The notes below the pieces were generated by a model. It was not told where the DNA came from. It ran no database searches and saw nothing but the letters and a program-made list of their open reading frames with translations. From Methanobrevibacter millerae (GTDB taxonomy: Archaea > Methanobacteriota > Methanobacteria > Methanobacteriales > Methanobacteriaceae): 64,000 bases of DNA. Both the position numbers and the translations under genes were made by a program. Shown piece after piece: positions 1 through 64,000 of this stretch (position 1 is the first letter of the stretch; each line of letters starts with the position of its first letter). Where the stretch lies: the NCBI RefSeq assembly GCF_001477655.1, contig NZ_CP011266.1, positions 1,286,001 through 1,350,000 of the forward strand, read 5' to 3'.

Positions 1-2
1 TC

Positions 3-47
3 TTCGCCTGTCATGACTATGGATATGTCAGTGACTATATAAATTGA
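3..47 (+). CDS. C-terminal tail of an unidentified protein (partial)
   Basis: The third plus frame is open from the window edge to a TGA at 45-47 and reads FACHDYGYVSDYIN. The base composition is richer in G and C than the intergenic DNA around it, and the frame ends just before the convergent gene at 75. Fourteen residues are too few to identify a family. It could be chance. Confidence 0.3.
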   Translation, partial: FACHDYGYVSDYIN

Positions 48-74
48 AAGTCCAAGAGAGCATTTGACAACAAA

Positions 75-632
75 TCAGAACCTGAAAAAGAAAAACCTGT
101 TTGTCGGCTGGTTGCTTTTGGAGCTCTGATATGAATCATAGTCTCTTTTTTCCTGCTCAAGCTGAACTTGATAGTCGGCCAGAGCCTCATCAAGCGCTCC
201 GTAGAATGTGGAGGATGATGAATTCTGCAAAGGAGTTTTGGATATCATATCCGTAATCTCTGAATTGACATATGTGTCATTAAAGCACACAAGAAATATC
301 TTGTCTGCTGTGGCAAAGTAAACTGTCGTGTATGGAGAGGATTTGTATTCATTGTGTATCACAACAGCGTCGTGGCCTGCAATGCTTGTCTGCTCATATG
401 ACTTTGCGCCTTCCATGTCAGATCCGTAGTTGAATCTCAGGTTCTTGTATGAGTCCAGTGCAAGAATACGGAACTTGAAGCCGCTTTGATATACATATGA
501 TGTATCCTTTTGGGTTCCGTGGTCAAACTGGTCAGGTATTTCAAAGTTTATTCCCTTGATTGTAACGTTTCCAGCACTTGATGCAGGAATAAAAATAAGA
601 AGAACAAATAATATTACAATAATCCTTTTCAT
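75..632 (-). CDS. Secreted or membrane-anchored hypothetical protein
   Basis: The protein has a basic start (MKR) followed by a hydrophobic stretch ending near ASSAG, which is a classic export signal. The remaining ~160 residues form a soluble, mixed alpha/beta-looking domain with no recognised catalytic motif. An upstream in-frame GTG at 641 overlaps the ribosome binding site GAGGTGAT, so the ATG at 632 is the better start. It lies 10 nt downstream of the CPBP protease gene on the same strand, so the two are probably co-transcribed. The Gln/Lys/Ser-rich tail ends in a run of Phe. Function unknown. Confidence 0.7.
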   Translation of the reverse strand: MKRIIVILFVLLIFIPASSAGNVTIKGINFEIPDQFDHGTQKDTSYVYQSGFKFRILALDSYKNLRFNYGSDMEGAKSYEQTSIAGHDAVVIHNEYKSSPYTTVYFATADKIFLVCFNDTYVNSEITDMISKTPLQNSSSSTFYGALDEALADYQVQLEQEKRDYDSYQSSKSNQPTNRFFFFRF

Positions 633-642
633 GATAATCACC

Positions 643-1350
643 TCAGATGATGAACATTCCGGCTGAAAGAGCCATTACAATAATGCCTATGAAATCCCAT
701 ATCAGATGGGCTATGTATGTAACAGTTATGTTTTTTGTCCTTAAATAAAGCAGCGGAAATGTTACTGAAGGAATGCCTATTGCAAGAAGTATGTATGGGA
801 TGTTGAATGAGTATGCATGGGCATGGCTTAAGGAAAATACAAGCTGTGAAAGTATTATTCCGATAATTAATGATACCCTGCGCCCGATTCTTCTGTATAG
901 AAATATCATGGGAAGCACAAGCAGTATGAACTTGTATAGTTCCTCGCCCACAAGCTGTATGATGACAGCTATTATCATTATCACAGGAGATGAGTCAAGG
1001 GGTGAATGTCTAGGTATCGGAATCGCCAATTCCTTAAGAACGGCATTTGACATGATTGACAATATGAAAAAAATTATCAGGAATATTAAGATATATAATA
1101 TGTCTTTTCTTTCAGGCATTCTGAATATTTCAGACATATTTCCATTCAATGCATAATATACTGTAGATGTAGGTACTATTAAAAAGAGTATTGCCTTTAA
1201 AAGTTGGGTTGTGTCTAAAAATGAAATGGCAAATGTTAAAACTGCCGATATAATCAGTGCCGCCAGCTGTCCTGATGTGAGTTTTGGGTTTTGCCTGTAG
1301 AAGGGAATGTCATAGTCCTTATTTTCTAACTGGAAATATTCGTTGTTCAT
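643..1350 (-). CDS. CPBP-family intramembrane glutamic protease
   Basis: This 235-residue protein is almost entirely hydrophobic, with about seven to eight membrane segments. It carries the conserved motifs of the CPBP (CAAX protease and bacteriocin-processing, also called ABI) family: the paired glutamates in GEELYKF at residues 135-141, a histidine in FSLSHAHAY near 176, and a third histidine in AHLIWDF near 215. Motif 1 is EExxK where EExxR is usual. Family members cleave membrane substrates such as prenylated or secreted peptides; the substrate here is unknown. It precedes the secreted protein at 75-632 in a likely two-gene operon, which is a possible partner. Confidence 0.85.
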   Translation of the reverse strand: MNNEYFQLENKDYDIPFYRQNPKLTSGQLAALIISAVLTFAISFLDTTQLLKAILFLIVPTSTVYYALNGNMSEIFRMPERKDILYILIFLIIFFILSIMSNAVLKELAIPIPRHSPLDSSPVIMIIAVIIQLVGEELYKFILLVLPMIFLYRRIGRRVSLIIGIILSQLVFSLSHAHAYSFNIPYILLAIGIPSVTFPLLYLRTKNITVTYIAHLIWDFIGIIVMALSAGMFII

Positions 1351-1395
1351 TAGTTAGTAATATGAAAATCAAATAAAAAAAAGTTTATGGTGAAG

Positions 1396-2211
1396 CTATT
1401 CTTCACCGTCTTCGCTATTTTCTTCAGTTTCATCGTCTTCAACAGCAATGCTTGTTCTAGGGCTGTTGTTTTCTACAAATTCAATTTCCTCATCGCTGCA
1501 GTACTGCTTGATTTCAGACAATACCTTTACTGGCTCATCCTCACTGCTGGCGCATGAAATGAAGTATATTACAGGAATAACGTCATTTGCAGCAACGACT
1601 TTGATTGTTTCACAGTCGTCGACAATGATTTTTTGGGTATTGTAGAGTTCAATGTCAGCTATTATCTCTTCGGTTGTGCTGACAGCCTTGATTTGTGAGT
1701 TTTCGTATTCTTCGCTTAATGATGAAATGATTTCGTCGTCTGATTGTTTGCTGTTGTTAATGTCAAGGTTGTTGAGTTTTTCTTTGAATAATCTTGCGTT
1801 GTGTAGTTTTTCCTGGATTTCTGCTAATTGCTGTTCCAATTTTTTTTCATCTTCAACCAAAGAATCGATGAAAGCTTCGGATCCGTTTGTGTAGTTTTCA
1901 TAAATTTCCAGAACTTCGCGTGGGCTCAATATGGAGCTGCTTTTGAAGAATGCTTTTGTGCGAGGTTTTACGCGAATGCTAAACGGTTTCAATTTAGCCT
2001 TTTTGGATTTGAGTTCATCCTTGATTTCATCTTTGAATGGTATGAATTCACGTCCGATTTTGTGAAGTGATTCAAGGCGTTCCTTAAACATGTTTTCAAA
2101 TTCCTCACTTGAAAGTTCGTTAGGGAATTTCAATTCAAATTCGCCAGGCTTGTATGATCCTCCGAATTTTTCGTTTCCAAATCTGAATTCTTTTGTATCT
2201 TTATCATCCAT
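1396..2211 (-). CDS. Acidic coiled-coil hypothetical protein
   Basis: A 271-residue soluble protein with no recognised family. The first ~100 residues are mixed in charge and basic around KSKKAKLKPFSIRVKPRTK. Residues ~115-150 are a heptad-like coiled coil, then a Val/Ile-rich segment (IKVVAANDVIPVIYF) and a strongly acidic tail rich in Glu and Asp. There is no signal peptide or membrane segment. A TATA-like box lies 67-74 nt upstream of the start, so it probably has its own promoter. It could be a structural or partner protein; nothing in the sequence shows a reaction. Confidence 0.65.
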   Translation of the reverse strand: MDDKDTKEFRFGNEKFGGSYKPGEFELKFPNELSSEEFENMFKERLESLHKIGREFIPFKDEIKDELKSKKAKLKPFSIRVKPRTKAFFKSSSILSPREVLEIYENYTNGSEAFIDSLVEDEKKLEQQLAEIQEKLHNARLFKEKLNNLDINNSKQSDDEIISSLSEEYENSQIKAVSTTEEIIADIELYNTQKIIVDDCETIKVVAANDVIPVIYFISCASSEDEPVKVLSEIKQYCSDEEIEFVENNSPRTSIAVEDDETEENSEDGEE

Positions 2212-2277
2212 ATGTAACTCTCCTAAAAGTTTACAATTTTCAAATTTGTGTACACAATTAATAATATAATTTCATAG

Positions 2278-2285
2278 TATATAAA
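2278..2285 (-). promoter_or_regulatory. TATA box upstream of the acidic coiled-coil gene
   Basis: On the minus strand the sequence reads CCTTTATATACT, a good match to the archaeal TATA consensus. With the usual ~25 nt spacing, transcription would start near 2253 and leave about a 40-nt leader before the start at 2211. Confidence 0.5.
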
Positions 2286-2397
2286 GGTTTGTATTCATAA
2301 CTGAAAAAAGTATACACTAAAGAAAAAAATGTAATGCTAAAATAAAAAAAGTATGCCTTAGTAAAAAAAGCAATTCAAAAATAAAAAAAGTATACAG

Positions 2398-3051
2398 CTA
2401 GTAAAGCTGCATTTCGTTTTCAAGAGCCTTTGCTTCCTGACGGTTTTTCTCATGCTCCTCAGCAGGAGACAAATCAAGCGGCCTTGTATAGAAAAGCTCC
2501 AAATCATTTACGACTTCACAGATTGACATATGAAGAAGCTCCTTTAGTGCAAGGGATTTCTGGATATCGGTCAAATCCTCCTGTGAATATACGCTGTCAT
2601 GGTCCTTTTTATAGTCATCACGGATTTTTGCCTCATCCAATGAGACTTCCAAATCCTTTTTATCATACTTTTCATCACTTAAAACCAAAAAGTTGATGAG
2701 TGAATCCTTTTCTTCGGTGAAATCCTTATCCGGATTAGCAATGACGTTTCTAAAGTACATGTTTACTGACTGGAAAATGTCTCTTGATCCTCTTCCCTCA
2801 AGAAGATCTGATGAAATGATGTCGAAACCTGAGGATATGTAGTATTTGCCGTCCTCGGATTTGGTGCTGAATGTGAGCTCTATTTCCTCATCCCCAATAA
2901 TCTGAATGAGAACAATGTCCTCTCCCTTTTCAAAGGTTTTGGCATTGAACTGTGAATCCTTTATCTTATAATCGCAAAAACCGGATTTAAGGGTCTTTTC
3001 AACCTCCTCAATCATGTCCGGTGATATTTCTGTAAAATTATCATCTAGCAT
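2398..3051 (-). CDS. Acidic hypothetical protein
   Basis: A 217-residue acidic soluble protein of unknown family. The N-terminal half looks alpha/beta (FEKGEDIVLIQIIGDEEIE), and the C-terminal half is helical and charged. No catalytic motif, membrane segment or metal site is visible. It lies 33 nt downstream of the small hypothetical gene at 3085-3501 and in the same direction, and the zinc-ribbon membrane protein lies just beyond that, so the three are probably one operon. Function unknown. Confidence 0.6.
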   Translation of the reverse strand: MLDDNFTEISPDMIEEVEKTLKSGFCDYKIKDSQFNAKTFEKGEDIVLIQIIGDEEIELTFSTKSEDGKYYISSGFDIISSDLLEGRGSRDIFQSVNMYFRNVIANPDKDFTEEKDSLINFLVLSDEKYDKKDLEVSLDEAKIRDDYKKDHDSVYSQEDLTDIQKSLALKELLHMSICEVVNDLELFYTRPLDLSPAEEHEKNRQEAKALENEMQLY

Positions 3052-3084
3052 AAAAACAATCTCTCCTTTGATAATATTATATAA

Positions 3085-3501
3085 TCATTGACTAATGAAC
3101 TTTTTCCTTTGGGTTTCGATGAATCTGTCGACTTCGATTTTGATTTCATCCAATGTTATTGCAGGCCTGTATTCGATAAGTGAATTAAGTGCAATCAGAA
3201 CCCCAATCGCCTCGCCCACATATATATTGCTAAAGCTGATTGACTGGTAGGATATCCTGAAGTTGCCGTTTGCATGATTTTCTATAATGAAATTTGGATT
3301 TAGAAAGTTCACGTTCAGGTTTGAAATAAGCTCTGCACCTTCATTTAAATCCTCAAAGGTCAAATCCCCTTTATATCCGTCCAGAAAATCAAAGTGAATG
3401 TCATAGTCTGAGTCTTTAAAATACCTGTCGACGATGAGATATGCAACGAAAACCTCCATGTCTGATATCTGATATCTGATGCCGTTCAATACAAATTCCA
3501 T
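3085..3501 (-). CDS. Small hypothetical protein
   Basis: About 138 residues, soluble, unrecognised. The frame can be extended to a GTG at 3510, but that codon overlaps the stop of the upstream gene. The ATG at 3501, five nt after that stop, is more likely because the GTGAT just before it can act as the ribosome binding site. The protein looks alpha/beta (NGIRYQISDMEVFVAYL) with a basic C-terminal helix. It is tightly coupled to the zinc-ribbon membrane protein upstream and lies 33 nt before the acidic protein. Confidence 0.6.
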   Translation of the reverse strand: MEFVLNGIRYQISDMEVFVAYLIVDRYFKDSDYDIHFDFLDGYKGDLTFEDLNEGAELISNLNVNFLNPNFIIENHANGNFRISYQSISFSNIYVGEAIGVLIALNSLIEYRPAITLDEIKIEVDRFIETQRKKFISQ

Positions 3502-3506
3502 TATAA

Positions 3507-3965
3507 TCACTTTACAATAATGTCTGATGAGTGAGCGTCATTGTATGTATCATCACCCTTGTAATAGGATTTGATTTCATGAGACCCGTCGCTGAGAGTC
3601 AGGTTGATGCTGGCAGTACCATTGCCGTCCGTTTTCAATTTATACGTATTGTTTCCAAACTCGACGACGATGAACTTGTCCTTAAGCGGATTGTTGCCTG
3701 CATCCTTAAGCGCAACCCTATACTGATTTGATGAATCCAGATTTGAATCCGAAAGCATCACCAGCGTGGTGTCTGTTTTAGAATTGTGGTTTGATATGGC
3801 ATATCCTGCGACAACTGCCAGAACAATGATTATCCCAGCTATTGCAATCCATTTTAAAGGAAAAGACCTTGGCTTTTGATTGTCCTTTGTGTAGCTGCCG
3901 CATTTAGGGCAGAAAAGAGAATCGTCAGCTATTGACTCACCACAATTACTGCATTTTCTTGACAT
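3507..3965 (-). CDS. Zinc-ribbon, single-pass membrane protein with Ig-like domain
   Basis: The 152-residue protein begins with a short zinc ribbon (CSNCGESI and FCPKCGSY, residues ~5-22), followed by a single membrane helix at about 38-58 (IAIAGIIIVLAVVAGYAI). It ends in a ~90-residue beta-rich domain resembling the Ig-like repeats of methanogen surface proteins (KLKTDGNGTASINLTLSDG). Zinc ribbons at the N-terminus of single-pass proteins are common in methanogens and probably face the cytoplasm while the Ig-like domain is outside. It is first in a likely three-gene operon. Its role is unknown. Confidence 0.7.
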   Translation of the reverse strand: MSRKCSNCGESIADDSLFCPKCGSYTKDNQKPRSFPLKWIAIAGIIIVLAVVAGYAISNHNSKTDTTLVMLSDSNLDSSNQYRVALKDAGNNPLKDKFIVVEFGNNTYKLKTDGNGTASINLTLSDGSHEIKSYYKGDDTYNDAHSSDIIVK

Positions 3966-4025
3966 ATTTAATTAATATATATTTTAAGATAAAAAAGATT
4001 TTGGAACTGAAAAGTTACCAAATCC

Positions 4026-4033
4026 TTATATGC
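4026..4033 (+). promoter_or_regulatory. TATA box of the glutamate synthase-like gene
   Basis: TTATATGC centred ~26 nt upstream of the ATG at 4055 fits an archaeal TATA box. The expected transcription start falls at or next to the ATG, and no ribosome binding site precedes it, so the mRNA may be leaderless. Confidence 0.5.
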
Positions 4034-4054
4034 ATATTGCCTCAATGTTGAATC

Positions 4055-5428
4055 ATGATATACAGATGTTTGATATGTGGTCATATCCACAATGAGGAGT
4101 CAACAGGAACCCTTCTGGTGAATCTGGAGAAGTGTCCGGTATGCGGGCAGAAGATAGAAAACTTCGTTGAGGCCGCAAAAAGCGAAAGGCCTGAAAGCAC
4201 AGATGACCTTGCATATCCCATGGAATATGCAAAGTCCGACAAAAACGTAAGGGCAATGGATCTTATTCATGAAATGGCGATGAGTGCAAAAAGCGTGATA
4301 TCTGCAATGGGAACTGATTTGAATATGCCCGGCTGGGACGATATTCTTATTATGGGATGCCAGCTTAATCCCCAGCCTCTTGAGGGAGATGTCGATGTCA
4401 ATACAAGAACCGTCATAGGAAAGAGTGCAAAAAAGCCGCTGGTTATTGAAACACCGATATATGTAACTCACATGTCCTTTGGAGCCCTTTCAAGGGAAAT
4501 GAAGATTGCCCTTTCAAAGGCATCTTCTGTTGTAAAGACTGCCCAATGCAGCGGAGAGGGAGGAATCCTTGCTGAAGAAAAGGAAAACGCATACAGATAC
4601 ATATTTGAATATGTGCCGAACAGATACAGCTTAAGCGATGAGAATCTGAAGTCATGCGATGCAATTGAAATCAAAATAGGCCAGTCAACAAAGCCCGGCC
4701 TTGGAGGACAGCTTGAAGGAGTAAAGGTAACAGAAGAGATTGCAGGAATTAGAAATATTCCCGAAGGCAGGGACATCCATTCGCCTGCAACAATTCCCGG
4801 AATCAGCACAAAGGAGGATTTAAAGAATCTAGTTGATGAGCTGCGATTAAAATCTAAAGGAAGACCGATTGGACTGAAGCTTGCTGCCGGAAGAATAGAG
4901 GATGACCTTGAGCATGCAGTATATTCGGGCGCCGATTTTGTAACCCTTGACGGACGGGGAGGCTCAACCGGAGCAAGCCCTAAAATCATAAGGGATGCAA
5001 CATCAGTTCCGACAGTCTATGCCCTTTCAAGAGCCAGAAGGTTTCTTGACTATAACGGATCTGACATGAGCCTGATAATTACCGGAGGACTTAGAATATC
5101 ATCCGACTTTGCAAAGGCACTTGCCATGGGAGCTGATGCGGTTGCAATAGGAACTGCGGCACTTATGGCCGGCGCATGTCAGCAGTATAGAATATGTCAA
5201 AGCGGGCAGTGCCCTTTAGGCGTTGCAACGCAGGATGCGAATCTCAGAAAAAGACTTGATATTGAAAAAGCGGCAAAAAGGGTTGAAAACTTTTTGAATG
5301 TATCGACACAAGAGCTTAAGACCTTTGCAAGAATCACCGGACACAGGGATGTCCATGACCTGAATGTAAGTGACCTGAAAACACTAAATTCTGAAATTTC
5401 AGATTTCACAAATGTTGAACATGTCTGA
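4055..5428 (+). CDS. Archaeal glutamate synthase-like protein with rubredoxin-like N-terminus
   Basis: The 457-residue protein begins with a rubredoxin-type metal site (CLICG near residue 5 and CPVCG near 28). The rest is the FMN-binding (beta/alpha)8 synthase domain of glutamate synthase: THMSFGALS near 145, IEIKIGQSTKPGLGG near 205, TLDGRGGSTGASP near 300, and the Cys-rich 3Fe-4S motif CQQYRICQSGQCPLG near 375. The glutaminase domain of bacterial GltB is absent, as in stand-alone archaeal proteins of this family, which rely on separate subunits or use other substrates. It is the only plus-strand gene in this part of the window and appears to be transcribed alone. The exact substrate is not shown by the sequence. 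Confidence 0.9.
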   Translation: MIYRCLICGHIHNEESTGTLLVNLEKCPVCGQKIENFVEAAKSERPESTDDLAYPMEYAKSDKNVRAMDLIHEMAMSAKSVISAMGTDLNMPGWDDILIMGCQLNPQPLEGDVDVNTRTVIGKSAKKPLVIETPIYVTHMSFGALSREMKIALSKASSVVKTAQCSGEGGILAEEKENAYRYIFEYVPNRYSLSDENLKSCDAIEIKIGQSTKPGLGGQLEGVKVTEEIAGIRNIPEGRDIHSPATIPGISTKEDLKNLVDELRLKSKGRPIGLKLAAGRIEDDLEHAVYSGADFVTLDGRGGSTGASPKIIRDATSVPTVYALSRARRFLDYNGSDMSLIITGGLRISSDFAKALAMGADAVAIGTAALMAGACQQYRICQSGQCPLGVATQDANLRKRLDIEKAAKRVENFLNVSTQELKTFARITGHRDVHDLNVSDLKTLNSEISDFTNVEHV

Positions 5429-5546
5429 TAGCTGGTTTAATTAAATCCGGCCTTCATTATTTTAAATGTTTTGATAAAAAATAGAAGAAATATAAAAGAA
5501 AAATTAATTTAAAATTAATTATGATTGGAAAATATAGTTTTTCAAA

Positions 5547-7145
5547 TCACTGATGCATATAGATTTCCATATATTTTTTGACTTTTTGAGGATTGCTTAT
5601 CGATTCAGCGAATCCTGAAATGAGAACAATGCTAATTGCCTCAATGAAATCATTGTCTGTGAATCTGGATTCTATTTCCATATCCAGAGGCTCGTATTTC
5701 GGAGGGCTTGATATGTATGAATATTGCCTTTTGATTTCATCCCTTAAATCATCATCGATATATTCCTCAAGAATGTCTTTAATGTCATATGCGAAGGTGT
5801 TTGCAACAATAAGCGCATAGTCAATGTCATCCTTTGAATACTTGCCTGAAATCTCATCCAGCTTGTAGTTGAATGATGAATAGTCCTGATAGCCGTAAAG
5901 TGCAAATCTTCCCTCAACGGTATGTGCACAGAACTCATCCAAAAGATAGTTCAGGTCATTGTCCTCCAGAAGAATCTTCACGAAACTGGAAATCAGAGGA
6001 GTGTCGTTAGTTTCAAGCATCTTCATCAGTACCTCCTTAAGGATTCTCTCAAGCAGGCAATGTGAAAGCTCATGGATGATTGATGTTATAATCAGCGCAT
6101 CCGGAAGCCTGTCGTCAATTTTTATTTTATCAAATGAATATAATCCAAGAAGCCTTCCGACGGACTTGTATTCAGTCTCGGCAAATGACTTTGAAAGAAG
6201 CAATACCCTGTCCTTTGCATCCATGGCGCCGATGTCAAGATTATACTCCTTTATCATACTTAAAAGATTGTACCTGTAGTCTGTTTTGATGGAGTCTATA
6301 ATCTTCTTATAGTCAATAGGATTGAAGTATGAAGATACTATCTCTTCGATTGTATCATCGCTGAAAAGGACTTTTGGATTATTCAGATTTGAATTGTACT
6401 TATCTTGTCTGGGATAATCAATTTTGATGTCTTTGACTTTAACCGAAGGCTCCAGTGAAAGACTTTGGGAGTGAAAAACGCAGTCTTCGGCCTTATGAAT
6501 GAATTTTTCAGATTCTTTAGATAAATCATCCAATTCTCTAAAGGATGGAGATTTGTCAAAAAATATTAATTCTTCAACAACCTGGGGATTTCTTTCATAT
6601 TCACTGAATTCCACCTCATTTTCCCTGCTTGAGAGAAATGCATTGAAGTATGGAATCAGCTTATTGTATATTGTGATGAGATAGTCCAAATCGCTGTTGA
6701 TGAGAAAATCGTTAAGCTCATCATATGAGTAGGATTTGGACAGTATTGAATAGGAGTCCTCATCAATTTCAAACCCGCCAAGATATTCATGGCCCAATAT
6801 GTTTAGCAGCTTTTCTCTTACAAAAACTAAATCAGAGTACTGCTTGAAGCGTGGAATGAGTGAGAGCATGACTCTTGAATTCCTGCAGTCAAAGCGGTAC
6901 TCCATGATGAGAGCTTCCTGGGTATCATCAAAGCTTTTGCTAATGATGTCAATCCATGGATATTCAGCCCAGTTTCCATTGCCGCATGAAGCCTTCGCGG
7001 TGAAATCCTCATTGTTCATATAAGAAAAAATCTCAACAGGAAGCTTTTCGCTAAAGTCAAGTGCGAAAGTGCTTTTGAAAAAATCCTTTCTTTTTTGTGA
7101 AGGATAGTTATCCAGAACATCTTTAAAGTAATCACTAATCAGCAT
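5547..7145 (-). CDS. DUF3578-like domain fused to an HExxH metallopeptidase (copy 1)
   Basis: A 532-residue soluble protein and the first of three related copies here (also 16072-17517 and 46340-48151). Residues ~35-135 resemble DUF3578, the N-terminal module of some McrB-type modified-DNA restriction proteins (SCGNGNWAEYPWIDII, then two hydrophobic strands). A variable linker follows. The C-terminal half has a zinc metallopeptidase signature, IIHELSHCL at residues 356-364, and about 40 residues later LLDEFCAHTVEGRF, whose glutamate could be the third zinc ligand. All are conserved in the three copies. No signal peptide, so it is probably cytoplasmic. It lies 34 nt after the coiled-coil gene at 7180. 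The substrate is unknown; the domain call for the N-terminus is by eye. Confidence 0.7.
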   Translation of the reverse strand: MLISDYFKDVLDNYPSQKRKDFFKSTFALDFSEKLPVEIFSYMNNEDFTAKASCGNGNWAEYPWIDIISKSFDDTQEALIMEYRFDCRNSRVMLSLIPRFKQYSDLVFVREKLLNILGHEYLGGFEIDEDSYSILSKSYSYDELNDFLINSDLDYLITIYNKLIPYFNAFLSSRENEVEFSEYERNPQVVEELIFFDKSPSFRELDDLSKESEKFIHKAEDCVFHSQSLSLEPSVKVKDIKIDYPRQDKYNSNLNNPKVLFSDDTIEEIVSSYFNPIDYKKIIDSIKTDYRYNLLSMIKEYNLDIGAMDAKDRVLLLSKSFAETEYKSVGRLLGLYSFDKIKIDDRLPDALIITSIIHELSHCLLERILKEVLMKMLETNDTPLISSFVKILLEDNDLNYLLDEFCAHTVEGRFALYGYQDYSSFNYKLDEISGKYSKDDIDYALIVANTFAYDIKDILEEYIDDDLRDEIKRQYSYISSPPKYEPLDMEIESRFTDNDFIEAISIVLISGFAESISNPQKVKKYMEIYMHQ

Positions 7146-7179
7146 ATGTTACACTATATACAAAATTAACTTAATATTT

Positions 7180-7596
7180 TTATCTGAAATCTTCACCTGT
7201 TTGTTTTGCCTCATAATCTTCAAGCATTTTCATTGCATCACCGCTTTCTATCAAAGCGATTGCACCTTCAATATCGCTTTTTATATCACGAAGCTGATTG
7301 AGCTCAAATTCCCATTCGCTTTTTTCAGCAGAACGGATCCTTTCCCACCGATTTGCATCGCATTCGATTTCAAGATTCAGTTCTTTGATATATTCATCAG
7401 CAGCGAAATACGCTTCCTGAATATCTTTTCTAAGTTCTATTAAACGTTCATACTTTTCAATCAATGCGTCAATCTTTGCAACAACAAACCTGAAATGCTG
7501 ATAGTCATAGTCCAGCTTTAATCCACGCTGTTCGATCAACAATAATATCAGGTCTTCTCTGGCTAATTTTTTATAATATGCTATTTCTTTTTCCAT
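7180..7596 (-). CDS. Coiled-coil hypothetical protein
   Basis: A 138-residue, almost wholly helical protein with long heptad stretches (DALIEKYERLIELRKDIQEA). There is no signal peptide, membrane segment or enzyme motif. It is directly upstream of the metallopeptidase copy 1 on the same strand with a 34-nt gap, so the two are likely co-transcribed and may interact. No similar small gene sits upstream of the other two metallopeptidase copies. Confidence 0.6.
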   Translation of the reverse strand: MEKEIAYYKKLAREDLILLLIEQRGLKLDYDYQHFRFVVAKIDALIEKYERLIELRKDIQEAYFAADEYIKELNLEIECDANRWERIRSAEKSEWEFELNQLRDIKSDIEGAIALIESGDAMKMLEDYEAKQTGEDFR

Positions 7597-7806
7597 GTGA
7601 ATATTTATTATATAAACTTATACTAATAGTTTGTATTTTATTTTGAGTTCAGATTAAAAAATGGAATTTGTTAAGGATTTGCTATAAGTTTGTTATTCGT
7701 GCCAATGATGTTAAAAAATGATTTAAAAGTAGCATAATATTAATATAAAATTCATTTGGGATAATGCGGTTGATTAAATGGGCTAAAATCATATTATGGG
7801 TTGATT

Positions 7807-8081
7807 AAAACTTTGTTAGTTGTGTGTTTGGAGTTCATCAAAAGTATGCTATGGCTTTGTTAAGAATATGTCATGAGTATGCTATGAGTTTGTTTCGAGT
7901 GTGTCAAGACTTCATCAATACTATGCTACAAGTTTGTTACAGGTGTGTCAAGAGTTCATCAAGAGTATGTTACAAGTTTGTTACGGGTGTGTCACGAGTG
8001 TGTTACGAGTATGCTACGAGTTTGTTACGGGTGTGTCACGAGTGTGTTACGAGTATGCTACGAGTTTGTTACGGGTGTGTT
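7807..8081. repeat. Array of 25 tandem 11-bp units (44-bp higher-order repeat)
   Basis: Exactly 275 bp divide into 25 consecutive 11-bp units without any insertion or deletion. The consensus is close to ACGAGTNTGYT. Units cycle in fours (ACGAGTATGCT, ACGAGTTTGTT, ACGGGTGTGTC, then ACGAGTGTGTT or AAGAGTTCATC), giving a 44-bp higher-order period. The last nine units are nearly perfect copies and the first ten are more diverged, so the array grew or was homogenised at its right end. Because 11 is not a multiple of three and no unit contains a stop, several frames are open through it; those reading frames are by-products. The array lies between a gene start (7596) and a gene end (8167). Confidence 0.9.
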
Positions 8082-8166
8082 ATGACTGCCTAATTTGTGA
8101 ATAAAGATAAAATCCCAGATTGCATAGAGTGCATATGATTAATCATTTTAAAAAAAGATTGTGTTG

Positions 8167-8370
8167 TTAATCATCATCCAGGGCTTCAAGGCATATCTGG
8201 ATGTTCTTTCTAATAGAGGGATCATCGGGCGCAAGACATTGAGCTTCCAAAAAGCAGTCAAGGGCATCCTCAAAATTGCCCTCCTGAGCGAATTCAACAC
8301 CACAGTTGTTGAGAGTGACGGGTTGATTTTCAATTTCTTTTGCATTGGCTGCAATGCTTGCAGCCATCAT
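8167..8370 (-). CDS. Small TPR-like protein
   Basis: A 67-residue protein with one recognisable tetratricopeptide-type helix pair (NNCGVEFAQEGNFEDALDCF, then APDDPSIRKNI). It ends in an acidic tail. A single TPR hairpin is too short for a full superhelix, so it may be a remnant or a small adaptor. It is downstream of the winged-helix gene with a 46-nt gap on the same strand. The start has no strong ribosome binding site. Confidence 0.5.
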   Translation of the reverse strand: MMAASIAANAKEIENQPVTLNNCGVEFAQEGNFEDALDCFLEAQCLAPDDPSIRKNIQICLEALDDD

Positions 8371-8416
8371 TGGAAAAAAGCTAATGGTATCATTCCCTTT
8401 TATATAGTAATAAGCA

Positions 8417-8680
8417 TTATTTTAGCTCTTCAGCAATTTCCATTCCCAAATCCGTCAGATGATAGTTTCTGTTTTTCCTGTCCTGTTCATTGGTACATAC
8501 AACTACATCTTTTTCTTTTAATTCTCTCAATACCTTAGAGACATGATTGGGAAGGATATCTGAATCATAAGCTATTTGGGTTGGAATCATATCCCTTTTA
8601 GATAAGGATTTTACAACTTTCTTTCGATAAGTTGAAGTAATTACATAAGCATATATCTTTAAAGTTTCGTCATTCATCAT
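8417..8680 (-). CDS. Winged-helix transcriptional regulator
   Basis: An 87-residue protein made of one winged helix-turn-helix: helix 2/3 in PTQIAYDSDILPNHVSKVLREL, then a wing around KDVVVCTNEQDRKNRNYHLT and a closing helix. This fits the MarR/ArsR-type archaeal HTH family, which binds DNA as dimers. No ligand-binding domain is present. It lies next to the tnpB insertion and upstream of the small TPR gene. The target is unknown; self-regulation is possible but no operator was identified. Confidence 0.75.
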   Translation of the reverse strand: MMNDETLKIYAYVITSTYRKKVVKSLSKRDMIPTQIAYDSDILPNHVSKVLRELKEKDVVVCTNEQDRKNRNYHLTDLGMEIAEELK

Positions 8681-8740
8681 TCAATATATTTATCATACAA
8701 ATTAATAAATTTTTCTTGCACATGATTGCCTTTTGAACCA

Positions 8741-8762
8741 CCCCATCCTATAGAGGATGGGG
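8741..8762 (-). ncRNA. tnpB 3' hairpin (right end / guide-RNA scaffold)
   Basis: A perfect 8-bp stem CCCCATCC / GGATGGGG with a 6-nt loop lies 28 nt past the tnpB stop, in the same transcript direction. IS200/IS605 elements end in such a hairpin, and in TnpB systems the transcript of the 3' end forms the guide (omega) RNA. The guide would start just beyond the element end, near the TTCAA following the hairpin on the minus strand; this boundary is inferred. Confidence 0.65.
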
Positions 8763-8790
8763 ATTCCTGAATTATTTTCACTTAATAAGG

Positions 8791-9936
8791 TTAATTTAAG
8801 TATTTTATCAGGCCATCCCCGTTGAACCAGCGGTTTAGAATATTAATTGCTGCGTTTGTGTCCCTATCAAGTATTTTTCCGCATTTTGGACATTTCCAGT
8901 TGCGTGTTTTGACTTTTAACTCTTTGTTTATGTGTCCGCAGTGGTGGCATGTTCTGCTTGTGTTGTGTGGTTTTACGAATTGTACGCCGTCTGCTTCGGG
9001 TTTGTAGAGTTGGAATTTGTCTTTTAATCTTTTTATGAATCGCGATAGAGGAAATATCATGTTTTCCTCCCCTCCAATTAAAATCTTGATAGTAGAGTAG
9101 TTTTCTTCAAAGACTATTATATCATATTTTTTGACTAGATTGTAAGTTAATTTTTCAATGTAGTCATTTAATTGGTTTGTTCTTTTGTTGTACCATTTTT
9201 GTAGTCTTTTTTGTAGTTTTTTCCATCGCCTGCTCATGTTTCTGCATTGTGACATTAATTTGTTGATGTGTTTGATCATTTGGTTTTCATGATCAACATC
9301 AAAAAATTCCTTCTGCATTTCGCTTGTGACTAACCATCCATTTTTATTAGAATTAATATCACATCCAATGTATTTTTCAGTTAATTCTAGATGTTCTGGC
9401 GGATTAGTTTCTATGTTGAATGATGCATAGTGATTTAATCCATCAAAGTATACTGTTATGCTGTTGAATTTAGTGTATGGGTGGTTTAGTAAATCCAGAT
9501 ATTCTATGCTTGTGCTGAATGTTACTTTCCCATGTTTTCTTAATGTTAATGTGTTTTTTTCTACCGGTCTTTTATCTTTTCGCACAGTTTGTCTGAAGCT
9601 AGGTCGTGTTTTCTTTTTAGAATGATAAACTGGAGGATTATGCCTTTTGCTTTTATGACAATTTTTAAAACTTTTATGCAAATCATCACGTGCCTGCTGA
9701 AGACTGGTGGACTCTGTTTCCTTCAGGTATGGTAATTCTTTTTTAGTTTCTTTTAAGAATTGATTTAATTCTTTTTGAGTTGGAATTTCAGTTGAATCCT
9801 CACCATGTTTGGCTTTGTATTTGTTTAAAAGTTCATTATATGTTTTACGAGTACAACCATAGTTCTTTTTAAATTCTACTTCTTGTTCGGGAGTTACATG
9901 AAGTTTAACAACCAATCCTCGAATAAAATCACCCAT
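8791..9936 (-). CDS. tnpB: TnpB, RNA-guided nuclease of an IS200/IS605-type element
   Basis: The 381-residue protein has the expected length and motifs: an N-terminal helical/beta region, RuvC-I aspartate in IGCDINSN (residue 193), RuvC-II glutamate in IIVFEENYS (277), a four-cysteine zinc finger (CHHCG near 330 and CPKCG near 349), and RuvC-III DRDTNAAINI (residue 359). All catalytic residues are present, so it may be active. TnpB cleaves DNA next to a short target motif, guided by RNA from the element's 3' end. No tnpA transposase lies nearby, so the element cannot move by itself unless TnpA acts in trans. The 3' hairpin is intact; the left end was not located. Confidence 0.92.
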   Translation of the reverse strand: MGDFIRGLVVKLHVTPEQEVEFKKNYGCTRKTYNELLNKYKAKHGEDSTEIPTQKELNQFLKETKKELPYLKETESTSLQQARDDLHKSFKNCHKSKRHNPPVYHSKKKTRPSFRQTVRKDKRPVEKNTLTLRKHGKVTFSTSIEYLDLLNHPYTKFNSITVYFDGLNHYASFNIETNPPEHLELTEKYIGCDINSNKNGWLVTSEMQKEFFDVDHENQMIKHINKLMSQCRNMSRRWKKLQKRLQKWYNKRTNQLNDYIEKLTYNLVKKYDIIVFEENYSTIKILIGGEENMIFPLSRFIKRLKDKFQLYKPEADGVQFVKPHNTSRTCHHCGHINKELKVKTRNWKCPKCGKILDRDTNAAINILNRWFNGDGLIKYLN

Positions 9937-10401
9937 AAATCCACGTCCTCTTCTCAGTTTACATTTATTGATTATTCTATAATCTAAAAAAAAGAAACTA
10001 AAAGAAAATTTTTTTTATCTTTTTGACTCTTTTTTTAAACCTACAATTAATATTGCACAACATATCCTTTGTAAATTAGTTATATATAAAAAAAGAGCAA
10101 GAGCATTTGGAAAGTAATCGTGCGACAAGCTAGGGTCTATTTCCCATTTAAATCAGTGAAATCTTATTTCAATCCCAGTTATGACGGGATTTTCCCCATT
10201 GAAACTCATAATCGAGTAATTGATTATGAGGTTGCATGATATTATGCATAAATAAGTATAAAGCATTCATTGTACTTATGTGCTAGGGAAAGAGTGAAAA
10301 AGGTTAACGTAAGTGAACAATTGTAAGCTTCGTAAATCAAGCCAATAGGTAGAATGCAACGTTAAACTTAATTTAACTACTATTGAATAGCAAATTCATA
10401 G

Positions 10402-10428
10402 AAATAATCAATGATTACGTGATTATTT
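10402..10428 (+). ncRNA. Group II intron EBS1 stem-loop
   Basis: A 9-bp stem (AAATAATCA with TGATTATTT) closes a 9-nt loop holding GATTAC at 10413-10418. This is the exact complement of the six nt preceding the intron, so it is the exon-binding site that selects the 5' splice site and the insertion target. Confidence 0.8.
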
Positions 10429-10759
10429 AGTCATAACCTTACAGTAATTTGCCGGAGTATAGATTGAACCTTAATTCATTCGCTTCTGAAGTAGATCAAC
10501 TTGGTAAGCCTCACAAGATCTCACAACTATCTGTGAGTAAGCGGATTGTAAATGAAGCCTAATTCCTTGGGAGGTAATGGATATCAGAGAAAGCAAAAGC
10601 CATTAACAGTCGAAAGACAATAGGAAATAGTGGGAATAATAACTATAATGGATACCACACCTTCGTGTGTGGCATGGATAACATGGCAGACTTCTGATTG
10701 GTGGAAAACGTGAATATAAAACGGAAAATAAGTAATTTATTCAAAGGATTAGTGATAAG

Positions 10760-12253
10760 ATGAGATACGCTCAAAACAATGATGTTTATGAGTCCACAGC
10801 ACAATACGCTACGGATTGGTCTTGTATCAATTGGTACAAGGTCGAGAAGTATATAGATAAGTTACAGAAACGGATATATCATGCCGAAAGCATAGGAGAT
10901 TCAAGAAAAGTACGAGATTTACAAAGAATATTGGTGAGAAGTACATCTGCCATTTTAATGGCAGTTAAACGTGTTACACAAATTAATAAAGGTAAAAGAA
11001 CACCTGGAATCGATGGAAAAGTCATCAAAACTGATAAACAACGTGGAGAATTAGTTGATAAACTCAAAACTAGGAATATATCTAAACATGTTCCTAAACC
11101 TGCGTATAGACATTATATTCGTAAGAAAAATGGTAAATTACGCCCTTTGGGAATTCCTACTGTTATTGATAGGGTTTATCAAGAAATTATTCGCATGGCA
11201 TTGGAACCTCAAATGGAGGTCAATTTTGAACCCATCAGTTATGGGTTTAGGCCGAAAAGAGGAGTCCATGACGCCGTAGAACGAATATTTAACATTATCC
11301 ACAACAATAAATTTTGTGAAGTATTTGAAGGTGATTTTAAAGATTGCTTCAATAATTTATCTCACGAGTTTATTTTAAGTAAAATTAGAGGTTTTCCATT
11401 GATTAAACTGGTAGAAAGGTACTTAAAAGCAGGATACGTTGATAATGGTGTGTTTAATAGGACCACGAGTGGTACTCCTCAAGGAGGATTACTTTCACCT
11501 TTACTGGCAAATATTGCTTTAACTGGACTTGAAGACTATTTAAACATCTCTTACAAGAAGAGAACTCAAATACGAAATGGTGAAACCAAAGAATTTTATG
11601 AAACTAAAGGAAAATATCGTGTTACTCGATATGCCGATGATTTCGTTATTTTCGCAAGAACTAAAGAAGACATCGAAAAAGTACCTAAAATTCTTGAAAA
11701 CTACCTTTCCGAGAGAGGATTGGTACTTGCAGAAGATAAAACTAAAATTACACACATTTCTGAAGGATTTGATTTTCTAGGATTCAATTTCAGACAATAT
11801 AAAACTAATAAAGGTTTAAAATGTTTGATTAAACCATCAAAAGATAGTATCAAAAATTTTAAAGCTAAAGTGTCTGAAAGAGTCAGATGGCATCACGGAG
11901 ACAACGTGGACAGTCTGATAGACTCTTTAAACCCTTTAATAATTGGCACTGCCAATTATTGGAAACCTACTGTTGCTAAAAAGATATTTTCTGATATGGA
12001 TTACTATATATGGAACAAAATATATAAGTTTTTGCGCCGTTTGCACCAAAATAAAGGTTGGAAATGGATTAAAAGAAAATATTTCCCAGAATACGATGAT
12101 GGATATCATCGTGGAAAATGGGTACTAACTGGTCCTAAACAAGAGAATCATTTAATTAAAATGAGTTGGACTAAGATTAAGCGACATAAAATGATAACAC
12201 ACAATAATTCACCATATGACAAAAGTAAAGAGAACTACTTCATGAATCGATGA
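10760..12253 (+). CDS. ltrA: Group II intron reverse transcriptase/maturase (no endonuclease domain)
   Basis: The 497-residue protein shows the order of RT motifs: the N-terminal RT0 region, KKNGKLRPLGIPTV (RT1/2 near 123-136), FEGDFKDCFNNLSH (RT3, catalytic Asp near 192), GTPQGGLLSPLLANI (RT4 near 238-252), YADDF (RT5, 291-295) and the X/thumb maturase region ending in WTKIKRHKMIT. The usual following HNH endonuclease is missing; the chain stops 14 residues after the SPYD motif and domain V begins ~37 nt later. It would splice its own intron and reverse-transcribe it. Without an endonuclease it would have to prime on nascent DNA strands. Confidence 0.93.
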   Translation: MRYAQNNDVYESTAQYATDWSCINWYKVEKYIDKLQKRIYHAESIGDSRKVRDLQRILVRSTSAILMAVKRVTQINKGKRTPGIDGKVIKTDKQRGELVDKLKTRNISKHVPKPAYRHYIRKKNGKLRPLGIPTVIDRVYQEIIRMALEPQMEVNFEPISYGFRPKRGVHDAVERIFNIIHNNKFCEVFEGDFKDCFNNLSHEFILSKIRGFPLIKLVERYLKAGYVDNGVFNRTTSGTPQGGLLSPLLANIALTGLEDYLNISYKKRTQIRNGETKEFYETKGKYRVTRYADDFVIFARTKEDIEKVPKILENYLSERGLVLAEDKTKITHISEGFDFLGFNFRQYKTNKGLKCLIKPSKDSIKNFKAKVSERVRWHHGDNVDSLIDSLNPLIIGTANYWKPTVAKKIFSDMDYYIWNKIYKFLRRLHQNKGWKWIKRKYFPEYDDGYHRGKWVLTGPKQENHLIKMSWTKIKRHKMITHNNSPYDKSKENYFMNR

Positions 12254-12289
12254 AATATCATGACTGAACTTTCGGATAAAGTTCTGCTT

Positions 12290-12323
12290 GAGCCGTATGT
12301 TTGGAAACGGACACGTACGGTTC
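12290..12323 (+). ncRNA. Group II intron domain V
   Basis: A 34-nt hairpin from GAGCCGTATG to CGTACGGTTC matches domain V in length and sequence, including the catalytic AGC triad in the 5' strand. Domain VI follows (stem GGACGA/TCGTCC, about 12331-12352) with an unpaired A on the 3' side that could be the branch point. Confidence 0.88.
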
Positions 12324-12527
12324 TTAAGAGGGTGCGGACGAGCAATCGTCCAATCCTATCTAACAAATAACGTACTCAGAACAATTTTTCACACTCAAAA
12401 CAATATTACAATCAACATAAAAAAAATGTATACTGAAAAAAAATAACATCCATAAAAACACAAAATAAAGAAATAAAAATGATAAAAGTTATTAAAAAAA
12501 GATAGTACACACAACAGTGCAATTCAT

Positions 12528-12549
12528 CCACGACCTAAAGAGGTCATGG
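12528..12549 (-). ncRNA. Orphan tnpB-type right-end hairpin
   Basis: A 9-bp stem with one mismatch (CCACGACCT / AGGTCATGG, loop AAAG) closely copies the layout of the tnpB 3' hairpin at 8741-8762. On the minus strand both are preceded by GAAT and followed by GTGG or TGGAT. No tnpB gene lies next to it: the minus-strand DNA to its right holds a terminator and an unrelated surface gene. It is probably the relic of a second IS200/IS605-type element or a retained guide-RNA scaffold. Apart from this hairpin and the terminator, 12365-12708 shows nothing else. Confidence 0.45.
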
Positions 12550-12645
12550 TATTCTTGCATTATAAAGATAAAAACATGCTATTTGATTTTTGCATCTAAA
12601 TATGATAATAAAACATTAAAAATAAGTAAAAAATAAAAAAATTGC

Positions 12646-12677
12646 TGAGAACAATAATTTGAAATTATTGTTCCTCA
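12646..12677 (-). terminator. Hairpin terminator after the first surface-protein gene
   Basis: A long inverted repeat (10 bp perfect core ACAATAATTT/AAATTATTGT at 12651-12671 with a 1-nt loop, extended to about 15 bp) lies 30-60 nt past the stop of the minus-strand gene at 12709. It is followed on that strand by long T runs. Archaeal termination depends mainly on the T runs; the hairpin may protect the mRNA end. Confidence 0.6.
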
Positions 12678-12708
12678 TTTAAAGGCATTTGGTTCGATGC
12701 CATGTATA

Positions 12709-13074
12709 TTAATACAGTCTTCTTCCGTCACTGGTATATCCTGGCGTGTCAAGGGATATGTATCCGTTATCCTGAATATGCCAGCGCATGCCCGGACCAT
12801 ATTTGCGATAGATATAATTGCTCACTTCCTGATAACTGTACATTGGAGTGCCGTCGCTTTTATATGCATAAGCCTTTTTCTGCGGTTCCGGCTGCACGGT
12901 TTCAGTGTTAACAGACTCGACTGCCACATTGCTGGATGTATTGGATGCGTTATTGGTCTGGTTTTCGACCGGCTTAGGGGTTTCATTAACCTTTAAAAAA
13001 ACCACAGTAGCACAGACAATGGCTATTGCAATAACGATAATTGCACCAATTATTATAATTTGCTTGTTTTCCAT
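12709..13074 (-). CDS. Single-pass membrane-anchored surface protein, Asn/Thr-rich
   Basis: A 121-residue protein with an N-terminal membrane anchor (IIIIGAIIVIAIAIVCATVV, residues ~6-26), then an Asn/Thr/Ser-rich stalk with several N-glycosylation sequons, and a small C-terminal domain rich in Tyr and Gly (RKYGPGMRWHIQDNGYISLD). The anchor-stalk-Tyr-rich layout and short phrases (VESVNTETVQ; SDGTPMYSY) recur in the proteins at 13180 and 14475, so these are diverged paralogues. It is probably exposed outside the cell. Function unknown. Confidence 0.65.
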   Translation of the reverse strand: MENKQIIIIGAIIVIAIAIVCATVVFLKVNETPKPVENQTNNASNTSSNVAVESVNTETVQPEPQKKAYAYKSDGTPMYSYQEVSNYIYRKYGPGMRWHIQDNGYISLDTPGYTSDGRRLY

Positions 13075-13179
13075 TTAACTACTCCCATTATTTTCTTCTT
13101 GAAATATATACTAATTTATATTATAAATATGATATAAAAATTGTGTTTAAATAAACATAAATTTTAAATTTGATTATTT

Positions 13180-13536
13180 TTATACCATACTCTGATACTT
13201 TTCAACTAATTCCGGACTTTGGGTATATTCATACATCGGGACTCCGTCTTGTGCCGCTCTTTCTCTTGCCACATATATTTTTTGCATTTCTTCCGGCATG
13301 CCTGATTGAGATTCTTTATTGGCTGATTGAGATGATTTTTCTGATGCTTTATTATTGCTGCCTGATTCTTGTACTGTCTCATTACTGACGGATTCAACAA
13401 TTACAGTAGTATTGTTTGTAGTATTATTCACGACAGGTTTTTCGTTTTTTGCTCCCTGCAATCCAATAGTTAATCCTACTACTACACATACCAATACAAC
13501 AATTGTAAATATTAATAGAATATATTTTGTATCCAT
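13180..13536 (-). CDS. Single-pass membrane-anchored surface protein, paralogue
   Basis: About 118 residues: anchor (ILLIFTIVVLVCVVVGLTI), then a stalk of Asn/Thr sequons and Ser/Lys/Gln-rich sequence, and a short C-terminal segment. It shares VESVSNETVQ and DGVPMYEY with the neighbouring gene at 12709. The frame extends upstream to 13551, but a strong ribosome binding site GGAGG at 13543-13547 places the start at the ATG (MDTKY) at 13536. Probable surface protein of unknown function. Confidence 0.65.
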   Translation of the reverse strand: MDTKYILLIFTIVVLVCVVVGLTIGLQGAKNEKPVVNNTTNNTTVIVESVSNETVQESGSNNKASEKSSQSANKESQSGMPEEMQKIYVARERAAQDGVPMYEYTQSPELVEKYQSMV

Positions 13537-13646
13537 TTTATTCCTCCACATATTTTTTTAATAAATCGTCAACATAACAAAATGACTGGGGAGCCCTGAA
13601 ATTATCCAAATTCTGGTTTAATTGATATCAACAAATTTATTTTTCA

Positions 13647-14408
13647 TCAACTTTTTAAATTATCTTCAAAAAGCTTTTCAACATCACCAATTCTTGAATA
13701 TGTATCAGTAAGCATATCCAAAATTTCAATATTATCACTGTTTAGGATAATATCAGCCAAAAAGTCCAGTACAGGCTTTTCATAACCTTTGTTAAACAGG
13801 CCAATCATAATTGTATCCAACTTATGGAGGATAATGTAAAATGCATCATAGTCATAATTGTATATCTCTTCAAGATAATCAACCATTAATTTTGACAGCT
13901 TCAAAACCAAATCGAAGTGATTGGATTTGATTAAAAAAGGAATATCCTCTTCAGTGAATCTGATGATATTGACAGGCTTTGAAAAGGAATTTTTAAGCTT
14001 TTCAATATAAAAATTCTCATCAATATCCAAATCAGCAAATATCCTAAAGCGGTTTAGGAGGCCATTGTCATTTTCAAACTCTTCAATTAGAAAGTTCTGC
14101 AAGTCATTCAGTGAGACATTGTAAACCAAATCCCTGATATTATTGTCTTTTGAAAAAATTTCCGGATGATTGTCCATATAATATAAAACGGCAGCCAGAT
14201 GCTTGCAGTTATCCTCATAAGGACAGCTGCAATACATGGAAGTGATATTATCATCCTTGAGCGAAATTCTCACATCATATGATGCCCGGCCCGTGACATT
14301 AGCTTCAACGGCATTTTTGGATGCGTTTAAAATTTCAACTGCATTCATCTGATAGTAATCATAACCTCTTTCAAGTATTATGTTTTTGAAATATAACTCC
14401 CAATCCAT
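13647..14408 (-). CDS. SWIM zinc-finger protein
   Basis: The 253-residue protein contains a SWIM zinc finger near its N-terminus: CxC...CxH with C60, C62, C68 and H70 (YCSCPYEDNCKHLAAVLYY). It is preceded by the usual beta strands (ASYDVRISLKDDNITSMY). SWIM domains bind nucleic acid or protein and often accompany SNF2 helicases; here no helicase is attached. The ~180-residue remainder is helical and acidic, with TPR-like helices. It is cytoplasmic by sequence although it lies inside a cluster of surface-protein genes on the same strand. Confidence 0.8.
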   Translation of the reverse strand: MDWELYFKNIILERGYDYYQMNAVEILNASKNAVEANVTGRASYDVRISLKDDNITSMYCSCPYEDNCKHLAAVLYYMDNHPEIFSKDNNIRDLVYNVSLNDLQNFLIEEFENDNGLLNRFRIFADLDIDENFYIEKLKNSFSKPVNIIRFTEEDIPFLIKSNHFDLVLKLSKLMVDYLEEIYNYDYDAFYIILHKLDTIMIGLFNKGYEKPVLDFLADIILNSDNIEILDMLTDTYSRIGDVEKLFEDNLKS

Positions 14409-14474
14409 TTAAATCACCTTTTTTTGATTTTTCCATTAGATAAATGGCTTTGTTGATTTCACCTGGTGCTTATG

Positions 14475-14879
14475 TTAATACATATATCCCCAATAGCTCT
14501 CACCGGTATTCGGGTCATACATTCTCTTATATGAATGTCCGTCTTCACCTTTTTTGGTAGGCTGTGAGTGAGTGTATGCCCAGCTGTCGCCGCTTTGCTG
14601 AGACTGGTCCCATCTTTTAACATAATCTTCTGAGTTGTATGCGGGATTACTTCCTGATTGGGATGATGAGGATTTCTGGGCCGAAGAAGAGGACTGCTGG
14701 GCAGAATCTTCTGTAGCATTTGATGAAGTCACATTTGTAACATTCAAAACCACTGTAGTAGTGTTATTGACAGCAGCATCGTTATTTTTATTCACATTAT
14801 TCAGTGATAGGGCAGCAAAAATTCCCAAAGCTATTACGATGACTGCTATAACTATAACTAAAACAAGTTTCCTATCCAT
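14475..14879 (-). CDS. Single-pass membrane-anchored surface protein, paralogue
   Basis: A 134-residue protein with an N-terminal anchor (LVLVIVIAVIVIALGIFAAL), an Asn/Thr-rich stalk with many sequons, a Ser/Gln-rich low-complexity linker, and a Tyr/Gly-rich C-terminal segment (MYDPNTGESYWGYMY). The layout matches the proteins at 12709 and 13180. It starts 4 nt after the stop of the Ig-repeat gene upstream on the same strand, so the two are co-transcribed. Probable cell-surface protein. Confidence 0.65.
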   Translation of the reverse strand: MDRKLVLVIVIAVIVIALGIFAALSLNNVNKNNDAAVNNTTTVVLNVTNVTSSNATEDSAQQSSSSAQKSSSSQSGSNPAYNSEDYVKRWDQSQQSGDSWAYTHSQPTKKGEDGHSYKRMYDPNTGESYWGYMY

Positions 14880-14883
14880 ATTA

Positions 14884-16044
14884 TCAGCCTAAATACTCCT
14901 GGGAGATATAATTTCCTGATTCATCATAACGGGTTACCATGGCAGTATTTGAATCATAGTCAATATATTTTTCACCAAATATTCCAATGTTTAAAAGTTC
15001 TATACCTGAATTTCCATAAATGTCCATTATATTTTTTATATAGTTATCATGCTGTGGACTCCATACCCAATCAGTATGGGAAAATTCATAATTAATAGGA
15101 CCTTTAATTGTATAATACAATGGATTTTGAATTACAATTAGCCTTTTTGATATCTTCAGTCCGTTGAATTCAGCGGTGATTATATATTCTCCGGGATTTA
15201 AATTGATGTTTAAACGGGCAACTCCACCTTCAGATGTGTATCTGTCATAGAAAACACCGTTGATATTGAAAGTAACCTTCGCACCGTCATGAATCGGATT
15301 TCCATAACCGTCAAGAGCCACTACACGAAATGCCCCTTCACGATAAATCATCTTATGCTGATAAGGGTCATATGGTATATTTTCATGGTATTCGCTGTAC
15401 TCATATAATGTAGAAATTACTGTGACAGTATTTGAAGTTCTGTATCCGTTATATTCGGCAGTTATGATATATGTTCCAGGATTCAGATTAATATTAAGCT
15501 TGACATGACCGGTATTGTCAGTGTAGCGCGTATAGAAAACACCATTTATGTTGAATGTCACCGCTTCACCGGAACTTGCTGAATTGCCGTTGGAATTCAG
15601 AATCCTTGCACGATACTGGGAATCATTCTTATAAAACTTTGTCAAATCATGGTTGTCTACAATATTCGGCAGAATGTCTATTGATGAAATTTTATACTCA
15701 CCGGTTGCAGGATTTGAAGCCTTTATCTCATAATGGCCGGGCATCAGATTAATGTTCATCCTTACAAAACCGTCATTGTTGGTAACTCTTGAATATAAAA
15801 CACCATTAACCTCCAGATTAACTCTCTGGTTAACTAATGGTTCTCCAAAATTATCATACATTGTTGCTTCGTAGGCTTCAGGACCCAGGACAATTTTCGT
15901 AACGTCAAAAGCATCAATTGAGGGAACATAACCTGTAGGTTCGCCAATCACTTCACTTGTCTCATTTGTTATTTCGCCTGCACTGACTGCATTGATTGAA
16001 AAAACAGCAATGCAAAACAGTATTAAAATCAGTTTCTTGTTCAT
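14884..16044 (-). CDS. Secreted adhesin-like protein with Ig-like repeats
   Basis: The 386-residue protein has an export signal (KLILILFCIAVFSINAVSAG) and three ~55-90-residue Ig-like beta repeats typical of methanogen adhesin-like proteins. Each carries the pattern NINGVFYTRYTDNTGHVKLN, then NLNPGTYIITAEYNG, at about residues 80, 165 and 255. A distinct ~70-residue C-terminal region follows. No membrane anchor is visible at the C-terminus. It is 28 nt downstream of the second metallopeptidase gene and 4 nt upstream of a membrane-anchored protein. A role at the cell surface is likely; its ligand is unknown. Confidence 0.78.
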   Translation of the reverse strand: MNKKLILILFCIAVFSINAVSAGEITNETSEVIGEPTGYVPSIDAFDVTKIVLGPEAYEATMYDNFGEPLVNQRVNLEVNGVLYSRVTNNDGFVRMNINLMPGHYEIKASNPATGEYKISSIDILPNIVDNHDLTKFYKNDSQYRARILNSNGNSASSGEAVTFNINGVFYTRYTDNTGHVKLNINLNPGTYIITAEYNGYRTSNTVTVISTLYEYSEYHENIPYDPYQHKMIYREGAFRVVALDGYGNPIHDGAKVTFNINGVFYDRYTSEGGVARLNINLNPGEYIITAEFNGLKISKRLIVIQNPLYYTIKGPINYEFSHTDWVWSPQHDNYIKNIMDIYGNSGIELLNIGIFGEKYIDYDSNTAMVTRYDESGNYISQEYLG

Positions 16045-16071
16045 AATATTATATTGTGTTTAAATTATATA

Positions 16072-17517
16072 TTAAATTTGATATTTAGACATGTATCTTT
16101 CAAGTTTTTGAGGATTGTTTAAAGACTCGCTGATGCCTGAAGTCAAAAGAATGCCGATTGCTTCAACAAAATAATCACCATCCAATCGGGATTCAATTTC
16201 CAACTCCAACTGTTCATATTGGGGCTGTTCCTTTAACTTTAAGAATTCCTCCTTTATGTCTTCTCTTAAATCCTCATCAATGAAATCTTCCATGATGTTT
16301 TTAATGTCTTGTGCAAAGGTATTTGCAAGGATTAATGTATATTCAATATCTTCATTTGAATAAAGATCAGCTATCTGGCCGAGTTTATAATTAAATGAGG
16401 AGTAATCCTGAAATCCGTAGAGTGCAAATCTTCCCTCAACACTATGGGCACAGTATTCATCCAAAAGATAGTTCAGGTCATTGTCCTCCAGAAGTATTTT
16501 TACATAAGCTGATATTAATGGAGTGTCGTTTGAACTGATTATTTTCATCATTATTTCCTTTAGTATTTTTTCTAAAAGAAAATGGGACAGCTCATGTATG
16601 ATTGATGTGATAATTAATGGGGAAGGAAGTCTGTCATCTATTCTTATCATGTTGAAAGAGTATGATCCGAGAAGTCTTCCGACTGATTTATATTCTGTAT
16701 CTGTAAATGATTTTGCATAAATCAAAACTTTATCTCTTGTTTTTAGTTTGTTAAAATTTAAATCATATTCATTTAAAATGTTGTTTAAGTTATATTTTGA
16801 GTTATTTATGATTTTAAAGAGGATTTCTTTATAATCGGTAATTGAAACATTGCATTTTATAATTTTTTCTATGTTTTTGTCTGTAAAAAATTCTTTGGGA
16901 TTTGTTATGTCATTGGGATAACTGATTTCTTTTATGTAATTAATGTGAATATCTCTGATTTCTTTTTTGGATGTGTGAGTTTGACTTTTTGCTGATTCTT
17001 CTTTTATTGATGAATTAAGTAAACTGGACAGTTTCATGTAGACTGGAATGATAAAATCCAAATCGCTTTTCAGTTCAATATCATTTATTTGATTATAACT
17101 ATAATTTTTAGATATTATTTTGTTGGAACTGTTATTTTTATCAATGCAAAAATCATTTAAATTAGTGTCATTTAGCGAATCTGTTAAAAAATTTTTAAGT
17201 GAGACATATTCATTCATATCTTTCAGTCTTAAAATAACAGATAATGATAAAATGGATTTTTCAGTATCAAAATTATACTGAAGAATTAGTGCTTCCTGTG
17301 AAGAATCAAAAGAATTATGGATAATGGTAATCCATGGAGTGTTTGGCCATGAATTAACACCGCAAGCTCCTTTTACTGTGAAATTATCATTTAAAAATTT
17401 CATAATTTCTTTAGGCAAATCATTTCTGATTTTATTAACTAAATCATTGTTTTTAAAAGGTTTAGTCTTTTCTTTTTCAAAATTATCCAGAATTTCTTTA
17501 AAATAAATATCCAACAT
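16072..17517 (-). CDS. DUF3578-like domain fused to an HExxH metallopeptidase (copy 2)
   Basis: At 481 residues this is the shortest of the three copies. The N-terminal module carries KGACGVNSWPNTPWITII at about 49-66, aligning with copies 1 and 3. The linker is short and charged. The C-terminal metallopeptidase part is very close to copy 1: EYKSVGRLLGSYSF, IIHELSHFL at 306-314, and LLDEYCAHSVEGRF near 352. It is more AT-rich in its N-terminal half than copy 1. No signal peptide. It leads a minus-strand run with the Ig-repeat and surface-protein genes, though that link may be only positional. Confidence 0.7.
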   Translation of the reverse strand: MLDIYFKEILDNFEKEKTKPFKNNDLVNKIRNDLPKEIMKFLNDNFTVKGACGVNSWPNTPWITIIHNSFDSSQEALILQYNFDTEKSILSLSVILRLKDMNEYVSLKNFLTDSLNDTNLNDFCIDKNNSSNKIISKNYSYNQINDIELKSDLDFIIPVYMKLSSLLNSSIKEESAKSQTHTSKKEIRDIHINYIKEISYPNDITNPKEFFTDKNIEKIIKCNVSITDYKEILFKIINNSKYNLNNILNEYDLNFNKLKTRDKVLIYAKSFTDTEYKSVGRLLGSYSFNMIRIDDRLPSPLIITSIIHELSHFLLEKILKEIMMKIISSNDTPLISAYVKILLEDNDLNYLLDEYCAHSVEGRFALYGFQDYSSFNYKLGQIADLYSNEDIEYTLILANTFAQDIKNIMEDFIDEDLREDIKEEFLKLKEQPQYEQLELEIESRLDGDYFVEAIGILLTSGISESLNNPQKLERYMSKYQI

Positions 17518-17606
17518 AGCTATTTAAATATTTGAATTGAGGAGTTAATAAAAGTATTTAGAAAAATATAATAACATTATAAACACAAAATATAAATAAT
17601 GTGATA

Positions 17607-17983
17607 ATGATGAGTGAAATTGTTACACAGGATTTATTTGCAACAGTAGTAGGACTAAAAAACTATAAAGGAAACCAAGTATTCAAACTCGGATCAATAG
17701 TAAAACTGATAAAGGAACCTGACAATGACTTTGATACAGAAGCAATAAAATGCGAACTGAACTATTCGGAAAAACAGGTTATCTTGCAAACAGCACAACA
17801 ACTGTAATAAAAGGAACAATGAGTGCAGGAAGAATATATGATAAAATAGCTGATGTAAGTTTTGCTGAAGTAAAGTTTATTGCAAACGATTCAGTAATAG
17901 CTAAAGTACTTACTCAAGAAGAAATCGAAGAACTGCTTAAAGCACATGAAAATGATGAATTCTTTAATCTGGATGATGAATAA
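17607..17983 (+). pseudogene. HIRAN-domain protein, frameshifted (copy A)
   Basis: Two overlapping frames together encode one ~120-residue HIRAN-domain protein: FATVVGLKNYKGNQVF, KEPDNDFDTEAIK, GKTGYLANSTTTVI, then SAGRIYDKIADV and an acidic tail. Comparison with the second copy shows one missing base at 17765/17766 (AACTATTCGG here, AACTATATCGG there), which shifts the frame. HIRAN domains bind DNA 3' ends or modified DNA and occur alone or with helicases and nucleases. The gene lies at the trailer end of CRISPR array A. It may be inactive, or the missing base may be a sequencing error. Confidence 0.8.
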
Positions 17984-18077
17984 ACACCATTTTTAACTGT
18001 CACCACCATTACTTTTTTTATATGATCTTTTTTTAGTAGAATACATTTGAAATCATAGTAATCTAAATAGATAAAAC

Positions 18078-18553
18078 TTTACAATCCTTATTTTAATAGA
18101 ATAATCTTTGCAATTTCATATCCGATAGAAGATATGGTGCTTTTGGTGAAGTCACAATCCTTGTTTTAATAGAATAATCTTTGCAATCAAAGGATTAGAA
18201 CTGGAAATAAACAACATGAATGAGTCACAATCCTTGTTTTAATAGAATAATCTTTGCAATATGATGAATATATCGATTTAATCGATGAAGTTATATGTCA
18301 CAATCCTTGTTTTAATAGAATAATCTTTGCAATAATGAAACTCCAATGGATGCAACACAATTGTATGAGTCACAATCCTTGTTTTAATAGAATAATCTTT
18401 GCAATGAATTAAAAGCTGCATGGAAAAGAAATCCAGATGGAGGTCACAATCCTTGTTTTAATAGAATAATCTTTGCAATGGGACTTCGCATATTCAGCTG
18501 AGGAACCCGGAAAAGAGTCACAATCCTTGTTTTAATAGAATACTCTTTGCAAT
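18078..18553 (-). CRISPR. CRISPR array A, 7 repeats and 6 spacers
   Basis: Seven 37-nt repeats (plus-strand form begins GTCACAATCCTTGTTTTAAT and ends CTTTGCAAT) start at 18078, 18151, 18224, 18297, 18369, 18443 and 18517, with spacers of 35-37 nt. The leftmost repeat is degenerate (TTT for GTC, A for G), marking the trailer end. The leader with its TATA box is on the right, so transcription runs on the minus strand. The repeat nearest the leader has TACTC where the others have TAATC. All six spacers have an open, protein-like frame on the plus strand. The type III-A genes lie just beyond array B. Confidence 0.97.
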
Positions 18554-18700
18554 AGGGTGTCAAATTCTTTCAAAATACCCAATAACTTGCAAAGAATTGT
18601 TTGACATAGGGTACTTTTTCGCAGATTAAAAATATTAAGTACCATATATAAAGATATGCGCACATGATATAAATAATTATTGCATTCTAATAACACCAAA
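18554..18700 (-). promoter_or_regulatory. CRISPR leader A
   Basis: The AT-rich leader is nearly identical to that of array B. It includes the block AGGGTGTCAAATTC next to the last repeat, and TTGCAAAG, which matches one end of the repeat. A TATA box (TTTATATA on the minus strand, 18645-18652) lies ~92 nt from the array and points into it. From 18700 to the cas1 remnant at 18863 the DNA is AT-rich, resembles the copy beyond leader B, and shows no gene. Confidence 0.8.
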
Positions 18701-18862
18701 TAAATCAAAAAAAGAAAATTTAAATAAAATAAAAATCTTATTTATAAAAATAAATAGTATTATCGATTTATTTTAAAAATATCCAATTTTAAAATGAATA
18801 ATTATTTTAACAAATTTTAAAAAATATTAGAAAAATTAAAAAAATTAGGTGATTTGCGAAAT

Positions 18863-19378
18863 TCACCATCTTAAATAAAATGTTTTATATTCCTTTAAAT
18901 ATAATAAATAATCTACAATATTTTTTGATTCAATAGATATTAAATCTACATAAGTAGTTTTAATTCCATTAAAGTTATTTCATTATTGAGTTTATCAAGT
19001 ATTGTTTTGATGAGTAATTTTCTGCATGATTCATGAATATAAATCTTACCTTCTTTAAGTTCAAAATCATCTTTTTCAATCTGATTTTTATTAATTAGTT
19101 TAAGAACTGATTTATCAACCACTTGCTGTCTGAACTCTTCCATCAAATCAAATACCAGACTTTTTCTTGCATACCTGTCTGAGTGTAAAAAACCTGCATA
19201 TGGATCAAGACCTGATGTATGAAGTGATTTTAAAACTTCACTTGCAAGAATAGCATATGAATAATTCAACATTGCATTAACAGGATCAAATGCACCACGA
19301 CCACTTCTTTTTAAAAAATTATACTCTTCATCAATTAAATATCTAAATCCAATCCAATATTCATGTGATGCTATTCAT
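18863..19378 (-). pseudogene. cas1 remnant, 5'-truncated and frameshifted
   Basis: This duplicates the C-terminal half of the intact cas1 at 20980-21984. It starts within the [11 protein letters not shown] segment (about residue 165) and continues through [16 protein letters not shown] to the same stop region. One base is missing near 18988 (CCATTAAAGTT, against CCATTAAAAGTT in the intact copy), which disrupts the last ~35 residues. The lost N-terminal half and shifted tail make it inactive. Its left edge adjoins leader A exactly as cas1 adjoins leader B, so it is one side of the tandem duplication. Confidence 0.88.
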
Positions 19379-19445
19379 TCTATTCGAAAAAATATCTGTG
19401 AATTTTTATTATTTTGTTAGATAAATAAACTAAACCTTAAAAAAT

Positions 19446-19726
19446 AAAACTGATAAAAGAACTTGACAATAACTTTGATACAGAAGCAATAAAATGCGAA
19501 CTGAACTATATCGGAAAAACAGGTTTATCTTGCAAACAGCACAACAACAGTGATAAAAGGCACAATGAGTGCGGGAAGAATATATGATAAAATAGATGAT
19601 GTAAGCTTTGCTGAAGTAAAGTTTATTGCAAACGATTCAGTAATAGCTAAAGTGCTTACTCAAGAAGAAATAGAAGAACTGCTTAAAGCACATGAAAACG
19701 ATGAATTTAATCTGGAAGATGAATAA
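19446..19726 (+). pseudogene. HIRAN-domain fragment (copy B)
   Basis: The sequence matches copy A from about codon 33 (AAAACTGATAAA) to the stop codon but has lost the N-terminal third. An extra T at 19524-19526 (GGTTTATC for GGTTATC) breaks the frame at a point 12 nt away from the break in copy A. Copy B instead keeps the base that copy A lost, so the two were damaged independently after duplication. It lies directly before the trailer end of array B, as copy A does before array A. Confidence 0.85.
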
Positions 19727-19760
19727 ACACTATTTTTAACTGTCACCACCATTACTTTTT

Positions 19761-20670
19761 TATAAAATCCTTGTTTTAATGGAATTTTTTGTAATTAAGA
19801 CCATATAACCCAAATCAAAACAAAATTTTAGTTGCAATCCTTGTTTTAATAGAATACTCTTTGCAATTAGATTTTCAGCATTAAAAGAACACTATCCAAA
19901 TGCGTCACAATCCTTGTTTTAATAGAATACTCTTTGCAATGGGTAAATATGCACCACAAGACTTCGCATTCCAATGGTCACAATCCTTGTTTTAATAGAA
20001 TACTCTTTGCAATAGGAGTCTGTTCTTTTTAATTTTTTAGGAGAGATAATGTCACAATCCTTGTTTTAATAGAATACTCTTTGCAATAGGAGTCTGTTCT
20101 TTTTAATTTTTTAGGAGAGATAATGTCACAATCCTTGTTTTAATAGAATAATCTTTGCAATAAAACATTGGATTATCAAAACTAATCCAATGTGGATGTC
20201 ACAATCCTTGTTTTAATAGAATAATCTTTGCAATAATAGAAATCTTTGCAAACAAGGAAGGAGTAAAAATGTCACAATCCTTGTTTTAATAGAATAATCT
20301 TTGCAATAGTTCAAACCCCTCAAGAGTTAGAAAGGGCAAAAATGTCACAATCCTTGTTTTAATAGAATAATCTTTGCAATAAATTAGCTCCAGTAAATTA
20401 TTGCGAAATAAATGAGTCACAATCCTTGTTTTAATAGAATAATCTTTGCAATATGAAAGAACTTAAAAGATATTTCCCTGAGCTAAAGTCACAATCCTTG
20501 TTTTAATAGAATAATCTTTGCAATAGAAGATGGCAAATTGGCTTTTAATGATGTATATACGTCACAATCCTTGTTTTAATAGAATAATCTTTGCAATGTC
20601 ATACTCTCCAAATAGACGGGAAGATGAGTACCCGTCACAATCCTTGTTTTAATAGAATAATCTTTGCAAT
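19761..20670 (-). CRISPR. CRISPR array B, 13 repeats and 12 spacers
   Basis: Repeats begin at 19761 (degenerate, ~35 nt), 19831, 19904, 19977, 20051, 20125, 20198, 20271, 20344, 20416, 20488, 20561 and 20634; spacers are 35-37 nt. The leader is at the right, so the array is transcribed on the minus strand and the right-hand spacers are newest. Repeats at 19831-20087 carry TACTC; all younger ones carry TAATC. The spacers at 20014-20050 and 20088-20124 are identical. The spacer at 20162-20197 contains a 10-bp inverted repeat (ACATTGGATT/AATCCAATGT). No spacer is shared with array A. Confidence 0.97.
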
Positions 20671-20810
20671 AGGGTGTCAAATTCTTTCAAAATACCCAAT
20701 AACTTGCAAAGATTTGTTTGACATATGATACTTTTTCGCAGATTAAAAATATTAAGTACCATATATAAAGATATGCGCACATAATATAAATAGTTATTGC
20801 ATTATAATAC
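20671..20810 (-). promoter_or_regulatory. CRISPR leader B
   Basis: A near-copy of leader A, with a TATA box (TTTATATA on the minus strand) at 20762-20769 firing into array B. It sits between cas1 and the array, the normal place for an active leader. From 20811 to 20979 the DNA is AT-rich non-coding sequence shared with copy A. Confidence 0.8.
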
Positions 20811-20979
20811 TCGTAAATAAATCAAATAAAGAAAATTTAAATAATATAAATGTGTTATTTATAAAAATAAATAATATTAATGATTTATTTTAAAAATATC
20901 TAATTTTTAATGAATTATTATTTTCAAGTAATTTTAAAAAATATTAGAATAATTAAAAAAATGGGGTAATCTGCGAAAT

Positions 20980-21984
20980 TCACCATCTTAAATAAAATGT
21001 TTTATATTTCTTTAAATATAATAAATAATCTACAATATTTTTTGATTCTATAAATATTAAATTTACATAAGTAGTTTTAATTCCATTAAAAGTTATTTTA
21101 TTATTGAGTTTATCTAGTATTGTTTTGATGAGTAATTTTCTACATGATTCATGAATATAAATCTTACCTTCTTTAAGTTCAAAATCATCTTTTTCAATCT
21201 GATTTTTATTAATTAGTTTAAGAACTGATTTATCAACAACTTGCTGTCTAAACTCTTCCATCAAATCAAAAACCAAACTTTTTCTAGCATATCTGTCTGA
21301 GTGTAAAAAACCTGCATACGGATTAAGACCCGATATATGAAGAGATTTTAAAACTTCACTTGCAAGAATTGCATAAGAATAGTTTAACATTGCATTAACA
21401 GGATCAAATGCACCACGACCACTTCTTTTTAAAAAATTATACTCTTCATCAATTAAATATCTAAATCCAATCCAATATTCATGTGATGCCATTCCTTCAA
21501 TGCCAAATATGTCCTGTCTGATTTTTTCAGAAGGTTTGCTTTGAATGTTATCTAATGCTTTTAAAAGATTATTTAATTTTTTTCTTTGTTTAATAATAAA
21601 ATCAACTCCACCACGAGATTTTGATAAAGTACTTAGAGTTGACCTTTGATTTTTAATTTTTGATTCGATGAATTTTTTAGCTAAATAACCACTTCTTTCA
21701 TCATTTAAGGCATAATATTGCTGTTTTCGTATTTCAACATTATTATGTTCCATTGAAGATAAACGGTACTTTATATTTCCTCTCCAGTCAATAGCTATTA
21801 CATCAACATCATTATCAGACAATAATTCTATTGCATCAAATGTGATTGCACCTTTTCCATTGATGATAATTTGGTTTAGGTCTTTTGGAAGAAAATAATC
21901 AAGTTCATCCCCATTTTCACGAATTACAATCTGATTGTCTCTTTTGGTTATTGATTTTCCAAATCCGTCAATTATTAGCCTCAT
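20980..21984 (-). CDS. cas1: Cas1, CRISPR spacer integrase
   Basis: The 334-residue protein has the N-terminal beta domain (MRLIIDGFGKSITK...) and the helical catalytic domain of Cas1. The active-site glutamate lies in the IFGIEGMASHEYW region, and the His and Asp in [19 protein letters not shown]. With Cas2 it inserts new spacers next to the leader. It overlaps cas2 by 4 nt (ATGA), so translation is coupled, and it is the last gene of the type III-A operon, next to leader B. It is intact, unlike the truncated copy at 18863. There is no reverse transcriptase fusion, so spacers would be taken up as DNA. Confidence 0.96.
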   Translation of the reverse strand: MRLIIDGFGKSITKRDNQIVIRENGDELDYFLPKDLNQIIINGKGAITFDAIELLSDNDVDVIAIDWRGNIKYRLSSMEHNNVEIRKQQYYALNDERSGYLAKKFIESKIKNQRSTLSTLSKSRGGVDFIIKQRKKLNNLLKALDNIQSKPSEKIRQDIFGIEGMASHEYWIGFRYLIDEEYNFLKRSGRGAFDPVNAMLNYSYAILASEVLKSLHISGLNPYAGFLHSDRYARKSLVFDLMEEFRQQVVDKSVLKLINKNQIEKDDFELKEGKIYIHESCRKLLIKTILDKLNNKITFNGIKTTYVNLIFIESKNIVDYLLYLKKYKTFYLRW

Positions 21985-22262
21985 AAAAATCTATACTTCA
22001 AATCACTTTCTGGAATATAAACCTCACCATCATATAAAATGGATTCTTTGCAGCTTTTACAAAGTGGAAATATTATGATACTGTCTTTATCTGATGATAA
22101 AAATGATGCTGTTTCTTCAGCCAAATCTAGTCTGTCTTTCGGTGATAGATTTCCTGCAAAAACGGACTTTTGAATTCTATATAATCCATATGACTGAAGT
22201 TTTTTAATAAAATAACTTCTTGTCGTATTGTCAGATATATCATAGGTTACTATTGTCAACAT
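21981..22262 (-). CDS. cas2: Cas2, adaptation complex subunit
   Basis: The 93-residue protein fits the Cas2 ferredoxin fold: a first strand ending in the conserved Asp (MLTIVTYDISDNTTRS), helix KKLQSYGLYRIQKSVFAG, and a C-terminal strand after CKSC. It forms the dimer core on which Cas1 dimers assemble for spacer integration. It overlaps cas1 by 4 nt and shares one base with the end of cas6, so all three are co-translated. The Cys pair near residue 75 is unremarkable for the family. Confidence 0.95.
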   Translation of the reverse strand: MLTIVTYDISDNTTRSYFIKKLQSYGLYRIQKSVFAGNLSPKDRLDLAEETASFLSSDKDSIIIFPLCKSCKESILYDGEVYIPESDLKYRFL

Positions 22263-22933
22263 TAATCATCAATGATTTTTTTTACACATCCAAAACCCTG
22301 AGATACTCCCTTTCCAAGTCCGAAGTAATCTGGGATATCATAATGTATCTTGAATTCACCCATAAAAGCAGTCATATATACAGATTTGTATTGAACCAGT
22401 TTAGGTTCAAAATGAGTTTTTGCATATAATTTCTTATTTACAATTATCCCCAATCCTTTTGACATTGACAATAAGTTTCCCACCAATATTTTATTAATTA
22501 ATTCTTTTTTTTCTTTCCATGTCTTTAAAGCCATATATTTTGGATAATTTTTAGTATTCAATCCCAGCCATGGTGTAACAAATTTATAATGCATTTCCTC
22601 AGAACTAGGTTTAATATCTGCTTTTCTTTCAAATATTATCTTTTCTTTAACATAATATCTTTTGTCTAAATCAAAATAATCAATTTCTGATGAAATTTTT
22701 TTAAGAATGTTGGCTCCTTTCCCAATACCTAAAATATGGATGTTATTATCAATTATTTTATATTGAACTAACGGATAGGTAAATAAAAACTTATCATTAT
22801 TATAATGATTATGTAAAAGACCATATTCACTAAATTTATTTCCAACAAAACCTCTTACTTTTGAAGCATCCACCGACATATCTTCATTAACATCAAATAC
22901 AATATTTACAACATTATACCTCATCATCATCAC
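22262..22933 (-). CDS. cas6: Cas6, pre-crRNA endoribonuclease
   Basis: The 223-residue RAMP protein ends with the Gly-rich loop typical of Cas6 (GLGKGVSQGFGCV, about residues 203-216). The N-terminal ferredoxin-like part (YNVVNIVFDVNEDMSV) fits the family. Cas6 cuts the repeat RNA to make crRNAs for the Csm complex. A catalytic histidine is not obvious by eye; a Lys/Tyr-type active site is possible. It overlaps csm5 by about 20 nt. The first codons are GTG and three ATGs in a row, so the exact start is uncertain by a few residues. Confidence 0.9.
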   Translation of the reverse strand: MMMMRYNVVNIVFDVNEDMSVDASKVRGFVGNKFSEYGLLHNHYNNDKFLFTYPLVQYKIIDNNIHILGIGKGANILKKISSEIDYFDLDKRYYVKEKIIFERKADIKPSSEEMHYKFVTPWLGLNTKNYPKYMALKTWKEKKELINKILVGNLLSMSKGLGIIVNKKLYAKTHFEPKLVQYKSVYMTAFMGEFKIHYDIPDYFGLGKGVSQGFGCVKKIIDD

Positions 22934-24065
22934 ATAATTCTAATTTTATCCAACCCATAGATATGTCTTCATTCTTATTTTTATCAATTATTATTCTGGA
23001 AATAGGAAAATCATCTTTTGATATTTTTTTATCTTTTTTCTCATCTGATTTATTATTCTCTTTTTCCAAATCCTCTAAAATAATTTTTTTAATATCATTA
23101 TACAAATTACTATTAGAATTTTTAACCTTTAAAGCCAAAGATGTAGCTAATAATCCTGATCCATATCCTATTTTTAAAACCGGTGATTTTTCATCATTTT
23201 TATTTTTTAAATTTCCATAAAATTTCTTTAATTTAGGAAGATTATATTTTTCACAAAATTTAATTTCATGCTCAATTAAATCATTGGAAAAATCATGAAT
23301 TGCTTTGAGTATCTTATCCATTTTCAACATTTCAATTTTTTTATCATCAAAATTTAATAAATCATAAGTTTTTTCATCATAATTCATTGTAATTGAAAAA
23401 GACAATAAATCTTTTGTTAAAGAAATGGATTCTAAATAAATAGGAATTCCTTTTTTAAAGTTAGGTTTAGGTCCAGATTTATCTTTTGAATTTTTTTTCT
23501 TGTCTAATGAATATCTTGGTCTAGCTCTTGAAGCTTTATATACTTTTAAATTTTCAGTAGTGCTTGAATCAGAAATTTTTAAAAACTTTAAAATATCCTT
23601 TTTTGCATCATCATCCAATTGGAAATATGAATTGACAAGAGACTTATTTATTTCACCATTTACAACTACTTTATTAATGTCTGCATCATTAAAATATTTA
23701 TAAAGTAATGCAGTTCTAATTGCACCTTTAATAGATGAACCAGGAATATATGATTCATTGAAAACCTTAATATTTTCATTAATCTTATTGTCTTCGTTAA
23801 AATCATCAGAACCATTAAGAGTAAAACTATATCTAATACAATCTTCTCTAACTTTATCAAAAACTGCTTTGTTCTCACATAAATCTTCAATGAATTTATT
23901 TTGTTTCTCTTCATTGTCTAATGATTTGAAATATTTTAATAAATTTATTCTATTATATTTACTTTTTACTTTAATAAGTTCTGAAACTAAATATTCTTCC
24001 CCAGAACCTATATGGACAGGCGTGATTGTTCGTATATTAAAATTATATTTTTCAGAAATCTTCAT
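22914..24065 (-). CDS. csm5: Csm5, type III-A RAMP subunit
   Basis: The 383-residue protein opens with the RAMP strand NFNIRTITPVHIGSGEEY, has the Gly-rich YIPGSSIKGAIRTALLYK near residue 100, and ends with KSSDEKK-type charged sequence and a final strand. Position, length and motifs match Csm5, which caps the crRNA 3' side of the Csm filament and helps crRNA maturation. It starts directly after csm4 (24066) with no gap and overlaps cas6. The middle contains a Lys-rich insertion (RYSLDKKKNSKDKSGPKP). Confidence 0.92.
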   Translation of the reverse strand: MKISEKYNFNIRTITPVHIGSGEEYLVSELIKVKSKYNRINLLKYFKSLDNEEKQNKFIEDLCENKAVFDKVREDCIRYSFTLNGSDDFNEDNKINENIKVFNESYIPGSSIKGAIRTALLYKYFNDADINKVVVNGEINKSLVNSYFQLDDDAKKDILKFLKISDSSTTENLKVYKASRARPRYSLDKKKNSKDKSGPKPNFKKGIPIYLESISLTKDLLSFSITMNYDEKTYDLLNFDDKKIEMLKMDKILKAIHDFSNDLIEHEIKFCEKYNLPKLKKFYGNLKNKNDEKSPVLKIGYGSGLLATSLALKVKNSNSNLYNDIKKIILEDLEKENNKSDEKKDKKISKDDFPISRIIIDKNKNEDISMGWIKLELCDDDEV

Positions 24066-25016
24066 TCAATCACCTTGTTTATATTTTAATGGAAAAGCAT
24101 AACCATATTCAAATGCCTTTGTTCCTACTGGAACAAATGAACCATAAATTTCATTATAATTATTAAAAGTGGAGCCCTCCATAAAAAATCTAACTTGTTT
24201 TCTTACTTCACCATTTTTATCCCTGCTTCTTTTAAATCCCAATTCATAACATGATTCATTGTCAATGTTTTTTATTTCATCAATTTCAGGAATAAATCTG
24301 GAAAGTGTTAAAAAACGGTTTCCTTTTTTACAAATATTTAAATCAGAAATGTTTAAATCTTCAATTCTATAATCAAAATGACCACTTCCTGTTGATATAT
24401 TACTACCAAAACCACGGTCTTTAAGGAATCTTAATGCTGATTCAACAACTTTTTTATAGTTATCTTCGAAAAATTCTATAAAAAAGAACAATTCCATATT
24501 TTCACTATATCTTAATCCTTCACTATAAAATATATCTGTTTTGTTGTTTAATCTATGAACAGCATTATTTGGTCTAATTGTATTTTTAACTTTAAATATT
24601 TCATATGATTCCTTAGGCATTAAGAATTTATCATCCATTTGAACATAATCCGAATAATTATTTAATATATCTGACTCTGTAATTTCACCATTAATGCAAC
24701 TGAAAAATATGCTTTCTTCCAAATATTCAACTTTTTTAAATTTTTTTAAAAAATCTGTATTGAAAGATTTTAGTTCACTGTTCAGAATAATTTTAGGAAA
24801 AAATCGTTTAATACCCGCATTTGTTTCGACACATGGAAAAGCTGATGAAAACAAAAATGGAGGATTTTCATTAAATTTATCAATTAATTCTTTTAAAAAC
24901 TCTTCATCATAAATTTCACTAATAGCCGATAAGATTGCACCAAACAATCTATCAGAATGTAATTTAGGAAAAGTTGATAATGGTTTGATATAAACTAACA
25001 TTATTTTATCCCTCAA
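24066..25016 (-). CDS. csm4: Csm4, type III-A RAMP subunit
   Basis: The 316-residue protein starts VYIKPLSTFPKLHSDRLFGA, the typical Csm4 N-terminus with the conserved His/Asp-Arg-Leu-Phe-Gly segment. It has a C-terminal Gly-rich stretch (DRGFGSNISTGSGHF, near 205). Csm4 holds the crRNA 5' tag and contacts Cas10 at the foot of the complex. It directly follows csm3 and precedes csm5 without gaps, in the standard order. Confidence 0.93.
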   Translation of the reverse strand: MRDKIMLVYIKPLSTFPKLHSDRLFGAILSAISEIYDEEFLKELIDKFNENPPFLFSSAFPCVETNAGIKRFFPKIILNSELKSFNTDFLKKFKKVEYLEESIFFSCINGEITESDILNNYSDYVQMDDKFLMPKESYEIFKVKNTIRPNNAVHRLNNKTDIFYSEGLRYSENMELFFFIEFFEDNYKKVVESALRFLKDRGFGSNISTGSGHFDYRIEDLNISDLNICKKGNRFLTLSRFIPEIDEIKNIDNESCYELGFKRSRDKNGEVRKQVRFFMEGSTFNNYNEIYGSFVPVGTKAFEYGYAFPLKYKQGD

Positions 25017-25778
25017 TTATAAAAGTAAATCAATGTTTAAAGTTTCAAATGACACATCTTTAAATAATGGATCTTTTTCTTCACCAGTTAAGTAAAATGA
25101 CCTATCTCTTTCAGTAATATAAATATGATTAAATGAAATTTGACCAGAACCTCTACTTCCAGAACCTCCCAAATAATCATTTTGAAGAAGATACATTGAT
25201 AATAAAAGTTTTTTAATTATTCTATTTACATCCTCATCTTCATCATATACCGAAATAATTATTTCAAAATTAAATTCAGACCCTTTAGGTACTCTTTCAA
25301 TATTTCTAGGGACTGCTTTTGATGTAATTCTATTAATAGTATTTTCCCATTTTAATTCAACACCTTTCAACAGTTGATCATTGTCTTTCCACATTTCAAT
25401 AGTATCATCCGTTGGGTGTGCATCACGAACTAATAATCTTGTTTTAAAATTTATTCTGGATGATTCATCTTTAATATTTTCAGGAGTGGTTCCAAATAAT
25501 TTTACTGCATCACAATCAATACAAGTTGAAACGATAACATCATTGTCTTCTTTAGCATTGTTGATAATGCTTTGACAAGATTCTGGATCACTTAATTCAA
25601 AGAGTGAACGTAGTTTTCCTTTAATTGAAGAACCTGGAATATATGGAAAACCAGTAATACTGTCTCTAACAATAGGACTATCACTTCCCCCAATTTCTAC
25701 TGTATCACTAGAATCACCTATATGAAGACCCGTTTCACAAGTAATTATCCCTTTAATTATAATATTTTTTCTAAACAT
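25017..25778 (-). CDS. csm3: Csm3, backbone RNase subunit of type III-A
   Basis: The 253-residue RAMP protein shows the Csm3 signature: IIIKGIITCETGLHIG, then IGGSDSPIVRD with the aspartate used for target-RNA cleavage, and YIPGSSIKGKLRSLFE near residue 50. A cysteine pair around STCIDCDA (near residue 90) may bind zinc, as seen in other Csm3 proteins. It has the Gly-rich NDYLGGSGSRGSGQI near the C-terminus. Several copies form the filament and cut bound RNA at 6-nt steps. It lies 2 nt after csm2. Confidence 0.95.
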   Translation of the reverse strand: MFRKNIIIKGIITCETGLHIGDSSDTVEIGGSDSPIVRDSITGFPYIPGSSIKGKLRSLFELSDPESCQSIINNAKEDNDVIVSTCIDCDAVKLFGTTPENIKDESSRINFKTRLLVRDAHPTDDTIEMWKDNDQLLKGVELKWENTINRITSKAVPRNIERVPKGSEFNFEIIISVYDEDEDVNRIIKKLLLSMYLLQNDYLGGSGSRGSGQISFNHIYITERDRSFYLTGEEKDPLFKDVSFETLNIDLLL

Positions 25779-25780
25779 GT

Positions 25781-26233
25781 TTATTCCCCCAAATAGTTAT
25801 GATAAGCCACAATAGATTCAAATAACTGAACAAAACGTTCAAAATTTTTTTCTTTTATTTCATCATCAGTTCCTTGATTAATTTTTTCAATGCAAAATTC
25901 CATAAAATTATAAAATCCATAAGATATTTTTTCCTGTGCTAACTTAGATGCTAATCTAGGTTTTAATAAAAGCAATTGAGGTTTGATTTCACTCCATTCA
26001 TTAGAATATCTATCAATTTTTTTAATATGCGCATAATAATTTCTTAATTGAGTGTGTGATACATCTTCGATAAATGCCTCGGCTAATTCATAAGCCAAAC
26101 CATTATCATCTGTAATTTCATCTATGGTAATTTTATAAAAATCTTTATTCTCATTTCTAATTTTAAATTCATCAACTTTCGGTGAAGAAATATTTTTATT
26201 TTTCTTGTTTTTAGAGTTATTATCTCTAGCCAT
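25781..26233 (-). CDS. csm2: Csm2, small subunit of type III-A
   Basis: The 150-residue helical protein has a basic, Lys/Asn-rich N-terminal tail. The body carries SHTQLRNYYAHIKKI and LLLLKPRLASKLAQ, which match the conserved helices of Csm2. Csm2 forms the belly of the Csm complex along the target RNA. It is placed between cas10 and csm3 with gaps of 4 and 2 nt, as expected. Confidence 0.9.
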   Translation of the reverse strand: MARDNNSKNKKNKNISSPKVDEFKIRNENKDFYKITIDEITDDNGLAYELAEAFIEDVSHTQLRNYYAHIKKIDRYSNEWSEIKPQLLLLKPRLASKLAQEKISYGFYNFMEFCIEKINQGTDDEIKEKNFERFVQLFESIVAYHNYLGE

Positions 26234-26237
26234 AATA

Positions 26238-28661
26238 TCACCTTAATCTTAAACTGCTCCATGAAACCGGAACTCTAATCCATGGCATAAATTCTAATAA
26301 TTCATCTTTCAATTCTTCTTTTAGTTGTTTGTTTTTTATAATTCTTAATTTATAATATAAACTAGGAACATATGCTTTTTTAGAAAATTTAGATATATTG
26401 TATTCCTCCCAAGATTCAGCACTATATTCATTAAGTTCACCAATGTCTGTTTTATGTTCCCACATATGCAATAAAGAATAGACAAAACCCGCTGAAAGTT
26501 TGCCCGATTCTCTTAACTCCTCTAATTTTTTTGAAAAATCAAAAATTTTATCAAAACCTGGGTAAACTTCACCATCAGTATGCCAAGCCAATACCTGATT
26601 AAATACAGTTATTTTATTCCTACCACATTCTTTTGATTTTTCCAAATCATTATCTGCCATTATTGCAGCTTTTCCTATAGGGAATTTTGAACTATAAATT
26701 TTAATTCCAGCTGAAATATTTATTGAGTCATTATTGCATGTCCATTTTTTAAATTTATCTCTAAATAATTGTGCAAATTCAATAATATCATCATATGGTC
26801 CAACAACAAGTAAATCATCACCGCCAGAATAATTTATATAAATAGTTGAAATTCCATTTGATTTACTTGAAATATCAGATCTATTTTTTGGTTTGAAAAT
26901 ATCATATGATTTATTGTCATTTTCAAAAGTTATTTTTCCAACATGATTGTAATTATTTGAATCATCACAATCAGTATAAACCTTAAATTCATTGACTATA
27001 TTATTTATTAAACCTGAAAAGAATAAATCCATATTGAAGCTTAAAGATGAACTTTTAGATATGTTAATTGATTTATCAAATCCCTGTGAGAATATTTTTC
27101 CCAAATTATCAACATCCATCTTTAAAACACCAAGTTTTTTTGAGCCTTTACTGCATTGAGCTAAATGTTCAAAATATAGAATATTATCATTAATTGAAGG
27201 CACATTATTTCCAAGGAATTTAAAATCAAATGAAACATTATTATTTTCAGTGTTTGCATACTCCAAAAATTCCGTGTTATTCAACTTGTAAACATAAAAT
27301 TTAACATCAGAGTTTTTATCCAATATTTTGGATATATCTTTCTTAGAGAAAATAAAACCAATTTCTAAATCAGAATTATAAAAACTTGATTCAGGTAATT
27401 TTTTACCAGAATATTTAATTAGATATTTGGCATTAGCAACATCACGTCCTAAATTAACATGACTTTCACAAGTATCACAAAAACTCTCGTTAGTTGTTTG
27501 ATTCCCACAAACATGACATAAATCCTTTACTTTACAGGTTTTAGAAGATAAACTAAACAATTCCTCCAATTTGCCTTGGAATTTATGCTTTTTATTTTCA
27601 GATAATTTAGCATTCAATAAAGATAAAATATCATTAAAGTTATTTAAATCTTCATTTGATGCATCAACAGATTCAATAGCAAGATATAATTCAGCATTAA
27701 ATTCATTAATGAAAAATCTATTTATATCATCATTTATTCTTTTGATACATTCATCAGTTTGATTAGTATTTGGCGCAATTATAGTAAATCTTCCACCACC
27801 ACAGAATAAAATGTTAGTTGAATCTAAATCTAATGAATGAATAATATTTGAAGTAATAGCTTCAGATAATAAAGTTAAATAAAGTGATCTACCTCTTAAA
27901 CGTTTACTCATATCTTTTTGAGCATCTTTTGGTGAAGAAACCCTATAAATAAAATTTTGTATCCCTGAAATATCTCCATTTATTATGGTGTATATATTTT
28001 TTTCATCATTATCTTCTAAATTAAACAAATAATTACAATTAGCCAATGCAACAGATGTCTTGATATCATCATATAAAGAAACATCATCTTCATCCAAATA
28101 AGTTAGAGAAGGTATTGCATAAGTATACTTTTTAACAATAGCTAAAACTGTTTCAAATTCATAAAAATTTGGAATAGATTCAAACTCATTTTTAAATTTT
28201 TTCCATAAAGAGTTATAATCTAATTCAGTATTATTTGGTGTAGGATAAATTTCTTCAGACAAGTCCAATTCTTTTAATGGAACAAACATTTCAGAATATG
28301 AACTTTTTTTTAGAATATCAATATTTGAAAAAATAGAAGTTAATTGTTTATTCGAGGTTTTTGATTCATCAATACGATTATCTGAATTTGGACGGTAATT
28401 AGCGTTTTGAAGTATCCAAAGCATATTATCGTCAATATTATTTAGATGATGATTAAGCACTAAATTTTCAATTTGACTATTATAATAATCTTTTACAAAA
28501 TCAGCAGACCATTTATTATGTGTACCATAAATTTTATCATCATCTAACTTTTCATATTTAGAATCATATGAAATACTGGGCTCATTTGAATAAGCTCTTT
28601 GATAAAATTTACCAATATCCTTAAATAGTGCTGCAAATTTTAAGTTAAGGTATTCTCCCAT
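26238..28661 (-). CDS. cas10: Cas10/Csm1, large subunit with cyclic-oligoadenylate synthase
   Basis: The 807-residue protein carries an N-terminal HD-like domain, a four-cysteine zinc site (CHVCG...FCDTC, about residues 380-400), and a palm domain with GGDD near residue 613 (YSGGDDLLVVGPY). The GGDD motif is intact, so target binding should trigger cyclic oligoadenylate synthesis. In the HD domain the first motif reads ALFKDIGKF: the catalytic His is replaced by Lys14 (AAG codon), while the later HxxxSADF and NHH motifs remain. Single-stranded DNase activity is therefore doubtful. A strong ribosome binding site (AGGAGGTG) precedes the start, so it may have its own promoter downstream of the CARF genes. 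Confidence 0.96.
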   Translation of the reverse strand: MGEYLNLKFAALFKDIGKFYQRAYSNEPSISYDSKYEKLDDDKIYGTHNKWSADFVKDYYNSQIENLVLNHHLNNIDDNMLWILQNANYRPNSDNRIDESKTSNKQLTSIFSNIDILKKSSYSEMFVPLKELDLSEEIYPTPNNTELDYNSLWKKFKNEFESIPNFYEFETVLAIVKKYTYAIPSLTYLDEDDVSLYDDIKTSVALANCNYLFNLEDNDEKNIYTIINGDISGIQNFIYRVSSPKDAQKDMSKRLRGRSLYLTLLSEAITSNIIHSLDLDSTNILFCGGGRFTIIAPNTNQTDECIKRINDDINRFFINEFNAELYLAIESVDASNEDLNNFNDILSLLNAKLSENKKHKFQGKLEELFSLSSKTCKVKDLCHVCGNQTTNESFCDTCESHVNLGRDVANAKYLIKYSGKKLPESSFYNSDLEIGFIFSKKDISKILDKNSDVKFYVYKLNNTEFLEYANTENNNVSFDFKFLGNNVPSINDNILYFEHLAQCSKGSKKLGVLKMDVDNLGKIFSQGFDKSINISKSSSLSFNMDLFFSGLINNIVNEFKVYTDCDDSNNYNHVGKITFENDNKSYDIFKPKNRSDISSKSNGISTIYINYSGGDDLLVVGPYDDIIEFAQLFRDKFKKWTCNNDSINISAGIKIYSSKFPIGKAAIMADNDLEKSKECGRNKITVFNQVLAWHTDGEVYPGFDKIFDFSKKLEELRESGKLSAGFVYSLLHMWEHKTDIGELNEYSAESWEEYNISKFSKKAYVPSLYYKLRIIKNKQLKEELKDELLEFMPWIRVPVSWSSLRLR

Positions 28662-28719
28662 TTAATGACACCTCCTAAAATCTTATTAATACTTTGTGTA
28701 TAAATGTATTTAAAATTAT

Positions 28720-29949
28720 CTAAATAATAGGGAATTGGGTTTGATTTAAATACTTATCCAAATCATTAAATAAAATATTTGCCGCTTCCAATACTAATTG
28801 TTCAAATTTCAAATAATCATCCTTTGTTTGAAAACTCAAACCATGAGCTAAAATGGATTTATTACGATGGCTTGAACACTCTAAAATTTCATTAGCATTT
28901 TCAGCATAAAAAATACCCAAATCATCATCCAGATTTAAAAGCAAATCATAATCTTTTATTAAGCCAATTTTAACATCATCATTTAAATCAGATCTGCATG
29001 AATCTAAAGTATTTAAATAATCATCAGTTAATCCGTATTTTTTAAGAGATTCCAAATCCACTTTTGAAGTAATAATGTCATATTTATTTTTAAGTCTAAT
29101 TTGAGCTACCAATTCAAAAGAACGGTATAACCTTGCAATTGCATCATCATATTTTCCTTCATCAAATCTTCTTTTAGCGTTATTTAAAAGACTTGCTAAA
29201 ATACATTGGCATCGAAGTTTATGATTTTTATCCACAATTGTTTGCAATGCCATTCTATTCTGTGATAACTGAACTTTTAGCTCCGGAAATTTTGAAATAA
29301 CCTTATTTTGAAATTCAATAGTGAACAATTTAAAAGCAGCTTCATAATTAATGTTATCAAAATTATAATATATATCAAATAATCCTTCATATACTTCTTT
29401 ATCATCTGATTCAACTATTTCATTTAACAGTAATTTTCCTGCTTCAAAACGATTTGAATTGAATAATTCTTTAATTTTTACTAACTGCAATTCATCATAT
29501 ACTGGATAAATATTTTGTGTGCGAATTGTTTCAGTTCCAGAACTTACAGTACCTTTATCACGTTTACCTACAACAGAAACCAATTTTTTATGACATACCA
29601 TTGAAGTGAATGCTGCTGCAACAGACATTGTTTTAGTACCTGAAGTATAATCAATGATAACGTTTTCATCATTAAATTCTTCTGTTTTTACTTTAATTGC
29701 ATTGAAATAATCTTTAAAGTTATCAACCTCTTCTATATGAATAAAATCAAACCCATTATAGTCTTCATTTAATTCATCTTCAATAAATGAAATTGTTTGT
29801 CTAGATTCATCAGATCCAAAGAATATTATTTTTTTGGGATTGTGATGTTCAATTGAAGACATAAGTCCATGAGCCAAACTCTTTTTATGTTCATCACCGC
29901 CAACACCTGTTCCAACAGTCATTAACAAAACAGTTTTTTTACGAGCCAT
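28720..29949 (-). CDS. CARF-HEPN RNase, Csm6/TIGR02710-like (copy 1)
   Basis: The 409-residue protein has an N-terminal CARF (Rossmann-like) sensor with MTVGTGVGGD near residue 11 and DYTSGTKTMS near 100. The C-terminal helical domain ends with the HEPN ribonuclease motif RNKSILAHG (R...H, near residues 360-367). CARF domains bind cyclic oligoadenylates made by Cas10, and the HEPN dimer then cuts RNA non-specifically. This links it to the cas10 gene 58 nt downstream. It is a close paralogue of the next gene upstream. Best described as TIGR02710-like, functionally equivalent to Csm6. Confidence 0.88.
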   Translation of the reverse strand: MARKKTVLLMTVGTGVGGDEHKKSLAHGLMSSIEHHNPKKIIFFGSDESRQTISFIEDELNEDYNGFDFIHIEEVDNFKDYFNAIKVKTEEFNDENVIIDYTSGTKTMSVAAAFTSMVCHKKLVSVVGKRDKGTVSSGTETIRTQNIYPVYDELQLVKIKELFNSNRFEAGKLLLNEIVESDDKEVYEGLFDIYYNFDNINYEAAFKLFTIEFQNKVISKFPELKVQLSQNRMALQTIVDKNHKLRCQCILASLLNNAKRRFDEGKYDDAIARLYRSFELVAQIRLKNKYDIITSKVDLESLKKYGLTDDYLNTLDSCRSDLNDDVKIGLIKDYDLLLNLDDDLGIFYAENANEILECSSHRNKSILAHGLSFQTKDDYLKFEQLVLEAANILFNDLDKYLNQTQFPII

Positions 29950-30009
29950 ATTTAATTCCTCCTTAATAATTATTTTAAGCCTTATTAACTAACTTCATTA
30001 AATATTTTT

Positions 30010-31260
30010 TCATTCAAACTTTGGAAATTTTGTTTTTTCAAGATATATTTCAAAATCATCACAGAACAAATCAATAAATTCGAACACCAAATCATGAAAT
30101 TTATCATAATTATTTTTAGTTTGTGGATTAATGCCATGTGCTAAAATAGAATGATTTCTAGTGTCCAATATCTTTCGAATATGGCTAATATGATTCATAT
30201 AATACTTACCCAAAGGGTCATTCAGTTGATTTAATAATCTGTAATCTCTTTCTAAAGATAATTTAATTTTCCCTTTCATTCTTTTATATTTGTCCATATG
30301 TTTTTTTGGAATAGAATAATTTTCAAGAATTTTAATATCGACATCCGATGAATCAATTTCATATTCATTTTTCAATTTGCTTTGAGCTATAAATTCAAAA
30401 GAGTTATATAATCTGGCTATTGCATCATCATATTTTTTCTCTTCAGCACGTCTTTTCGCATTATTAATGATACTGGCCAATATATATAAATCTTTAATTG
30501 TTTTTTCACAGGATTTATTTCCCAAAATTATATCTAAGGAATCTTTATTAAGTTCTAATTGACCTGAAAATTTAGGAAAATTAATTTTAAATAATTGATA
30601 ATCAAAATTATTAAATGCTTCTTTGAAATTCACTATATCAAAAAAATAATAAAATTTGAATAATTTCAAGTAAGCTTTTTTATTAATGTTTAATCCTGTA
30701 ATATCGCCCAATATAATTTCTCCAGATTCAAAACGATGATTATTAAATAATTCTTTTAGTTTTCTTATTAAAATAATATCATGATACTTATATAAATTCA
30801 AATAATCAATTTTTTCAGTTCCTTCAATGATTAAATTCTTATTTTCCCCATTAGAATATCTTTCTCCAGTTATAGCTACCAATTCTTTATTATATAATGT
30901 AGAAATTAATGCTGCAGTCATAGTCATAGTTTTCGTACCTGAAGTATAATTAATAATTACTTCATATTCATCATTAAATTTTAATAATTCATTTTTAAAA
31001 CTTTCAAAAATTATATCAAAATTATCAACGTCCTTATCATTAAAATTAATACAATGCGAAAAGTCTAATTCTTTGTTTTTTTCTTTCAAATATTTCTCTT
31101 TAATTAAATTTACAGTATTTTTTGATGAATCTGAAGTGAAAAATACAACATAAGTTGCTTTAGTTTGCGTAATACATTTAAAAAGCCCATCAACCAATAT
31201 TTTAACTTCTTTTCCACCCGTTCCCACAGTCATAAATAAAATTCTATCTTCCTTTAGCAT
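30010..31260 (-). CDS. CARF-HEPN RNase, Csm6/TIGR02710-like (copy 2)
   Basis: The 416-residue protein follows the same plan as copy 1: CARF motifs FMTVGTGGKEVK (near 9) and NYTSGTKTMTM (near 103), then a helical linker and the HEPN motif RNHSILAHG near residue 367. The shared phrase DAIARLY(R/N)SFEF marks the pair as paralogues, although they have diverged considerably. It is separated from copy 1 by 60 nt. Two effectors downstream of one Cas10 may respond to different ring sizes or form heterodimers; the sequence does not decide. Confidence 0.87.
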   Translation of the reverse strand: MLKEDRILFMTVGTGGKEVKILVDGLFKCITQTKATYVVFFTSDSSKNTVNLIKEKYLKEKNKELDFSHCINFNDKDVDNFDIIFESFKNELLKFNDEYEVIINYTSGTKTMTMTAALISTLYNKELVAITGERYSNGENKNLIIEGTEKIDYLNLYKYHDIILIRKLKELFNNHRFESGEIILGDITGLNINKKAYLKLFKFYYFFDIVNFKEAFNNFDYQLFKINFPKFSGQLELNKDSLDIILGNKSCEKTIKDLYILASIINNAKRRAEEKKYDDAIARLYNSFEFIAQSKLKNEYEIDSSDVDIKILENYSIPKKHMDKYKRMKGKIKLSLERDYRLLNQLNDPLGKYYMNHISHIRKILDTRNHSILAHGINPQTKNNYDKFHDLVFEFIDLFCDDFEIYLEKTKFPKFE

Positions 31261-31442
31261 TTATTTCACCTAATTTTATTATTAAATCATAAAACCATAT
31301 CAAATTATTCTTAATCTAATTTTAATTCTTTTTTCTCCATACATCATCCATGATAATTTAAACAGCACCCCCATATTTTTTCTACTAATAAGAATTTCAA
31401 AACCATTGATATTTATCAATATAGGACATATTAAATTAAAAA

Positions 31443-34145
31443 TTAATTATTATTTCCTAAAATCTCTTTTTTAAGTTTTTCAACATCTTTTTCATCTTTT
31501 TTCAGAATACTGAAACTTTTTGACACTTTTTTCTGATTGAAAAATATATCTTTTCTTTTTATTTCATCATCCTCATCAATATTTCCTTTTACAGTATTGT
31601 ATAAATCAGAATTTTTATCATCACTTCCCCAGGTATTTTCACTGGATTCATGAGAATATATCTTTGAGTTGTGTGAATCAATAATTGATATTTTTTTGTC
31701 TTCATCCGCATCATCATTTAAATCAACAATGACATCTTCAGCATTTATCAGTCCTTCTTTTTGCCATATTTCTAAATCCTTTTCAATGAAGTTAATATCA
31801 AATATTTTTAGAATTTTATCCATAGGATGATTTTCACCCAATAGCTTATTTACCCACAATACATTAGGCTCTATGTAATGGTCATAGAAAAACTCTGAAA
31901 ATTCCTTAAATTCATCATCACTTTTACCTTTATGGTACCAGTCGTATACATCATCAAATGTTACTCCGGCACGTTTTGAAGCAGCATCACTTTTACTGTC
32001 ATTTAGGATTTCTTTTTTGACTATTTCCATCCTTTCATGCAATAATATTTCATCGATTTTTTGTTTTAATTGAAGGTATTCTTCACTAGATAAATTTGAT
32101 TTTTTAAGTGACTTTTCATGGGTTCGACCATCAAGTATCCCTTCAACATATCTCTCCATCTTAAATGACAGATATTTGTCATGAAAATCATCATTAGTTT
32201 GATAATAATGAATTAACTCATCTTTTGTTAAATCAACATGGTTTAATGCTTTTGCAAAAGGTTTGTTTTTAATTTCCACTAAAAATCTTTGGAGGTGTTT
32301 TGGTATGACTTCATTTTCATAGTAATCATATAATTCAGAATATATTTTTGATCCTCTTTCGCCTAAAAGCAAAAAGCGGTTGATTTCATTTACTGAAACT
32401 TCAACATTTTGTGAAATCTCTTTTTTAGTTTGGTTATTCTTAAATCCGTCTAAAACCAAATCAACAATAATCTTCAGGTTTTTATCTTTAAATTCATCAA
32501 ATAGCTTGTTTTTTCTTTTTAACCATTTGTCTACTATTGACTCATCCAAAGCAATGCTTTCACAGACTAAAGATTTTGTTTTTCCTGTTTTTCTCTCATT
32601 TAAATATTTGTCCATAAGGATTTTATTTGATTTAATGTAAAAGTCAGAATCGATTTTAGCATCATCTAACCACTGATAAAAGTCATCAACTGTGATTTTT
32701 GTTAATAAACATGAATTTATCAAATCATTTGTTGTTAAATGTATAAGAAGCTGCTCTTTTCTGTCATTTACGATTTTTTCATATTCCTCGGCGAACTCGT
32801 TTTCCTTGAATTTGGAGTATTTTACCAAATCATCATATTCCTTTTTGGTAATTCCGGCCTCTTCAATAACCTGAGATTTGGATTTTCCTTCATTTAACAA
32901 TTTTAATATCAAGTTTTTCTTGATTTGTGACAGTTCTGATTCAAATTCAGGATAAAATTTTGGGAAAAATTCAAGCATTTCTTTTGAAATGTTTAATTGT
33001 CTTTCAATATTGCTGTCTTTAATTCCTTCTCTTTTAAGACTTAGATAATCTGTTATTAAGAGCCTGTTGAATATTACAAATGATTCATTGATATCATTTT
33101 TCTTATAGTTATTTAATTGGATTAGATACCATCTTTTCAAGTCCTTTTGCTGGATGGTGGTGTATTCAATACTGTCCCAGATGTTTTCAGTGGTTAAAAG
33201 ATCTGTTTCGAACTTGTTTATGATTTCTTCGTTTATTATCTTAAAAAATTGATAGAAAGGTTCCTGTTTGTAAGAACCTTGTCTGTATTCAATGGTTTCT
33301 TTTATTTCAGTTGGTGATAATTTGTCTTCCCGAAATTTTGTTATCAATTCACCTATTCTTATGTATTTGTCGATTCTTGACATGTATGATTCAATGTTTA
33401 GATTGTTGAATTCATAGAATCTCCCTTTCACTTTCAATAAGTTGTTTTTAACTAAAGAATTGATTAACGGAAGAACATAGCCTTCATGAATACCATATTC
33501 TATCAAATCCTCTTTTGTGAATTTGGAATCCTTGCCGAAGCTGTTTCTAATACTTATGAAATTGTTTGCATTGTCAATCTGGCGGTTGCAGTCCTCACAA
33601 AAAATTGAGTAATTTGAATGGTTCGGCTCACCGCACACAACACAGTAGTCATATTTGAACTCCACAATCTCATTGAAATCAGGAATCTCCAAAAGCTCGA
33701 TTTCATCATCACTGAAATCAAGTTTCAAAGGCTTGTATTCAGGAACTCCCTTGTACTGATCATAGCTGTCGCTGTCACGGTAGAACTTCTTGGCAATGTA
33801 GAAAAGCCTTTCATGTAATTGCATGGCCACAACATACTCGTTTTTTTCAATATCCTCAAAATTGTCATGGATATGGCTTCTCATGTTATAGGCGTTTTTG
33901 ATTTTTTCCTTAAATCCATAGGCAATTCCGTCCAGTCTGTAGACTGCATCAATCTGGTCTGAAAAGTTCTTTCTTGAATTGTACTGGATATTTACTGAAT
34001 TTAAGTATTGCTTTAAGATATATTCTAAAAAAGTGGTTGCATCAGCCTTTACGCCTGAAGGAGAAATATTAACCTGTTTTTCAATACGGTTTCCAAGCTT
34101 CCATAATGTAGTATCAAAATCCCTTAAAAAATCAAAATTAGACAA
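31443..34145 (-). CDS. 900-residue zinc-ribbon protein with tandem HTH-like repeats
   Basis: No known family is recognised for the whole protein. Residues ~1-130 resemble the helical DUF4145 module found in defence proteins. A zinc ribbon follows (CVVCG...FCEDC, about 168-187). Residues ~200-800 hold about eight diverged ~60-70-residue helical units with a helix-turn-helix look, such as LLNEGKSKSQVIEEAGITKK, SKSDAASKRAGVTFDDVY and TGKTKSLVCESIALDESI. The tail is acidic then basic. The start is TTG at 34145, preceded by GGTGAG. It leads the CRISPR-associated gene run (180 nt before the CARF genes), so it may be a regulator or DNA-binding partner. Function unknown. Confidence 0.7.
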   Translation of the reverse strand: MSNFDFLRDFDTTLWKLGNRIEKQVNISPSGVKADATTFLEYILKQYLNSVNIQYNSRKNFSDQIDAVYRLDGIAYGFKEKIKNAYNMRSHIHDNFEDIEKNEYVVAMQLHERLFYIAKKFYRDSDSYDQYKGVPEYKPLKLDFSDDEIELLEIPDFNEIVEFKYDYCVVCGEPNHSNYSIFCEDCNRQIDNANNFISIRNSFGKDSKFTKEDLIEYGIHEGYVLPLINSLVKNNLLKVKGRFYEFNNLNIESYMSRIDKYIRIGELITKFREDKLSPTEIKETIEYRQGSYKQEPFYQFFKIINEEIINKFETDLLTTENIWDSIEYTTIQQKDLKRWYLIQLNNYKKNDINESFVIFNRLLITDYLSLKREGIKDSNIERQLNISKEMLEFFPKFYPEFESELSQIKKNLILKLLNEGKSKSQVIEEAGITKKEYDDLVKYSKFKENEFAEEYEKIVNDRKEQLLIHLTTNDLINSCLLTKITVDDFYQWLDDAKIDSDFYIKSNKILMDKYLNERKTGKTKSLVCESIALDESIVDKWLKRKNKLFDEFKDKNLKIIVDLVLDGFKNNQTKKEISQNVEVSVNEINRFLLLGERGSKIYSELYDYYENEVIPKHLQRFLVEIKNKPFAKALNHVDLTKDELIHYYQTNDDFHDKYLSFKMERYVEGILDGRTHEKSLKKSNLSSEEYLQLKQKIDEILLHERMEIVKKEILNDSKSDAASKRAGVTFDDVYDWYHKGKSDDEFKEFSEFFYDHYIEPNVLWVNKLLGENHPMDKILKIFDINFIEKDLEIWQKEGLINAEDVIVDLNDDADEDKKISIIDSHNSKIYSHESSENTWGSDDKNSDLYNTVKGNIDEDDEIKRKDIFFNQKKVSKSFSILKKDEKDVEKLKKEILGNNN

Positions 34146-34179
34146 AATTACTCACCTGTTATATATAATATTGGAACAA

Positions 34180-34199
34180 TATAATATTTAAATATTATA
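34180..34199. promoter_or_regulatory. 20-bp perfect palindrome in a divergent promoter region
   Basis: TATAATATTT/AAATATTATA is a perfect 20-bp palindrome lying between the divergent starts at 34145 (minus) and 34218 (plus). It may be an operator for one or both genes or overlap their TATA boxes. In DNA this AT-rich a palindrome is less unlikely than elsewhere, so the evidence is weak. Confidence 0.35.
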
Positions 34200-34217
34200 A
34201 TTTTAATAATTATTAAT

Positions 34218-34631
34218 ATGAATAAACAATTCAAGGATTTTTACGACACTCTTTTGGAAAATCTTGACAATTACACAGGAGAATATGAATCCTTTATCAA
34301 CTACGGACCAAATTTATTTAAATTATTATGTGATTTGTTGAATGCAGATATTGATGTTAGTTTAAGACTGCCTATTTGCGGTGCAATAGCTTATTATGTA
34401 ACGCCTGATGATGTGATATCCGAGCAGATTTACGGTCCTTACGGATATATTGATGACATATATTTAGCAACTCATGTTTTGAAAATGGTTGCGGAGAGGC
34501 ACGGGTACGAGTTTTTGCAGGAAAATTCCAATTTTGAAGTAGAGCCTATTGTTAAAGAGTGTGAGATGAAATCTTTAGAGATTTTAAATAATGATGAAGT
34601 GGAAAGTATTATTGCTTATATTGGTTTATAA
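34218..34631 (+). CDS. DUF1232 (YkvA-like) protein
   Basis: The 137-residue protein holds the DUF1232 core LRLPICGAIAYYVTPDDVIS, followed by YGYIDDIYLATHVLKMV. In other organisms these small proteins are often membrane-associated or found near stress and antibiotic genes, and their function is unknown. The hydrophobic segment is short and a membrane helix is uncertain. It is the only plus-strand gene between the CRISPR locus and the defence island and is divergent from the 900-residue protein, sharing a 72-nt promoter region with it. Confidence 0.75.
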   Translation: MNKQFKDFYDTLLENLDNYTGEYESFINYGPNLFKLLCDLLNADIDVSLRLPICGAIAYYVTPDDVISEQIYGPYGYIDDIYLATHVLKMVAERHGYEFLQENSNFEVEPIVKECEMKSLEILNNDEVESIIAYIGL

Positions 34632-34725
34632 TTAATACCAGATTTACTCAAATCCTTAGAAAAAATATTTCTATTAAATATATTTTTTCTAATCGATTAT
34701 TTAGTTTTTAACTTTTTTAATAAAT

Positions 34726-35874
34726 TTATTTTAAGTTTTCATTTAAATAATTAATAATTTTACGTTTATCTGCACAATCACCGTTAATCCGTATATAAAA
34801 TAATTTTGAATCTATTTTATAGATTTCTTTAGAATTAACTGAAATTCCATTATCATGTTTTATTTGGGATAAATCCATTATTTCAATAGAATAATCAGGA
34901 ATTCCTTTAATAAAGTTAGTTTCATCTTTTTTAAATATTCTCACCAAATCATTATCATTCGGCACTTCTTTTAAACCATAAGGAATAAAAAAATTTATAT
35001 CATTTATTGTAACTATGTTAAAAGTAGATATCAGAAATTTTCTAAATATATTGGATAATTCTTTAATAGAGTTAAGAACATCATCATAATCATTATAAAA
35101 AGTTTTTCCCCTATGTACAATATTGCAACGTACTTTATAATAATAATTTATTGCCCAATTTGATTCAATATCTCCAGATAAATGAAATTTCTTCAAATTA
35201 TCTGTTGTATAAATATCTCTCTTCAATATCCAGATTTTTCTAAAGTTTCAATGAAAACTTGCTCATTAGAAAAACGACGATTATTTAGATAAATTTTGTC
35301 TTTATTATATTTTAAACTGCTAAATCTATCGATTGCAACCCATAATAACATATAATGCATCTGAAGAATAAAAAAACTTTTTATATCTGAACTAAAACTT
35401 GTTTTGGATTAAATATTCGTTTTTTAGTTAAACTATATATTAACTCCAAAGCTTCATTGAATAAAGAATCAAAATGTCCATAAAATTCTCCGGTAGTATC
35501 TTCTGGAAGAGAACTTCCCTTTTCAATATCTTTTCCTTTTAAAACTTTACAGTCCTCACCATTACATGTTATTTCCATCCATTCATATAAATCAAACGGT
35601 TCTGTTTTGCTTATAACATCATAAGCTTTTTTTTCAGAACCTTTTTTAAATTTAATCAAATAACCATATGTTTTAAAATTGTTGTTCTTTTTTTCATCAA
35701 TTAAAGGAACTCCATCTCGTATATACATTTGATAATCTATGCTACTGTAAGAAATTTCATCAACATAATCTTCAATTTCCGAAAATGCCAACTGCCCTGG
35801 TTTAAAAATACCATATGCAAAAAAGGATATTCAATATTCTTTTTTGGAGTCTGAACACACTTATCATTACTCAT
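34726..35874 (-). pseudogene. Gamma-glutamylcyclotransferase-like/HEPN fusion, three frameshifts
   Basis: Four frame segments join into one ~380-residue protein. It runs MSNDKCVQTPKKNIEYP (from 35874), then FFAYGIFKPGQLAFSEIED and GYLIKFKKG, which is a gamma-glutamylcyclotransferase-like fold. It continues SDIKSFFILQMHYMLLWVAI, and finally YYYKVRCNIVHRGKTF, a HEPN-like helix with R...H. Shifts lie near 35830-35835 (in a run of T), near 35385 and near 35228. Adding one base at each site restores the frame, so all look like single-base losses. A ribosome binding site GGTGGTGAT and an upstream AT-rich promoter remain. It is either a recently dead defence gene or an assembly with homopolymer errors. 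Confidence 0.7.
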
Positions 35875-35997
35875 ATTATCACCACCAATTACATATAAAT
35901 AAATATAATTTTTTAAAATTTATTATTTTATACAAATTCCAATTAATTTATCATATTTTCTAAAATTAAATAATCGTGTTTACTAAATAATATTTTA

Positions 35998-37335
35998 TTA
36001 ATCATAAATATCTCTAAATTTTGGGAATTTGGCATTGTCCATACATTCGTCCAGTTCACTGAATGTTTTCTTAGAATAATCAATCAATTTTTCGAATAAC
36101 AAATTAGCATTTTCGCCATCAGCGGGAATTAATCCATGAGCTAAAATGGAATTATTTCGATTAGACAATAAATTATCAAGTTTTTTATCTTTTAAAAATT
36201 TAATAGCTATTTCATCATCAAAACACCATAATAATTCAAAATTTTCCTTTAATGAAAGTTTAAGTGTTTCATTTTTATAATTCTGAAAATCTGGTCTGGG
36301 AGAAATAAATTGCGAAGATTTTAAATTACTTTTACTGACCAATTCTTCTTTAGGAATATGAAATACTTTATTATCCTTTAATCGGTTTTTTTCAATGAAC
36401 CCATGTTCATATAATCGTATTTGTGAAATTAATTCAGCGATTCTATATAATCTTGCTGTTGCATCATCAAATTTTTCTTCTTCTATTCTTCTTTGAGCAT
36501 TATTCAATAAATCCGGTAAATAATAATAAATATCTTTTTCTATAATTTTTCCTTTATTAGAAATTTTATTTTCTAAAAATTTTATATTTTTATCCATTTG
36601 ATTCATGAAATCTCTTTCATTTTTATAAAAATATTCTTTAAGGTTTTCATCATCATTTATCTCTTTTTGAATCATAGTTTTTAAATAATAACCCAGTGTT
36701 GTTTCTGAATAATCATTCTTATTATTAAAATATGGAATCATATTATCAAATTTATCCCATATCTGATATAATTTGACAATTTTAATATACATATCCATTC
36801 TTTCAGCATTATATAATGATTCCTTTGCTTTTTCAAAATAAAATAAAGATTCACTAAACTGATAATTATTAAAATATCTTTTTGCCCTGTTGATTTCAAT
36901 CGTTGCAAGCTGTTTCATAGGATGGAATTCATCAAAGACTTTTTCATGGCCTTTTTTAACATTACCATTTTCCCTACCATCTTCATCAGATCCCACATAT
37001 GAAAATTCACATTCATATCCAACTGATGCCAGAGACAGTCCTACAACCATAGCTTTTGTTCCATTAGAAATTCCTACATGAATTTCATATTCTTCATTTT
37101 TTAGTTCCTTAAATATTTTTTTTGATTTTTCATATGACTCCAAAATACTTTGAAAATCTTTTATTAGACATTCTCTTTTTTCAAATGAATCATCTGATTC
37201 TTCAATTATCTTTTGAATAATATTTTTATATTTTTCATCATAAATAAAATAAACAAGGTTTGGTTTAATTTTTTCTATAGATTTGACAGAACGACCGTAT
37301 GCATCACCTACATGAATTATTAAAGCTTTCTGCAT
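35998..37335 (-). CDS. CARF-HEPN protein, diverged third copy in the drmAB operon
   Basis: The 445-residue protein is related to the two CRISPR-linked CARF-HEPN proteins but more distant. The CARF part has LIIHVGDAYGRS (start) and VGISNGTKAMVVGL (near 100), so the TSGTK motif is changed to SNGTK. A TPR-like helical linker follows (YFNNYQFSESLFYFEKAKES), then DDATARLYRIAELISQ, and the HEPN motif RNNSILAHG near 390. It is the last gene of a minus-strand run behind drmA, drmB and the TPR/cold-shock gene, 27 nt after the latter. It probably senses a nucleotide signal and cuts RNA, but what makes the signal here is unclear. Confidence 0.8.
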   Translation of the reverse strand: MQKALIIHVGDAYGRSVKSIEKIKPNLVYFIYDEKYKNIIQKIIEESDDSFEKRECLIKDFQSILESYEKSKKIFKELKNEEYEIHVGISNGTKAMVVGLSLASVGYECEFSYVGSDEDGRENGNVKKGHEKVFDEFHPMKQLATIEINRAKRYFNNYQFSESLFYFEKAKESLYNAERMDMYIKIVKLYQIWDKFDNMIPYFNNKNDYSETTLGYYLKTMIQKEINDDENLKEYFYKNERDFMNQMDKNIKFLENKISNKGKIIEKDIYYYLPDLLNNAQRRIEEEKFDDATARLYRIAELISQIRLYEHGFIEKNRLKDNKVFHIPKEELVSKSNLKSSQFISPRPDFQNYKNETLKLSLKENFELLWCFDDEIAIKFLKDKKLDNLLSNRNNSILAHGLIPADGENANLLFEKLIDYSKKTFSELDECMDNAKFPKFRDIYD

Positions 37336-37361
37336 GATTAATCACCCCATAATTAAATGAA

Positions 37362-38543
37362 TCAATTAATATTATCAATATGAATATTTACTGCCTCAAT
37401 AGACTCTTTATTTTTTGACCTATCAAATCCTTTTTGAGTATAAAATGAAACATATAATCCCTCACCCAATGACAAAATATCATCTTTAAACTCAGAAACA
37501 TTAAAATAATATCTTTCATAATCATCAGATGTTATAAAACCTGACCGTCCATTATCATGTAATTTTGTTATCATACCGCGCAGTAATTTTTGGTTTTTGA
37601 ATTTGTTTTCTAACCAATACTCTTTAATTTGAGTTTCCAATTCATCCACATCCAAATTACTCTCATCAATATCCAATTTATCAATATCATTTGGAAGTGC
37701 AACATTATTTTCAAGTTTGATTGCTGAAACAAGTTCTGCATGTTTAAGCGCAATATCCGGTTCATCATCCTTTAAAAGTTTATATGTTAAATGATAAAGA
37801 TTAACTTTAATATTTGCCGGTTCATCAGTTAAAATTGCATCAGCAACATATTTGATTGCATTTTTTTCATCACCCAAAATAAAATAATTTTCTGCAATTT
37901 CCTTTGGAATAAACCAGTCCTTTTTAACCTTTGAAACTTTATCCAAATAGACTAAAGCCTTATCTAATTGATTCAACTCTTTTAATGATTTTGCTATTCT
38001 CCAATTAAACCATACATCACTATCATTAGTAAATATATTAAATTCTCTTAAAGCTTTATCAGAAATCAATATACAATTACCATAATCTTTGCATTCGAAA
38101 TATGCTTTTGAAGCATAATTGAAATATTTTTCTTTTCTAGATGGATATAACCGGCCATTGGTTTTATAAGGTTTATAATCTAAAAGAGTAAAATCAATTT
38201 TATCCAACCAATCCAAGAGACATGCATATTCTTCATTTTTATAGAAATAATCTAAAACTTTAAAAACTGATAAAGTGTAGGCACATGTTGAAGTTTTATT
38301 TAAATCACTCTGTGTGGTTAGATTCATTATCAATTTTGCCGAATCAATTAATTCTGTTTCATCCTCAAAATTTTTTACATGTAATTGATAAATGGACCAG
38401 CTGTAAAAAATTTTATCCCATTTCCCGAATTCCTCCGAATTTTTTAAATAAATTTTTTCATATTTCTCTAAAGCTTCATCATATTTTTTTGATTTATAAA
38501 GAGCTTTTGCCTCTGAAAGTTCATCTTTAATTTCATCAGTCAT
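37362..38543 (-). CDS. TPR protein with C-terminal cold-shock-like domain
   Basis: The 393-residue protein starts with TPR-type helices (ALYKSKKYDEALEKYEKIY; others around residues 90-260). It ends in an ~70-residue cold-shock-like beta barrel: RGMITKLHDNGRSGFI, YYFNVSEF and GLYVSFYTQKGF, with the RNA-binding aromatic positions kept. Such domains bind single-stranded nucleic acid. It lies 23 nt after drmB and 27 nt before the CARF-HEPN gene, so the four genes form one operon. It may be an RNA-sensing adaptor for that system; this is inferred. Confidence 0.8.
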   Translation of the reverse strand: MTDEIKDELSEAKALYKSKKYDEALEKYEKIYLKNSEEFGKWDKIFYSWSIYQLHVKNFEDETELIDSAKLIMNLTTQSDLNKTSTCAYTLSVFKVLDYFYKNEEYACLLDWLDKIDFTLLDYKPYKTNGRLYPSRKEKYFNYASKAYFECKDYGNCILISDKALREFNIFTNDSDVWFNWRIAKSLKELNQLDKALVYLDKVSKVKKDWFIPKEIAENYFILGDEKNAIKYVADAILTDEPANIKVNLYHLTYKLLKDDEPDIALKHAELVSAIKLENNVALPNDIDKLDIDESNLDVDELETQIKEYWLENKFKNQKLLRGMITKLHDNGRSGFITSDDYERYYFNVSEFKDDILSLGEGLYVSFYTQKGFDRSKNKESIEAVNIHIDNIN

Positions 38544-38566
38544 TTTTTTACTCCCATATATAAATT

Positions 38567-40405
38567 TTAATTTATAAAAAAGTTTCTATCCAATAATTGA
38601 TTTGAATGTTCACAAGATGTTTCAGATATCAATAAACAATTATGGCAAGCAGAACCATTATATGCACCATCTTCTAATTCTACAGAAGAACATAATGGAT
38701 CATTGGAACAAACCAATAAAGTATTCATGGCATTTCGCAATACTTTCTTAAATTCAATTTCATCAAATACTAAATCTACAAGACCACCCATTCCACTGTC
38801 ATCACTAGGAGAAGTATTGTATATCAGTATACCCCCCTGTTCTGATTCTTCATCCAAATAAACCCTTTCACGCAATGAAGCAGATGAATATCCGCATGAT
38901 AAAGATAAACTCTTAATTATTGCATGTGACAATGTATGCCACCAGATAAATAACGGGTTTTCTGTTTCCGGTCTGTCAGAGAATGCACTAATATTGTATG
39001 TCTTCCATTTTTCAATCGTTTCATCCAAACCATAAGCATAATCAAACGGATTCTCATCTGAAGTTATAAAAATTCCTTCACCTACACCCTTGTATGCTGG
39101 ATACCAGATTTTATGAGGTTCGACATCTTCATCCTCATAGCCTATAGGAATGAAGTTATACTCATCATCAAATTCATCAGGGTTGCTGTTTTTAGATGGA
39201 TGAGGTTTTCTTTGATATGAAAGTTGGGCAGTTACGGTTGTAAGTTTATATATTGCTGAAACTTTCAATGGAAATTCATAGTCCAAACATTTCAAATAGT
39301 ATGGAATAAAATCAGACCTTGAAAAATTAGCACTGTCCTTTTTCTCACCTTTTATAGCATGGAACTCTTCATCAACAGCTTTTGTAAATGATGGATCTCT
39401 TCGGTCAACGTCACGATACTCTTTAAATAAATCAGAAATTTTATATTTTTCAAGATAATCCTCCAAAATCCAAAATTCATCAGGTTCAAGATACTTTAAA
39501 ACAGCATCTTTGAATTTTTCTTTTGTGAATAATGACTCTATATCATCAACATTACTCAATGCATCCATATATGCTTTAAACTGAGAAATATTAAATAAAT
39601 CCAGTATTGACTCATCAAACGTCGGAATTTTAAGAAGTGTTTTTGTATAAGGTAATCTTAAAGATGATGATTGTTTCTGAATAACACTCATCTTCTCATT
39701 ACATCGTCTTGGACGAACAGGTTTTAGAGATAAAATTTTTGTGCCGAAAAATTCTTCATTTTCCGGAATTCTTCCACTACATTGCACTTTATTCTTATAT
39801 ATTTTTTTCATATTGGTACTTTCACCACAAACCGGACATTCTATGACAATGTCCTCTAAAGCACTTCCGAAAGCTTTCCAATAGAAATGATTTTTATTTA
39901 AGCAACTATTTTTTCCACCATGAACTTCAGAATACCAATAAACTTCATCCAGATGGCCATTTGGACATGCTCTAACAAAACGAACATTAGGATTTTTTTC
40001 TTTTTCACAACCCACACATAGTTTTTCATCATACGCACTGCAGTGTTCATCATTCATTTTATGAAAATATAATATTGTAGGATTTCTTTTAAAACACAAA
40101 TGCCACATTGGAAACATTGCTGTAGAATAGATTACACGAGGTTCATCATCATCGATTGAATCGTTAGAAGGAATTGAAAGTAAATGATATTCCACTTTAT
40201 CATTTTCATGTTCCATGTTTAGCAAATAACTCATACGAACATCTTTAATTTCATATTTAGTAAAAAATGCATCATTACAATTATCTTCACCCAATGCCTT
40301 AAGAGAAGGCATTAATCTGGATCCGTTAGGTCCCTCAATTATTGACCCCGGACCATAAACCAGAACAAACTGTGACCTTCTGATTTTTTGTTTATTTAAA
40401 CTCAT
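38567..40405 (-). CDS. drmB: DrmB-like DISARM protein (DUF1998)
   Basis: The ~612-residue protein opens RRSQFVLVYGPGSIIEGPN, as in DrmB, and has several zinc-binding cysteine pairs (CVGCEKE near 125, RACPNGHLDEV near 140, ECPVCGES near 190). It ends with the DUF1998 region: SLSCGYSSASLRERVYLD, GGILIYNTSPSDDSGMGGL, CHNCLLISETSCEH. In DISARM, DrmB is the partner of the DrmA helicase and together they recognise phage DNA. A longer frame would begin at a TTG at 40417, inside drmA; the ATG at 40405, two nt after the drmA stop and preceded by GGTG, is preferred. Confidence 0.9.
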   Translation of the reverse strand: MSLNKQKIRRSQFVLVYGPGSIIEGPNGSRLMPSLKALGEDNCNDAFFTKYEIKDVRMSYLLNMEHENDKVEYHLLSIPSNDSIDDDEPRVIYSTAMFPMWHLCFKRNPTILYFHKMNDEHCSAYDEKLCVGCEKEKNPNVRFVRACPNGHLDEVYWYSEVHGGKNSCLNKNHFYWKAFGSALEDIVIECPVCGESTNMKKIYKNKVQCSGRIPENEEFFGTKILSLKPVRPRRCNEKMSVIQKQSSSLRLPYTKTLLKIPTFDESILDLFNISQFKAYMDALSNVDDIESLFTKEKFKDAVLKYLEPDEFWILEDYLEKYKISDLFKEYRDVDRRDPSFTKAVDEEFHAIKGEKKDSANFSRSDFIPYYLKCLDYEFPLKVSAIYKLTTVTAQLSYQRKPHPSKNSNPDEFDDEYNFIPIGYEDEDVEPHKIWYPAYKGVGEGIFITSDENPFDYAYGLDETIEKWKTYNISAFSDRPETENPLFIWWHTLSHAIIKSLSLSCGYSSASLRERVYLDEESEQGGILIYNTSPSDDSGMGGLVDLVFDEIEFKKVLRNAMNTLLVCSNDPLCSSVELEDGAYNGSACHNCLLISETSCEHSNQLLDRNFFIN

Positions 40406-40407
40406 AT

Positions 40408-43400
40408 TTACACCCAAAAATCAATTGTTTCTTCAACATCCCTAAGTGATTGGGGTGCATCTTTAAATACAACTTTCAAATTTTTATCGTATTTATGACC
40501 TTCATCACCCAAAACAACATGATGCTGAGGTTTTTTAATATAATATTCATTTATTCTCAATAATCTTTTAGATTCAATATTATCTGCGATGAATTCCCAA
40601 TCATTCCAACATTTATCAAGATTCTTTAAAACCTTTTTAACAGAGTCTTCATTAATGTTATCAATAGAATTTAATCTCATTTTAATAATATTATAAACAT
40701 CATTATAATCATTTATTGAATTAATATTTTTAATTGGTTCTTTTCCATCATTTTTCTCCCAATTAACCATCAAATGATTAGCATTTCTTAAAAATGATAC
40801 TAATGATGGACCTAATCCCCTAGACAAACAACCGCTGGAAAACGGTGAAACAGAAACCGGTTCAACATCCATATAGATTCTTGAATGAAATGAAGTAAAC
40901 ATCTCATAGTGATTTAAATCCCGGGATCGACCTGCTTTAAAGAAATCTACAACCAAACCTCCATATTTCCTACCTATACGACCAGTAGCCTGAATATATG
41001 ATCCCGTCGTTTTAGGCTGACTTGTCATTACCATCAATGACAAATGAGAAATGTCAACCCCAGTTCCAAACATAGATGTTGTAAATATTCCATCATATTT
41101 TGGTGGATGATTAAAACTATCCCTTTCAAGATTGTCCAATATCATAGGCAGTTCAGTGGATGACTTACGTCCAGACAATTCTTCCTTATTATCCTCACCC
41201 AATTGTTTTAACTCTATATTACCACCAATATTTTCTAAACGACTTTTAATATCATCCCTATATAATGCAAGGACACCACCCAATTCTTTAATGGAATTAA
41301 AATATCCTAAAGTAGTCCAATAATTATTAATGTTATCATTATCCGTATTGTCTGAAGATACTTTACTCATTCTTGACCACAATCTGACCTGGGGAGTCAT
41401 TGGACCTTTACCCGGAGCATAAAATCCTAAATAAACCCTGCCCGCTTTAGATTCATCCCAAATATCATTAAACATATGGTCCCTAACAAAGAAATTATCA
41501 GAAATATCCAAACCATGTGGTGGGAATTGGAATAATTTTTTTGAAAATAATAAATCCACCTGTTTGGAAGCATTACTAATAGTAGCTGTTGATGCAATAT
41601 ATTTAGGGTTTCCACCCTGTTTTTGAATTATCCCACTTACCATTGACTCATAAAGACCAAATAAGCTACCTAATGGTCCATCAATAAGATGCAGTTCATC
41701 CTGAATAATCAAATCCGGAGGATTTAAAGAATTTACCTCATGATTATATTTTGTCAGGTTTCCGGAAGTATCCGGGAGTAAATTATTTCTATTATACCCA
41801 TAGTATTTATTAAAATAGTTAATATTACCAAATAGACCTCCAGCTTTAGGTTCGAAAGCCAATCTTGCAATTTTATCAGCAGTACCAATTACAACAGTTG
41901 GACATCTGTTATAAACATGATCATCAATCAAATAAGCTGGAATAGGCATTCTAGTATTACTTATAAATGGTGAAACGATTTTACGATTATAGTTTCCATC
42001 GGGAAAGTGAGGTTCAGAGGAATTTGGATATGGACATCCTTCAAACCATTCGACATTATTCAAATCACATTTTGGATTGGTACACCAAATTTCAAAATCA
42101 AAATCACCTTCGATTTTATTACCATATTTATCAATAGAATTTAAACTAGTGAAATATCCTATATTAAAATCTCCCAAAGAGGCAATTTCAAAACCATTCT
42201 CTTTCAGTTTATCAATGATTTCATTTTCAAATTGTATTCTGGAGAATTTACCATGAATTTCAAATGAAATTGTATAAAATCCATCCAAATGATTTTTTGA
42301 TTCAATTCCAACAAAATTAATTTTTTCATTATTAACAAATATTTCATCCAAAATTTCTTCAACATGAGCCATATATTCTGTTGATTTAATAACAATATGG
42401 ACATTGTTCAATTCATCATTAAGACCGGATTCCGGAACAGACAACCATGATCCACAAACAGGGCATTTTAAAATTTGTGCTGGTTCGCCGACGGTGTATG
42501 GTAATCTTACATCATTTCCTTTCAATAAATCCATTGCACCTCCTTTTTTAAGAAGATGTATAGGAGAAACTCCACCACCAACCCACAGTCCTGTAGAAAA
42601 TCTTGTAGAACCATAAATCCAGTCACCAATAATTTCTGAATAATTTGGCCTCCATCCAATGCCTTTATCGGAACAATGGGTTCTTAAAAATTCTGCAGCA
42701 GTAATCATTTTTAATGTTCTTCTAAATTGCTGAACAGTCAGTAACCTTAATGTATATCTGGATATGATTGAAGTTCCCGCACCAGTTTCATTCTTATCAT
42801 GAGCTTTTAATCTTCTTAAAGCAATTGTAAAAGCCATAATTCCCAAATAAGCTTCAGTTTTACCCCCACCTGTTGGAATCCATAAAAGATCAAGAATATC
42901 TCTATTATCTGAATTTTCATCCCAAATATCTTCTATATTCATTAGGAAAAATGCAATTTGAAATGGCCTCCACTTAAATTCAGCACCATCATATTTACCC
43001 CATGTATTTTGCAGAGCAATTGCCTTATTTGCAAAACAAAAAGCTGTATAAATCAAAGGATTAGTTTTAATTAAATTTAAACCTCTTTCCATACGGTTCG
43101 ATGCATCATATTCAATTTCAAGTATTTCTTTTGCAATATTAAGGTACTTTTCCCCAATAGGTTCGGATTCATTTTCTTCAATCCAATCATTATAAAGCTT
43201 CAATAATTTAATTAAAATACCATGAATTTCATTTGGAGAGCAATTAGCCAGGTATTCTGCATTTAATTCATCATTTACTAAAAGTTCATTTTCAATCAGA
43301 TCCAATTTAGGTAACGCTATAGGATATAATGGAACAAATTCTGTCCTCACATCTGATTTTAAAAATTTTTCATAATCATTATTCTTTAGCAAACGAATAG

Positions 43401-44316
43401 AATAATCCGGCCATAGAATATCAATGTCAAATTTATCAAAATAGTCTATTTTTTTCCAAACTGCAGAGCACATATGCCCAAAAGCAATAGTTGGTCTATT
43501 CCTATATAAAAAATCAAGTTTTCGTTCAGATTCATTAAGCAACTCCATGTGCTGAGCTCGGATTCCATCTTCACATATTATTCTGATTGACGGCTGGAAC
43601 AGACATTTATCAATATTGGGCTGAGATTCATTACCTTCTACATCATAACTTAAGTCATTAATCATATAAACCGAAATAGAATAGTTATCATCACTAACTT
43701 TTAGACGTTTGATGTATATTTTAACATATCCTTCATCATCCAACTCTATTTCAGATTCATAATTTTCCAATGTTTTAGTAATAACCAATTCTCTTCCATC
43801 AAATTCTTTGTTTATCGTATCATCATCAACATCTTGTTCATTAACTTCAATTTCAAAGATTTCCCCAAAAGAATGTCTCTGCCATATATCTTTATCAGAT
43901 GAAACTGAATTTTTTTTACCGTTTAAACCGTAAGCTTCATTATGTTCTGAATCTTTAAGATATCTACCCCAAGTAGAACAAATTTTTAATGTAGGATTCT
44001 CAATTTCTATAGAAAATGAAACACCAAAAGATTTAATAAATGATTTAGGAGTTAACTTATTTGAAGGAGTGGCAGTTAATATATCATCAGTTTCAGAGCC
44101 ATCTTCTTGTGCAACATCATCTGTTTCAATGATAATTTCCTGATCTGGTGATTTATCCGAATCTGTTTCCTCCCAACTTTTTGGAATGATAACACCCGTC
44201 AAATATTCAATCCAAGGACTATATGAAATAATTTCATTTTCACCATATCTTGGACCCCTAACCTCTTTGATAAGTTCCTCAATCATCTTTCTTCGAATTT
44301 GTGTATCTGAATTCAT
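40408..44316 (-). CDS. drmA: DrmA-like DISARM helicase
   Basis: The 1302-residue SF2 helicase has Walker A PTGGGKTEAYLG near residue 480, a DELH box (IIQDELHLIDGPLGSLF) near 872, motif III IASTATIS near 900, and the late motifs MFGTGVDISHLSLMVM and IQATGRIGRKYGG near 1110. Length and the long N-terminal domain fit DrmA. DrmA moves along foreign DNA with DrmB in DISARM phage defence. A ribosome binding site GAGAGGAT precedes the start. No drmC (phospholipase D) follows; the operon continues with drmB, TPR/cold-shock and CARF-HEPN genes instead. Confidence 0.92.
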   Translation of the reverse strand: MNSDTQIRRKMIEELIKEVRGPRYGENEIISYSPWIEYLTGVIIPKSWEETDSDKSPDQEIIIETDDVAQEDGSETDDILTATPSNKLTPKSFIKSFGVSFSIEIENPTLKICSTWGRYLKDSEHNEAYGLNGKKNSVSSDKDIWQRHSFGEIFEIEVNEQDVDDDTINKEFDGRELVITKTLENYESEIELDDEGYVKIYIKRLKVSDDNYSISVYMINDLSYDVEGNESQPNIDKCLFQPSIRIICEDGIRAQHMELLNESERKLDFLYRNRPTIAFGHMCSAVWKKIDYFDKFDIDILWPDYSIRLLKNNDYEKFLKSDVRTEFVPLYPIALPKLDLIENELLVNDELNAEYLANCSPNEIHGILIKLLKLYNDWIEENESEPIGEKYLNIAKEILEIEYDASNRMERGLNLIKTNPLIYTAFCFANKAIALQNTWGKYDGAEFKWRPFQIAFFLMNIEDIWDENSDNRDILDLLWIPTGGGKTEAYLGIMAFTIALRRLKAHDKNETGAGTSIISRYTLRLLTVQQFRRTLKMITAAEFLRTHCSDKGIGWRPNYSEIIGDWIYGSTRFSTGLWVGGGVSPIHLLKKGGAMDLLKGNDVRLPYTVGEPAQILKCPVCGSWLSVPESGLNDELNNVHIVIKSTEYMAHVEEILDEIFVNNEKINFVGIESKNHLDGFYTISFEIHGKFSRIQFENEIIDKLKENGFEIASLGDFNIGYFTSLNSIDKYGNKIEGDFDFEIWCTNPKCDLNNVEWFEGCPYPNSSEPHFPDGNYNRKIVSPFISNTRMPIPAYLIDDHVYNRCPTVVIGTADKIARLAFEPKAGGLFGNINYFNKYYGYNRNNLLPDTSGNLTKYNHEVNSLNPPDLIIQDELHLIDGPLGSLFGLYESMVSGIIQKQGGNPKYIASTATISNASKQVDLLFSKKLFQFPPHGLDISDNFFVRDHMFNDIWDESKAGRVYLGFYAPGKGPMTPQVRLWSRMSKVSSDNTDNDNINNYWTTLGYFNSIKELGGVLALYRDDIKSRLENIGGNIELKQLGEDNKEELSGRKSSTELPMILDNLERDSFNHPPKYDGIFTTSMFGTGVDISHLSLMVMTSQPKTTGSYIQATGRIGRKYGGLVVDFFKAGRSRDLNHYEMFTSFHSRIYMDVEPVSVSPFSSGCLSRGLGPSLVSFLRNANHLMVNWEKNDGKEPIKNINSINDYNDVYNIIKMRLNSIDNINEDSVKKVLKNLDKCWNDWEFIADNIESKRLLRINEYYIKKPQHHVVLGDEGHKYDKNLKVVFKDAPQSLRDVEETIDFWV

Positions 44317-44432
44317 AAGATAATCCTCTCTAAGTATCTTAATTATATGTATATTGTTTTGATTTAATAAATATTATATATTTGTGAGTATAAAGTTAAT
44401 AATGTAAAATTAAGCTTTAGGAAAAATTATCT
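44317..44432. promoter_or_regulatory. Divergent promoter region, drmA / helicase
   Basis: The 116-bp AT-rich gap separates the divergent starts of drmA (minus) and the XPD/DinG-like helicase (plus). TATA-like sequences occur near 44341-44350 for the minus strand and near 44371-44382 (ATATTATATATT) for the plus strand. The assignment is by spacing only. Confidence 0.35.
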
Positions 44433-46268
44433 ATGAATCATTATTTGGAATATAAAAAAAGAAATGACCTGGAAAAAAAGATATTAAAATATGATGATTC
44501 CGACTTAAAAGATATTTTAATTAGAAATAAAAATTTAATAAAGGAATTCAGTTCACTGTCATCTTCAGAAATTGATAAAAAAATAAAAAATATTAATAAC
44601 ACTACCATAACTAATTTATTAATCAATAATATAGACATTAGTGAAATCAATTCTGAATTGGATAAAATAAATAAATATGAAATAAAAGATATTGTTAAAG
44701 AGAATTTTCCTTTAGATGAACCAAGAGAATTGCAGCTTGAAACCATTTCAAAGATATATGATGCAATTGAAAAAGGATATAAATATATAATCCTAGAAGC
44801 TGTTTCCGGATATGGTAAATCATTAATTGCTGCTACATTATCCAATATTTATTCTGAAGAAAAATCATATTTTCTTACAACTACCAATCAGCTTGCAAAT
44901 CAATATTTTTATGATTTTAAAAAATATGATTTCGTAAAAATGAACCCAAGATCCAGTTTTTCATGTAAAAAAACACCCATGAAATGCAGTGCATATCTAT
45001 GCAAATACTCCAAATGTCGTTATTATAAATACAGTGATTTCAATAAAGATTTTGATAAACCATTGTCATGTGAATATCTGTACTCATTAAAAGAAATATT
45101 GAAATCAAATTCTATAATTTGTACATATGATTTTTTCATTAACGAAAACTTTTATCACAGTAATTACTTTAATACTCGAAAATTATTAATTTGTGATGAA
45201 GCACATAATCTCGATGAAAAAATATCTGAATCCATATCACTAAAAATTAATCCGAAACAGTTTACTGAGGATATGAAACTTAATATTAAAAAAGAATTAC
45301 AACATATTAATCAAAATAATGATTATTACTTTTACCTTTTAAAATTTAGGACCAACTATAAAAATAGACTCAACAACGTCAAAAAAGGAAGTGCATTATA
45401 TATAAAACTTAAAAAACGAATAGATGACATATCCAAATTTATGGATAACTTTAAAAATAATGAAAATATGACCTTTGAAGTAGATAGTGATAACTACTGG
45501 ATTTTTAAACCTTTAAAGATAAATAAAATGGCTGATGATTCATTATTGTCCTATGGAGATGTCTCTATTTTTATGAGTTCTTCAATTTTTGATCTCGAAA
45601 ATTTCGCTTTTGATTTGGGAATAGATAAAAATAAAATTTACTCTATAAGAGTACCAAATATCTTTGATCTGTCTAAACATAAAGTAGAAATATCTCCTAA
45701 TTTTGACATGAGCGGAGAACCTATAGAAACTGGCACTGCAGAGGATTGTTTGCCTACAATTAAAAAAATTCTAAAAAAACACAAACATGAAAAAGGTGTT
45801 ATACACACTTTTAACTATGAACAAATGAAATACATAGTAAGTAATATAAAAAACAATCGTTTCATTACACATGACTCGGAAAATCGTGAAAAGATATTGG
45901 AAAATTTTAAAACCAGTGATAAACCACTGGTTTTAGTTAGCCCATCAATGAATGAGGGAATAGATATTCCCGGCGATTTATGTAGGTTCCAAATAATTTT
46001 CAAATTACCCTATTTGCCTTATGAAAATACTTGGATTAATAAGCGCAAAAATCTTTATGAAGATGGAAAAGAATGGTACGACTACAAAATGCTTACAAAA
46101 TTAATTCAAAGTTATGGAAGAGGAATACGCTTTGAAGAAGATTACTGTAAAACATATATTTTAGATAATCGCCTTTTTGATAAGATTAATGAAGATCTTG
46201 AAGATAAAGAAATAATTCCAAAGTATTTCATTAATTCAATCGAAAATTTAAATCAAAATATCGAATAA
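44433..46268 (+). CDS. XPD/DinG-like helicase with iron-sulfur cysteines
   Basis: The 611-residue protein has a Q-like motif (PREQ-type PRELQLETISKIYDAIEK, near 97), Walker A AVSGYGKSLIAA (123-134), a cysteine cluster (C178, C185, C190, C195, C213) resembling the 4Fe-4S domain of XPD/DinG helicases, DEAH at 255-258, and late motifs SPSMNEGIDIPGDLCRFQII and KLIQSYGRGIRFEEDY. These enzymes unwind DNA or R-loops 5' to 3'. The closest relative in the window is the C-terminal half of the protein at 54179-57187. It stands alone on the plus strand between the drmAB operon and the third metallopeptidase. Confidence 0.88.
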   Translation: MNHYLEYKKRNDLEKKILKYDDSDLKDILIRNKNLIKEFSSLSSSEIDKKIKNINNTTITNLLINNIDISEINSELDKINKYEIKDIVKENFPLDEPRELQLETISKIYDAIEKGYKYIILEAVSGYGKSLIAATLSNIYSEEKSYFLTTTNQLANQYFYDFKKYDFVKMNPRSSFSCKKTPMKCSAYLCKYSKCRYYKYSDFNKDFDKPLSCEYLYSLKEILKSNSIICTYDFFINENFYHSNYFNTRKLLICDEAHNLDEKISESISLKINPKQFTEDMKLNIKKELQHINQNNDYYFYLLKFRTNYKNRLNNVKKGSALYIKLKKRIDDISKFMDNFKNNENMTFEVDSDNYWIFKPLKINKMADDSLLSYGDVSIFMSSSIFDLENFAFDLGIDKNKIYSIRVPNIFDLSKHKVEISPNFDMSGEPIETGTAEDCLPTIKKILKKHKHEKGVIHTFNYEQMKYIVSNIKNNRFITHDSENREKILENFKTSDKPLVLVSPSMNEGIDIPGDLCRFQIIFKLPYLPYENTWINKRKNLYEDGKEWYDYKMLTKLIQSYGRGIRFEEDYCKTYILDNRLFDKINEDLEDKEIIPKYFINSIENLNQNIE

Positions 46269-46339
46269 TGAATACATATACTTGAGTTTCTAAAAATATT
46301 ATATCAATCAATTATTAAGGAAAATTCGTATAGTATTAG

Positions 46340-48151
46340 TTAATTATTATTTTTTTGTATTTCTAAATAGTATCCATAAATATCTTCAACTTCCTCCGTA
46401 TTAAAATTAGTCTTATACTCCAACATCATATTAATCATATCTACAAAATCATCCCAGTCCACATATTCATCTGTCTCATATTTAACATCATCATTAAGAT
46501 GATAATTTATATTTGAAGATTCATTATTTATTTCTTTAATTAAATCTTCAGATATGAAAGACTCCATAATAAACATGATATGGCTTGCGAAGGTGTTTCC
46601 ATATGCAGATATGTCCCCATCATTTAAATTATGCTCCTTTTCCAAACAATTTTTGAAGGAGGTATAATCTTGATGACCCATTGGAACAAATCTTCCCTCA
46701 ACGGTACATGCACAGTACTCATCAATTAAATAAAAGTCATTAACATCAGTTAAAATGTAAAAAATAAACGCTTCCATCATATCAGTTTTATATGTATCCA
46801 ATATCTCAGACAAAATCTGCTCCAATATTTCGGAGAATAAAAAGTGAGATAATTCATGAATTATTGTTCTTATTTTTTTATAATCCGATTGCTCTCTCTT
46901 ATCAATATATATTTCATTAAATTTATAATATCCTAAATCAACACCACCTCTTTTATATTTGGTTATAACAAAAGATTTTGAAAATAAAAACATTTTTTCT
47001 AAAATACTTAATTTTTCAAAGCAGATATTATTTTTTTTAATTAATTTTTTAAGAACTTCTTCATGAGTATTTATGATATTTCTTAGGATAGTATTGAAGT
47101 CTTCCTCTTCCAAATAACGCACATATTCCAATTTTTCAACATTATCATCAGATAATAATTCATCTAATCGTTTAAATTTATTTGAACGTTTTTTAAAATT
47201 ATAATATTTATTTGGTTTAAACTCAATTTCAGAAATTTCTATTTTATTATTAAAGTCATTGATGCCTGATTTTTTATTATCTAACTGATTTTCTGAAATA
47301 ATATTATCTTTATTTAAACTATTACTAGACTCGAGTTGACTTTTATCATTAAACGAATGGTCAAATTTCTTAATATAATTTTTTTTATAATTTTCAATTT
47401 CATTATCTTTCTTTTGTTTAGTTGTTTCCAAACTAGAGACATTTTCATCAAGATATTGAACATCATAATTAAGTTCATTCATTATTTTATTATCATCGAA
47501 ACCTTTATTAGAAATGTGGGTTTTATATGAGTATTTTTCAATTAATGAATCTATTATATCATTTGCAGAAATAATATCATAAATTCTTAATAACATTTTC
47601 AGATCTTTCTTTAATTCAATTTCGGATGGCAAATTATCTCTTTGATATTCAATGCTAAATATATTTGCTTTTTCATAATCTAAAGCTCTTATAGTATGAC
47701 TATTTAAAATAATTGGAGCGTAACTTTTAATTTCCGGGAAAGATTTCTGAATAAATCTTATAATGTAATTGGATACTTTGGATAATACTTCTGGTTGAAC
47801 ATTTTTATAATTTCTTACATCAAACATTAAAGACAAATAAAAACCACTCATATCTTCTTTAAAAAGATAAGATACATAATAACGATCAATGAATTTAGAT
47901 GAAACTTTTTTATTTAAAAAATAAATCCATGGAACTTTAGCCCAACGACTCATGCCCACAGAACCCCTAATAATATAATTATCAGAATTAAATATTGACT
48001 CTTTAAACTGATCAGGCAATTCAGTTCTAATAAATTTAGCTAACGGTGCATTAAGTGGTTCATTTTTAGAAACCTCAAGATAATTATTTAATATATATTC
48101 CATTCCATCTACAAGAATTTTAATCCCCTCATAAAATAATATATTTCTCAT
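46340..48151 (-). CDS. DUF3578-like domain fused to an HExxH metallopeptidase (copy 3)
   Basis: The 603-residue protein has the clearest N-terminal DUF3578-like module of the three copies (IIRGSVGMSRWAKVPWIYFL near 60-80; YYVSYLFKEDMSGFYLSLMF near 91-110). In McrB-type proteins this module recognises modified DNA. A ~110-residue charged linker (about 205-320) follows, and then the metallopeptidase: TIIHELSHFLFS at 429-440 and LIDEYCACTVEGRF at 475-488. It lies between defence genes, convergent with one helicase and divergent from the HEPN-like gene. Together with copies 1 and 2 it defines a family; a role in defence is suggested for this copy only by location. Confidence 0.75.
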   Translation of the reverse strand: MRNILFYEGIKILVDGMEYILNNYLEVSKNEPLNAPLAKFIRTELPDQFKESIFNSDNYIIRGSVGMSRWAKVPWIYFLNKKVSSKFIDRYYVSYLFKEDMSGFYLSLMFDVRNYKNVQPEVLSKVSNYIIRFIQKSFPEIKSYAPIILNSHTIRALDYEKANIFSIEYQRDNLPSEIELKKDLKMLLRIYDIISANDIIDSLIEKYSYKTHISNKGFDDNKIMNELNYDVQYLDENVSSLETTKQKKDNEIENYKKNYIKKFDHSFNDKSQLESSNSLNKDNIISENQLDNKKSGINDFNNKIEISEIEFKPNKYYNFKKRSNKFKRLDELLSDDNVEKLEYVRYLEEEDFNTILRNIINTHEEVLKKLIKKNNICFEKLSILEKMFLFSKSFVITKYKRGGVDLGYYKFNEIYIDKREQSDYKKIRTIIHELSHFLFSEILEQILSEILDTYKTDMMEAFIFYILTDVNDFYLIDEYCACTVEGRFVPMGHQDYTSFKNCLEKEHNLNDGDISAYGNTFASHIMFIMESFISEDLIKEINNESSNINYHLNDDVKYETDEYVDWDDFVDMINMMLEYKTNFNTEEVEDIYGYYLEIQKNNN

Positions 48152-48265
48152 ATTATAAATTAATTTATTCTGTCATTGAAATTATCATAAAAATTGATTT
48201 AATTCCATATTAATTTAATTAATAGATTATATATAATTAATATTAATGTTTTAATGGTGGGAATA

Positions 48266-50188
48266 ATGATTACGGAAAAGAAAATAAAAAAGGAAGATTT
48301 GGATATAAATGAAAAAATTGATATGTATTTAAAAGAATATAAAACTGAACTTGAATTCATTTTTAATAACAAAAAATACTGTAAAATTATTACAGATGGA
48401 ACAAATATCATTGAGCTAATGATAAAACTTATTTTAACAAGAGAAAATTATTCCCTAAATGAACAAACATCAATTATTCAACAAGCCATTAAAACAGATT
48501 TTATTCCAAGAAAAACAAAAAATAATCTTTTAAAGATTCTTAGAACAAATAATGAGACAACTAGTGAAAATGTCACCTATAAAAATACATATAATTTTTT
48601 AAAAAATATTGTGATGTTTTTCCAGTGGTTTGAAAACAATGCTGATGAGTTATATTATAAAAGTATGATTAAATGTATTAAATCTATTGAAAAACTACCT
48701 GCCAGTGAACCTTCTGAAAAAGACCAGAAATATGAAACTGAATTTATCAACAATATCAACAGATCAGTGACCATTCTTGAAAAACATGTTGAAATTATTT
48801 CAGAAGAAAATTATATTGGTGCAGTTACAGAAAGTTACAATGTATGCAGTTTAATGATTGAACTTCTACTAAAAAAAGAGTCATATATCATAGAGAATGG
48901 TCTTGTTATCAAAGATAATGAAAAAATACCTATAATTGCTTTTTGTACACAAAATAATATATTTTCAAAAGAATGTAATGAATTCCTCAATATTATGGAA
49001 GAGTACAAAAACAATTATTTTAAATTAAAGAATCCTTATAATTTAGCTGTATCCTTTTTAAAAGGATCAAGTTATTTTATGTTATGGTTTAACAATTTTT
49101 ATTCAGATAAATATTCAATTGAAAAACCATTTAAAATTAATAATTGTTTTCTTAAAATAGAAAAATTACAGTATTCTTATGATGACAAAGAAAACTTTAA
49201 ACCTAAAACTTCAAAAACTAAAAAACAAAAAAGTGAAATTGATATAAACAATAATCCTTTGCAAATCAATTATTCCAATAATATGAACAGTATCGATTTT
49301 GAAAAATTACTAATAATATTTGCTGATGATATTAAAACTCATCTTTCTAAGGAATTTAATGAAAAGACTGAAACAATAATTTCAAAATTAGATGAAATTA
49401 AACAAGAAATTAAAAACATTTCACTGAAAATAACAGATTATCAGTCTCTGATACAAAAGCAAATTAAAAATTTTGATACTGATGAAGAAAAAGACAAGAT
49501 AATTTCAGCTTTTGCAGATGTGTGTGCTGAAAGAATTATTGAAGAAACAAATTCATTCAAGGAAGATGATTCATATAATCTAGAAAAAACAAATCTTATT
49601 ACTCTGTTTGGTGAAAATACTTGGAATAAACTATCTGAAGAATCAAAAACCTATTTGATATCATCAAAATTAATGTTCAATAATTTAAATGATATGAAAA
49701 ATATTGTGGATTATTCTGGAGTATGCATTCTTTTAACAAAAACATTGGAAGTTGAATTGTATAAGAGATTTTTTGAAAATTTTTTTAATTATTTGGAAAA
49801 TAGACGCTATAAAAAATATGACCATTATCCTACAGGGTTATTATATAAAAAGAGATGGCCGTTAAATGAGGAAAAATTCAATCTTGGAACAGTGGCATAT
49901 ATTTTATGTTTAAAGCAGGACAATTCCATTGACTATTATCATGAAAAAAACAATAAAGAGAAATTAATCGAATATTGTTCGTCTGATCTTTTTAATGAGA
50001 ATGACCCCTCAAAAATTGAAAGTTTAATAATAAAATTTGGAAAGGAAATCGAAGAAATAAGAAAAGATTATAGAAATCCTTCAGCACATAGAAATGAAAT
50101 TACACAAAAAAAGGCCCGTGAATGTCTAAATTTAGTATTATATGAAGATAAATTACTTATAAAGATGCTTGATTCATTTAAAAAATAA
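48266..50188 (+). CDS. HEPN/DUF4145-like helical protein with internal duplication
   Basis: The ~640-residue protein has two similar ~130-residue helical units: IIELMIKLILTRENYSL ending FLKNIVMFFQWFENN, and VCSLMIELLLKKESYII ending FLKGSSYFMLWFNNFY. They resemble DUF4145/HEPN-type folds. A Lys-rich linker and coiled coil (about 310-415) follow. The C-terminus has a HEPN-like R...H motif (YRNPSAHRNEITQKKA, near residue 620). The start is the ATG at 48266, preceded by GGTGGG; an ATG at 48254 overlaps that site. It leads the plus-strand genes up to 57187 and may be an RNase or a scaffold; no known family was recognised. Confidence 0.65.
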   Translation: MITEKKIKKEDLDINEKIDMYLKEYKTELEFIFNNKKYCKIITDGTNIIELMIKLILTRENYSLNEQTSIIQQAIKTDFIPRKTKNNLLKILRTNNETTSENVTYKNTYNFLKNIVMFFQWFENNADELYYKSMIKCIKSIEKLPASEPSEKDQKYETEFINNINRSVTILEKHVEIISEENYIGAVTESYNVCSLMIELLLKKESYIIENGLVIKDNEKIPIIAFCTQNNIFSKECNEFLNIMEEYKNNYFKLKNPYNLAVSFLKGSSYFMLWFNNFYSDKYSIEKPFKINNCFLKIEKLQYSYDDKENFKPKTSKTKKQKSEIDINNNPLQINYSNNMNSIDFEKLLIIFADDIKTHLSKEFNEKTETIISKLDEIKQEIKNISLKITDYQSLIQKQIKNFDTDEEKDKIISAFADVCAERIIEETNSFKEDDSYNLEKTNLITLFGENTWNKLSEESKTYLISSKLMFNNLNDMKNIVDYSGVCILLTKTLEVELYKRFFENFFNYLENRRYKKYDHYPTGLLYKKRWPLNEEKFNLGTVAYILCLKQDNSIDYYHEKNNKEKLIEYCSSDLFNENDPSKIESLIIKFGKEIEEIRKDYRNPSAHRNEITQKKARECLNLVLYEDKLLIKMLDSFKK

Positions 50189-50378
50189 TTAATTTGTAAC
50201 ATAAATGAATCATGTTTATTTTATAAACAATTCTGTACATAAAAAATCTTTTATACAAAAGCTAAAGAAAATAATTGCAATATTAAAAATTTAATGATTA
50301 AATTTAAGTAATAACTTAACTAAACATAATATTAGACATAATTTATATATATTTTATTAAATATAAAAAATTGATACC

Positions 50379-53300
50379 ATGGCTTTCGATGAACCACGTT
50401 TTTCTGGAAAAAATATTCGACCTCATGAATATTTACCTATTAGAATACCAAAAAGTAAACAAAATAAAAAACCGAAACCATTAGATTCCAATATGAAAAT
50501 ATGTCCTAACTGCAACAAGAAACAACATAAAAATAATGAAAAATGTGAAAGATGTGGATTGGATTTCAACATTGGCAAAAAAATCATAAGAATCATCACT
50601 ACCCAATGTTCTAATGACGATAAGATACTAGTGATTTCAAGCAATGAAGAAAAGTTAGAAATATTAAAAAATTTATTTAAAGAAAATAAACTTGAAAATT
50701 ATCTTAGAATTTTACATGAAGGCAACTGTGAAGAATTATCCGAAGATAATATTTCCAATGCCCTTTATGATGAAATTCCTATATTGATAGACATTAATAA
50801 ATTATTGAATTTATATTATGATATTCCACTTTTCAACAATATTTATTCATCACGATATTTAAAGAATTTACATATTTTAAGAAATAGTGATGTGACATAT
50901 ATAGAATATGATGATTTAAACGAATTGAATGAATTCATCAAAGCATTTCAAGAATATATTTACCTAATTAAATCAGCGCATATAGAATACAATAATATCT
51001 CAGATTTAAATAAAATTATTGATAAATTAATTCTTATTAAAAATGATGTCTGCAGATTCAATGAGAATATAAATCTACTATATAATTTTTATAAATTGAA
51101 TGGAATAACTATTTCAAATTCATTGAATAAAAATATTGAACTGATTGATGATGTAAAAATTCTATTTAATAATCCTTGCATAATTGAAAAAGAAACTGAA
51201 ATCAAAGATTTTTTAAATAATCTACATGAATATAATGAAATAAACAAAAAAAGCAAAGATTCGTCATATTATATTAACAGTTTTATATCAAAAAACCGAT
51301 TTTTAAAAGAAATTATTCAAAGATATAATAACTATTTATCAAAATATACTTTAAATATAGAAATTTTAAATGCAAAAAAAGAATTTGAAGATTATGGTTT
51401 TATTTTATATAATCTAATTGAATTCGAAAACTTTAAAGAAATCATGTCATCATTTGATAATCCAAAAGTTGTTAATGATGAGAATTATTTTTTGTTAAAT
51501 GAAAAATTGGAAGAGTATATCGAATACAATGAAAATAATTTTTCTGATAACTTCAATAAATATCGAAAAAAATTGGAAAAAAACATCAAAAAGAAAATTA
51601 AAGAAAGACAGAAAAAAATTTCAAAAGATAATGATGAAATTTCCGAATTATTTTATTTGCTAAATAAAAAATTAAATCAAATATCAATTAATATTGATAC
51701 ATTCCAGGGTTTTAAAGATAATATCAATAACATCAACTGTTTAGTGAAATATCCCAAAATTATAGAAAATGATGATTTATATAATGCACTGGATATTCTG
51801 AATAATTATAAAAATAAATATGTTGATTTGACATTTGAAGAGTATTTCAACAAAAATTATGAAAAATTATGTGAAATTTTCAATATATTTCTCATAAAAA
51901 TCAATAAAGAATACAGTATAAAAAAATACAACAAAATTAAAAAAAATACATCCGAAATACAATCTCTTTTTAAAGAATTAAAAATCAATATACACTCTAT
52001 TAAAGATATGAGTAATGATTTAAAAAAATATAACAAAATTTTCAGTCACAATAATAAAAAAGCCCAAAAATTTAAAAGATTAAAAAGTTTAATCCAATCC
52101 AGTTTAGCTAGATTAAATATTAACTCAATGCAAAACATGTCTGTGAAAGAATTACTGGATTGTTCCAACGATAAAATTAATAAATTTGATGAAATTATTA
52201 GTTTAAAAAATGACATTTTAAAAATAATCAATGAATCACAAAATACTGATGAAAAATTTGACTATTCCTCTTTTTTAATTAAAAAATGCTATGATTTAAA
52301 AAATGAACTGCATATGGATGAATATAAAAAGGATATCGATGACATCTCATACAATAACAGATATTTTAAGGAAATAAATAATTATATGGACATATTCAAT
52401 ATAGACGAAACTATCTCTAAATTATTTAAGAAACATGAATATGACGTTAACTTTACTTCATCATATCATAATAAATTATTTGATGAAAACACAATAAATT
52501 CCATTGAATCAGTGGATATTGAAAAAGAAATAGTTGAATTGAACATTATATCTGAAAAATTAGACTATTTACTTGAACAAAAAAATCAAAATGTGCTGAA
52601 ATATAAAAATCTCAGTGATTTCTCATCAAAATATTATAATACTAATTATTTCTACAAAAATATCATCGAAAAGGTTAAAGAATGTGATATCCATAATTTT
52701 AATGAAGTTATCGATGATTTAAAAAATGAATTATTATTTAAATCAAATGATTATAAAATTAATAAAATTATTTACAATATGTCTGCCATTGAGGAAATCA
52801 TTAATCTTTCTCATATGCTGGAACTTGAAGAAGCTGAAAATCTCTTCAACTATGAATATGATGAAGTGATTATATTCCAACAGCAAATAAAAAAGGACAT
52901 AGAATTCACAGAATATTATAATAAAGAAATATTCAACAACAACATATTTAAATTTTATCAGTCTTCAAATTATGTTGAAGATTTGAATAATTTGGATTTG
53001 AAATTAAGTGAAATAAAAGAATATATCAAAAAGAATAATATAAACAATTCTATTTTCAATAACTCTGAATTGATAAACATTAATAAATTAATTGGTATAA
53101 AAGAAATTATTGATAAAACATTATATCTTTTTGAAAAGGAACCTGATGATAAAACAGAAAAAATTGAAAACATTAAAACAATAATTGACAATTTATTTAA
53201 ACTGTGTGAAAACTATCCAATCAGCGATGAAAATGATAAATATATTGAGGAATTAATCTCAGCCCAAGATAAGGTTAAAAGATATAGTAAAATGAACATA

Positions 53301-54182
53301 TATGAAAATAAAATTGATTACCATAAAGAGTTAATACACAATAACCTTCAAAATATATGGAAAGGATATTCAACAAATATTAATAAGATAAAAGATAAAC
53401 TGGACCTCGATTTGAAATTTACAAAATTATATAACAGAAAAATATTCAATATGGAAACAATACAAAACATCAATAATCTTTCCAAGTCCGATTTAAAAAA
53501 ACTAAACAAAATCCAATCAAATTTAACATCTTTTCCGGATATATTCAAAAACAATTTATCCAATGAAGAAATTTTATCCAGCAGCAAAAAATTAATTTTG
53601 GAAATCGATAAATTGGATAAATCAAATATTAATGAAGAAACCATCAAAATATTTTCAAATATCAATCAAACCTTAAAAAGCGATGAAGTTGAAAACCTGA
53701 TCAAAATTTTGGACATTAAAATTAATAAACCAAATTTTTTCAATTCAATGATAGAATTAGAAGAAAAACTAAATAAATACTACCCAAATAAATATAAATA
53801 CAGTGAAGATTCTTTAAATAGACTAAACAATGACATCACCTATTCTCAGCTGAAAAATTTAGGAATAATAACTGATAACAACGAAATGTTAATAAGAGAT
53901 GACTTTGAAAACTTCTATAAGATATTAAGTCAATTTGAAGAATATAGAATGTTGATTCTGGAAAGAATAATGGACACTGAAGAAGTTGAATTGACTGAAA
54001 ATTTTGATATTATACTAAGCGAAAAATGGTTGTTTTTAATAAATGAAAATACAATTCAGAATAAATTATCTAAACAATTTGTAAATCAATTTGACAAATT
54101 TCTTGTACTTCATGATGCTGATAAAAGTAAAATTCAGAATGTTCTCAGGAAAACTGATAGATTATATAAAATAATGGGATGA
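50379..54182 (+). CDS. 1267-residue zinc-ribbon/coiled-coil protein
   Basis: The protein begins with a basic, Pro-rich segment and a four-cysteine zinc ribbon (C42, C45, C56, C59; ICPNCNKKQHKNNEKCERCG). Some 1200 residues of Asn/Lys/Ile-rich, mostly helical and coiled-coil sequence follow. No Walker A, nuclease or membrane motif is visible, so it is not an SMC ATPase by itself. Its stop overlaps the start of the helicase gene by 4 nt (ATGA), so the two are translationally coupled and likely form a complex. No family is recognised. It could be a large structural or sensing subunit of a helicase-based defence system. Confidence 0.7.
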   Translation: MAFDEPRFSGKNIRPHEYLPIRIPKSKQNKKPKPLDSNMKICPNCNKKQHKNNEKCERCGLDFNIGKKIIRIITTQCSNDDKILVISSNEEKLEILKNLFKENKLENYLRILHEGNCEELSEDNISNALYDEIPILIDINKLLNLYYDIPLFNNIYSSRYLKNLHILRNSDVTYIEYDDLNELNEFIKAFQEYIYLIKSAHIEYNNISDLNKIIDKLILIKNDVCRFNENINLLYNFYKLNGITISNSLNKNIELIDDVKILFNNPCIIEKETEIKDFLNNLHEYNEINKKSKDSSYYINSFISKNRFLKEIIQRYNNYLSKYTLNIEILNAKKEFEDYGFILYNLIEFENFKEIMSSFDNPKVVNDENYFLLNEKLEEYIEYNENNFSDNFNKYRKKLEKNIKKKIKERQKKISKDNDEISELFYLLNKKLNQISINIDTFQGFKDNINNINCLVKYPKIIENDDLYNALDILNNYKNKYVDLTFEEYFNKNYEKLCEIFNIFLIKINKEYSIKKYNKIKKNTSEIQSLFKELKINIHSIKDMSNDLKKYNKIFSHNNKKAQKFKRLKSLIQSSLARLNINSMQNMSVKELLDCSNDKINKFDEIISLKNDILKIINESQNTDEKFDYSSFLIKKCYDLKNELHMDEYKKDIDDISYNNRYFKEINNYMDIFNIDETISKLFKKHEYDVNFTSSYHNKLFDENTINSIESVDIEKEIVELNIISEKLDYLLEQKNQNVLKYKNLSDFSSKYYNTNYFYKNIIEKVKECDIHNFNEVIDDLKNELLFKSNDYKINKIIYNMSAIEEIINLSHMLELEEAENLFNYEYDEVIIFQQQIKKDIEFTEYYNKEIFNNNIFKFYQSSNYVEDLNNLDLKLSEIKEYIKKNNINNSIFNNSELININKLIGIKEIIDKTLYLFEKEPDDKTEKIENIKTIIDNLFKLCENYPISDENDKYIEELISAQDKVKRYSKMNIYENKIDYHKELIHNNLQNIWKGYSTNINKIKDKLDLDLKFTKLYNRKIFNMETIQNINNLSKSDLKKLNKIQSNLTSFPDIFKNNLSNEEILSSSKKLILEIDKLDKSNINEETIKIFSNINQTLKSDEVENLIKILDIKINKPNFFNSMIELEEKLNKYYPNKYKYSEDSLNRLNNDITYSQLKNLGIITDNNEMLIRDDFENFYKILSQFEEYRMLILERIMDTEEVELTENFDIILSEKWLFLINENTIQNKLSKQFVNQFDKFLVLHDADKSKIQNVLRKTDRLYKIMG

Positions 54183-57100
54183 AAATGGTAAAGAGAGACT
54201 TGATTAACCTGGAAGATAAACTTTATGTAAATTTAATTAATAATCTAACTCAAAGGAATACTATAAGATTAAACAGCCAATTTATTCCAAAAAATGAAAA
54301 TAATGGTTTGATTAGATTCTTTGAAGATGATTCAATATGGTTTTCACGATTGAAAAAATCCAATGAAATAATTTATTATTTTGGGTTGATGATCAATTCA
54401 GATTCAAATCATCAAGACAAGAACCCTTTATTAATAATGAAATTCAATAAGAATACAAAAAAATCTAATTTACGTATCCATAAAAATAAAATATACTTGA
54501 TTGTGAAATTACAAGATAAAATTAAACAATATGCTGATTCAAAATTCAAATTCATAAAAGCAAATAAAAAGCCAAATTCAAAATTAAGATACCTTATTTT
54601 AGATGAAATCGATTCCCCGAATATGATTCAAACAATAAAAGATTTATTGGAGGAATTTTCTTTTAATTGTGAATTGGATAAACAATTTTTAGAAATAAAA
54701 AAAAATCATGATGAAACTCTAATCAAATATACTGTTCACACTTCATCTAAAACTGAAATTGACACCAATCCTAAAACTGAAAATGATAAGAAGAAAATCC
54801 CTCTAACAAAAACAGATAAAAATAAAAACAATGAGCAGAAAATATCTAAAAATTATAGCAAACATCAATATAATCCTTCATTTCCTTTTGAAAATGACAT
54901 TAATATTGATTTGAATGATATTTCATTGCCGGAAAATAATGTCGATATTTCAGATGAGTTAGATACAATAATTTTTAATATTAATGCATTCAATTTAATA
55001 AATAAAATAATCTATCTGGAAAACTTAGATTATTCCTCCAAAAATAGTTTAATCCAATATATATTCAATAAAGATGAACATAATAATTATTTATTCAGTT
55101 TAGATATTTTAAATCATTTTAATGATAAAATAACAGATGAATCCTATATTTTCAGTATTCTTAATCTAGTTTTTGAAAATGAAAATCTGACATTTGAAGA
55201 GTATTATTCTGAAATAGATTCATTGCTAAATTTTAAACTATCTAAAAACTATGATTTGCATAAAAAAGTTTTAAGCAAAACTAAAAATAAAGAACTTGAA
55301 ATAAATCCTAATCAAGACAGCAATATCCTTACAAGTATATCTCAGAATAAATATGATCCTAAACTTGAAAAAAAACTATTCAAATATGATGAAAAAGATT
55401 TAATCAGTATCATAATTAAATATAAAGATTATATTAATCCATTGAAAGATTTGACAACTGAACAAATCATGAATATAAATTTCGATTATAACTTAATATC
55501 CAAACTGATAATGAACTATATGTATGATGAAATTTATTCAGAACTGGATAACTTTAATGAATATAAAGTTCCAGATATTGTCAAAGAAAATTTTCCATTT
55601 GAAAAACCTAGAGAATTGCAGCTTGAAACAATATCCAAAATTTATGATGCCATCGAAAATGGATATAAATACATTATCCTTGAAGCAGTTTCAGGTTTTG
55701 GAAAATCTTTAATTGCAACAACTTTGACCAATATCTATTCAAAAGAAAAATCATACATATTAACTACTACAAATCAACTTATCAATCAGTATATAGATGA
55801 ATTTGGTGAAAAAATTGTACATTTAAAACCTAGGAATAAAAGTACCTGCAAAAAATTTACAACAAAAAAACATACATACAAATGCAGCGAGTTCAGATGC
55901 AGATATTTAAAATGCAAGTACTATCAAAACAGCAAATTTTCAGAGGGTTTTAATGAATCCGAATCATGTGAATATTTATATAAACTTAAAGAGGGAAGAA
56001 AATATGATACATTAATTTCAACATATGCATATTTTTTAAAGGAAACATTTTTTCATAAAAATAACCTGAAGACAAGAAAACTAATAATATGTGATGAGGG
56101 CCATAACATTGATGATAAAATTTCAGATTCTGTTGCACTGGACATTAAAGAAAAACAATTTGATGAAGAACTGGGACTGAATATGGATTATGAATATAAG
56201 TACATATCACAGAATGAAGACTATTATTTTTATCTTTTAAAATTTAAAAAAATATACGAGTCTGAAATCAAAGAAATGGGAAAAAACAATGAAAATTATG
56301 GAAAATATAAAAAAAGACTTAAAGATATCGAAAAATTCATGTCATATTTTGACAAGAGCAATGAAAATTTGACTTTTGATAAAACTGCAGATAATCATTT
56401 TGGAAAAAAATATCCGAAATTCCAGTTTAAACCCGTGACAGTTAAAAAAATGATTCATGACTGCTTATTTAATTATGGGGACGTCACTATATTTATGAGT
56501 TCATCCATTTTTGATTATGAAAACTTTGCATATGACCTTGATATCAATAGAAACGAAGTTTACTCCTTAAGAGTTCCAAATATCTTCGATATAACCAATA
56601 ATCCCGTAAAAATATATAATGATTTTAATATGGACAATGAACATATTGAAAATGGAATAATGGATGATACATTATCAGTTATTGAAGATATTCTTAAAAA
56701 ACATAAAAACGAGAAAGGTGTTATACACACTTCAAACAGTGAACAAGTAAACTTTTTAAAAAATAATATTGATGATTCCCGTATATTAAATTATTATTTT
56801 AAAAATAGGGAAGAAGAACTGGATTATTTCAAAAGTAGTACCAAGCCACTGGTCCTGATTAGCCCTTCCATGAATGAAGGAACTGATTTGCCGGGTGATT
56901 TGTGCAGATTCCAAATAATATTCAAATTACCGTATCTACCTTCAGAAGATCCTAGAATAAAAAAACGTAAAAATGCATATGAAGACGGGAAAGAGTGGTA
57001 CCGTTTCAAAATGCTTACAAGATTGATTCAAGGATACGGTAGAGGGATAAGATTCGAAGATGATTATTGTAAGACATATATTCTGGATAATCGTCTTTGG

Positions 57101-57187
57101 GAAATTATCTACGAAGATTTGGATACAAATAATATTATTCCAAAGTACTTCATTAATGCTATTGAAGATTTTAATGAAGATATTTAA
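54179..57187 (+). CDS. XPD/DinG-like helicase with ~430-residue N-terminal extension
   Basis: The C-terminal ~590 residues match the helicase at 44433 throughout: PRELQLETISKIYDAIEN, Walker A AVSGFGKSLIAT near 503-514, the cysteine cluster (TCKK, KCSEFRCRYLKCKYY, SCEY), DEGH in place of DEAH near 638, and PSMNEGTDLPGDLCRFQII plus RLIQGYGRGIRFEDDY. The N-terminal ~430 residues are specific: an alpha/beta region (NGLIRFFEDDSIWFSRLK), a charged Lys-rich linker, and a helical part. It is coupled by a 4-nt overlap to the giant coiled-coil gene. Helicase activity is likely; the N-terminal extension probably docks to its partner. Confidence 0.85.
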   Translation: MKMVKRDLINLEDKLYVNLINNLTQRNTIRLNSQFIPKNENNGLIRFFEDDSIWFSRLKKSNEIIYYFGLMINSDSNHQDKNPLLIMKFNKNTKKSNLRIHKNKIYLIVKLQDKIKQYADSKFKFIKANKKPNSKLRYLILDEIDSPNMIQTIKDLLEEFSFNCELDKQFLEIKKNHDETLIKYTVHTSSKTEIDTNPKTENDKKKIPLTKTDKNKNNEQKISKNYSKHQYNPSFPFENDINIDLNDISLPENNVDISDELDTIIFNINAFNLINKIIYLENLDYSSKNSLIQYIFNKDEHNNYLFSLDILNHFNDKITDESYIFSILNLVFENENLTFEEYYSEIDSLLNFKLSKNYDLHKKVLSKTKNKELEINPNQDSNILTSISQNKYDPKLEKKLFKYDEKDLISIIIKYKDYINPLKDLTTEQIMNINFDYNLISKLIMNYMYDEIYSELDNFNEYKVPDIVKENFPFEKPRELQLETISKIYDAIENGYKYIILEAVSGFGKSLIATTLTNIYSKEKSYILTTTNQLINQYIDEFGEKIVHLKPRNKSTCKKFTTKKHTYKCSEFRCRYLKCKYYQNSKFSEGFNESESCEYLYKLKEGRKYDTLISTYAYFLKETFFHKNNLKTRKLIICDEGHNIDDKISDSVALDIKEKQFDEELGLNMDYEYKYISQNEDYYFYLLKFKKIYESEIKEMGKNNENYGKYKKRLKDIEKFMSYFDKSNENLTFDKTADNHFGKKYPKFQFKPVTVKKMIHDCLFNYGDVTIFMSSSIFDYENFAYDLDINRNEVYSLRVPNIFDITNNPVKIYNDFNMDNEHIENGIMDDTLSVIEDILKKHKNEKGVIHTSNSEQVNFLKNNIDDSRILNYYFKNREEELDYFKSSTKPLVLISPSMNEGTDLPGDLCRFQIIFKLPYLPSEDPRIKKRKNAYEDGKEWYRFKMLTRLIQGYGRGIRFEDDYCKTYILDNRLWEIIYEDLDTNNIIPKYFINAIEDFNEDI

Positions 57188-57269
57188 ATTAATTTAGTTA
57201 AAACATTCTTTTTATAAAAAATTAACAATAATATATATTATTTGTAGTTGAAAAAAATTACGAAAATTA

Positions 57270-57704
57270 TCACTCGGATGTAATTTTATTGTATAAATCA
57301 TCAAGTGTCTTCTCACATTTATCCTTTTTCAATTCACACTCCCATACAGTAATAACAGTCCATCCCATTGCTTCCAGTTCTTTCTGATTTCGCTGATCAC
57401 GCTCTTTATTTCCATAAAGTTTTTTCTTCCAGAAATCAACATTGGATTTTGGCATTACCGCATATTTACATCCGTCATGGAGATGCCAGAAACATCCATG
57501 AACAAACACAACAGTCCGGTATTTAGGTAATACAATATCCGGACTTCCGGGATACCTCTTGTCATTCTTTCGAAATCTAAGCCCTCTTGAAAAAAGATAG
57601 CTGCGAACAAGAATTTCTGGCTTGGTGTCTTTACTCCTAATCCGTGACATGTTATAACTGCGAACCTCTTTACTAACTTTATCAACCATATCAATCAACT
57701 CCAA
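57270..57704 (-). CDS. vsr: Vsr, very short patch repair endonuclease
   Basis: The 144-residue protein shows the Vsr motifs: RSYNMSRIRSKDTKPEILVR, then GSPDIVLPKYRTVVFVHGCF with the catalytic Asp, and WHLHDGCKY with the metal/active-site His residues. C-terminal TVITVWECELK is also typical. Vsr nicks T:G mismatches that arise when 5-methylcytosine deaminates, so it protects sites methylated by the two cytosine methyltransferases of the same operon. It is last in the operon, 48 nt after the restriction subunit. Confidence 0.95.
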   Translation of the reverse strand: MELIDMVDKVSKEVRSYNMSRIRSKDTKPEILVRSYLFSRGLRFRKNDKRYPGSPDIVLPKYRTVVFVHGCFWHLHDGCKYAVMPKSNVDFWKKKLYGNKERDQRNQKELEAMGWTVITVWECELKKDKCEKTLDDLYNKITSE

Positions 57705-57752
57705 TAGAATATTATAGCAATTATTCTGAAAAATAATATAAAAACCTAAAAT

Positions 57753-59012
57753 TCATAAAACCGTTTCCTCAAATGCTTCTTCAATAGCATTGGCCAATTG
57801 GATAATGTTATCTTTAGAATTAACTTTATAATTTTCCATCAGATAACGGACATCTATCAGAACACACTGGACATGTTCATACTTGTGAGTACTTTTTCCT
57901 CGCCATTCACCAATTGCCTCACCTACATTAATTAAATTATTTGTACTGAATTTTTTGGATTCTTTATTGAATGGCAATAGGAACGCATTGTAAATTTCCT
58001 TATTATTAGTAATTTCCAAAGTTTTGGCATATTCAGCATAGGTAATTTGTTTATTAATGGAAGTAATTTGAGGCAAATCTTTTGGTTCTGCAGTATCACC
58101 ATATTTATAATATTTTGAATCAATGACAAAGATTTTATCATCATACTCCATAATAGTGTCCGGCTGTAACGGATATGTCTTTATATTATCATTGAATTTT
58201 AAATTCCATTCTGCCTTGGGATAATAATCATCCTTGTGTTCTATTCCAAACATTTTATCCACCATTTTCTCAAAAACATGTTCAAACGTGTTAGTGCCAT
58301 AATAAAACTGATTTTCAGAATTATCATCCATTGAATTTATCAAGTCAATCATTGATTTGAAAAGTTTCTTTTTATTGTCCACATTAGTATTTGATAATTT
58401 ATCCTGAAGAATAAATAATGATTTATTTTTATTCAATTTACCTATCGGTTTAGGAGGCATATATGAATTAAATAACCACCCTATCTTTTTAAAACTTTCA
58501 TAAACACAATATTGGTTGATTCTTGTTATTTCCTTATCATCATTTGGTGTGGAATTTCTAACTGTAAAATTAGCATATATTAATGAATAAGAGGAGTTTT
58601 TATTTTTTATTAGAATTGGATTTTGTTTTTTAATAGTCTTTGACCAGTTCACCTTACCTTTATTTTGAGTTCTATAAACCGAATCAGTCTCCCTATAGTA
58701 ACCATTATTTAGAAAATAATAAATAATTTCCATGTATGCTCCTATAGGAAATTCAACATCCTTTTTTTCACTGTTATTTCTTTGTGAAATATTTCCCTCT
58801 TTTTCTTCCTTAAATTCATTTATAATTTCAAATAAATGAAAAATATCTCTACGAATTTCCGAATCTGTTTCAGACAATTCATATCCTAATGGAAAATAAA
58901 CAAATACTCCATTATCATCTCCGTGAATTCCAACAAATCTATCATTATCCCGATTTGTGGCGATTCTACAGTATTTTTTTAAAATATCAGTTTGAGTCAT
59001 TTTCTTTTCCAT
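57753..59012 (-). CDS. LlaJI-type restriction subunit R2 (PD-(D/E)XK nuclease)
   Basis: The 419-residue protein resembles the second restriction subunit of LlaJI-type systems, a functional analogue of McrC. Near residues 282-298 it has a PD-(D/E)XK nuclease motif: QPDTIMEYDDKIF, then VIDSKYYKYG, giving Asp and DSK. The N-terminal ~150 residues (SEIRRDIFHLFEIINEF; IGAYMEIIYYFLNNGYY) look like a DNA-binding or winged-helix region. It overlaps the end of the McrB-like gene by 26 nt, so it is translated with it and should form a complex in which R1 drives translocation and R2 cuts. Confidence 0.82.
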   Translation of the reverse strand: MEKKMTQTDILKKYCRIATNRDNDRFVGIHGDDNGVFVYFPLGYELSETDSEIRRDIFHLFEIINEFKEEKEGNISQRNNSEKKDVEFPIGAYMEIIYYFLNNGYYRETDSVYRTQNKGKVNWSKTIKKQNPILIKNKNSSYSLIYANFTVRNSTPNDDKEITRINQYCVYESFKKIGWLFNSYMPPKPIGKLNKNKSLFILQDKLSNTNVDNKKKLFKSMIDLINSMDDNSENQFYYGTNTFEHVFEKMVDKMFGIEHKDDYYPKAEWNLKFNDNIKTYPLQPDTIMEYDDKIFVIDSKYYKYGDTAEPKDLPQITSINKQITYAEYAKTLEITNNKEIYNAFLLPFNKESKKFSTNNLINVGEAIGEWRGKSTHKYEHVQCVLIDVRYLMENYKVNSKDNIIQLANAIEEAFEETVL

Positions 59013-60705
59013 CAGATGAATTTTTTTCTATTTCCTTGGCATTAACTTCTCTAATTTTATTATTTACAGGATATGTAAAAATTTCAAAATTGAAATCTTG
59101 ATTCTGATTATTCACATATTTATTAATAAAACATTCTAAACTGAACTGGTCCACAGTATTTTTATTAAAGTAATCTTCCCGAGAGAATTTAAAAACATCG
59201 TCCCATAAATACATTAAAACTTTTTCAGCAAAAGATTTTGGAGAACTTAAATCTTCCTCATCTATAAAATAAGCTCCCAGTCTTTTATCTTCAGAAGATA
59301 AAGTGGAACTTGAATCCTCCAATATAATTTCATTAATGGCAGTTCCAAAAACTTTCCAGGTTATCTTACTATTTGGGACATATGTATCCTTAAATTCCGG
59401 TTTGTTGAAATCATTTTCAATCATTTCCATATGCCAACGTCTTTTAAATGCAGTGTCCAATGTAAATACATTCTGGTCTGAAGTATTCATAGTTGCTATA
59501 ATACTTAAATTTGAAGGAATACGAACCTTATGATTTTCATCATCATAAACCTCTTTAGCTATTTCAGAATTTGTAATACCAAATTCACTGGTTCCTTTCT
59601 TAAAACCGTCACTATTTTCTTTTTTTCTATCCAATAATTGGAAAATATCCCCAAAAATTGCTGGAGCATTTCCCCGATTTATTTCTTCAATAATTAAATA
59701 GAATTCATCAGAAGGATTTTCATATGCCTTTTTTACAATATTGGTGAAAGGTCCCGGTGTAAATACATAGTTTACATCATTTTCAGAAACTTTTGGAAGA
59801 ATTTGGCCTATAAAATCAGAATATGTATAATCCGGATGGAATACAACCCTTTCCATGAAAAATTCATCTACATCCATGCAGATTTTATTTTTTATGGTCC
59901 AGCTTTTTCCACAACCCGGAACACCATAAAGCAGTCTGTTTTTCCCGTCACTTACTCTATCAAATATAAAATCATCCAAATCTACATTATCTTCACTGAT
60001 TGGTATTTCAAATTTTTCTAATGGAACTAATGTTTTTATTCCTCTGGCAGTATGATAATAATTAAATTTCAGATTTAAATCTGAAATTTCATCAGTATCA
60101 TCAGGTAATATACCATAAATCTCATATTTGACTTCTTTTCTTAATTTAAGAATAATTATAAAAGAATTAATGGGCAGCAGCCAACGTAATGCTTCAAATT
60201 TTTTATCAGAACTATTAACTTGTGAAATCTCCAAATGGTGACCTTCATCCTTTATACCTCTTAAAAGAGTAGTAAATGAATCAATTTTCGATTCATCATG
60301 AAAATCTCCGGATTGCAATATTTCATTCAAAAAAGAAACACTTTCATTCAAATATCTCTTTTTATTTTCATCAAAATACTCCCTAGAATATGTTTCATGT
60401 TTTTCCAACAAATATTTTAAATTTAACACATTTAAACAAATCGGCATTTTAAATGTATAAAAGGATTTGAAATCAACATTATTTCTAAAATCATTAAAAT
60501 ATTTATATGAAGCCAGATATGGAAACATTTCCATTTGTTCCCCACTAAATTCAATATGGGTCTGATCTCCACATCCCCTAGTATTGTTGCATTCCAATTT
60601 TTTTACAACAACACCGTCATAATCATCAGCACTGACAACAATTCCCTGTTTCTCCAAAGTATCTTTAATAGGTTCAAATTTATTTTTAAAATCCTGTTCA
60701 TTCAT
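58987..60705 (-). CDS. LlaJI-type restriction subunit R1 (McrB-like AAA+ GTPase)
   Basis: The ~572-residue protein has an N-terminal ~230-residue DNA-recognition region and an AAA+ domain of the McrB type: Walker A LLYGVPGCGKSW near 260, TYSDFIGQILPKV near 290, Walker B and signature LIIEEINRGNAPAIFGDIFQ near 335-355, and sensor TMNTSDQNVFTLDTAFKRRW near 410. It powers DNA translocation for the nuclease subunit. The frame could start at 60744, but the ATG at 60705 (MNEQDF) is preceded by GGTGGGG and is preferred; it overlaps the end of the methyltransferase by 8 nt. Confidence 0.88.
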   Translation of the reverse strand: MNEQDFKNKFEPIKDTLEKQGIVVSADDYDGVVVKKLECNNTRGCGDQTHIEFSGEQMEMFPYLASYKYFNDFRNNVDFKSFYTFKMPICLNVLNLKYLLEKHETYSREYFDENKKRYLNESVSFLNEILQSGDFHDESKIDSFTTLLRGIKDEGHHLEISQVNSSDKKFEALRWLLPINSFIIILKLRKEVKYEIYGILPDDTDEISDLNLKFNYYHTARGIKTLVPLEKFEIPISEDNVDLDDFIFDRVSDGKNRLLYGVPGCGKSWTIKNKICMDVDEFFMERVVFHPDYTYSDFIGQILPKVSENDVNYVFTPGPFTNIVKKAYENPSDEFYLIIEEINRGNAPAIFGDIFQLLDRKKENSDGFKKGTSEFGITNSEIAKEVYDDENHKVRIPSNLSIIATMNTSDQNVFTLDTAFKRRWHMEMIENDFNKPEFKDTYVPNSKITWKVFGTAINEIILEDSSSTLSSEDKRLGAYFIDEEDLSSPKSFAEKVLMYLWDDVFKFSREDYFNKNTVDQFSLECFINKYVNNQNQDFNFEIFTYPVNNKIREVNAKEIEKNSSDGKENDSN

Positions 60706-62227
60706 TTTCAAGCCCCACCAAATAATTCTTAATGACCTTTGCAATACCTCGAGCCATTACTGGAGGTACTGCGTTTCCAATCTGCATATATGTCTTAGTA
60801 TAAGCTCCCCAAAAGAAATAATCATCCGGAAATGACTGTACTCTAGCTGCTTCCCTTGGTGTAATTGACCTTATTTGAAATGGATGAATATGTGAGTGTC
60901 CGTCAACCTTCAGATGTGCAGTAATAGTCCTGCAAGGCTTATCATCAAAAAGTTTAAAATATTTGTCTTTGAAAATATGATTTCTATGGGAATAAAGCAT
61001 TATATCCTTTATTTTTTCATCAGTAGCATCATCACCCTGATTCAATCTTCTGTAAATTTCATAGTTATTATCATTGCAATATCTGGCCTTATGATTATAT
61101 AAATAAGGTATTTTCCTATTATTATTAATTAAATTCAGATAAGGATTATTATGGTTCTCATCATAATTAACATCAATTTTTTTTCCAGCAGTCTCACTAT
61201 CAATATTGTTCGAATTCTTGATTCTGTTTGAATCCAATTTCTTAATATCCTTTAACGCATCATGAAGAACATAAACCGGTTTATCCTTATTGTTCTCTTT
61301 AATTTTAATAAAAATCTCCTCAGGAGATAAATTCAATTTTTCACAGATATCACTTCTAACCGCAATATAAATTAATCTTTGTCTGTTCTGTGCTACAGAA
61401 AACTCGTTAGATTTTAAAACTTCATAAGCAACTTTATATGATAATGTTTCACCATTTTTTTTAATAGTTATTGCAGCATAATCCTCGACAACCTGGTCAG
61501 CAACTTTCAGCATTCCTTTAACGTTTTCCATAACCACAAATTTCGGAGCTATTTTTTCAACCATCATCAAAAAATATTTATACAGTTCATTTCTTGGATC
61601 ATCAATTATCCTTCTTTGATTTGCAGTACTGAAACCCTGACAGGGCGGACCCCCAACAACAATATCAATCTGTTCATCAATATAATCATCAATATAATAA
61701 ATGAAATCTCTAATATCTTCCTGAATCAATTTTGATGAAGGTAATTCCGGATGGTTATATTTATAAGTTTGAATACAGACATCTTCAATATCACTGGCCA
61801 ATTTAACATTGAAACCCTCCTGCAGGAAACCTAAACTTAATCCTCCAGCACCACAAAAAAAATCAACTAAAGTCAGATTATGTTTTTCTTTAGCTTTTTC
61901 CTGGACTTTTTTCCTTTCTGAATTGTATAACTTCCAGATTGTTCCGTATGTGTCTTCCTTATTATTTACACAGAACTTGACTGCCCTAATAAAAGAATCA
62001 TAATCTTTTTTCAATACTTTTTTTAATTCATCCAAATCAGAACGAGAATTAATGACTCCAATTTCAATAAGCTCATTATAAACATCAGGAGTTAAAATTG
62101 AATCCTCAGTATTTTTTATATTGTTCCTTTCACAGAAAACCTCGATTAAACGTGTAAACACATCAATTTCTTCAAGGAAAAAACGTTTTTCACTTTTGTC
62201 TAAACCAGTGACACAATTGAAAATCAT
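60698..62227 (-). CDS. DNA cytosine-C5 methyltransferase (M1)
   Basis: The 509-residue enzyme has all the C5-methyltransferase motifs: I DFFCGAGGLSLGF near 124, IV VVGGPPCQGFSTANQRR with the catalytic Cys near 195, VI FVVMENVKGM, VIII VAQNRQRLIYIAVRSD, IX PCRTITAHL and X MQIGNAVPPVMA near the C-terminus. About 115 residues precede motif I, an N-terminal extension of unknown function. It modifies cytosine in the system's recognition site on one strand. Two methyltransferases fit an asymmetric site as in LlaJI (GACGC); the actual site here is unknown. Confidence 0.94.
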   Translation of the reverse strand: MIFNCVTGLDKSEKRFFLEEIDVFTRLIEVFCERNNIKNTEDSILTPDVYNELIEIGVINSRSDLDELKKVLKKDYDSFIRAVKFCVNNKEDTYGTIWKLYNSERKKVQEKAKEKHNLTLVDFFCGAGGLSLGFLQEGFNVKLASDIEDVCIQTYKYNHPELPSSKLIQEDIRDFIYYIDDYIDEQIDIVVGGPPCQGFSTANQRRIIDDPRNELYKYFLMMVEKIAPKFVVMENVKGMLKVADQVVEDYAAITIKKNGETLSYKVAYEVLKSNEFSVAQNRQRLIYIAVRSDICEKLNLSPEEIFIKIKENNKDKPVYVLHDALKDIKKLDSNRIKNSNNIDSETAGKKIDVNYDENHNNPYLNLINNNRKIPYLYNHKARYCNDNNYEIYRRLNQGDDATDEKIKDIMLYSHRNHIFKDKYFKLFDDKPCRTITAHLKVDGHSHIHPFQIRSITPREAARVQSFPDDYFFWGAYTKTYMQIGNAVPPVMARGIAKVIKNYLVGLENE

Positions 62228-62271
62228 AATATTTACTCCAAATATATATTGAATTTTTTAGAATAAATAAT

Positions 62272-63966
62272 TTAATCTTCATTATCTGTAATCAATACAG
62301 GATAAGATTCAAAAATTTGAGATAAAATATTAATTAAAACATCAACAACTATTGAATTACCTGCCTGCTGATAGACTGATGTATCAGATACTACAATTTT
62401 CCAATTATCTGAAAATCCCATTAACCTCAAACATTCTCTTGGAGTCAGTCTGCGAATTTTTCCATCAGTTGTTACATAATTATCAGTCCCCGCTCTATGC
62501 ATTTTATGCATTGTAGATAAAAGAGGTAATGCAATTTTCCGGTCGATTTCCGGTTCACCATATAATCCATTAGGTCCTGAAGACAAAATTGTTTTTTTTA
62601 TTCTTTCAGATAAAAAGTACTTTTCATCAATTTTTTCTTTTTTATCAGTTTGTATAAATTTTAATGTTTTATCCGGTAAAAATGTACCATAAGGAGCATT
62701 ATCTAATAAAAAATCTTTCATATAATGTTCCAACGGAATAGATTTTGGAAATTCAAAATTTTTAACCAAATCCAAATCTGAACGGAAACCTACAACAAAA
62801 ATTCTATTCCTTGATTGCGGAATCCCATAATCCACAGCATTCAATACAGATGGTTTATCTTCATGGGTGAAAAAAATATTATAACCTAATTCCTTAAACA
62901 CTTCTTTCATTTTATCCCATGTCCTGCCGCAGTCATTGCTTAATACTGCCCGCACATTTTCATATATGAATACTTTAGGTTGAATTTCATCCACAAGTCG
63001 CGCATATTCATAAAATAATGTTCCGCGGGTATCAGATAATCCTCTTTTTTTACCCAAAGATGAGAATGACTGGCAAGGACTTCCACCAACAAACAAGTCA
63101 ACTTGATTTCTATATTGTGTACCGTCCAAAAAAGTTACATCCCAATGAAAATTATTATCAGAACACTCATAATTGGCCATATAACTAGTTTTTACTTTAT
63201 TTCTTTTTTCATTTCCATGATACAAATTGTCGACATATTCTTTCTTTTTGGAATAATCCTCAATTTTATTAATTTCATTCAAATGCTTCAAAGACTCAAT
63301 TTTTCCATATAATTGACTAACCCTCTGGCTTAAATTTCTTACTCTATTGATTACTCTTCTACCATTGTTGTCCTCTAAAAAAACATGCATATCTTTTAAT
63401 GACTTACTTATTTGGGACCAATCAATATCATATTGAGATATAAATTTCATATCATCTTTACCAAGATCATCCAAAGAATTATCTCTCTTGAAATCATTAG
63501 TAAGTTTTAATATTGCCCGGAGTAAAATTAATTTTTTTTCAGTTAATGAATAATCATCCGAATTAAGAATATATATAAAGGTATTGAATAAATTTAATCT
63601 AGTTTTATTTAATTCTGATGAATTAATAATATTTTCTAATATGCTGATAATGATAGCTATTTTATCTTTAACAATTATATTATTCAAAATATCTTTCAAT
63701 TCATCATATTCGTTTTCTGCCAGATGAAGCATATTTAATAATTGTAACTCATAGGAATCATCTTCAGAAAATTTCATATCTTCAATCAGTGACTTTAAAA
63801 CTGACAACTCATCATTAATCTGGTCCATATCAACATCTATTTTTTTTGAAAAAATATCTATATCACCATTATCACAAGCAAAGACAATGTCACTGCCAAT
63901 ATTCATACGATTTAGTGCATGTTCAACGGCTCCTATACCACTAAACACAGTTGCTAATTTAATCAT
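62272..63966 (-). CDS. DNA cytosine-C5 methyltransferase (M2) with large insertion
   Basis: The 564-residue enzyme starts with motif I KLATVFSGIGAVEHAL, but motif IV (FVGGSPCQSFSSLGKKRG, catalytic Cys near 295) comes some 280 residues later instead of the usual ~70. A ~210-residue, mainly helical insertion lies between. Motifs VI (YENVRAVLSNDCG), VIII (GIPQSRNRIFVVGFRSD), a target-recognition region with LTPRECLRLMGFSDNW, and X (YQQAGNSIVVDVLI) follow in order, so catalysis should be intact. It is the first gene of the operon (44 nt before M1). The remaining 34 bases to the window end carry only a promoter-like stretch. Confidence 0.93.
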   Translation of the reverse strand: MIKLATVFSGIGAVEHALNRMNIGSDIVFACDNGDIDIFSKKIDVDMDQINDELSVLKSLIEDMKFSEDDSYELQLLNMLHLAENEYDELKDILNNIIVKDKIAIIISILENIINSSELNKTRLNLFNTFIYILNSDDYSLTEKKLILLRAILKLTNDFKRDNSLDDLGKDDMKFISQYDIDWSQISKSLKDMHVFLEDNNGRRVINRVRNLSQRVSQLYGKIESLKHLNEINKIEDYSKKKEYVDNLYHGNEKRNKVKTSYMANYECSDNNFHWDVTFLDGTQYRNQVDLFVGGSPCQSFSSLGKKRGLSDTRGTLFYEYARLVDEIQPKVFIYENVRAVLSNDCGRTWDKMKEVFKELGYNIFFTHEDKPSVLNAVDYGIPQSRNRIFVVGFRSDLDLVKNFEFPKSIPLEHYMKDFLLDNAPYGTFLPDKTLKFIQTDKKEKIDEKYFLSERIKKTILSSGPNGLYGEPEIDRKIALPLLSTMHKMHRAGTDNYVTTDGKIRRLTPRECLRLMGFSDNWKIVVSDTSVYQQAGNSIVVDVLINILSQIFESYPVLITDNED

Positions 63967-64000
63967 TGTTGATTCCTCACAAATACATAGTCATATATTA

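Follow-up and report, generated by a model that had tools for sequence, protein, structure and literature searches.

Four genes read from the minus strand between positions 44316 and 35998 of the window (the whole 64,000-nt stretch of Methanobrevibacter millerae DNA analysed here) appear to bring together two defence modules on one transcript: a DISARM-derived core extended by a TPR/cold-shock protein (drmA-drmB-TPR-CSD), and, behind it, an RNase of the type III CRISPR kind (CARF-HEPN A). We consider the chances of this two-module reading to be somewhat better than even. The genes concerned, the divergent neighbour of drmA and a 900-residue protein discussed below are:

44433..46268, plus strand: XPD/DinG-like helicase, divergent from drmA
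40408..44316, minus strand: drmA, YprA/DrmA-family SF2 helicase, 1302 aa
38567..40405, minus strand: drmB, DUF1998/MZB (helicase allosteric relay) partner of DrmA, 612 aa
37362..38543, minus strand: TPR-CSD, TPR superhelix with a C-terminal cold-shock/OB-like domain, 393 aa, candidate nucleic-acid-binding adaptor
35998..37335, minus strand: CARF-HEPN A, TIGR02710/Csm6-family RNase, 445 aa
31443..34145, minus strand: HTH900, 900 aa, with HTH-like and zinc-ribbon-like stretches

All four ORFs are intact and of full length, in agreement with the initial annotation of this region. The measured gaps are 2 nt (drmA-drmB), 23 nt (drmB-TPR-CSD) and 26 nt (TPR-CSD-CARF-HEPN A), the last having been given earlier as 27 nt. 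The drmB start is the ATG at 40405, with an alternative TTG at 40417, and Shine-Dalgarno-like motifs precede drmB (GGGTG), TPR-CSD (GGGAG) and CARF-HEPN A (GGGGTGAT). The earlier claim of a single operon was based on these gaps, which by themselves are weak evidence, since 15 of the 33 same-strand neighbour gaps in the window are no longer than 30 nt; what supports the claim is the lack of an evident promoter before CARF-HEPN A. No TATA-like match was seen in the 100 nt before this gene, and a scan for promoters and terminators placed no terminator-like site between any of the four genes; promoter-like sites in the window were not commoner than in shuffled sequence. Because CARF-HEPN A lies 26 nt past TPR-CSD, has a good ribosome binding site and lacks a TATA-like sequence, its co-transcription with drmAB-TPR-CSD is likely.

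Defence genes abound in the window. On the divergent side, beyond drmA, the XPD-like helicase is followed by a MrcB-N/peptidase-like gene, large unknown proteins and a second XPD-like helicase, and further out by vsr and two C5-methyltransferases with a McrB/McrC-like restriction pair. The same kind of XPD-like helicase is found upstream of drmA in another genome (G040, see below). We considered it as a specific partner of drmAB and rejected it: the family is present in 151 of the 152 genomes compared, so this shared synteny says little. The host genome has 2.54 Mb, and its GTDB genus includes Methanobrevibacter thaueri SIG19 (G105).

The assignment of the first two genes to the DISARM core, made in the initial annotation, was borne out by both profile and structure searches. 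DrmA scored 1387.6 bits against NF038326 (DISARM_DrmAL, cut-off 999) and 1453 bits against the PADLOC DrmA model (positions 2-1280 of 1282), DrmB scored 434.7 bits against NF038324 (cut-off 240), and the solved DrmAB complex 7S9V was matched by DrmA at 1.5e-110 and by DrmB at 6.1e-42. The pair that marks DISARM, a DrmA helicase with DrmB (DUF1998), is present. The motifs of DrmA are intact (Walker A GGGKTE, DELH and QATGRIGR), and its acidic insert at about residues 47-93 coincides with the trigger-loop position of the solved DrmA. In the published Serratia complex, DrmAB binds 5'-tailed single-stranded DNA and becomes active once its trigger loop is displaced; published DrmAB work also reports that its ATPase is reduced by 5-methylcytosine. 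Judging by homology to the Serratia complex, the present DrmAB would recognise exposed 5' single-stranded (5'-tailed) viral DNA, which is typical of an incoming or replicating virus. Trigger-loop displacement would free it from autoinhibition, and the freed complex would translocate or unwind, thereby blocking virus replication.

The remaining DISARM genes are missing. No DrmMI or DrmMII methyltransferase is encoded in the operon, where drmA is flanked by the divergent XPD-like helicase and drmB by TPR-CSD, and neither a PLD protein nor a methyltransferase gene lies between the XPD-like helicase (44433) and CARF-HEPN A, as had been noticed before. The operon also lacks an HhH glycosylase/nickase-like gene and the partner of about 1000 aa seen downstream of drmB in archaeal relatives. 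Of the three PLDc_2 matches elsewhere in the genome, none falls in a short DrmC-like ORF, the frames being of 966, 820 and 588 aa. The initial annotation pointed out the absence of DrmC, to which we attach no weight: a structural study describes DrmC as dispensable and often missing (PMC9142583), and three Methanobacteriales genomes (G047, G146 and G149) also lack drmC in an otherwise DISARM-like operon, so its absence is uninformative. Since both the methyltransferase and DrmC were looked for and not found, we regard drmA and drmB as DISARM-core genes and do not class the operon itself as a member of DISARM.

To place this form among its relatives, we compared DrmA loci within and beyond the phylum. 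DrmA/DrmB matches occurred in 9 of 152 genomes of the phylum, six of them close, and scanning the GTDB species genomes yielded 32 DrmA loci. The usual archaeal order is drmMII, an HhH glycosylase/nickase-like gene, drmA, drmB, drmC (a PLD protein of about 157 aa) and the protein of about 1000 aa. The latter is encoded in most archaeal loci and in G047, G146 and G149, which keep the methyltransferase together with a protein of about 870-970 aa; the G105 contig holds only the methyltransferase side of the locus. In the DrmA tree, the proteins of the window and G040 make up a 100/100 clade whose sister group is G047 with G105 and which is nested among archaeal loci with a C5-methyltransferase gene (drmMII), HhH, sometimes drmC, and the protein of about 1000 aa. 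This placement, together with the gene content of the relatives, indicates that the methyltransferase-free drmAB form is derived and that the loss of DrmC is older, being common to the clade and its relatives.

TPR-CSD directly follows drmB only in the window and in G040, neither of which has a methyltransferase adjoining drmA. It thus recurs in both members of this DrmA clade, which speaks for the two-module reading. Among about 50 other DrmA loci compared for such neighbours, with other archaeal phyla covered non-exhaustively, none had TPR-CSD or a CARF gene, and neither had any of the 17 distant DrmA-like loci on viral contigs; a search of 28 other DISARM genomes gave no TPR-CSD match in a run whose control was silent as well. 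In other words, at the loci compared outside the window drmAB never stood with a CARF-HEPN gene, and with TPR-CSD only in G040; what the initial annotation had named as refuting its reading was thus observed for CARF-HEPN and, but for one exception, for TPR-CSD. As the G040 contig ends inside TPR-CSD, the full four-gene order is known from one genome only. The openly available papers that we searched include none on DISARM with TPR-CSD or CARF-HEPN. The likeness to the class 2-like archaeal form of DISARM consists in a full-length DrmA and DrmB, with DrmA nested in the archaeal DISARM tree; the difference is that TPR-CSD stands in place of the methyltransferase, HhH, DrmC and ~1000-aa genes. 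In the proposed history, a DISARM core would have lost its own methyltransferase, HhH protein, DrmC and ~1000-aa partner, and TPR-CSD would have been recruited in their place. If functional, drmAB-TPR-CSD would represent a defence derived from DISARM that does without both a methyltransferase and a PLD nuclease, and it would bear on how DrmAB avoids self-attack and on which part serves as effector without DrmC.

The third protein matched the PADLOC family PDLC01170, 'TPR fused to cold shock-like domain', over its whole length (570.8 bits, 1-368 of 368), its Pfam CSD match being weak (17.9 bits, under the cut-off). The family is found at 68 places in 49 of the 152 genomes. Most copies are solitary, many of them beside valS; some stand with the 900-aa HTH protein, DUF1232 and an SseB-like protein, and copies in G024, G077 and G012 lie beside UvrD or XPD helicases. 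The window copy belongs to the HTH900/SseB type, in a 100/100 clade of 12, and HTH900 in relatives forms a module with TPR-CSD of this same clade. The copy of G040 groups with the solitary type. By the TPR-CSD tree, the position beside drmB must thus have arisen twice independently, though DrmA has one origin, and since the two copies come from different clades, TPR-CSD beside drmAB appears to have been either recruited twice or swapped once. Either history would be easier to understand if the neighbourhood of TPR-CSD and drmAB were useful. No relative of TPR-CSD was detected on viral contigs or on plasmids.

These data also bear on the possibility that the region is a mere juxtaposition in a defence island, in which independent genes accumulated by repeated insertion and are tied at most by chance read-through. 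It fits the spread of TPR-CSD over 49 genomes, mostly alone, the different clades of the two drmAB-linked copies, the richness of the window in defence genes and the fact that nearly half of its same-strand gaps are no longer than 30 nt. The evidence from G040 also weighs against the two-module reading, as its TPR-CSD comes from another clade and lies 131 nt past drmB, near the contig end; with a TATA-like TTTATATA in that gap ahead of TPR-CSD, co-transcription with drmB in G040 is uncertain. Likewise, as TPR-CSD is mostly solitary and often beside valS, its adjacency to drmB could be casual. However, chance is an unlikely reason for it to follow drmB in both genomes of the only methyltransferase-less DrmA clade, and TPR-CSD also accompanies YprA-type helicases in TALON systems (PMC12458937) and stands beside UvrD or XPD helicases in the three genomes named above. 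We therefore regard mere juxtaposition as unlikely, yet by some way too plausible to be set aside.

Under the two-module reading, the most fitting role for TPR-CSD is that of an adaptor, which would bind single-stranded nucleic acid in a manner comparable to the TPR-CSD proteins of TOTE/TALON. The resemblance to TALON/TOTE (YprA-like helicase, TPR-CSD and TBP; PMC12458937) lies in the pairing of a YprA-family helicase with TPR-CSD. In contrast, the helicase of the window is of the DrmA type, not an ARMADA-like YprA as in TALON, and has a separate DrmB, and no Pfam match to a TATA-binding protein or NERD nuclease was found in the scanned genes of 20980-54182. IFIT1 was among the generic TPR matches of the AlphaFold2 model of TPR-CSD (pLDDT 66), and we rejected these matches as evidence of function. 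With the cognate methyltransferase absent, TPR-CSD possibly aids the choice between self and non-self. Self-protection would then have to rest on the trigger loop together with DNA structure, on TPR-CSD, or on the C5-methyltransferases of the restriction-modification locus at 60698-63966, the nearest in the window at a distance of 16-20 kb.

The fourth gene encodes a CARF-HEPN protein that matched PDLC01813 over its full length (649.5 bits, 1-421 of 421), TIGR02710 (147.9 bits, cut-off 83.9) and the Csm6 HEPN family PF09670 (110 bits, cut-off 27). Its HEPN motif R-X6-H (RNNSILAH) is intact. Its CARF motifs are diverged, with GDAYGR (in HVGDAYGR) for GGSxEP and GISNGTKAM for DFTGGTKPM; this departure from the canonical form makes a ligand other than ordinary cyclic oligoadenylate, or none, possible, and counts against the two-module reading. 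The AlphaFold2 model of the protein alone (pLDDT 38) was of no use. The same strand carries, further downstream, a type III-A locus comprising arrays, cas1, cas6b, csm5, csm4, csm3, csm2, cas10 and a further two CARF-HEPN genes, and CARF-HEPN A is situated 7.3 kb upstream of cas10:

30010..31260, minus strand: CARF-HEPN C, member of the type III-A cluster
28720..29949, minus strand: CARF-HEPN B, immediately upstream of cas10
26238..28661, minus strand: cas10 (Csm1), GGDD palm motif intact, HD changed to KD (LFKDIGK)
22262..26233, minus strand: csm2, csm3, csm4, csm5 and cas6b, type III-A genes

About 16 genomes have strong members of the CARF-HEPN A family, in almost every case within a few kb of cas10. 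Most of the relatives fetched are encoded between csm5 and cas6b, and those of G092 and G075 shortly before cas10, together with further CARF-HEPN genes; this order of the relatives (csm5-CARF-cas6b or CARF-cas10) argues for the two-module reading. The slot that holds the gene in relatives is empty in the window, where csm5 and cas6b overlap. The closest relative, 85% identical, is that of G075, where dndG and dndH are followed, after 400 nt, by A, C', C and cas10, with neither drmAB nor TPR-CSD nearby. As the relatives sit in csm/cas10 loci and that of G075 lacks drmAB, the ties of CARF-HEPN A are to type III and not to drmAB. DNA homology to the G075 gene sets in precisely at the start codon and extends 88 nt beyond the stop, and the upstream region of the G075 gene is not present before CARF-HEPN A of the window. 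Because homology begins exactly at the start codon, the drmAB-TPR-CSD operon probably took over transcription of CARF-HEPN A. The protein thus resembles the type III-A CARF-HEPN RNases (Csm6/TIGR02710) in family, HEPN motif and the synteny of its relatives with cas10 or csm5-cas6b, and differs in lying outside the csm operon, behind drmAB-TPR-CSD, and in its diverged CARF motifs.

The second module of the proposed system would accordingly be a Csm6-type RNase now under the transcription of the first. The Cas10 of the window keeps GGDD and CARF-HEPN A has no TATA-like match before it, both of which favour the two-module reading. Family and context suggest that CARF-HEPN A is most likely still activated by cyclic oligoadenylate from this GGDD Cas10, and that it would act as a second, growth-arresting layer of RNA cleavage; co-transcription would put it at hand whenever drmAB is expressed. 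If so, a link between innate DNA defence and CRISPR signalling could be tested directly, given that drmAB and a type III RNase likely share a transcript. In the initial annotation, DNA sensing by DrmAB was suggested to lead to RNA cleavage, possibly through a signal from the nearby Cas10 or an unknown source. The Cas10 branch of that proposal is the likelier one, whereas the single relay is at odds with the family and context of CARF-HEPN A as a type III-A accessory. Such a relay, from DrmAB through TPR-CSD to the CARF-HEPN RNase in one abortive-infection machine, would agree with the single-strand order, the short gaps and the absence of an evident promoter before CARF-HEPN A, and the diverged CARF motifs could mean a new ligand. 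However, this is a family of type III-A loci, neither drmAB nor TPR-CSD stands near the 85% relative, no CARF gene is near any other drmAB examined, and the four genes encode no nucleotide cyclase or polymerase, which makes the relay quite improbable. We also think it doubtful, to a slightly lesser degree, that TPR-CSD provides the self/non-self choice in a methyltransferase-free DISARM and that the core, the diverged CARF-HEPN and the HD-dead Cas10 form an echeloned system, with a DNA-targeting operon expressed together with RNases driven by cyclic oligoadenylate, a scheme that dndGH would follow in G075 as well.

The HD motif is missing in 2 of the 14 Cas10 proteins compared, those of the window (KD) and G075 (EDIF). 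These two genomes share the 85%-identical CARF-HEPN A, both of whose CARF motifs deviate from the pattern of its family, with a DNA-targeting operon directly upstream of it and cas10 further on; they differ in that G075 has DndG-DndH instead of DrmA-DrmB-TPR-CSD, with a 400-nt gap. One could imagine that Cas10, having lost its HD nuclease, leaves the attack on DNA to the upstream drmAB (dndGH in G075) and the attack on RNA to the three CARF-HEPN proteins. In favour of this, the HD-less Cas10 and the upstream DNA-targeting operon are found in the same two genomes. Nevertheless, only two genomes are concerned, dndH and CARF-HEPN A of G075 are 400 nt apart, and nothing shows DrmAB or Dnd responding to crRNA-guided recognition, so that we give such an outsourced DNA arm very little credence. 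The coincidence of an HD-less Cas10 with an upstream DNA-targeting operon, seen in two cases, is a lead, not a finding; if true, the parallel of dndGH beside an HD-dead Cas10 would add to the testable coupling of innate defence and CRISPR. On plasmids, the only matches to CARF-HEPN A were TIGR02710 proteins of Thermus, at about 25%.

The gene for the TPR protein with a cold-shock-like domain (TPR-CSD) belongs to a recurring module in the Methanobrevibacter loci L072, L079, L127 and L130, composed of DUF1232, a 900-aa HTH-like protein, TPR-CSD, a small gene and an SseB-like gene. The window keeps DUF1232 and the HTH-like gene (31443-34631), whereas its TPR-CSD gene is instead placed behind drmB. 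UvrD-type helicases adjoin TPR-CSD in L125 (4258-9659) and L041 (1-2737); the helicase of genome G077 has a weak Cas4-like C-terminus, and ~7 kb separates that of genome G024 from cas10. Next to DUF1232 in the window lie apparent remnants. One of them, an ORF of 166 aa, matches DzbB weakly and contains a HEPN-like R-X4-H stretch:

34726-35900, short, seemingly broken ORFs between CARF-HEPN A (Csm6/TIGR02710-family RNase gene) and DUF1232

The GGDD motif is intact in the Cas10 proteins of the window (26238-28661) and of genome G075 (L052, 10956-13409), and the HD motif is lost, replaced by KD and EDIF, respectively. In each of these two genomes the diverged CARF-HEPN A follows an operon that targets DNA, namely drmAB in the window and dndGH in G075.

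In the archaeal DISARM loci (L082-L111), a ~1000-aa zinc-ribbon protein is encoded downstream of drmB/drmC. No PADLOC or NCBIfam model matched it, and its sole Pfam match, to AAA, fell below threshold; it looks like an undescribed DISARM component. The methylation missing from the drmAB operon could be supplied by another locus, which resembles an LlaJI-type restriction-modification system:

57270-63966, vsr, two C5-methyltransferases and a McrB-like/McrC-like restriction pair

The CRISPR arrays and their flanks (18077-21375) are partly duplicated, and a partial second cas1 copy (18946-19272; DNA repeat 93% identical) sits within this region. Two PADLOC matches lie near the arrays:

8791-9936, TnpB/Cas12f-like gene
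10760-12253, reverse transcriptase-like gene
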